From Nitrosomonas sp. (lineage in GTDB: Bacteria > Pseudomonadota > Gammaproteobacteria > Burkholderiales > Nitrosomonadaceae): a stretch of DNA of 37,242 nucleotides. Under the pieces are notes generated by a model. The model ran no database searches and was not told where the DNA came from. It was given only the letters and a program-made list of their open reading frames with translations. The translations under genes and the position numbers were made by a program. Positions 1-37,242 of the stretch are shown here, piece after piece. The DNA is taken from NCBI GenBank assembly GCA_021774155.1, contig JAJFJH010000228.1, forward strand, positions 1-37,242, read 5' to 3'. The first letter of the stretch is position 1, and each line of letters starts with the position of its first letter.

Positions 1-54
1 AAATGCACTCCCCAGGTTGTTAAAGCCAAACAAATGTTTCTAGCAAAAAGGTAA
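1..54 (+). CDS. possible C-terminal end of an upstream gene truncated by the window edge (KCTPQVVKAKQMFLAKR*)
   Basis: Frame 1 is open from base 1 to TAA at 52-54, 7 nt before the next ATG. Too short to identify; another frame is also open over much of this stretch. Confidence 0.3.
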   Translation, partial: KCTPQVVKAKQMFLAKR

Positions 55-61
55 ATCATCC

Positions 62-1534
62 ATGGGGATACTTAGTTTATTACTTTTGACGCCTGCTGTC
101 GGTATTCTTGTACTAGCAGTTACGCCACACCATAAAACTAACCATATTCGTGTCATTGCAAATTATTTTGCAATCTTCGCTTTCCTGATTAGTTGTTATC
201 TGGTTGCTATTTATGACCAGCAATTTAGTGGATTACAGTTTGAGCAACAGTTTACGCTTAACGCTAAACTAGGCACAGTTATAGCGCTGGGGATAGATGG
301 TTTGTCGTTGCCAATGCTAGTTTTGGCGACATTACTAACTTCTATTGCGTTACTTGCTTCATTTAGTATTACTGACAAAATAAAGGGTTACTATATTAGT
401 ATTCTTTTATTAGAATTTGGAATGCTGGGTGTGTTTCTCTCACAAGATTGGACGTTGTTTTATATCTTCTGGGAAGTAACTTTAGCGCCGTTATTCTTCC
501 TTATTGGTCGATGGGGTGGTGTGCGACGGCATGTAGCAAGTCTTAACTTCGTTCTCTACACTATGGGCGGATCAATTTTCATGTTGATCAGCTTGCTAGC
601 GATTAGTCAATATATGCCAGTACATGGTGGCACATTGATGTCATCCATGAGTATAGCAGCCCAAAGTATGCCGAAAGATGAGCAAGTTTGGGTGTTAATC
701 GGATTTCTGATCGGCTTTGGTGTCAAAATGCCGATTTTCCCGTTGCATGGTTGGTTACCTCTTGCACACGTGGAAGCACCGAGTCCTGTTAGTATTTTGT
801 TGTCAGGCATCTTGTTGAAAATGGGTGCTTATGGATTAATTCGAGCAGTTGTTATGCTGCCGGAAGCGGCACAGACATTACAGCCAGTACTTGTTTTCCT
901 GGCATTGTTTGGGATGATTTACGGCGGATTATTAGCTTGGCGACAAACCGATCTCAAGGCAATGGTGGCCTATTCCTCTGTGAGCCATATGGGTATCGTG
1001 CTACTAGGAATTGCGACGTTAAACATAACTGGTTTGACGGCAGCCGTTTTACAAATGACCGCTCACGGTCTAATAGCTGGTGCAATGTTTTTATTAGTTG
1101 GTTTGCTTTATGAGCGAACGCATACCCGTAATATTTTGGATTACAGCTCATTAGTTCAGGTGATGCCGCGCTTTGCTTTGTTCATGACAATTACCTTATT
1201 TGCAGCAATGGGGCTACCTGGTACTGTTGGTTTTGTTGCTGAACTTCATACTTTCATTGGTGGTTTTCAAGAATGGGGCTTCTTAATGGTATTTCTTGGC
1301 ATTAGCATACTTATTGGTGCCGCATATGCAATGCGCACAATAGGTATGTTATTTACGGGGCCTGTAAAACCGCAAATGCGCAATATTGAAGATTTGAGAA
1401 TTAACGAGCTGATTGCTGCAGGTGTGTTAGTTTTTGCAATAGTGTTATTTGGTATATGGCCTGCACCGTTGATTGATCTTTCAATGGCGACCATCACCCA
1501 AATGAATGACATTATTAACCTCCGTATTCAATAG
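62..1534 (+). CDS. NuoM/MrpD-like proton-translocating membrane subunit (DAB-associated paralog a)
   Basis: 490 aa polytopic protein with antiporter-family motifs FWEVTLAPLFFLIG, GFGVKMPIFPLHGWLPLAHVEAPSPVSILLSGILLKMGAYG and PGTVGFVAEL. Confidence 0.9.
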   Translation: MGILSLLLLTPAVGILVLAVTPHHKTNHIRVIANYFAIFAFLISCYLVAIYDQQFSGLQFEQQFTLNAKLGTVIALGIDGLSLPMLVLATLLTSIALLASFSITDKIKGYYISILLLEFGMLGVFLSQDWTLFYIFWEVTLAPLFFLIGRWGGVRRHVASLNFVLYTMGGSIFMLISLLAISQYMPVHGGTLMSSMSIAAQSMPKDEQVWVLIGFLIGFGVKMPIFPLHGWLPLAHVEAPSPVSILLSGILLKMGAYGLIRAVVMLPEAAQTLQPVLVFLALFGMIYGGLLAWRQTDLKAMVAYSSVSHMGIVLLGIATLNITGLTAAVLQMTAHGLIAGAMFLLVGLLYERTHTRNILDYSSLVQVMPRFALFMTITLFAAMGLPGTVGFVAELHTFIGGFQEWGFLMVFLGISILIGAAYAMRTIGMLFTGPVKPQMRNIEDLRINELIAAGVLVFAIVLFGIWPAPLIDLSMATITQMNDIINLRIQ

Positions 1535-1546
1535 GATTAGGATGCT

Positions 1547-4500
1547 ATGACTTCTGAATTTCAAGATCAACGTGGGCGTATTATTGCTGCATTGAATCAT
1601 TTGGATCATGTTCTGCCGGGGCAGGGTCCGATCCATGAATTTGTGCATCACAACACCATTCATGGTTTTCAACATTTTCCTTTTGAAAAAGCTTTGGAAG
1701 AATATGAAGCATTGACGGGAACTTATGGTTATTTGCCGGAAATACAAAATAGAGCGCTTTATCAGCAGGGACGAATTACTGATGCGGACTTATCAGCAGC
1801 ATTAGCACATGCACAAGAGTTACAAGCAGGTGATGATGTTTTTCATTCTGAAAAGTTAACAATAAAACGTAAAGATATCTATAAGGTGGCTTTGCTGCAT
1901 GATTTGCAGTCTGTAACAAGGAGTCAACTTAGCTGGCAGATAGAAGAGTTAAATGCGCTAGAAAAAATTCAGGAAGATGTGCCAGATCAGCCTCGAAATC
2001 GCATGCTTTTACAATCCTCTGATCAGAATCTAGTTGTTAAGCAGCTGTGGGACAGCATATTAGATAAGCTGGATATTGAATTGTCAGACTTGCATCCCGA
2101 AAATATGCTTGATTTATCGGAAGAAAATGCTAGAGACTGGTTAGAGAAAATTAATGCAAGTCATGCTGGCGGTGATGATGTTTCTGTTCACCAAAAAATG
2201 CAACAAGAAGCTGAAGTCCAGCTTGAAGCAATGATGGCGCAAATAGGTGATCAAATCACATTACGTGGATTGCTTATGGCGCTTTGTGGTACAGACATAC
2301 TTTACTCCGTTCGCCCCCAAATTATCCGTATTTGCGCGTCAGCAATGGATGAAGGTGTCGCAGCATGGCAATTGCCAGAGCGTAGTAAACTTGGCATGTA
2401 CGCAGCATGGAGATTATCAGTTCAATATGATGTGAATTCTTTTTTACATGATTTGCCTGACTGGCAGCGTATTGTCTCAGAGTCACCAGAAGATGCGGTG
2501 GATTGCATCATTCAGCAGCTACAGTACCTAGAAATGCCCGAGGAAAAGTGGGAGGGTTATCTGCAGGGTTTAGCTTTGGAAATGCCTGGTTGGTCTGGGC
2601 TAGTCAACTGGCGTCAGCATAATCCAGGTTATCATACTGATAATAATGCTGAGATGCATTTGGCAGATTATTTGGCTATTCGTATAACGTTAGGTCGATT
2701 ATGGCTTGACCAAGCTTGCCATGATAATTGGAAAATAAATGCTAAATTAGGGACAATACTATATTATTTTCGTAATAATCTCTCAGAGTTTATGGTGCGT
2801 AAACAGTTGTATCAAGGTAAATTACCTGAGTATTTGACACTCATGGCTAAAGATCTAATCCAACGGACGGGATCGGAGCGACAGCATCAAGATGAGTGGA
2901 AGAATCTCGCTGATTTAATGTGGACGTGGCAATTCAGCCCAATGTCACAAAATGGCGATGGTCATGATGTGTTTAATAGTGGTTGGCGACTTTTCCGCTT
3001 GTGTCAGCATTTAGGTTTGAATGCTGATGATATTAAAGATATGCACAAGAATGATTTGGTGCAAATGCAGAGCATCCTCGATAAATTTATTGCGCCTGAA
3101 CGTAGTAAAGTCTGGCTTTATGCTTATGAATACCATTATAGAGAAGACTTTTTCCATGCGGTTAATGCAAATCTTAAGCGAGGTCGATGGGCTAAAAGAG
3201 ATCAGCGACCAGAAGCACAGGTTGTTTTTTGTATCGATGAACGGGAAGAAAGTATACGTCGTCAATTAGAAGAGATTAATCCAAAGATTGAAACATTAGG
3301 TGCTGCTGGTTTTTATGGTCTACCTATGAATTATAAAGGCCTTGATGATCACCATAGAACGGCATTATGTCCAATCGTAGTTGTACCATCTCATAATGTT
3401 GATGAAGTGCCAAGAGAAGGTACTGAAACAATCGTTGATGCGCATAATAAAGGACGCAATTTCTACCAGAGAATTGCTTATTTAATGAATCAATCACTGC
3501 GGCGTAGCTTGATTATCTCTTATGCCATGATTGATATCTTAGCGCCTGCTGTATTTGTTGGTTTGTTGGGAAAAACTTTTTTGCCTAAACAACTGATAGC
3601 CTTTAATAGTTCCATGCGGCAAAAGATAGATGCAAAAGTACCTACAGAATTGTTCTTTACAGCTTCTGAAGAGGACGCAAAAAATGAAGCTACTCCTGCC
3701 AATCCTCGTCTAGGGTTTACTGATGTAGAGCAGGTAGACAGAATAGAAGGGTTTCTGCGTAATACCGGTTTAACTTATGGGTTTTCAAAAATTGTAAGTT
3801 TAATGGCACATGGGTCGACAAGCCAGAATAATCCTCACGAAGCAGCTCATGACTGCGGTGCATGTAGTGGAAAGCGTGGTGGGCCTAATGCTCGCTTGTT
3901 TGCGGCGATGGTCAATCGTCCAGTAATTCGAAAAATGTTGGCTGAAAGAGGGATTGAAATTCCGGAGGATACCTGGTTTTTAGGTGCGGAACATGATACA
4001 TGTAGTGATGTCGTTACTTGGTATGACACAGAGGATGTTCCTGAAGCCTTAAAGCCGAGTTATGAAAAGCTTAGAGATGATCTTATTGAAGGGAGAAACG
4101 CCTCAGCTCAAGAGCGATGTCGTCGGTTTTTCTCAGCTAATAATCCTAAAACCCCTGCGGCTGGGATTGAACATGCACACCTGCGTTCTAATGACTTAAG
4201 CCAAGTACGTCCAGAATATGGGCATGCTACAAATGCTTCGGCTATTGTCGGGCGACGTTCTGTGACACAAGGAATATTCCTGGATAGACGACCATTTTTA
4301 ATCTCATATGATGCTACCCAGGATCCAGATGGTAAATACTTAGAAAACGTCTTGCTAGCAGTTGGTCCTGTTGGCGCGGGTATTAATCTTGAATATTATT
4401 TCTCAACAATTGACAATGAACGTTTTGGTTGTAGCACTAAGATCCCACATAATATTACGGGTCTTTTTGGTGTCATGGAAGGTACCAATAGTGACTTGAG

Positions 4501-4825
4501 AACAGGCTTGCCTAAACAAATGGTTGAGATTCATGAGCCATTACGGTTACAGATCTTGGTAGAAGCAAAGACGGAAATACTTGGCGAAATTTATGGACGT
4601 CAAGAAAGTATCCAAGAGCTAGTTGGTGGTGGTTGGGTGTTGTTAAGTGCTATAGATCCAGAAACTGGTGAAATATCAGTGTTTGAGCGTGGTGTTGGTT
4701 TCGTGCCTTGGCAACCGACAGATAAAGATATTCCAATATGTGATACATCCACAGAATACTTCCAGGACATGAATGATCCGTTGCCTCCTGTTTTAGTCAA
4801 ACAACCAAACTTAACAGGAGCTTAA
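1547..4825 (+). CDS. DUF2309 / DabA-like putative inorganic carbon transporter subunit (large form)
   Basis: 1092 aa. N-terminal FVHHNTIHGF motif; VVFCIDEREESIRR; AHGSTSQNNPHEAAHDCGACSGKRGGPNAR. C562/D564/H755/C770 match the C-D-H-C zinc-site pattern known for DabA. Confidence 0.92.
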   Translation: MTSEFQDQRGRIIAALNHLDHVLPGQGPIHEFVHHNTIHGFQHFPFEKALEEYEALTGTYGYLPEIQNRALYQQGRITDADLSAALAHAQELQAGDDVFHSEKLTIKRKDIYKVALLHDLQSVTRSQLSWQIEELNALEKIQEDVPDQPRNRMLLQSSDQNLVVKQLWDSILDKLDIELSDLHPENMLDLSEENARDWLEKINASHAGGDDVSVHQKMQQEAEVQLEAMMAQIGDQITLRGLLMALCGTDILYSVRPQIIRICASAMDEGVAAWQLPERSKLGMYAAWRLSVQYDVNSFLHDLPDWQRIVSESPEDAVDCIIQQLQYLEMPEEKWEGYLQGLALEMPGWSGLVNWRQHNPGYHTDNNAEMHLADYLAIRITLGRLWLDQACHDNWKINAKLGTILYYFRNNLSEFMVRKQLYQGKLPEYLTLMAKDLIQRTGSERQHQDEWKNLADLMWTWQFSPMSQNGDGHDVFNSGWRLFRLCQHLGLNADDIKDMHKNDLVQMQSILDKFIAPERSKVWLYAYEYHYREDFFHAVNANLKRGRWAKRDQRPEAQVVFCIDEREESIRRQLEEINPKIETLGAAGFYGLPMNYKGLDDHHRTALCPIVVVPSHNVDEVPREGTETIVDAHNKGRNFYQRIAYLMNQSLRRSLIISYAMIDILAPAVFVGLLGKTFLPKQLIAFNSSMRQKIDAKVPTELFFTASEEDAKNEATPANPRLGFTDVEQVDRIEGFLRNTGLTYGFSKIVSLMAHGSTSQNNPHEAAHDCGACSGKRGGPNARLFAAMVNRPVIRKMLAERGIEIPEDTWFLGAEHDTCSDVVTWYDTEDVPEALKPSYEKLRDDLIEGRNASAQERCRRFFSANNPKTPAAGIEHAHLRSNDLSQVRPEYGHATNASAIVGRRSVTQGIFLDRRPFLISYDATQDPDGKYLENVLLAVGPVGAGINLEYYFSTIDNERFGCSTKIPHNITGLFGVMEGTNSDLRTGLPKQMVEIHEPLRLQILVEAKTEILGEIYGRQESIQELVGGGWVLLSAIDPETGEISVFERGVGFVPWQPTDKDIPICDTSTEYFQDMNDPLPPVLVKQPNLTGA

Positions 4826-4826
4826 G

Positions 4827-6395
4827 ATGGATTTTTTGGCTGTATTTATACCGCTGTTACCATTATTGGCTGCAATTATTATTGGTTCTTGTCATTTTTT
4901 TGACAAAATTAGTGGTAGAGAGGGAGAAAGTACGACTGTCGCTATTGCAAAAAATGCTATTGTGGCTTCTTGCTTTTTATCGATTGCGCTTTTTATTTTT
5001 GACCTGCTGGGATTGAATAAGGGTTCATTTTATGCTGGGCAATGGCTTACAAGTGACATACTGAGTATTGAAATAAATTTCATTACGGGTGGATTTAATG
5101 TCTTTGCAGCTTTATTGTTTTCTATTATTCTGGTCATTATTACTCGGTTTTCAGTTAACTACATTCATAAGGAAGCCGGATTTCATCGTTTCTTCTTTAC
5201 GCTGAGTTTGTTTTCTTCTGCCATACTTTTGATAATGTTATCAGGTAATGCTGTAAGTACTTTCATAGGTTGGGAGATTGCCGGAGTATGTTCATATTTC
5301 TTAATATTATTTGCCTATGATCGACCTATCGCAACAATTAACGCAACACGCGTTTTTGTTACCAATCGTGTGGGTGACGTCGGGTTTTTGTTAGGTATTG
5401 GTTTATCTTTTTACTACGCAGGAACAGTCAACTGGATTGACTTAAATTATTTTGCTGAGCAGCTAACTATGCCAACAGCGACTGTTATTAGTTTGTGTTT
5501 TGTTGTGGCCGCGATAGCTAAATCTGCACAGTTACCTTTTACACCCTGGTTAGCAAGGGCAATGGAGGGACCAACGCCTTCAAGTGCATTGTTTTATGGT
5601 GCAGTTATGATCCATGCAGGTATATTTTTGGTGATTTTACTTCGACCGATAATTGAACAAGCACCTTTAACCATGGCGTTGTTGATTATTGTCGGATTGT
5701 TTACTGCGATATACAGTCTTATCGTTGGTTTAACTCAGACTGATGTAAAAAGCTCTATATGCTTTGCGATTACAGGCCAGATTGGTTTAATGTTTCTAGC
5801 TTGTGGATTAGGATTTTGGGAATTGGCAACTTGGCATCTATGTGCACATGCTGTGGTGAGAGGCTATCAAGTTATGACAGCACCATCATTGTTGCACTAT
5901 GTACATGGCAACCCAATGAGACCAATATCGAAAAGTATTGCAAATCAACGTTGGTTATATATTGCATCGTTACAACGTTTTTGGTTGGATCCAATCATTG
6001 ATCGTACGTTAGTTAGACCGATTAACGGATTAGGCCGAGATCTGGAATATTTTGATAATGAAGTTATTGATAGAGCAATGGGAACACCCACATCGGCAGC
6101 TATGGCGATCTCATCACTGGCTCAATTAGAACAAAAGACATTAACCAAACAACCTAATCTAGAACTTAATGAATTGGCTAGGGGTAAAGGTTTTGCAGGC
6201 AATTTGTTGGAATGGATGGCAAGTGCCATGAGCTGGTTTGAAGAACGACTGGTTCTACGTGGTGTTGGTGTAGGAATGGTTGATATTGGTCGCCAGCTTG
6301 GTCATGCTGCGAATACGTTTGAGAAACTGCAACTTAAACCACGTTATCTTGTTTTATTTGTATTTCTGGTTTTGATGTTTGCGTCTTCAATTTGA
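4827..6395 (+). CDS. DabB/NuoL-like membrane subunit
   Basis: 522 aa; FIGWEIAGVCSYFLI, AIAKSAQLPFTPWLARAMEGPTPSSALFYGAVMIHAG and WHLCAHAVVRGYQVMTAPS, typical of the NuoL-like protein partnered with DUF2309. Starts 1 nt after the dabA-like stop. Confidence 0.9.
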   Translation: MDFLAVFIPLLPLLAAIIIGSCHFFDKISGREGESTTVAIAKNAIVASCFLSIALFIFDLLGLNKGSFYAGQWLTSDILSIEINFITGGFNVFAALLFSIILVIITRFSVNYIHKEAGFHRFFFTLSLFSSAILLIMLSGNAVSTFIGWEIAGVCSYFLILFAYDRPIATINATRVFVTNRVGDVGFLLGIGLSFYYAGTVNWIDLNYFAEQLTMPTATVISLCFVVAAIAKSAQLPFTPWLARAMEGPTPSSALFYGAVMIHAGIFLVILLRPIIEQAPLTMALLIIVGLFTAIYSLIVGLTQTDVKSSICFAITGQIGLMFLACGLGFWELATWHLCAHAVVRGYQVMTAPSLLHYVHGNPMRPISKSIANQRWLYIASLQRFWLDPIIDRTLVRPINGLGRDLEYFDNEVIDRAMGTPTSAAMAISSLAQLEQKTLTKQPNLELNELARGKGFAGNLLEWMASAMSWFEERLVLRGVGVGMVDIGRQLGHAANTFEKLQLKPRYLVLFVFLVLMFASSI

Positions 6396-6402
6396 GGATT
6401 TG

Positions 6403-7989
6403 ATGGATACTGTAAATATAACCCTATGGTCGGAAACGGCGGCGTTTCCGTTGTTAACGACATTAACGCTGATTCCACTAATAGCGATGCTTGTAGTGTT
6501 GTTGTTACCTTCGGCAGTTTTAGCGTTGCGTACTGGCTTCGTTGCGACAATACTAACTATTTCACTTAGTATTTATCTTCTGTTTGTTTTTGAAACTGAT
6601 CGTCCCGGCGTTCAATTGTACGAACAGTTTCAGAATATAATTTTTAACTATTCTGTTGGTGTTGATGGCGCAAGTATTTTATTTATACCCTTAACAGCCA
6701 TACTAATGCTTGTGGCGTTAATTTATACATTAACGACTCGGCGTTCTTCAGACAGGATACACATTGCCTGCATACTTGGGTACGGTGCCATTTTAATTGC
6801 AGCGTTCTCAGCAATGAATGCTCTGCAATTCTGGTTTGCATGCTTACTTGAGCTAGTTCCTATTGTAATAATGACTATTCGTGGTGGTTCTGGGCAGAAT
6901 CGACGCTGGGTTGTTGCGCTATTATTGCAGCATTGGGGTAGTGGCTTGTTAATGGTGCTGTGTGGCTTCTTGATGCTTGGGTTTGGTGTCATGGGATCAA
7001 GTGATGCGGTATCGTTTGATTGGACTGTGCTCCGACATAGTGATGCAACGCTAGAGTATGCAACATTAATTTTTATCCTGCTATTTTTTGGCTTTGCCAT
7101 CCGTATGCCATTATTTCCATTTCATGGATGGTTGCCCGTACTTGCAGAGCAGGGAACGATTGCCAGTGCAGGTATCTTCTTAATTGGACTAAAACTCGGA
7201 ATTTATGCCGTTATTCGGGTTGTTATTCCTTTCTTGCCAGAAGTTGCTGAACAGTGGACTGATTTCGTATTGATACTTGGACTAATTGGTATTTTTTACG
7301 GCGCACTTTTAGCATTAATGCAAATAAATATCCGTCGTTTATTGGCTTTTGCTGTGATCAGCCAAACAGGTATGTTGATTATTGGTGTTTTTGACTTCAA
7401 TACTTACGGTATGGAAGGAAGTATCTTGCTCTCTCTCACCTTTGGCCTTGCAACGGCCGGCATATTGTTTGCCATTGGTATGATTTATAAGCGAACACAT
7501 ACCTCATTTATCCCACGTTTAGGTGGCATGTTTGATTCCAATGCCGCCATCGCTGTTTTATTTGTGGTCTGTGCGTTGAGTACAATGGTCATGCCTGGAA
7601 CGCCTGGATTTGACGGTATTCACTTGTTAGTGGAAGGAACGATTAAAGGTTTTGGTTGGATTGTTTCTATCGCGATACTTTTTGGTAATGTTTTAGCCGC
7701 CGCATTATTGCTACGTGCTTTTCAACAGATTTTCATTGCTGATCCAAAACGTTTTCAAGGTCCTTTTGTATATTCTCCAAAAGTCAGTACGCCGCCTTCG
7801 CGTAAGAATGAAGGCATAATTGCGGCGGTCATTTGTACATTAATTGTCAGTGTTGGCTTGAATACGTCACCCTGGATACATATGATAGATCAAGGTGTGT
7901 CACCGATGAGCGAATTGCGCTCAACGTCTTATTATGAACAACATTCTGATACTGTATTGACTAACACCAAGGACACCGAAGATGAGTGA
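6403..7989 (+). CDS. divergent NuoM-like membrane subunit (paralog b)
   Basis: The ORF track starts at 6379, but ATG 6403 (MDTVNITLW) has GAGG a few nt upstream and does not overlap the previous gene. Motifs GFAIRMPLFPFHGWLPVLAEQG, IGLKLGIYAVIR, LLALMQINIRRLLAFAVISQTG. Confidence 0.85.
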   Translation: MDTVNITLWSETAAFPLLTTLTLIPLIAMLVVLLLPSAVLALRTGFVATILTISLSIYLLFVFETDRPGVQLYEQFQNIIFNYSVGVDGASILFIPLTAILMLVALIYTLTTRRSSDRIHIACILGYGAILIAAFSAMNALQFWFACLLELVPIVIMTIRGGSGQNRRWVVALLLQHWGSGLLMVLCGFLMLGFGVMGSSDAVSFDWTVLRHSDATLEYATLIFILLFFGFAIRMPLFPFHGWLPVLAEQGTIASAGIFLIGLKLGIYAVIRVVIPFLPEVAEQWTDFVLILGLIGIFYGALLALMQINIRRLLAFAVISQTGMLIIGVFDFNTYGMEGSILLSLTFGLATAGILFAIGMIYKRTHTSFIPRLGGMFDSNAAIAVLFVVCALSTMVMPGTPGFDGIHLLVEGTIKGFGWIVSIAILFGNVLAAALLLRAFQQIFIADPKRFQGPFVYSPKVSTPPSRKNEGIIAAVICTLIVSVGLNTSPWIHMIDQGVSPMSELRSTSYYEQHSDTVLTNTKDTEDE

Positions 7990-9481
7990 TATTAATTTTC
8001 CACTATTAACGCTTATTATTCTGCTGCCTTTATTAGGTGCCATTGCGGTAGGTTCTGTCAGTAATGTCAAACAAGCCAAGACGATTGCATTGGGCATTGC
8101 TAGTTTTGAATTATTACTAACGCTTCTTGCCTTACTGTTTTTTGACAGCGCCAATGCTGACTTCCAGTTAGTTGAGCAATATGCGTGGATACCGCTATTA
8201 AATATTGAGTATCTCGTTGGTGTTGATGGCATTTCTATACTATTTTTGCCATTGACTGCATTATTGACAATTGTTGCGATGCTGGCTTGCTGGAACTCCA
8301 CACAATACAATCCGCGTTTTCATTTTTCATTATTGTTGGCGCTTGAAGGTGTAACAATTGGTGTGTTTTGTGCCTTAGACATGATGTTATTTTTCTTGTT
8401 CTGGGAACTAACATTGCCGCCATTTTTATTCCTGATTGGGCTGTGTGGTATTGGTTCACAACGACGTAGTGCCGCAATGAAATACACATTGTTTATGTTG
8501 TTTGGTGGTGTTCCATTATTATTAGCAATTATTATTCTGGCATCAAATCATGCGCTTCAGATAGGTGGTAGCATACCGTATGACTTGTCTTTTAGTTTGC
8601 CTGTATTGTTAGAAACGCCGTTACATGAGAACTTGCAGACTGTTGTATTTATGTTGTTATTATTTGGTTTTGCGGTAAAAGCGCCGCTGGTGCCTTTCCA
8701 TACATGGTTGCCAGCAGCGGCGATGGAAGGACCGACTCATATTGTCGCGTTATTGATGGGTCTGAAACTCGGTTTATACGGCATTCTTCGGTTTACTATG
8801 CCGTTGGCACCAACGGCTACAGTTGAATTTATTTGGATGCTATCAATACTGGGTGCCATTACACTCGTTTATGGTGCTTTGATAGCTTTGCAACAAACCA
8901 ACTTGAGACGCTTACTTGCATATGCCAGCATTAGTCATGTTGGATTGGTTATAGTTGGTATTGCATCACTCAATATGCAAGGTGTACAAGGTGCAGTATT
9001 TCAAATGCTTAACTTCACATTGATTGCCAGCGCTTTAATTCTTATCGCCGGATTTATTCAACACCGTTTAGGCAGTACTGATGTAATTCACTTGGGTGGT
9101 CTAGCTAAAGTAATGCCTAAACTGACTTGTTTGTACTTTTTATTTGTACTTGCCAGTATTGGAATTCCAGGTACCAGTGGTTTTCCCGCTGAATTTTTAA
9201 TGATTGTCGGTGCTCTGTCGGCAAATACGGGCTTAGGAATTGCCGCGTTGGCAGGTGCGATTTTGGGTGCTGCCTATATGCTGTCATATACGCGCCGTGC
9301 TTTTTTAGGTCCGATTAAGCATAACGATGTTCTCCAAACGCAAGATTTACAAAAGCGCGAATTACTTTTACTTTGTGTACCTGCATTTTTAGTTCTACTT
9401 TTTGGTTTCTTCCCAGGTATGATTTTGAGTGTTAACGAGGCGGCCTCGCAAGCTTGGTTGTCACGTATACCTTTTGACTAG
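7982..9481 (+). CDS. NuoM-like membrane subunit (paralog c)
   Basis: 499 aa; FFLFWELTLPPFLFLIG, GFAVKAPLVPFHTWLPAAAMEGPTHIVALLMGLKLGLYG, PGTSGFPAEF. Start overlaps the upstream gene by 8 nt. Confidence 0.9.
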   Translation: MSDINFPLLTLIILLPLLGAIAVGSVSNVKQAKTIALGIASFELLLTLLALLFFDSANADFQLVEQYAWIPLLNIEYLVGVDGISILFLPLTALLTIVAMLACWNSTQYNPRFHFSLLLALEGVTIGVFCALDMMLFFLFWELTLPPFLFLIGLCGIGSQRRSAAMKYTLFMLFGGVPLLLAIIILASNHALQIGGSIPYDLSFSLPVLLETPLHENLQTVVFMLLLFGFAVKAPLVPFHTWLPAAAMEGPTHIVALLMGLKLGLYGILRFTMPLAPTATVEFIWMLSILGAITLVYGALIALQQTNLRRLLAYASISHVGLVIVGIASLNMQGVQGAVFQMLNFTLIASALILIAGFIQHRLGSTDVIHLGGLAKVMPKLTCLYFLFVLASIGIPGTSGFPAEFLMIVGALSANTGLGIAALAGAILGAAYMLSYTRRAFLGPIKHNDVLQTQDLQKRELLLLCVPAFLVLLFGFFPGMILSVNEAASQAWLSRIPFD

Positions 9482-9509
9482 TGAATAAATATCTAAGCTA
9501 TTGATTAAT

Positions 9510-9548
9510 AAAAACGGGCAAACCAAATTACTTGGCTTTCCCGTTTTT
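9510..9548. terminator. bidirectional intrinsic terminator between convergent operons
   Basis: Perfect 9-bp stem AAAAACGGG (9510-9518) / CCCGTTTTT (9540-9548), with further CCAA/TTGG pairing inside. It has a T-run on both strands and lies between the convergent genes ending at 9481 (+) and 9592 (-). Confidence 0.85.
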
Positions 9549-9591
9549 CATTTGGATGACACTGTTTCGTCTCGAAAATTATTTGTTAATC

Positions 9592-11523
9592 TCACGCAAC
9601 CTTAGGTTCAGTTGAATTGTTTAGCTTTTCATGGTGATACGTATTACGTAAAAAAGACTCAAACATTAATAGCGTCCATAGTGGTGCGCTATAGTCTCTT
9701 CTCCCTGATTGATGGTGATCAAGCATTTCTTCAAGAAACTTAATATTAAATATGCCTGTTTCAGCCAGTACCGGGCCAAGTATCGCACTGCGCAGTCGTT
9801 CACGTAACTCACCTCTAAACCAACTTGCGATCGGAATGGAGAACCCCATTTTGTCTCGATAAAGTATATTGTCTGAAAGATAGGGTTCTAGTGATTTTTT
9901 AAATATGTACTTGCCTTCCGTACCTTTTAATTTAAGAGAAGCAGGCAATCCTGAAATCCACTCGACTAATTCATGATCCAACAGCGGTACTCGGACTTCT
10001 AAGGAATGCGCCATGCTGGCTCTGTCCACCTTGGTAAGAATGTCTCCAACAAGATACGTCTTGATGTCTAAATATTGCACGCTCGATAATGCATCTTCTG
10101 CAGGACACTGATTTGCGTGTTCTCTTAAAACTTCGATTGCATGATAATCTTGTAAATCATTTTTGAATGAAGGAGTGAATAGACGTTGCCGCATTTTGTT
10201 ATCCATAATCGATACACTATGAAAGTAGCCTTCTACAGAATCGCGAGCTAACGCTTCAAAGGTTGATTTTGCTCGTAAAACTTTAGGTGCCCAATCAGCC
10301 TTAGGATAAAGATTTCCTAATAAACCAAATAGTGGTTTACGTATTTTGTGTGAAAGTACTGATCTGGTTTTCTCTTCATACATATGCCAGCGATATCGAC
10401 GGTACCCAGCCAAATTTTCATCGCCTCCATCACCCGATAAGACCACAGTGACATTTTTCTTTGCCAGCTCACAGACGCGGTAAGTAGGCATTGCTGAACT
10501 GTCTGCAAAAGGTTCGTCATATAAAGCAGCTAATTTGTCAATTAGATCAAAGTCGTTTTGCCCAACTTGTTCAACGTAATGTTTGGTTTGATAACGATTA
10601 GCAACTTCCTGAGCATAGGAAGATTCATTAAACTTTGGGTCGCCAAAAGAGATAGAGCAAGTGTTGACGGGTTCGTCCATCAAACCACTCATCATTGCTA
10701 CGACAGCACTAGAATCTACGCCGCCGGATAGAAATGCGCCAAGGGGTACTTCTGTCATTAAATGGATATTGACTGAATCGCGTAATTTAGTAATTAATTC
10801 TTCTTGAGCTTCTTGTTCACTGATGGCGTCATGTGGTGTGAATGGTACGTCCCAGTATTGCTTTGGTTGCAGTGATGTTTGTCCTCTACGTACGGACAAA
10901 CTGAAGCCGGGAGAAAGTTTGTTGGCTTGTTTAAATATTGTTTTTGGCTCTGGTATATAGCCGTAAGAAAAGTAATCTTCAATCGCACGAGGGTCCATTT
11001 CTCGATTAAAATCAGTGTGAGCTAGAATTGCTTTAAGTTCAGAAGAGAAGATGAACGATCCATTTTCAAGTAATGCATAGTAAAACGGTTTTATGCCTAG
11101 CCGGTCTCGAGCCATAAAAAGTGTTTCTTGGTTACGATCCCATAAACCAAACGCGAACATGCCGCGGAAACGCTCAACGCAACGCTCACCCCATTCTTCC
11201 CAGGCATGTACGATTACCTCAGTGTCACTGTGAGTACGAAATTTATGGCCAAGTGCCGTTAATTCATTAACGAGTAATTTGAAATTATAAATCTCACCAT
11301 TGAATACAACGACAACGCTGCCGTCTTCGTTAAAGAGTGGTTGCTGACCACTAGATACATCAATAATAGATAAACGGCGATGTCCCAAACCAATTCCTGG
11401 TTCAGTGTAGATATCACCTTCGTTGGGTCCACGATGAACTTGTGTTTGGTTCATGCGTTCAAGCTGTTGTTTGTCTATTTCACTTTTTCTGTGTATATCA
11501 AACAGACCAACAATCCCACACAT
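9592..11523 (-). CDS. asparagine synthase-like amidotransferase, exosortase A system-associated (TIGR03108-like)
   Basis: 643 aa; MCGIVGLFD Ntn-glutaminase start, LGHRRLSIIDVSSGQQPL, PLGAFLSGGVDSSAVVAMM PP-loop; genomic context. Confidence 0.92.
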   Translation of the reverse strand: MCGIVGLFDIHRKSEIDKQQLERMNQTQVHRGPNEGDIYTEPGIGLGHRRLSIIDVSSGQQPLFNEDGSVVVVFNGEIYNFKLLVNELTALGHKFRTHSDTEVIVHAWEEWGERCVERFRGMFAFGLWDRNQETLFMARDRLGIKPFYYALLENGSFIFSSELKAILAHTDFNREMDPRAIEDYFSYGYIPEPKTIFKQANKLSPGFSLSVRRGQTSLQPKQYWDVPFTPHDAISEQEAQEELITKLRDSVNIHLMTEVPLGAFLSGGVDSSAVVAMMSGLMDEPVNTCSISFGDPKFNESSYAQEVANRYQTKHYVEQVGQNDFDLIDKLAALYDEPFADSSAMPTYRVCELAKKNVTVVLSGDGGDENLAGYRRYRWHMYEEKTRSVLSHKIRKPLFGLLGNLYPKADWAPKVLRAKSTFEALARDSVEGYFHSVSIMDNKMRQRLFTPSFKNDLQDYHAIEVLREHANQCPAEDALSSVQYLDIKTYLVGDILTKVDRASMAHSLEVRVPLLDHELVEWISGLPASLKLKGTEGKYIFKKSLEPYLSDNILYRDKMGFSIPIASWFRGELRERLRSAILGPVLAETGIFNIKFLEEMLDHHQSGRRDYSAPLWTLLMFESFLRNTYHHEKLNNSTEPKVA

Positions 11524-11588
11524 ATTATTTTTCCTTTTTTAGATTTATTTTCACTGAAAGTAAGTTCAATGAGGTTTGCATATGGTTT

Positions 11589-12731
11589 TTAATGTAAAAC
11601 TTTGTCATAGACGCTCAAATAAGCATTCATCATTGCGTCCATGCTAAAGTTTGCTTCGATCTGTTGGCGTGCTGCTGCACCATGATCTTTTACTAATTGA
11701 GCGTCGGTGTAGTAGTTTAATATCGCTTCCGCCATTTCATTTAGATTGCCGGCCTCAATGAGTTTTCCGGTAACGCCTTGTTTAACCAACTCGACATTTC
11801 CACCAACACGGGTGGCGACAACAGGTAGTCCACAAGACATTGCTTCTAGAATCGTATTAGAGATACCTTCTCCAAGTGAAGGCAGTACAAACAAATCCAT
11901 TGATTGCATGAGCACCGGAATGTCTGTTCTTTCGCCAGGAAACCAAACAAGGTTTTCAATATCCTCTTTTTTTGTTAATTCCATACACTCATTACGTGTA
12001 ATTCCTTCACCGACGATTAATAGACGAAGATGCTTGCGAGCGGATGGTTGTTTCTTAAGGGTCTGTATGAAAGCGCGAACTAACGTAGGGTAATCTTTTA
12101 CTGCGGCCATTCTTCCAACACTGCCAATAACAAATGTGTTTTCACCAAAGAAACCTGTTGGACCTAATTCAGTTGGTTTTTTTAGGTTTGTATGGAAACG
12201 ACGATTATTAACACCATTATAAATTTGCGTAATTTTATTGGGCGATACACCAATTGTGTTAACCAACCATGTTTCGAGGTCTTTACTTACAGCGATGAAA
12301 TGATTAATAAATGGGCTGATTAATTGTCGCAGTAAATTATATTTGCGGTTGTCGCCATTAAGATCAAACATGTCTCGGCCATGTTCCCCGTGTATCCGTG
12401 CTTTCACACGAGCTACGACTGAAATAAGTTGTGCTTCCATTGTGCCAAGATTTCTTGTATGAACAATATCAGGGTTCAACTGCCGCAGTGCTTTAAAAAG
12501 ATTAAGATATAACTTAGGATCAAGGCCTTCTTCTTTATTCAATGCAATTATTTTCACATCTTTTCTGGTTATCCGTTGATAAAAATCGGTATACCCTTTT
12601 AAACATATAATTGCGTGCCGGTAACGATCAGACGGTATATGGTTAATAAGATTAACCAGACCGTTTTCTAATCCGCCAATATCAAGATGGTAGATGACAT
12701 GAACAATAAGAGGTGGTTTTCTTGAATTCAC
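11589..12731 (-). CDS. glycosyltransferase, PEP-CTERM/XrtA system-associated (TIGR03088-like)
   Basis: 380 aa GT-B/GT4 type: VIYHLDIGGLENGLVNLI, VGRMAAVKDYPTLVRAF, LPSLGEGISNTILEAMSCGLPVVATRVGG. Confidence 0.9.
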   Translation of the reverse strand: MNSRKPPLIVHVIYHLDIGGLENGLVNLINHIPSDRYRHAIICLKGYTDFYQRITRKDVKIIALNKEEGLDPKLYLNLFKALRQLNPDIVHTRNLGTMEAQLISVVARVKARIHGEHGRDMFDLNGDNRKYNLLRQLISPFINHFIAVSKDLETWLVNTIGVSPNKITQIYNGVNNRRFHTNLKKPTELGPTGFFGENTFVIGSVGRMAAVKDYPTLVRAFIQTLKKQPSARKHLRLLIVGEGITRNECMELTKKEDIENLVWFPGERTDIPVLMQSMDLFVLPSLGEGISNTILEAMSCGLPVVATRVGGNVELVKQGVTGKLIEAGNLNEMAEAILNYYTDAQLVKDHGAAARQQIEANFSMDAMMNAYLSVYDKVLH

Positions 12732-14303
12732 TTAAAAAGGCTCTTCTGCCTTATGTAGCCCAGCTAATATTGATGGCCTCAAATCGCTTAAAAATTTATT
12801 CATGGTGTCAGTAGCCTCATCTATTGAATCTTCATAATGACTGGCCAGTATTATCTCGGCGCCGCCGTCATTATTGGAAAAGAGCATGTTTTTTGCGAGT
12901 AGTGCTTTTGCAATATATGGGCTGATTGTTTCGATATCATCAAGCCAGTACCAACGCCAAACCAGTAGTTTAGAAGAACGTGAATGGAGTTGTGTTTCAC
13001 GAATTTTTAATTCTTGTGAATTTATAACAACAGTACGTGTTGTTTCATTGATATTGCGCCAAATGTCATCATCATCTTTTACTAAAATATTTCCAAAGTT
13101 AATGAGCTCATTGCCTTGATGCTGATTATGGTAGTAAGTGATAAAAAGACTAACCCTTTTATTATTATGTTGGTAATTATTGTAAAGTTTGGTAGGTTCA
13201 CCCACATAAATAGGTTCCCAACTAGTCATTGGTTCTGAGTTAACTGACCAGTCTTTTGAGGGATAATTTATTTCGATTTTGTGAATTGCATTCAAGCTTG
13301 TTTGTTTGTCTATATGGGAGGCAAATATTGGCCAGATTAGAGCAACAGAAAATACAGTGAAAGCCATTAATAAAGTTCGGTTAAGTGAAGAAGATGTGTT
13401 GATTTTGTTGTGGTTTTTGTTTGGGTGTGTCACTTGTTTTGCTTCATTGTTATCATCCTCACGCCAAAAAGAACCAGCCCAAAATAATAACAACATGACA
13501 AAGCCAAAAAATATCCAGCCATAAATCAGGTGGTCTACTCCGACTGCCAATGTCATCCCGCTTAAATGGCCTGTCATTACGATTAGATAAGCACGAATGC
13601 CATTGGCAATAATGGGTACGATTATCGATAGTATGATAAAGATAATTCGGCGTTTAAAGCTAAAATAAGTTAAATAGGCATACAGTGTGCCTAAGGTGAC
13701 TGACGCAATGAGATAGCGCAGTCCGCTACATGCTTCTACGACAGACCAGTTGCCTGTTGGCAGTGAGAAAAATGTACCCTCACGAAATACGGGCACCCCA
13801 GTTAATTGAAGCGCGCTTACCGTGAAGTCGGCGGTAAAATCAATGAGTGGTGGTATTAGTACATCTCCAAATGGCACCGCAAAAAAGAGATACACCAGCG
13901 GAAAAGTCGTTGCTATTAATAGGCGATTACCTAATATAGCCCAGACAATAATGGGTATCATGGCAACTAACATGTACTGTGTTACGATTTGTACACTGGC
14001 CAGTGTAGCAATAAGCCATGTGAAACCAATACCGCAGAGTGCTATTAATGCAAAAAAGTTAGGTTGGTGATCAAGTAATAGTAGCTGTCGCCGCCGTGTC
14101 CATATCATATAAATACTAAATGGCAGAATAAGAAACCCATGTGCATAAGTCTCTGAGCGATTCCACGTAGCAACCATAGACCATGTAGTTTGATGATAAA
14201 TGCCAAGAATTCCCAAGATAACCACAATTGTTATCGAAGAAGCCATCTTCAAACGATTATCAGTTGTCACATTAGATTGGTTTAGTGAAGTCTGTGCGTT
14301 CAT
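12732..14303 (-). CDS. xrtA: exosortase A fused to a C-terminal EpsI domain
   Basis: 523 aa multi-TM; conserved Cys (VVEACSGLRYLIAS), Arg (IIANGIRAYLIVMTGH) and His (VGVDHLIYGWIFFG) of the exosortase core, followed by a soluble EpsI-like region. Confidence 0.93.
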   Translation of the reverse strand: MNAQTSLNQSNVTTDNRLKMASSITIVVILGILGIYHQTTWSMVATWNRSETYAHGFLILPFSIYMIWTRRRQLLLLDHQPNFFALIALCGIGFTWLIATLASVQIVTQYMLVAMIPIIVWAILGNRLLIATTFPLVYLFFAVPFGDVLIPPLIDFTADFTVSALQLTGVPVFREGTFFSLPTGNWSVVEACSGLRYLIASVTLGTLYAYLTYFSFKRRIIFIILSIIVPIIANGIRAYLIVMTGHLSGMTLAVGVDHLIYGWIFFGFVMLLLFWAGSFWREDDNNEAKQVTHPNKNHNKINTSSSLNRTLLMAFTVFSVALIWPIFASHIDKQTSLNAIHKIEINYPSKDWSVNSEPMTSWEPIYVGEPTKLYNNYQHNNKRVSLFITYYHNQHQGNELINFGNILVKDDDDIWRNINETTRTVVINSQELKIRETQLHSRSSKLLVWRWYWLDDIETISPYIAKALLAKNMLFSNNDGGAEIILASHYEDSIDEATDTMNKFLSDLRPSILAGLHKAEEPF

Positions 14304-15514
14304 GTTGATTGAGCTTTTAATGGTTTGGATAGTAACTGGTCAATACGCATTAAATTATTTTCCCAGCTGTAGTTAGATAAAACAAAAGACCTAGCTGCTT
14401 GACCAATGGAGACAGTGTCACTTGATTGGAGTAATGCCATAATCTGTTGAGCGAAAGCTTTTTCGTCAGTAGCAACAAATAATTCTTTTTCAGGTGTTGC
14501 ATTGATGCCTTCTAAGGCTTGTGGAGACGTGATAACGACTTTTCCCATGGACATTGCTTCTAACACTTTGTTTTGTATTCCTCTTGCAATTCTTAATGGC
14601 GCCACAATAAGCGATGCATGAGCTAAGTAGGGTCTTGTTTCTTCAACAAATCCAGTGACAGTAATATTGGGTAGAGAGGCTAGCGCCTTAACTTGAGAGC
14701 TAGGCCGACTACCGACGATATAAAACTGTACATTTGGTCGGCTTGCAGAAATTTTAGGAAAAATTTCTTTAGCGAACCATTCAACCGCGTCTATATTTGC
14801 CCAGTAATCCATTGCGCCGGTAAACACAATGATTTCTGTTTGATTGGGATATGGGTTGTCATATTTCCTATCTGGCGTAAAAAAATCAGTATCAACGCCA
14901 TTGTTGAAATAGGTAACTTTATTTGCATCTTCTGGTGCTAGCTGTTGGAAAATATGGGCTTCTTTTTCTGAAACAAAACATGTGCTATCGAACTCTTGTG
15001 TTATTTTTCTCTCATAATCCAGCAATAATTTTGATTCACGTTGGTAAATCCAACTCTGTGGCCAAGATTTAGTCTCTGCGTATTGTCTCCATTTGTCTGA
15101 GTCAACATCAACAAGATCAATTACGCGGTGTAACGAGGAATGATGCCGCGTAAATTGTGCCATGGCAGCAGAGAAGATTAATGTTTTACGAATTGATTTT
15201 GTTTTAATAAGTGTGTTAACCCAATCTTGAAACTGCTTGTTTTTATAGAAAGCCAAGGTTAGCGGGTCATTATTGAATAATGCAGGTAGACAATGGAGAC
15301 GTGCAACTAATGGATTGAGGCTTACAATGTATGTTTCAGCACAAAGGCTTTTAACTTTGTTAACGTATTTCCAATCATCCTTATCATCAATAAAAGTTCC
15401 AAGATGAACGCGATAGTTCTGGCTCAAGTGTTTTAATAAATGATAAGAGCGTATTTTGTCACCCTTGTTTGGCGGGTAGGGGATTCGATGGGTAAGATAA
15501 AGAATATCTTCCAT
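14300..15514 (-). CDS. glycosyltransferase, PEP-CTERM/XrtA system-associated (TIGR03087-like)
   Basis: 404 aa; MEDILYLTHRIPYPPNKGDKIRSYHLLKHL, VFTGAMDYWANIDAVEWFA, RIARGIQNKVLEAMSMGKVVITSPQALEG; 4-nt overlap with xrtA. Confidence 0.92.
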   Translation of the reverse strand: MEDILYLTHRIPYPPNKGDKIRSYHLLKHLSQNYRVHLGTFIDDKDDWKYVNKVKSLCAETYIVSLNPLVARLHCLPALFNNDPLTLAFYKNKQFQDWVNTLIKTKSIRKTLIFSAAMAQFTRHHSSLHRVIDLVDVDSDKWRQYAETKSWPQSWIYQRESKLLLDYERKITQEFDSTCFVSEKEAHIFQQLAPEDANKVTYFNNGVDTDFFTPDRKYDNPYPNQTEIIVFTGAMDYWANIDAVEWFAKEIFPKISASRPNVQFYIVGSRPSSQVKALASLPNITVTGFVEETRPYLAHASLIVAPLRIARGIQNKVLEAMSMGKVVITSPQALEGINATPEKELFVATDEKAFAQQIMALLQSSDTVSIGQAARSFVLSNYSWENNLMRIDQLLSKPLKAQST

Positions 15515-15515
15515 G

Positions 15516-16577
15516 TTAACCTAGGTTCTTCACAATATGTGGGCCAACTAAATTAGCAACAGAAAGTGGTAGTTTTCGCCAGGCTTTAATAAACAACTGA
15601 TACTTAGGATTCAGAGGATTGTGGTCAGGTATTTCCTTGGCTTTAACGAGCTGGTATTCATAATGCAGTGGTTGTGGCTCGAATCCCCAGTTCTTTTTGA
15701 AACTAAAGGAGCCGGTATTACGTTTGCTTCGACCAAAATCGAAAGTTTTGACTCCCTTTTCACAGGCTAGGCGCATTAATTCCCAATACATAAAGTCATT
15801 GGCCGCGAGGTTTCTAGCGCTATCAGTTCCACCACCGTAATAAGGTAAGACTTCATCACGGAAATAAAAACTCATGACGCTACTAACTGTTTTGTCATCT
15901 TTAGTGATAATCATTAATTCACAGTCTTCAGCAAAAACCTCTTTGAGTAGTTGAAAATACTTCTTAGAGAAAACAGGTGTACCCAAACGATGAACGCTTG
16001 TTGCGTATGCAAAGAAGAAACGTTCAATATCTTGGTCGATAACGCTTTGCAGTTCAGCTTTAATCCCTTTGCGAACCATGGCGCGTTGTTTGCGTGGAAT
16101 TGCTTGCATGTTTTTTTCCACGTCAGGATCAATCTCTTTACGAAAAGTGACATAAAGGTCTTTAGTTGGCCAACCTGAATGTTGTGTCTCACGATTACGG
16201 TATTCTAAAAAGTCGACGCTTAGTTGTGTGGCTAATGCTTGAGCGGCTTGATCAAGCGCTTCCCAGGCTTGTTCGTTAATTGCGGCAATACCACCATAGA
16301 CACAGAAGGGGAGTGCACTCAGAGAGTGTCCAAAGAGAACGCTTTTGACCTCAGCTAAAGGAAGTACGCCTAGAATATCACCATTAACTTCAGCATAAAG
16401 AAACCAAGTTTTATGTCCAAAAGCACGCTCGATTACTGTTTTCCAGCCCGCTCGATGAAAGAAAGTGGCATCTGGACAACTTGAAATGAATTGATCCCAT
16501 CTTTCATAATCTTCTGGTTGCATATAGTGAACAGAGGGTGGTGTTATTGATACCGGATCATCGAGTTCTATTGACAT
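15516..16577 (-). CDS. FemAB-like acyl/aminoacyl transferase, XrtA-associated (TIGR03019-like)
   Basis: YYGGGTDSARNLAANDFMYWELMRLACEKGVKTFDFGRSKRNTGSFSFKKNWGFEPQPL. The ORF track begins at 16634, but Met at 16577 (MSIELDDPVS) removes a 43-nt overlap with the upstream gene. Confidence 0.88.
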   Translation of the reverse strand: MSIELDDPVSITPPSVHYMQPEDYERWDQFISSCPDATFFHRAGWKTVIERAFGHKTWFLYAEVNGDILGVLPLAEVKSVLFGHSLSALPFCVYGGIAAINEQAWEALDQAAQALATQLSVDFLEYRNRETQHSGWPTKDLYVTFRKEIDPDVEKNMQAIPRKQRAMVRKGIKAELQSVIDQDIERFFFAYATSVHRLGTPVFSKKYFQLLKEVFAEDCELMIITKDDKTVSSVMSFYFRDEVLPYYGGGTDSARNLAANDFMYWELMRLACEKGVKTFDFGRSKRNTGSFSFKKNWGFEPQPLHYEYQLVKAKEIPDHNPLNPKYQLFIKAWRKLPLSVANLVGPHIVKNLG

Positions 16578-16591
16578 AATATTGCAAGCGC

Positions 16592-17437
16592 TCACGAAAT
16601 TTGTGGTAGAAATATGTGATCCATACGGCCCCATTTAAAATCATGGGTTAACAATCGGAGCCTTCCTTCCATTCGTTGCAAATTTAGATAATGACGAAAA
16701 CGTGTTTTTAAATTAATGCCTTCTTGGCGAGGTTGTTCATAGTCAATTTCCCATGGGTGAAAATAGAAAATTGCCGGCTGAGTATCAACCTGATTGACTC
16801 TGTTTAAGAACCAACGCGAAACGGAGTAAGGCCATAGCCTGAAATAACCGCCGCCGCCAGCAGGGACATTGTGACCAAATAGTCGTGTGGTCGTGACAGG
16901 CAACTCAAGTAAACCTTTGCCTTCTGGCGGGTAAAAACCAAAACGTGGCGCATCAGGCATACCGTAGTGATCATGCTGTACAGGATAGATGCTGGAGCTA
17001 TACTGGTACCCTGCCTCTTGGAGAAATTCCAAAGCCCATAGGTTTTTGTGATTAATGGAAAAACTAGGTGCGCGGTAACCTAATACGGACTGACCGCTAA
17101 TATCTTCTAATAATGCTTTACTTTGCGTAATGTCTTCTTTAAATTCCGATGGTTGTTGATCTGTAACTCTGTAGTGTGACCAACCATGACTAGCGATCTC
17201 ATGCCCATTTTCCAGCATACGTTTGATCATTGATGGATAACGTTTGGCAACCCAACCTAAGGTGAAAAAAGTGGCTTTTATTTGTTTATCATCCAGCAAT
17301 AAAAGTATGCGATCTATATTTTTTTCAACCCGGCATGGCAGGGACTCCCATGCTTCTCTTGGAATATGGGATGCAAAAGCAGAAACCTGAAAATAGTCTT
17401 CAACATCAATTGTCATGGCGTTGCGTATTGATTTCAT
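16592..17437 (-). CDS. polysaccharide deacetylase (NodB fold), XrtA-associated (TIGR03006-like)
   Basis: 281 aa; AMTIDVEDYFQVSAF, ATFFTLGWVAKRYP, NGHEIASHGWSHYRV, GYRAPSFSI, FYFHPWEID. Confidence 0.93.
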   Translation of the reverse strand: MKSIRNAMTIDVEDYFQVSAFASHIPREAWESLPCRVEKNIDRILLLLDDKQIKATFFTLGWVAKRYPSMIKRMLENGHEIASHGWSHYRVTDQQPSEFKEDITQSKALLEDISGQSVLGYRAPSFSINHKNLWALEFLQEAGYQYSSSIYPVQHDHYGMPDAPRFGFYPPEGKGLLELPVTTTRLFGHNVPAGGGGYFRLWPYSVSRWFLNRVNQVDTQPAIFYFHPWEIDYEQPRQEGINLKTRFRHYLNLQRMEGRLRLLTHDFKWGRMDHIFLPQIS

Positions 17438-17473
17438 TTGTTTTCTTGGTTGGATATTTGTGAATAATAATCG

Positions 17474-18472
17474 TTATGACTTGTCTTTTTCTGTTCTACT
17501 TTTTACGCTGGATAGCGACAGAACCTGTTTTAATAAATCTAAAACAGAAATAACGGATTTCTCCATTTTATTGAGACGTTCATCCATTTGTTCAACACTG
17601 GGGTTATTATTTGTGGTGTCAGGGGGTAGATTGGGCTCGTCTAATTCTAAACCTGAAGAATCAAATTCTTGCTGGATATCTTGAACGACTTCACTCACTT
17701 CATGAACGCCAAAACTGTGTAGTTCATCAAGGTAACCCATTATTAACATACGGTCACAGAGGGTGTTGATTTTACGTGGGATACCGCCGCTTTGTTCATG
17801 TATAAGCGGAAAAGCCTCGTCTTGTATAACAGGGTTACCTTGCCAGCCAACCGTATTTAAACGATGCTCAATATATGCTCTGGTTTCCAAGGCGTCCATT
17901 GGACCTAAATGATAGGTGGCGATGACGCGTTGGCGTAGTTGTTGCATATTATTGCCTAGTAATATCCGCCTAAATTCTGGTTGGCCAAGTAAAAAAGTTT
18001 GTAGAAGTGGTTTGTCGTCTGTTTGATAGTTAGACAGCATCCTTAGCTGTTCAAGTGTGTCGGCTGAAAGATTCTGTGCTTCATCGACCACTAAAAGTGC
18101 GCGTTTACCTTGCTGATCACATTGACGAAGAAATTTCTCCAACTCAAGCAGTAGGGAAGCCTTAGTTATGTTTTCAGTATTTAACCCAAACGCTGCTGCA
18201 ACCATTCTTAATACGTCATCGGCATTCAAATATGTGTTTACGATCTGTGCGGAAATGATCTCTTCACATTCAAGTTTCTTAAAGAGCGTGCGCATGAGTG
18301 TGGTTTTACCTGCGCCAACTTCTCCAGTGATAATAATGAATCCCTCGCCTTGCGATAGGCCGTACTCTAGATAGGCCATGGCACGGTTGTGGCCTTTGCT
18401 GGCAAAGAAAAAACTCGGATCAGGCTGCAGTTGGAATGGTTTCGCAGTCAGACCGTAAAAAGATTCGTACAT
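17474..18472 (-). CDS. ExeA/MSHA-type AAA ATPase, XrtA-associated (TIGR03015-like)
   Basis: 332 aa; MYESFYGLTAKPFQLQPDPSFFFAS, Walker A GEVGAGKTTLMRTL, Walker B ALLVVDEAQNLS. Confidence 0.93.
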   Translation of the reverse strand: MYESFYGLTAKPFQLQPDPSFFFASKGHNRAMAYLEYGLSQGEGFIIITGEVGAGKTTLMRTLFKKLECEEIISAQIVNTYLNADDVLRMVAAAFGLNTENITKASLLLELEKFLRQCDQQGKRALLVVDEAQNLSADTLEQLRMLSNYQTDDKPLLQTFLLGQPEFRRILLGNNMQQLRQRVIATYHLGPMDALETRAYIEHRLNTVGWQGNPVIQDEAFPLIHEQSGGIPRKINTLCDRMLIMGYLDELHSFGVHEVSEVVQDIQQEFDSSGLELDEPNLPPDTTNNNPSVEQMDERLNKMEKSVISVLDLLKQVLSLSSVKSRTEKDKS

Positions 18473-18482
18473 TATTTTCCTT

Positions 18483-20054
18483 CTAAAAATCCATTCTTAA
18501 AGAGGCGGTAATAGAGTTCGCGCTTAAATTTCCAAACTGACTTGATCCGCCTTGCCGCTGTATATACCGATAACGCAATATTCCAGTTAGGTTGGGCTGG
18601 ATTTTATTTGTCAAACTTGCGTTATATATCATGTTGTTAGTTTTTGTGTTAGAGCTTGCAAATCTAAATCTTACAAAACTAGCGCCAAACGATGCGTTAG
18701 TGAGAGGACTAAGCTTGTAATTCCATCTAGCATTGACTCCTGTTTGCTTTATATTTCGAGTTAGCAGTGCATTATCTAACCCAAATAACTCGACGTTATC
18801 TTCTATAGAAGAAAGTGACTTGCGAGATAAATTAAAAATTCTAAAGGACAGCGTGTTTCTAGCGCCATTTAAACTAACAGAAGCACTGAATCGTTTCTGT
18901 AGAAAAAGTCCATTGTTTACGCTATTCAGTGCACCTAGTGTATCAAGACCTCCAATGCCACCCGTGCCTCCACCAAAGCCACCAAAGCCACCAAAGCCAC
19001 CAAAGTTGCCAAAGCCCCCGGCTTGACCAGCTTGCTGATTAAATGTAGTAACCTCTTCGATATATCTCGCAGCCCACGTGGTTAAGCGCGTACGATGGTT
19101 AGCCTCAGCTCTGTAAGTGTCACCGAAGAATCTTTTTCCAGCAGCAAGATTGATATCGGTTCTTTGTGTTGGTGCCCAAAAGAAACCAATAGTCCAGGAC
19201 GGCGCCGAGATGTCACGTCTTACAGCTGAACCGAATCTGTTGTTTTCATACCCACCTGTTGCGGTTAAAGCGAATTGCGACGTTAGGTTATAACGAAGAT
19301 TTGCAATTGATTGTTCAGTCTTAATTTCTCTATCGGTGCGTGTAAAATGGATAATATTTTTATTATAGTTTAAACCCCACTGTAGTGTTCTGAATGCGCT
19401 ACCACTATTTAGACTAAACTGAAAACTATCTCGCTGGCTATTTCTAAGTCCATTTCGTAAGTTTGACTCAACGATTCCACGTGTATAACGCAACTCAGTC
19501 GAGGCAAGTTGTTTGAAATGATAGCGTAAATAGGGACTGAGATTATAAGTCCTTATATCAATTCTATTTCCTGTGATACTTGTGTTGTCAACTGCTTGTG
19601 GACCAGTCAAAGATGCGTTTTGCTGCATTCTTCTTGCCATACCATCAATAAAGAAGAAGTCTTTAATTATCTCAGTCGTTGCAGTAGCATTTAGTTGATG
19701 TCTAATTCTGTTAAAATTGCTGTTTTCAGCAAAAATGAGATTGTTCATCGTGTAATTGGTGCTTAAATTAAATCTTCTTCCAACACCTGTAAATAATATT
19801 CCAGGATTGATTTGTGTTATAAAATCGCCTCCTTGCTGGTTACCCGTACCTCCAAACCCACCAGCCCCTAATCCAGCAGCACCTAATCGAACATTGTCAG
19901 TATAAGTTTCACTAACAGTTAATCGTGGTTTGAATTCCCATTCAGCCGCAAAAATATTAGGAGAGGATGCGGAAGCCCCAAGTATTATTAACAGCGCACA
20001 ACATATTTTGGGTAATACATCATCATGGATAGTATTATGCCCACGACATTTCAT
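18483..20054 (-). CDS. XrtA-cluster outer-membrane beta-barrel protein (TIGR03016-like)
   Basis: 523 aa with signal-like N-terminus, alternating beta-strand composition and C-terminal SASLRMDF (aromatic terminal residue). Start codon overlaps the kinase stop (ATGA). Confidence 0.85.
   Translation of the reverse strand: MKCRGHNTIHDDVLPKICCALLIILGASASSPNIFAAEWEFKPRLTVSETYTDNVRLGAAGLGAGGFGGTGNQQGGDFITQINPGILFTGVGRRFNLSTNYTMNNLIFAENSNFNRIRHQLNATATTEIIKDFFFIDGMARRMQQNASLTGPQAVDNTSITGNRIDIRTYNLSPYLRYHFKQLASTELRYTRGIVESNLRNGLRNSQRDSFQFSLNSGSAFRTLQWGLNYNKNIIHFTRTDREIKTEQSIANLRYNLTSQFALTATGGYENNRFGSAVRRDISAPSWTIGFFWAPTQRTDINLAAGKRFFGDTYRAEANHRTRLTTWAARYIEEVTTFNQQAGQAGGFGNFGGFGGFGGFGGGTGGIGGLDTLGALNSVNNGLFLQKRFSASVSLNGARNTLSFRIFNLSRKSLSSIEDNVELFGLDNALLTRNIKQTGVNARWNYKLSPLTNASFGASFVRFRFASSNTKTNNMIYNASLTNKIQPNLTGILRYRYIQRQGGSSQFGNLSANSITASLRMDF
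18969..19020 (-). repeat. short in-frame tandem repeat (CCACCAAAG on +) encoding GGF repeats in the beta-barrel protein
   Basis: CCACCAAAG-type 9-mer repeated about four times with one variant; protein GGFGNFGGFGGFGGFGGG. Confidence 0.8.
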
Positions 20055-20983
20055 GAATAATTATACCCATAGCCATAACCATAATTTTCCCTTCCAGAAA
20101 AAGCTCTAGCTTTGTTATAAATTAAGTTGATTGAAGTGCAAGACTCAATTTGCTTAAGTGCTTCTTTAACGGCTTGCTGAGATGTTTGTTCAGCTTCAAC
20201 TACTAGGACAATTTGACCCATTCGTGCAGCTAAAACTCGCGCTTCACTGGTTTGTAATAGTGGTGGAGAATCAAAAATTACAACTCGGTCATGATAGCGC
20301 TGTGATAATTCATCCAACAATAGTCCCATGCGGTGACCTGCAAGTAATTCGGTGGCATGTGCGTGTCTTTCTTCACCTGCGGAAACTAGCGTCAATTTGT
20401 CAACACCTGTTTGTAGCATGACATCTGATATATCAAGCTCTTTATTAAGAAGAATATCAAGCAGGCCTTTTTTTGGTTCAAAGCCCAGAATTCTGGGTAT
20501 TGATGGTCGAGCGACATCTGCATCAATTAATAAAACTCTATGATCCAATTCAGAGGCAATACTCATTGCTAAGTTTACTGAACAAAAACTTTTTCCTTCG
20601 CCAGCCAAAGAGCTGGCTACCATAATTAGGTTGCCATTCTTTATAGTTTTAGGATCTGCAAATGCTTTTGTTAATAATGGACGTTTAATTACCCTGAATT
20701 GCTCAGCTACCTGAGTTTTTCCTTGATCGGGCGTTACAATACCCAATTTATTTAATTTGTCGAGATCAATGAAAATTTGATTGACTTGATTCGTTTCAGT
20801 AGCAGGTGGTGACAGTGTCTGGTCGATAGTGGTAATTTTAGCTGGCATATCGCCGTGAGAAAGTGGAGCTTTACTTTCTTTGCTAGGAACAATCTCATTA
20901 GCAGAGGATTGTTTTGTACTAGCATTAGCACTCTTTCTAAGTTTATTAGCAGCCTTTTCAATGATACTCAAGCTTTTCTCCAA
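20051..20983 (-). CDS. cytoplasmic BY-type tyrosine autokinase, XrtA-associated (TIGR03018-like)
   Basis: 310 aa; SSLAGEGKSFCSVNLA (Walker A), RVLLIDADVARPSIP (Walker A'), VVIFDSPPLL; Tyr-rich C-terminus NYGYGYGYNYS. Confidence 0.92.
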   Translation of the reverse strand: MEKSLSIIEKAANKLRKSANASTKQSSANEIVPSKESKAPLSHGDMPAKITTIDQTLSPPATETNQVNQIFIDLDKLNKLGIVTPDQGKTQVAEQFRVIKRPLLTKAFADPKTIKNGNLIMVASSLAGEGKSFCSVNLAMSIASELDHRVLLIDADVARPSIPRILGFEPKKGLLDILLNKELDISDVMLQTGVDKLTLVSAGEERHAHATELLAGHRMGLLLDELSQRYHDRVVIFDSPPLLQTSEARVLAARMGQIVLVVEAEQTSQQAVKEALKQIESCTSINLIYNKARAFSGRENYGYGYGYNYS

Positions 20984-21068
20984 TTATTAAGCCACATTAA
21001 CGAAGTTTTATTGATAACGCCATTTTATTTCAAATTGAAATTAGAATGGCAAGCTAGACAATGCAGAA

Positions 21069-22607
21069 TCAAATTTTATCAATAAATATCATTAAAAAAG
21101 TATAGATGCCTGCAAGGCATAGCAACGAAAAACCAAAAGCATAGAGACGTCTTCTTTGTTTAATTTGTTCATGGTCGGTCCAAATCATGGGAACTGTGCC
21201 TAACACAGTCAATTCAGAAACTTCACGTAAATTACTTTGACTATAAAAAGCAGGGCGAATTTGGCTTATAATAAATGCCGAAACGATACCAATACCTAAG
21301 GCTGCTAGAAAGACTAAACTAAAAAATATTGGACGATTTGGGCCGTCAGGCTTGTCTGGTACTGTTGGTGGATCGATAATTCTAAACGAAAGCAAACCTG
21401 ATGCTGAAGTCAACTCGCCAGACATTTGAGCGGAGATGCGGCGTCCAAGCAACTGTTCATAATTAGCTTTATTGACGTTGTAATCTCTGTTTAGTTGAGT
21501 AAACTCAGATTCTACTTTAGGTATTGCAACACTTAAGGCTTTTAAGTGTTCATAACGTCCAGTATATTCTTCGACCCTTGCTTGCATTGATGCAACAATA
21601 GCTTCTGACTCTGCCAGCGCGACGTTAAGCTGTTGAAGCATGGGGCTGTAATTTTTCCCAGGGTCGCCAGTGGGGTGTATAGATTTTGCCTCTGTTTTTT
21701 TGCGCACTTCCAGTTGCTCGATAAGGCGCATAGTTGCAATAATGTCAGGGTGATGATCAGTGAAGTTAAGTCTCAATGTATCGAGGTCTTCTTTTAATGA
21801 TCGTATGCGTGAGTCAATTTCTAAATCGACAATGACTTCAGCTTCGGTATTAAATGGTTCAAGAATAAAAACAGGTTCATCGCCTGTAATTTGTTTTCTA
21901 ATGGCATTTCGTGCTTGCTCTGCTTCTCTTAATGCGAGTTCGGCCTGTCTTAAGCGCTCACCCGCTTCAATTAATTGTGAATAATAATCGCCGCCTTGTT
22001 GTCCAGGCAACAATCCAAGATTCTCTTGCTTAAAGGCTGTAAGAGCATTTTCTGCTGCGATTAATTTGGCTTCATATGCGGCAATTTGCTGGTCAATGAA
22101 ACGAAGTGCAGATGAAGAGTCTTCTCTTTTTCCATCCAAACCTTCTTCGACAAAAATAGTTAATAGTGATTGAACAATATCTTTTGCGAGCAGTGGATCT
22201 TCATTATTAATTGAGATGGTGAAAATATTGTCTCCACCCGCTGCAGTTAATCGGATATCTGACATTAGATCAGTAACTAACCTTTCTCTTTCGGTTTCAT
22301 TGCTAATTGTAATATCAAGATCAACCATACGTATGATACGCTCAATATTTGGGCGATTAATCAGAGTCCGGCTCATAATGGAAACTTGTTGCTGCGCATT
22401 TGGTGAGACCGTCATGCCTTGCATTAATGGTCGTAAAATGCTTTGTGTATCAACATAAATACGTGCCGACGCTTGATAATTATCGGGTAAATTATAGACA
22501 ACAATCCATCCTGCTATAGCAATGATCCAAGCAAGTGTCATTGCTAACCAACGATACCTCCAAGTACCTTTAATATATACATACAGTTGAGCGATTAACT
22601 CATCCAT
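21069..22607 (-). CDS. polysaccharide chain-length determinant (Wzz/PCP), XrtA-associated (TIGR03007-like)
   Basis: 512 aa; terminal TM helices flanking a coiled-coil region, YQASARIYVDTQSILRPLM, FRIIDPPTVPDKPDGPNRP before the second TM. Confidence 0.92.
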   Translation of the reverse strand: MDELIAQLYVYIKGTWRYRWLAMTLAWIIAIAGWIVVYNLPDNYQASARIYVDTQSILRPLMQGMTVSPNAQQQVSIMSRTLINRPNIERIIRMVDLDITISNETERERLVTDLMSDIRLTAAGGDNIFTISINNEDPLLAKDIVQSLLTIFVEEGLDGKREDSSSALRFIDQQIAAYEAKLIAAENALTAFKQENLGLLPGQQGGDYYSQLIEAGERLRQAELALREAEQARNAIRKQITGDEPVFILEPFNTEAEVIVDLEIDSRIRSLKEDLDTLRLNFTDHHPDIIATMRLIEQLEVRKKTEAKSIHPTGDPGKNYSPMLQQLNVALAESEAIVASMQARVEEYTGRYEHLKALSVAIPKVESEFTQLNRDYNVNKANYEQLLGRRISAQMSGELTSASGLLSFRIIDPPTVPDKPDGPNRPIFFSLVFLAALGIGIVSAFIISQIRPAFYSQSNLREVSELTVLGTVPMIWTDHEQIKQRRRLYAFGFSLLCLAGIYTFLMIFIDKI

Positions 22608-22666
22608 GTTTTAGATGCTCCTTTGGAGGATGAAATGAGTTTTCTCGGAACAAGAAAAAATCATCA

Positions 22667-23296
22667 TTAGAAAAAGCTCTCAGGTATCACAAGAACATCA
22701 CCTTGCACCATAGGCACATTGGCTGAAATATCGCCGTCTCTAATTAAGTCATCTAAACGCACTCTAAATTGCTGTTTCTCGCCGTTAATATTCCTTATAA
22801 TTCTAGCCCGATTACCTGCAGCAAAATCTGTTATGCCACCAACAGCAATTAAAACGTCCATTAATGACATTTCTTCTCGGTAAGCCAATGCTTGAGGTTG
22901 CGTAGCTTCACCAATAACCCGAATTTGTTCACTATAGGGACCAATAAATTCCGTCACAATAACGGTTACAACAGGTTGTTGAATATATTTGGATAAGGTT
23001 TCTTCAATATCGCGAGCTAGTATTGTTGCAGTTTTACCACTCGCTGGTAAATCTTCAACCAAAGGGGTAGTAATTTTTCCGTCTGGACGAACAGGAACCG
23101 ACATTGAGATTTCAGGGTTACGCCAAACAATTATGTTGACGTTATCACCTGGACCGATAAGATAATCATGTGGGGCTGCTAATTCATCAGTATCTGAAAG
23201 TAGTGGATAAGTGGTGCAGCCACTCAGCGCAAAAACTGATAATAAAAAGATTATGTAGACTGACCGTCTTACAACACAAATATGCAGAGCATTCAC
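22667..23296 (-). CDS. polysaccharide export lipoprotein (Wza-like), XrtA-associated (TIGR03027-like)
   Basis: 209 aa; lipobox FALSGC, DYLIGPGDNVNIIVWRNPEISMSVPVRPDGKITTPL, VMDVLIAVGGITDFA-like SLBB region. Confidence 0.92.
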   Translation of the reverse strand: MNALHICVVRRSVYIIFLLSVFALSGCTTYPLLSDTDELAAPHDYLIGPGDNVNIIVWRNPEISMSVPVRPDGKITTPLVEDLPASGKTATILARDIEETLSKYIQQPVVTVIVTEFIGPYSEQIRVIGEATQPQALAYREEMSLMDVLIAVGGITDFAAGNRARIIRNINGEKQQFRVRLDDLIRDGDISANVPMVQGDVLVIPESFF

Positions 23297-23910
23297 TTGG
23301 ATTTCCTTTTCATAGTAATATAGTGTGTAATTAGGAGGATATAGTATAAGTGTAATTAGTGATCATATACTATGTGCTAGGTGTTCATTTGTGAGAAATA
23401 CCATAGTAGTTCCCCGTATTTAATGGAGCTAGTGCTAGTATTATCAGGCGTAAAATAACATTTTATATGGGGTAGTAATGTTAATTTCATATTGATCATA
23501 TACTTATTTGTGAAAATATCAATTAGACTAAAGTACAGCCATAGTCCCTTAATAAATCTCCACAGTAACAGATTCAGAAATTATTAAGTATTGTGGCTTT
23601 GAGGAAATAAAAAAATATTTATGGAAGCCGGATGTTTAAGCTAATTACAGTTTTCACCTAATAGCTGGAATAGTAAAGTGCGCCTAAGTCTGCTATACGT
23701 ATTGAGTCGATATTATTTTACCAGAACGAATGCTTTTTCACGAAACAAGCAAAGATAAATTTCAGAAGAAATGGCCCATTAGGTTGCATTGTATCGCTTA
23801 AATATAATTTTAAAATTTCTAAGTTAAATGCACAAGAAATATTAATAGCTACCTTAAAATTAAAAAGCGTCTTAATGGGTAATTTAGTTTAGGAAAATAA
23901 AATAAAAAAA
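23297..23910. promoter_or_regulatory. 614-bp AT-rich divergent intergenic region, presumably holding promoters for the XrtA cluster and the M32 peptidase
   Basis: No long ORF. Divergent genes on either side; contains a 12-bp direct repeat and an 8-bp inverted repeat near the XrtA-cluster side. Confidence 0.5.
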
Positions 23911-25422
23911 ATGACAATAAATAAAAGTTATCAAAATCTAGTTAGCAAATTAGAAGAGATTTCGTATCTTAATGGCGTGATGTGTACTTTGGGTTGGGAT
24001 CAAGAGGTTGTTATGCCATCAGGTGCTTCTGAAGCGCGTGCGCAACAGATTTCTGCGCTTGCGGGCGTGATTCATGAGCGAATGACTGATACTCAACTTG
24101 GTGAATGTTTGTTTGCGCTGCAAGAAGAGGATGATAGTGCTTTCAATGCATCGCAGCGTTGTAATATTAATGAGGCGCAACGTGATTTTGATTTGGAAAC
24201 AAAGATACCTAAGCAATTAGTAATGGATATGGCGGCGCTAGGATCGCGATCGCACATCAGTTGGGTCAAGGCTCGCGAAGATAATAAGTTTTCTGACTTT
24301 GCGCCTGTGTTAAAGCAGTTTCTTGAATTGAAGAAAAATTGGGCACAATATGCTTTTCCTGACTTAAGCCCTTACGATGCAAATATCGATAATTTCGAGC
24401 GTGGAACGACAATGGCAGAAATCACCCCGGTATTTGATTATATGAAGACGGAATTAATTCCGTTTATTCAATCAATTAAAGAAAGTACGTATCATCCGGA
24501 TGTTTCTTTTTTAAAGGGAAAGTTTCCTGTTACTAAGCAAGAATCGTTAGGGCGCAGGATCAGCCAAGACATTGGTTTTGATTTTGATCGAGGCCGTATG
24601 GACGTATCGGTTCATCCATTTTGTGGTGGTAGTCATCCAACCGATGTTCGTATTACAACGCGTTATAAGGAAGATAATTTTATAGAGTCGTTGTATGCAC
24701 TAATTCATGAAACAGGGCATGGACTGTATGAGCAAGGGCGTATGTTAGAAGGGCGTGATTTACCAGTGTCTCAATCACTGACAATGGGGATACATGAATC
24801 GCAATCACTATTTTGGGAACGGATGATCGCGCAGAGTAAGTTTTTCTGCTCGCATTATTTTGAAACTATAAGCGCCTCATTTCCGGACAATCTGAGAGGA
24901 CAAAGTGATGAGTTGTTTTATCAAGCGATTAATACTTGTCAACCTGGTTTTATCCGAGTGGAAGCGGATGAGCTAACCTACCCATTGCATGTTATTTTGC
25001 GTTATGAGATTGAGAAAGGTTTATTTGATGGCTCAATGGTAGTTAATGACTTGCCTGAGATATGGAATGAGATGATGATGAAGTATCTGGGTGTCAAGCC
25101 ACCAACAGATACTTTGGGTGTGTTGCAAGACTCTCATTGGAGTGGCGGTGCTTTCGGCTATTTTCCATCCTACACCTTAGGTGCAATTTACGCTTGCCAG
25201 TTTTATGGAACTATGATTAGCGACCTGCCAGATACTGAAAATAATATAGAGAAGGGAAACTTCGCTCCAATTAAAAGTTGGTTAAATGAGAAAATTCATA
25301 GCCAAGGTAGACTTTATACGCCGCAACAATTACTGCAAAGAGTAACAGGTGAAGCACTCAATCCTAATTATTTCATTGAGTATTTGAAGAATAAATATCG
25401 CGCGGTTTATCGGTTGAATTAG
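23911..25422 (+). CDS. M32 family metallocarboxypeptidase
   Basis: 503 aa; zinc motif ALIHETGHGLYEQG, DVRITTRY, GIHESQSLFWERM. Confidence 0.95.
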   Translation: MTINKSYQNLVSKLEEISYLNGVMCTLGWDQEVVMPSGASEARAQQISALAGVIHERMTDTQLGECLFALQEEDDSAFNASQRCNINEAQRDFDLETKIPKQLVMDMAALGSRSHISWVKAREDNKFSDFAPVLKQFLELKKNWAQYAFPDLSPYDANIDNFERGTTMAEITPVFDYMKTELIPFIQSIKESTYHPDVSFLKGKFPVTKQESLGRRISQDIGFDFDRGRMDVSVHPFCGGSHPTDVRITTRYKEDNFIESLYALIHETGHGLYEQGRMLEGRDLPVSQSLTMGIHESQSLFWERMIAQSKFFCSHYFETISASFPDNLRGQSDELFYQAINTCQPGFIRVEADELTYPLHVILRYEIEKGLFDGSMVVNDLPEIWNEMMMKYLGVKPPTDTLGVLQDSHWSGGAFGYFPSYTLGAIYACQFYGTMISDLPDTENNIEKGNFAPIKSWLNEKIHSQGRLYTPQQLLQRVTGEALNPNYFIEYLKNKYRAVYRLN

Positions 25423-25453
25423 GGGTGGGAGCTAAACAAGCTGAGCTAACAAT

Positions 25454-25773
25454 TTATCTTAATAGTTTGTTCAGTTCGTTAACCTCAATAAGGTTATCTT
25501 GGTTATTGGTTAAAACTTGAAAAAACATTTCATCTTGTTTAACCATTCCTAGTTCACTACGGGCTCTCTCTTCAATCGCTTCAAAGCCCTGTTTCAAATC
25601 GTTAACTTCGGCTTCAAGTACCGTGTTGCGACTCTGAAGGCCGCGGTTAGCTTGGCGCTCTGTTTTGACTTGCTTTTCTAGGTCCCATACAGTTATCCAG
25701 TTGCCTTTGCCATACCACAATTGGTATTGCAATACAGCAATTAAGGAAACAAGTAAGAGAGTTAGTAGTTTCA

Positions 25774-25774
<1 letters not shown>
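25454..25774 (-). CDS. ftsB: cell division protein FtsB
   Basis: 106 aa; N-terminal TM, WYGKGNWITVWDLEKQV then coiled coil and EERARSELGMVKQDEMFFQVL; next to eno. Confidence 0.93.
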
Positions 25775-27081
<1,307 letters not shown>

Positions 27082-27214
27082 TTAGATTGTTTATTTTAAT
27101 TGATATTATCTACTAAAAAGCCATATTATAAATAAGTAAATAATTGTGTTTTACCGCGCTAAATTAGGGTTCTAATTTATGCCAATAAAAGTGGTTACAA
27201 TAAGTAATAAATTC

Positions 27215-28900
<1,686 letters not shown>

Positions 28901-28984
28901 TTAGCGTAATTTAGAAGGTGAGGTGAAACAAATCTGGTGATTTTTTTGCAGCATTTGATCGGGTGAGGTGATCCAATAATTAAA

Positions 28985-29869
28985 TTAGCCAATTTCAACA
29001 AGTAATTTATTTATCATCTGTTCGGCCTGATGACGATAACAGCCACCAAACAGATTAAGATGATTTAGTATATGATAAAGGTTGTAAAGTATCTTCCGGG
29101 TATTATAACCGGAATCAAGGGGATAATCATCCCGATATGCGGCATAAAATGCAGTTGGGAACATTCCAAAAAGCTCGGTCATCGCGATATCAGCTTCACG
29201 GTCACCATAATATACAGCTGGATCATAAATGATTGGTTGTCCCTCAACGTCGAAACTGATATTTCCATTCCACAAGTCGCCGTGTAATAACGAGGCTGCA
29301 GGTGATGTACTATTAAAAAAAATATTCAGTTCAGACATTAACCGTTCGCCCAGCATTTGTATCTTTCCCGTATAACCATTATTTTTAGCTAACTTTAACT
29401 GATAACCAAGGCGATGATCGCGCCAAAATTGAACCCAATTAGATGTGTAGGTGTTGATTTGTGGTGTATTGCCTATGGTGTTGTCACGTACCCAACCGAA
29501 GTGTTCAGAGTGTATTCGATGCATGGCAGCAAGACCAGAACCTAAAGCAGAGGCATCGCCGCTGGATGTGTTATTTAAAATCAAATATTCTAAAACAAGC
29601 CAAGATTGATGGTTGTTTCCTCCCCAACAGATGGGCGAAGGAACACGCAATGTGTGTGAATGATAAATTTCGTTTAATCCCGCTGCTTCAGCCTCAAACA
29701 TGGGTAAGCAGCTTGCTGAATTTAATTTGACGAAATAGTGTTTATTATCATTAGAAACTTTGAATGCTTCATTTATGCAACCACCACCGATAACGGTGAC
29801 CTTTGTTGCCTGAAATGGCGTATTAACAGTGGTGGAAATTTGTGCTGAAATATCAGGCCAGGGTGCCAT
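28985..29869 (-). CDS. fructosamine/ketosamine-3-kinase family protein
   Basis: 294 aa; GGCINEAFKV, LLHGDLWNGNISFDVEGQPIIYDPAVYYGDREADIAMTELFG. Confidence 0.92.
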   Translation of the reverse strand: MAPWPDISAQISTTVNTPFQATKVTVIGGGCINEAFKVSNDNKHYFVKLNSASCLPMFEAEAAGLNEIYHSHTLRVPSPICWGGNNHQSWLVLEYLILNNTSSGDASALGSGLAAMHRIHSEHFGWVRDNTIGNTPQINTYTSNWVQFWRDHRLGYQLKLAKNNGYTGKIQMLGERLMSELNIFFNSTSPAASLLHGDLWNGNISFDVEGQPIIYDPAVYYGDREADIAMTELFGMFPTAFYAAYRDDYPLDSGYNTRKILYNLYHILNHLNLFGGCYRHQAEQMINKLLVEIG

Positions 29870-29892
29870 GGTTGTTTTGAAATGAGCGCGAT

Positions 29893-31293
29893 TTAAGCGA
29901 GTAAGTTTCTGGCGCGCTCAATGGCTGCCTTCACCTGTGCCGGTGATGTTCCGCCAATATGATTGCGACTCATCATGGAGCCTTCAAGAGTCAACACTGA
30001 AAAAATGTCGTCTTCAATAAGTTTCGAGAACGTTTGTAAGTCGGATAGTTTAAGATCGCTTAAATCACAGCTTTTTTTCTCAGCAAACTGTACCGCTTTT
30101 GCAACTACTTCATGTGAGTCGCGAAACGGTAGTCCTTTTTTGGTTAGATAATCGGCTAGGTCAGTTGCTGTCGCAAAACCTTTCATGGTTGCACTACGCA
30201 TGGTATCAATGTTGACGCGCACACCTGACATCATGTCGGTGTAGATGATTAAGGTGTCGATCAGTGTATCTACCGTGTCAAATAGCGGCTCTTTATCTTC
30301 CTGGTTGTCTTTGTTATAAGCTAGTGGTTGTGCTTTCATCAAAGTGAGTAATGCAATCAAGTGGCCGTTGATGCGACCAGTTTTTCCTCTGACTAGTTCG
30401 GGGACATCTGGGTTCTTCTTTTGAGGCATGATAGAGGAACCTGTGCAGAAACGATCAGCGAGTTCGATAAAGCTAAATGACGGGTTCATCCAGAGAATTA
30501 ATTCCTCTGAGAAACGGGATAAATGCGTCATGATTAATGATGCGCCCGCGCAGAATTCAATGGCAAAGTCACGATCAGAAACGGCATCAAGCGAATTTTC
30601 GCAAACACCATCAAAGCCCAGTTTTTGCGCCACCAACTCACGATCAATTGGATAACTGGTTCCCGCTAATGCGGCTGCACCCAGCGGCAGTTTGTTAACA
30701 CGTTTTCTACAATCGGCAAGCCGTTCAGCATCACGTTTAAGCATTTCAAAATAAGCCATGAGATGATGGCCGAATGAAACGGGTTGTGCCACTTGTAGGT
30801 GTGTAAACCCTGGCATGACTGTGTCAGTATGCTTTTCAGCTAGATTGAGTAAAGCTGTTTGCATGGCGTTAATCAAAAGGATAATCTCATCAATTGATGC
30901 ACGTAAAAAAAGACGTATATCTGTGGCAACTTGGTCATTACGTGAGCGTGCTGTGTGGAGCCGTTTACCTGCGTCGCCCACGATAGCAATTAGCCGTTTT
31001 TCAATATTTAGGTGGACATCCTCTAACGTAATCGACCATTCAAAAGCACCGCCCTTAATCTCATTGTGAATTTCACTGAGGCCTTGTTCAATGACAGCCA
31101 GGTCTTCCGCACTAATAATTCCTTGTGCGGTGAGCATTTGTGCATGGGCACGTGATCCCTGAATATCGTACTCAGCCAACCTTTTATCAAAATTAACGGA
31201 TGCGGTATAACGTTGCACAAGCTGTGAAACCGGTTCATTGAAGCGGCCAGACCAGGCTTTATTTTTATCTTCCACTGATGTTTTTTTCTCCAT
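29893..31293 (-). CDS. argH: argininosuccinate lyase
   Basis: 466 aa; [47 protein letters not shown]. Confidence 0.98.
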
Positions 31294-31375
31294 TTGAAAT
31301 AAAATAATCCTGTGTCAGAATTAATTTGTAATGAATTGATAAGTATAAATCAAAACAGTGACAATCAGCGCCTCC

Positions 31376-32671
<1,296 letters not shown>

Positions 32672-32773
32672 TTACTGGAATGTATCATAGGCTTTTGTAC
32701 GTATTAAATCTTAACAAGTTTCCTTATATCTATCCAAAACTAAAAAAGCTTGTCTAAAATTTCAGGAGATAAA

Positions 32774-33163
32774 ATGAGTAAGCAGATAATTCAAACAAAT
32801 GATGCACCAAAAGCCATTGGAACCTACTCACAAGCCGTAAGTGTTAGCTCTGGTAAGACTGTCTATCTTTCAGGACAGATTGGACTGGATGCCGTCACTA
32901 TGCAGATGGTAAATGGTATCGAGGCACAGATTCAGCAGGTTTTTCTCAACCTGAAAGCCGTTACAGCAGCTAGCGGCGGCAGCCTTGATGATATTGTTAA
33001 ACTAAATATTTTCCTAATCGATATGGATAATTTTGCCAAAGTTAATGAAATCATGGCCAGTTATTTTAGCGAGCCTTATCCAGCCCGTGCAGCTGTTGCA
33101 GTTAAGGCGTTGCCACGAGGAGCCTTGGTCGAAATGGATGGTGTTATGGTAATACAAAAATAG
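32774..33163 (+). CDS. ridA: RidA family enamine/imine deaminase
   Basis: [53 protein letters not shown] 32774 has AGGAGA upstream and is preferred to the ORF-track start at 32750. Confidence 0.93.
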
Positions 33164-33173
33164 TGCTAACGTA

Positions 33174-35258
33174 GTGCAAGAAAAAAATAATAACGATCCG
33201 GCGGCATCATTTGCATCGGATTTTGCGAGTAAAAGTGTTCAAGAAAAACTCTCGCGCCTCGGTATTAACTGTGAGTCCGATTTGTTGTTGCACTTGCCAC
33301 TACGATATGAAGATGAAACCCATATTTATCCTATTAATGATATTGTTGACGGAAAAACCGTTCAAGTAGAAGGCGTCATTACGCATACTGAAGTCATGTA
33401 CCGACCGCGCCGACAATTGGTATGTCAGATTTTAGATGGCAGCGGTACACTGCATATTCGTTTTCTCAATTTTTATGGCAGTCAAATAAAAACTTTGGCT
33501 GTTAATAAACGGTTAAGGGTATTAGGTGAAGTGCGTAACGGGTTTTTTGGTGCGGAAATGGTTCATCCAACGTACCGTATAGTACAAGAAGGTGAGCCGC
33601 TAGCTCAAGCTTTAACGCCTGTTTACCCAACGACCGGGGGGCTTTCACAAAAAGTACTCAGAAAGCTAATCGACCAGGTGCTAAGCCAAAATAAGCACAC
33701 TGAGTTTTTTTCAGAAACGCTGCCTGAAGTTATCCGGACAGAACTACAGTTGGTGGGTTTTAAAGACAGTGTGACATTGCTGCATCAGCCACCACCGGAT
33801 GTGTCTTCCGACTCATTGCAAGCACGTTCACATCCCACTTGGCGACGCATTAAATTTGATGAATTGTTGTCACAGCAATTGTCAATGCGCCTGCATTATA
33901 AACAGCGCCGTAGTCATAGTGCGCCATCGCTTCCTCTGAAAAACAAACTGACGCAAGCATTCTTTTCATCGCTAGCTTTTGATTTAACGCAGGCACAAAA
34001 GAAAACTTTCGCTGAAGTGAGTCATGATCTTTCTTTGCTGCATCCTATGCAGCGTTTATTACAAGGCGATGTGGGAAGTGGAAAAACTGTCGTTGCGGCA
34101 TTGGCGGCTTTGCAAGCCATCGAGAACGACTACCAAGCTGTGATTATGGCGCCGACCGAAATTTTGGCTGAACAACACTTTGACAAACTATCTGTTTGGT
34201 TAGAACCGTTGGGTATTACAGTTGCTTGGCTATCTGGTAGTCAGAGAAAAAAAGCGAAAACAGCTACGCTGGCTGAGATTGAATCTGGTCATGCCATGCT
34301 AACGATTGGAACCCATGCCTTGTTTCAAGATCAGGTGGAATTTAAACAATTGGGCTTGGCGATTATTGATGAGCAGCATCGTTTTGGTGTACATCAACGG
34401 TTAGAGTTATGCTTAAAAGGCAATAAAAATGGGGCTGTTCCGCATCAGTTAATGATGAGCGCTACACCCATACCGCGTACTTTATCCATGAGTTATTACG
34501 CAGATTTGGATGTGTCGGTGATTGATGAGTTGCCGCCCGGACGAACGCCTGTGGTGACTAAATTGATTGCGGAAAATCGTCGTGATGAGATTGTCGAACG
34601 TATACATATGGCCTGTCGTGCCGGAAAACAAGCGTATTGGGTCTGTCCGCTCATTGAAGAATCCGAAACCTTGCAACTTAAAACAGCTAACGAAACGTAC
34701 GATACTTTGAGTGAGTTGTTGCCTGAGTTAAGTATTGGTTTGATTCATGGGCGACTGTCAGCGCAAGAAAAGTCGTCAACCATGGAATCATTTAAAATGG
34801 GTGAAACGCAATTATTAGTGGCAACCACGGTGATTGAAGTGGGTGTAGACGTGCCCAATGCTTCACTAATGGTGATCGAGCATGCAGAGCGTATGGGGTT
34901 GTCGCAATTGCATCAGTTACGTGGTCGTGTTGGACGAGGGTCGGATGCCAGTGTATGTATATTGATGTATCAAGCGCCTTTATCAGATATTGCTAGAAAG
35001 CGATTGAAAGTGATTTTTAAGTACAACGATGGCTTTGAAATTTCCAGACAAGACTTACATTTGCGTGGACCTGGTGAATTTCTCGGCGCGCGTCAAAGTG
35101 GAATGCCGTTGTTGCGCTTTGCTGATATAGAACAAGATATTGAATTGTTGGAGTCAGCAAAAGATGTCGTTGAGGATATCCTTACGCAGTATCCACAATT
35201 AGCACAGCGGCATATTCAACGCTGGTTGGGTAAAAAGAAAGTATATCTGCGTGTATAA
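33174..35258 (+). CDS. recG: ATP-dependent DNA helicase RecG (GTG start)
   Basis: 694 aa; LQGDVGSGKTVVAALAALQ, IIDEQHRFGVHQR, MSATPIPRTLSMSYYADLDVSVIDELPPGR, QLHQLRGRVGRG. Confidence 0.97.
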   Translation: MQEKNNNDPAASFASDFASKSVQEKLSRLGINCESDLLLHLPLRYEDETHIYPINDIVDGKTVQVEGVITHTEVMYRPRRQLVCQILDGSGTLHIRFLNFYGSQIKTLAVNKRLRVLGEVRNGFFGAEMVHPTYRIVQEGEPLAQALTPVYPTTGGLSQKVLRKLIDQVLSQNKHTEFFSETLPEVIRTELQLVGFKDSVTLLHQPPPDVSSDSLQARSHPTWRRIKFDELLSQQLSMRLHYKQRRSHSAPSLPLKNKLTQAFFSSLAFDLTQAQKKTFAEVSHDLSLLHPMQRLLQGDVGSGKTVVAALAALQAIENDYQAVIMAPTEILAEQHFDKLSVWLEPLGITVAWLSGSQRKKAKTATLAEIESGHAMLTIGTHALFQDQVEFKQLGLAIIDEQHRFGVHQRLELCLKGNKNGAVPHQLMMSATPIPRTLSMSYYADLDVSVIDELPPGRTPVVTKLIAENRRDEIVERIHMACRAGKQAYWVCPLIEESETLQLKTANETYDTLSELLPELSIGLIHGRLSAQEKSSTMESFKMGETQLLVATTVIEVGVDVPNASLMVIEHAERMGLSQLHQLRGRVGRGSDASVCILMYQAPLSDIARKRLKVIFKYNDGFEISRQDLHLRGPGEFLGARQSGMPLLRFADIEQDIELLESAKDVVEDILTQYPQLAQRHIQRWLGKKKVYLRV

Positions 35259-35360
35259 TAAGCGCTTTGAAAGTTATGATGGCCTTCAAGTTTTTTTTAT
35301 GGAGTGGCTCAGTTTTTGTGTCACCTGTTTTATAATCCATCCTTTTGCATTTTTGCCTCT

Positions 35361-35903
35361 ATGACTTCTGTTCAGCAATCGGCATGGTATCCAACCTTAG
35401 TTTCTGACTCATTTCATTACCGTCGTTGGCTACAAGACCGTGGCTCACTTACACGTCGTATTCAATTGCGTTGCGATAATTTTTGTGTGCAGCCAGTCTT
35501 CCAGGCATTAGCAACTGTGCATGGTGATGAGCGCAGAGTAATAGGTGTGCGATCTGGAGAGTTAGTGTTGGTTAGAGAAGTTTATCTCTATTGTGGCGAT
35601 ATTCCCGTGGTGTTTGCACATTCTGTTGTTGCCCGCCAAGATCTCCGTGGTGCATGGCGAGGACTTAATGGCTTGGGAAATAAATCATTGGGTACAGTGT
35701 TGTTCACCAATCCTAGAATCAAACGTACACCTCTTGTATTTAAGAAACTCGGCGTTGGCCACTATCTTTTCGATCGTGCCTGCAGTCGGCTTTCGTTAAT
35801 ACCGCCTAGCCTCTGGGCGCGACGTTCTTTGTTTACGTTACATGGCCAGTCAATTTTAGTGACAGAGGTGTTTCTTCCGGCCATTTTGGACTTAAAACAG
35901 TGA
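35361..35903 (+). CDS. ubiC: chorismate--pyruvate lyase
   Basis: SFHYRRWLQDRGSLTRRIQLRC, VREVYLYCGDIPVVFAHSVV, LGTVLFTNPRIKRTPLVFKKL, WARRSLF...VTEVFLP. Met 35361 is preferred to GTG 35304. Confidence 0.92.
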   Translation: MTSVQQSAWYPTLVSDSFHYRRWLQDRGSLTRRIQLRCDNFCVQPVFQALATVHGDERRVIGVRSGELVLVREVYLYCGDIPVVFAHSVVARQDLRGAWRGLNGLGNKSLGTVLFTNPRIKRTPLVFKKLGVGHYLFDRACSRLSLIPPSLWARRSLFTLHGQSILVTEVFLPAILDLKQ

Positions 35904-36760
35904 CATTAATTAATCGTTTGTCTATTTATACAAAGTTGATGCGGTTGGATAAGCCCATTGGTATTTTATTACTCCTGTGGCCGATGCTATGGGGCTTGTG
36001 GTTTGCAGCGGAAGGTTTTCCCAATGGATTAGTTCTTTTCATTTTTATCATGGGTACTATTTTGATGCGCTCAGCTGGTTGTGTCATTAATGACTATGCT
36101 GACCGCAAAATTGACCCGCATGTAGAGCGCACTAAGAATCGTCCAATGGCCGCTGGACAAGTGGATACAAAAGAAGCTTTGTTGCTGGCCGCTGGCTTGA
36201 GTTTGGTTGCATTTTTGCTGATATTACCACTAAACATGCTGACAATCATGCTGTCGGTGCCCGCATTATTCCTGGCTGCTTCGTATCCATTTACGAAACG
36301 TTTTTTTGCCATGCCGCAGGCTTATTTGGGCATTGCTTTTAGCTTTGGTATTCCCATGGCCTTCGCCGCACAAACCAATACTCTTCCGCCCATCATCTGG
36401 GTTCTGATGTTGGCAAATTTGTTTTGGGTGATTGCCTATGACACAGTTTATGCCATTGTCGACAAACCGGATGATTTGAAGATTGGCATCCGTACCTCAG
36501 CCATTACTTTTGGGCACTTTGATCTGATGGGCGTGATGGTTTGTCATGTGATGTTTATTGCCATTATGGTATTCATTGGACAATGGCAACAAATGGGGAT
36601 GGCTTATTACACTGCATTGGTGGTTGCGGTTGGCCTGATGCTGTATCAATACACATTAATTAGATGCCGTGACCGAGCGCTTTGTTTTAAGGCATTTCTG
36701 CATAATAACTGGGTAGGACTGGTTATTTTTATCGGTATTGCACTCGATTTTATTCTATAA
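35900..36760 (+). CDS. ubiA: 4-hydroxybenzoate octaprenyltransferase (GTG start overlapping ubiC stop)
   Basis: 286 aa; RLDKPIGILLLLWPMLWGLWFA, RSAGCVINDYADRKIDPHVERTKNRPMAAG, YDTVYAIVDKPDDLKIGIRTSAI. Confidence 0.96.
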   Translation: MTLINRLSIYTKLMRLDKPIGILLLLWPMLWGLWFAAEGFPNGLVLFIFIMGTILMRSAGCVINDYADRKIDPHVERTKNRPMAAGQVDTKEALLLAAGLSLVAFLLILPLNMLTIMLSVPALFLAASYPFTKRFFAMPQAYLGIAFSFGIPMAFAAQTNTLPPIIWVLMLANLFWVIAYDTVYAIVDKPDDLKIGIRTSAITFGHFDLMGVMVCHVMFIAIMVFIGQWQQMGMAYYTALVVAVGLMLYQYTLIRCRDRALCFKAFLHNNWVGLVIFIGIALDFIL

Positions 36761-36767
36761 GAGACAA

Positions 36768-36791
36768 CACTATTTCTTGGTAAAAATAGTG
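36768..36791 (+). terminator. stem-loop just downstream of ubiA, possible transcription end
   Basis: Perfect 8-bp inverted repeat CACTATTT/AAATAGTG with 8-nt loop, 8 nt after the ubiA stop. No U-tract follows, so intrinsic termination is uncertain. Confidence 0.4.
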
Positions 36792-36884
36792 AGGGAATAT
36801 AGTTGGGATACTCAGTTTAATATGGCTTTGAATGCCTGACTTGATCTGACCCGTGCTGGGATTGACGAAGTAGTGTCTTTGCGT

Positions 36885-37059
36885 TTATCTGTTGATCTGG
36901 TTCAGGTATTCCTCGAGCATTGCTGGGCCCAATACTTGTGACCTAATAGGAGCTTTGAATTGCACCGTGAGTGTCCTGTCCGGTAAGTGGGGTTGGTAAT
37001 GCGCCAATCTTGACTGAGGATTATAAATATGGATGGCACATTGATTTAGAATGAAGTTA
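36885..37059 (-). pseudogene. possible coding remnant cut by the adjacent IS element
   Basis: The minus strand is open for about 55 codons up to TAA at 36885-36887 (...AIHIYNPQSRLAHYQPHLPDRTLTVQFKAPIRSQVLGPAMLEEYLNQINR*) and runs directly into the IS boundary. Family not recognised. Confidence 0.3.
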
Positions 37060-37242
37060 GGGGCTGTCCTAGTTAACTAGCTTGGTTTTCCATTAACCAA
37101 TTGATTTAACTGTTTTAACTGATCTTTTGGATCACTGTTGTTAAAACGCCATTCACACTCCTTTAAAAAGAGGTGAAAATGATTGCGTGGTATACCATTA
37201 AATTTACGCATATGCCGCTTCGCTTGGTTCCAGAAATTCTCT
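37060..37242 (-). mobile_element. end of an IS1595-family-like insertion sequence, truncated by the window edge
   Basis: GGGGCTGTCCTAGTTAACTAG terminus followed immediately by the 3' end of a transposase gene. Confidence 0.65.
37077..37242 (-). CDS. IS1595-family (ISXO2-like) transposase, C-terminal fragment
   Basis: My reverse-strand translation: ENFWNQAKRHMRKFNGIPRNHFHLFLKECEWRFNNSDPKDQLKQLNQLVNGKPS*. The RKFNGIPRNHFHLFLKECEWRFN signature is typical of the C-terminus of these transposases. Confidence 0.7.
   Translation of the reverse strand, partial: ENFWNQAKRHMRKFNGIPRNHFHLFLKECEWRFNNSDPKDQLKQLNQLVNGKPS

Follow-up and report, generated by a model that had tools for sequence, protein, structure and literature searches.

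Organization of the operon

The window analyzed here is a stretch of 37,242 nucleotides from Nitrosomonas sp. It is an entire contig of its assembly (JAJFJH010000228.1, C144 in our numbering), and its position 1 is the contig end. Five packed genes on the plus strand, in the order M1-DabA-DabB-M2-M3, and a terminator occupy positions 62–9548, with the last gene ending at 9481. M1 (62–1534, 490 residues) and M3 (7982–9481, 499 residues) encode NuoM-like antiporter subunits, as indicated by their open reading frames, Pfam and NCBIfam matches, and residue alignments. DabA (1547–4825, 1092 residues) belongs to PF10070 and was assigned with Pfam and by comparison with PDB entry 9rd0. Its residues 650–685, approximately (3494–3601, plus strand), align to the membrane 'finger' of DabA2. 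DabB (4827–6395, 522 residues) is a NuoL-like protein with a shortened C-terminus, and M2 (6403–7989) is a divergent NuoM-like subunit. The start of M2 is either the ATG at 6403, 7 nt past the DabB stop, or an overlapping TTG at 6379. The gaps between M1 and DabA and between DabA and DabB are 12 and 1 nt, respectively, and the last 8 nt of M2 are shared with M3.

An intrinsic terminator is located at 9510–9548 on the plus strand (AAAAACGGG...CCCGTTTTT hairpin), with a fold energy of –14.7 kcal/mol and a z score of –3.05 in the folding test. It is absent from the output of a simple consensus scan, which was uninformative for both terminators and promoters. The original prediction had described five tightly packed genes on one strand with exactly these spacings, ending at a terminator and encoding one DUF2309 protein and four antiporter-like membrane subunits, and all of these features are borne out. 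The arrangement is far beyond chance, its order being kept in dozens of genomes.

What remains of the spacer preceding M1 is a stub of 61 bases (1–61), which differs at a single position from the Usp-M1 spacer in the closest relative. As position 1 is the contig end, the gene upstream of M1 lies off the contig. Downstream of the operon, a long block of genes on the reverse strand covers 9592–23296. The first of these encodes an asparagine-synthase-like protein (PF00733), and the second resembles a glycosyltransferase gene; the block probably consists of polysaccharide genes unrelated to the DAB operon.

DabA matches PF10070 over its full length (E value 5.7e-244, profile positions 2–747 of 747), and the other four proteins all match PF00361. 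The scores of M1 and M3 with the NuoM model of NCBIfam (TIGR01972), 470 and 465 bits, are above its cutoff of 263.8, and M2 falls just short with 263.5. The closest NCBIfam model for DabB is NuoL, but the match covers residues 4–361 only. In a tree of antiporter-like proteins, M1, M2 and M3 form separate supported clades, with M2 as the long-branch sister of M3 (support 0.992), and DabB groups with most of the DabBs from two-gene systems (support 1.0). The three subunits had been described as NuoM-like paralogs. This stands for M1 and M3; M2, with its long branch and its own charged residues (see below), is no ordinary NuoM paralog. The predicted structure of DabB (pLDDT 80.6, with low confidence at the C-terminus) supports a NuoL-like core for this protein. 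For DabA, a model built on 14 close sequences was of poor quality (pLDDT 58.7) and was set aside.

The antiporter-like subunits are homologous to those in the membrane arm of complex I (NDH-1) and in Mrp antiporters, with conserved channel residues. In contrast to those systems, the operon encodes only PF00361 and PF10070 proteins: it has no NuoA/B/C/D/H/I/J/K genes, and MrpB/C/E/F/G genes are absent from both the operon and the rest of the window. Redox and connecting subunits of complex I were found neither within the operon nor upstream of it in the relatives that were read, in keeping with the earlier claim that NADH- and quinone-binding Nuo subunits are missing. Complete Nitrosomonas genomes with the operon carry a separate nuoL-nuoM-nuoN cluster elsewhere. 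The DAB operon is therefore not a part of Nuo, and a displaced complex I is ruled out. The NdhF3 model (TIGR01960) gives DabB 144.6 bits, far below its cutoff of 588.7. In both the genome of the window and G059, nuoL and nuoN lie at contig ends (L198, L197, L200, L201), and nuoM falls exactly in the assembly gap between them.

A different arrangement was observed in genome G147 (L207:4874-16781), in which a 950-residue DabA is in an operon with genes for SulP, MrpE, MbhD/E-like, MrpB, MrpC, MrpD, NuoL-like and NuoM-like proteins. Here DabA is attached to a full Mrp-type set. No operon of this type was found in three other genomes of that family.

Conservation and co-occurrence of the five genes

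The survey of the family covered 125 genomes, one per species, 65 of which have a DabA match. The long type of DabA (about 1,092 residues, more than 50% identity) is present in about 50 of them, and the order M1-DabA-DabB-M2-M3 is found in the long-type loci examined, apart from those truncated at a contig end. DabAs of the family that are shorter or more divergent occur close to an ordinary DabB, without any of M1–M3.

The 80 nearest relatives (GTDB species genomes) include Nitrosomonas, Nitrosospira, Nitrosovibrio and Candidatus Nitrotoga, as well as Methylobacter, Methylomonas, Methylomicrobium, Methyloglobulus, Methylovulum and Crenothrix. The five-gene order is kept in these genomes except for truncations at contig ends and one locus (L128) where DabA alone was recognized. 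With wider sampling of the class and phylum, the order was also found around DabAs of about 42–48% identity in other Proteobacteria. The arrangement NuoM-DUF2309-NuoL-NuoM-NuoM, whose conservation the original prediction had proposed to check, thus recurs in nearly all the relatives examined.

Long DabA and M2 are both present in 49 of the 125 family genomes and both absent from 74, with one discordant genome in each direction (Fisher p = 1.5e-32, phylogeny ignored). One discordant genome (G002) has a DabA fragment at a contig edge, and the other (G060) is 75% complete. Moreover, in the genomes with a split operon that were checked, none of the five genes has been lost. DabA of G195 is on contig C55, with M1-DabB-M2-M3 together on C38. 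In G190 and G316, DabA is accompanied by a 1045-residue fusion of DabB and M2 that has two PF00361 stretches (L153:11299-14436, and also L154), and M1 and M3 are each located elsewhere in the genome. M3 in these two genomes is near a gene whose beginning resembles a beta-carbonic anhydrase, confirmed as beta-type with Pfam in G190. The natural fusion argues strongly, though indirectly, for DabB and M2 lying side by side in the folded complex. The conserved order, the co-occurrence, the persistence when unlinked and the fusion together bear out the earlier suggestion that the three extra subunits belong to the DAB system; that they could also alter its stoichiometry, coupling ion or direction is a conjecture.

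Some genomes carry more than one DAB gene set. Five-gene and two-gene DAB loci are found within a few kilobases of each other in three cases (L045, L130, L142), and a carboxysome-bearing Nitrosomonas has two tandem genes for 1047-residue DabAs with equal hit statistics (L052:6248-13200).

Active site, finger and channel residues

The closest system with a known structure is DAB2 of Halothiobacillus neapolitanus (DabA2/DabB2, PDB 9rd0), in which protons passing through DabB and the finger drive unidirectional CO2 hydration by DabA, at the expense of the proton motive force (PMF) (PMC13144422). DabA2 and DabB2 are sufficient in E. coli, and DAB1 of the same genus has a third small subunit (PMC13144422). 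The statement in the original prediction that the Halothiobacillus pump needs only DabA and DabB therefore applies to DAB2 and not to DAB1.

The Cys2His zinc site and the Asp-Arg dyad of DAB2 are shared by DabA of the window. The ligands Cys562, His755 and Cys770 and the dyad Asp564/Arg566, equivalent to Cys351, His524, Cys539 and Asp353/Arg355 in DabA2, are kept in all 60 sampled members of the clade. On the other hand, DabA here has 1092 residues compared to 870 in DabA2, and its N-terminal half carries insertions that the DabAs of two-gene systems lack. The finger may differ as well. Glu444 of DabA2, which is essential in DAB2 (PMC13144422), does not appear to be conserved in the five-gene clade: its column corresponds to Asp663 here and holds Asp in 30, Asn in 12, Ala in 6 and Leu in 5 of the 60 sequences, the alignment of the finger being uncertain. 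Asp663 itself is found in Nitrosomonadaceae. The Ala666-Pro667 pair in the finger region is conserved in the clade, as is a Lys/Arg residue (676) about ten residues further.

DabB resembles DabB2 in being a shortened NuoL-like protein. It lacks the equivalent of TM12-13 of NuoL, the similarity to which stops near residue 361, in agreement with its position in the tree among the two-gene DabBs. Glu150, Lys232 and Arg345 are invariant in DabB. The first of these is the TM5 glutamate of NuoL (Glu144), which is replaced by Ile151 in DabB2 (PMC13144422). This residue was considered as a hallmark of the five-gene type and rejected, as Glu is also present in 8 of 13 sampled DabBs from two-gene systems.

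The three additional antiporter subunits are a further difference from DAB2. M1 and M3 retain the four canonical residues of NuoM, GluTM5, LysTM7, LysTM8 and GluTM12, in all 28 orthologs sampled (see PMC9271201 for the numbering of channel residues in complex I). M2 had appeared to be a degenerate subunit, with its TM5 and TM12 glutamates seemingly lost in a mixed alignment. An alignment of 111 M2 sequences instead revealed a charged set of its own, with Arg242, His249, Lys272 and His415 invariant and Glu158 and Asp412 near-invariant (numbered from the 6379 start). M2 carries an Arg at TM7.

Carbon context and proposed function

The operon of the relatives is often flanked by genes for dissolved inorganic carbon (DIC), namely the bicarbonate transporters SulP and SbtA/SbtB and carbonic anhydrases. 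Of 29 Nitrosomonadaceae loci, 23 have SulP, SbtA or a carbonic anhydrase no more than 3 kb away. A CsoSCA2-like carbonic anhydrase is present in 22 of the 29 ammonia-oxidizer loci, usually 14–158 nt past M3 and for the most part in the same orientation (L036:17662-18735, L034, L042, L047 and others). SulP and/or a beta-carbonic anhydrase is near the operon in 10 of 32 methanotroph and Nitrotoga loci, both following M3 in some methanotrophs; no DIC gene was found within 3 kb in the other 22 or in 9 of 11 more distant loci.

CsoSCA2 proteins are non-carboxysomal homologs of CsoSCA that are known but unstudied, and a term search of the paper describing them found no mention of a linkage to DAB (PMC9164163). 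Judging from gene order, the five-gene DAB locus is a possible functional home for the CsoSCA2-like enzyme. The CsoSCA2-like gene is not in the window. In the genome of the window it is unlinked (L238, about 1565-2600, contig C386) and reads as broken, with in-frame stops and two frames; relatives have intact copies, and that of the nearest one is likewise unlinked.

Shell proteins of bacterial microcompartments (BMC) are found in 15 of the 125 family genomes, and they overlap with the five-gene type in one genome only (Fisher p = 0.004, phylogeny ignored). Therefore, the five-gene DAB mostly belongs to cells without carboxysomes. Ammonia oxidizers often pair DIC transporters with a cytoplasmic carbonic anhydrase, and models permit this without CO2 leak (reviewed in PMC10880623).

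We propose, with a probability of about two-thirds, that the operon encodes a five-subunit DIC-accumulating complex, a vectorial carbonic anhydrase driven by the membrane potential and equipped with a complex-I-like arm. The assembly of all five proteins into one complex, the CO2-hydrating activity, H+ as the ion and the contribution of M1–M3 are inferred from sequence comparisons. In this complex, catalysis would take place on DabA, a zinc-containing, beta-carbonic-anhydrase-like subunit at the cytoplasmic side of the membrane. DabB and the membrane finger of DabA would form the ion path that drives one-way hydration, M2 would dock onto DabB, and M3 and M1 would lengthen the arm as additional antiporter-like modules. 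The membrane potential would drive the conversion of CO2 to bicarbonate on DabA. In ammonia oxidizers the bicarbonate would feed free RuBisCO, with the CsoSCA2-type carbonic anhydrase and SulP/SbtA nearby. In methanotrophs it would feed carboxylases. Against the proposal stand the variable finger residue at Glu444 of DabA2, the methanotroph, Nitrotoga and more distant loci that have no DIC gene within 3 kb, and the fact that most methanotrophs are not CBB autotrophs.

By our own arithmetic, one H+ per CO2 at 150 mV allows an HCO3–/CO2 ratio of about 350. Summing four proton modules would be thermodynamically excessive and is hard to justify, and the extra modules therefore need another rationale. 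More plausibly, they would serve for gearing, for exchanging more than one kind of ion or for running at a low PMF. A more far-reaching version, which we advance tentatively and regard as somewhat doubtful, is a redox-free complex-I-like machine in which a chain of three or four antiporter modules is mechanically coupled to the hydration reaction of DabA. Its ion-to-CO2 stoichiometry would be geared unlike that of DAB2, allowing more bicarbonate to accumulate when the membrane potential is low, or a mixed exchange of H+ and Na+, in a carboxysome-independent CO2-concentrating system of nitrifiers and methanotrophs.

The sufficiency of two-subunit DAB2 in E. coli would also fit an operon in which DabA and DabB alone are the CO2 pump and M1–M3 are a co-regulated but separate Mrp-like or proton/cation antiporter, for example one that exports the hydration proton or supplies a sodium gradient. 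The DabA of G147, adjoining a full Mrp operon with MrpE, MrpB, MrpC and MrpD, points the same way. However, DabB is fused to M2 in G190 and G316, DabB of G195 sits with M1, M2 and M3 apart from DabA, and the MrpB/C/E/F/G genes are absent from the window, which makes a separate antiporter unlikely. A five-subunit, sodium-coupled bicarbonate importer in place of a CO2 hydratase, as proposed for MpsAB, appears quite improbable given the intact carbonic anhydrase site of DabA. MpsAB is Na+-dependent according to a report cited in PMC13144422, antiporter-like subunits are able to move Na+, and G147 joins DabA to an Mrp operon; the coupling ion, however, is not readable from sequence.

The catalytic site also bears on the COGNAT survey of 2017, which found that ybcC (COG3002, now DabA) upstream of nuoL (COG1009) is often joined by COG1008 (NuoM) and COG0659 (sulfate permease) (PMC5700660). 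Its authors postulated a new membrane complex and suggested that the count of membrane subunits determines how many ions are moved. The survey, which predates the characterization of DabA, suggested an exergonic DabA reaction driving ion export through the arm to generate PMF. The resemblance to the complex I arm agrees with this, but DabA has the catalytic site of DAB2, which consumes PMF (PMC13144422), and the CO2/HCO3– conversion offers too little free energy for several pumps. We consider a PMF-generating set very improbable. It is harder still to believe that M1–M3 are spare or alternative complex I subunits at this locus by chance: M1 and M3 do pass the NuoM family model, but the complete genomes have their separate nuoL-nuoM-nuoN cluster, and M1, M2 and M3 fall in their own clades and co-occur strictly with DabA.

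The idea that more subunits move more ions, which covers the core of the original prediction, was already published in 2017 (PMC5700660). Its 'clade C' neighborhood (DUF2309-NuoL-NuoM-SulP) is a cluster of the same kind, with a function not known at the time. Absent from that account, in its available part, are the exact five-gene set, the unlinked co-occurrence, the DabB-M2 fusion, the active-site tests and the linkage to carbonic anhydrase. Our literature search, which missed most subscription papers, turned up no experiments on the five-gene set. The cyanobacterial NDH-1MS/MS' complexes also hydrate CO2 on a complex-I-like membrane arm; in contrast, they are coupled to ferredoxin oxidation and use another CO2 protein, and the operon here has no redox genes. 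The five-gene set is real, conserved, coherent and uncharacterized, and it is of the DAC/DAB type rather than a categorically new system.

The DAB2 structure makes the proposal of a five-subunit DAB directly testable. If true, this DAB would be a natural experiment in which antiporter modules of the complex I type are coupled to a reaction free of electron transfer. Ammonia oxidizers, Nitrotoga and Methylococcales methanotrophs play a central part in the cycling of nitrogen and methane. Most ammonia oxidizers with the five-gene operon are without carboxysomes, which bears on how their RuBisCO is supplied.
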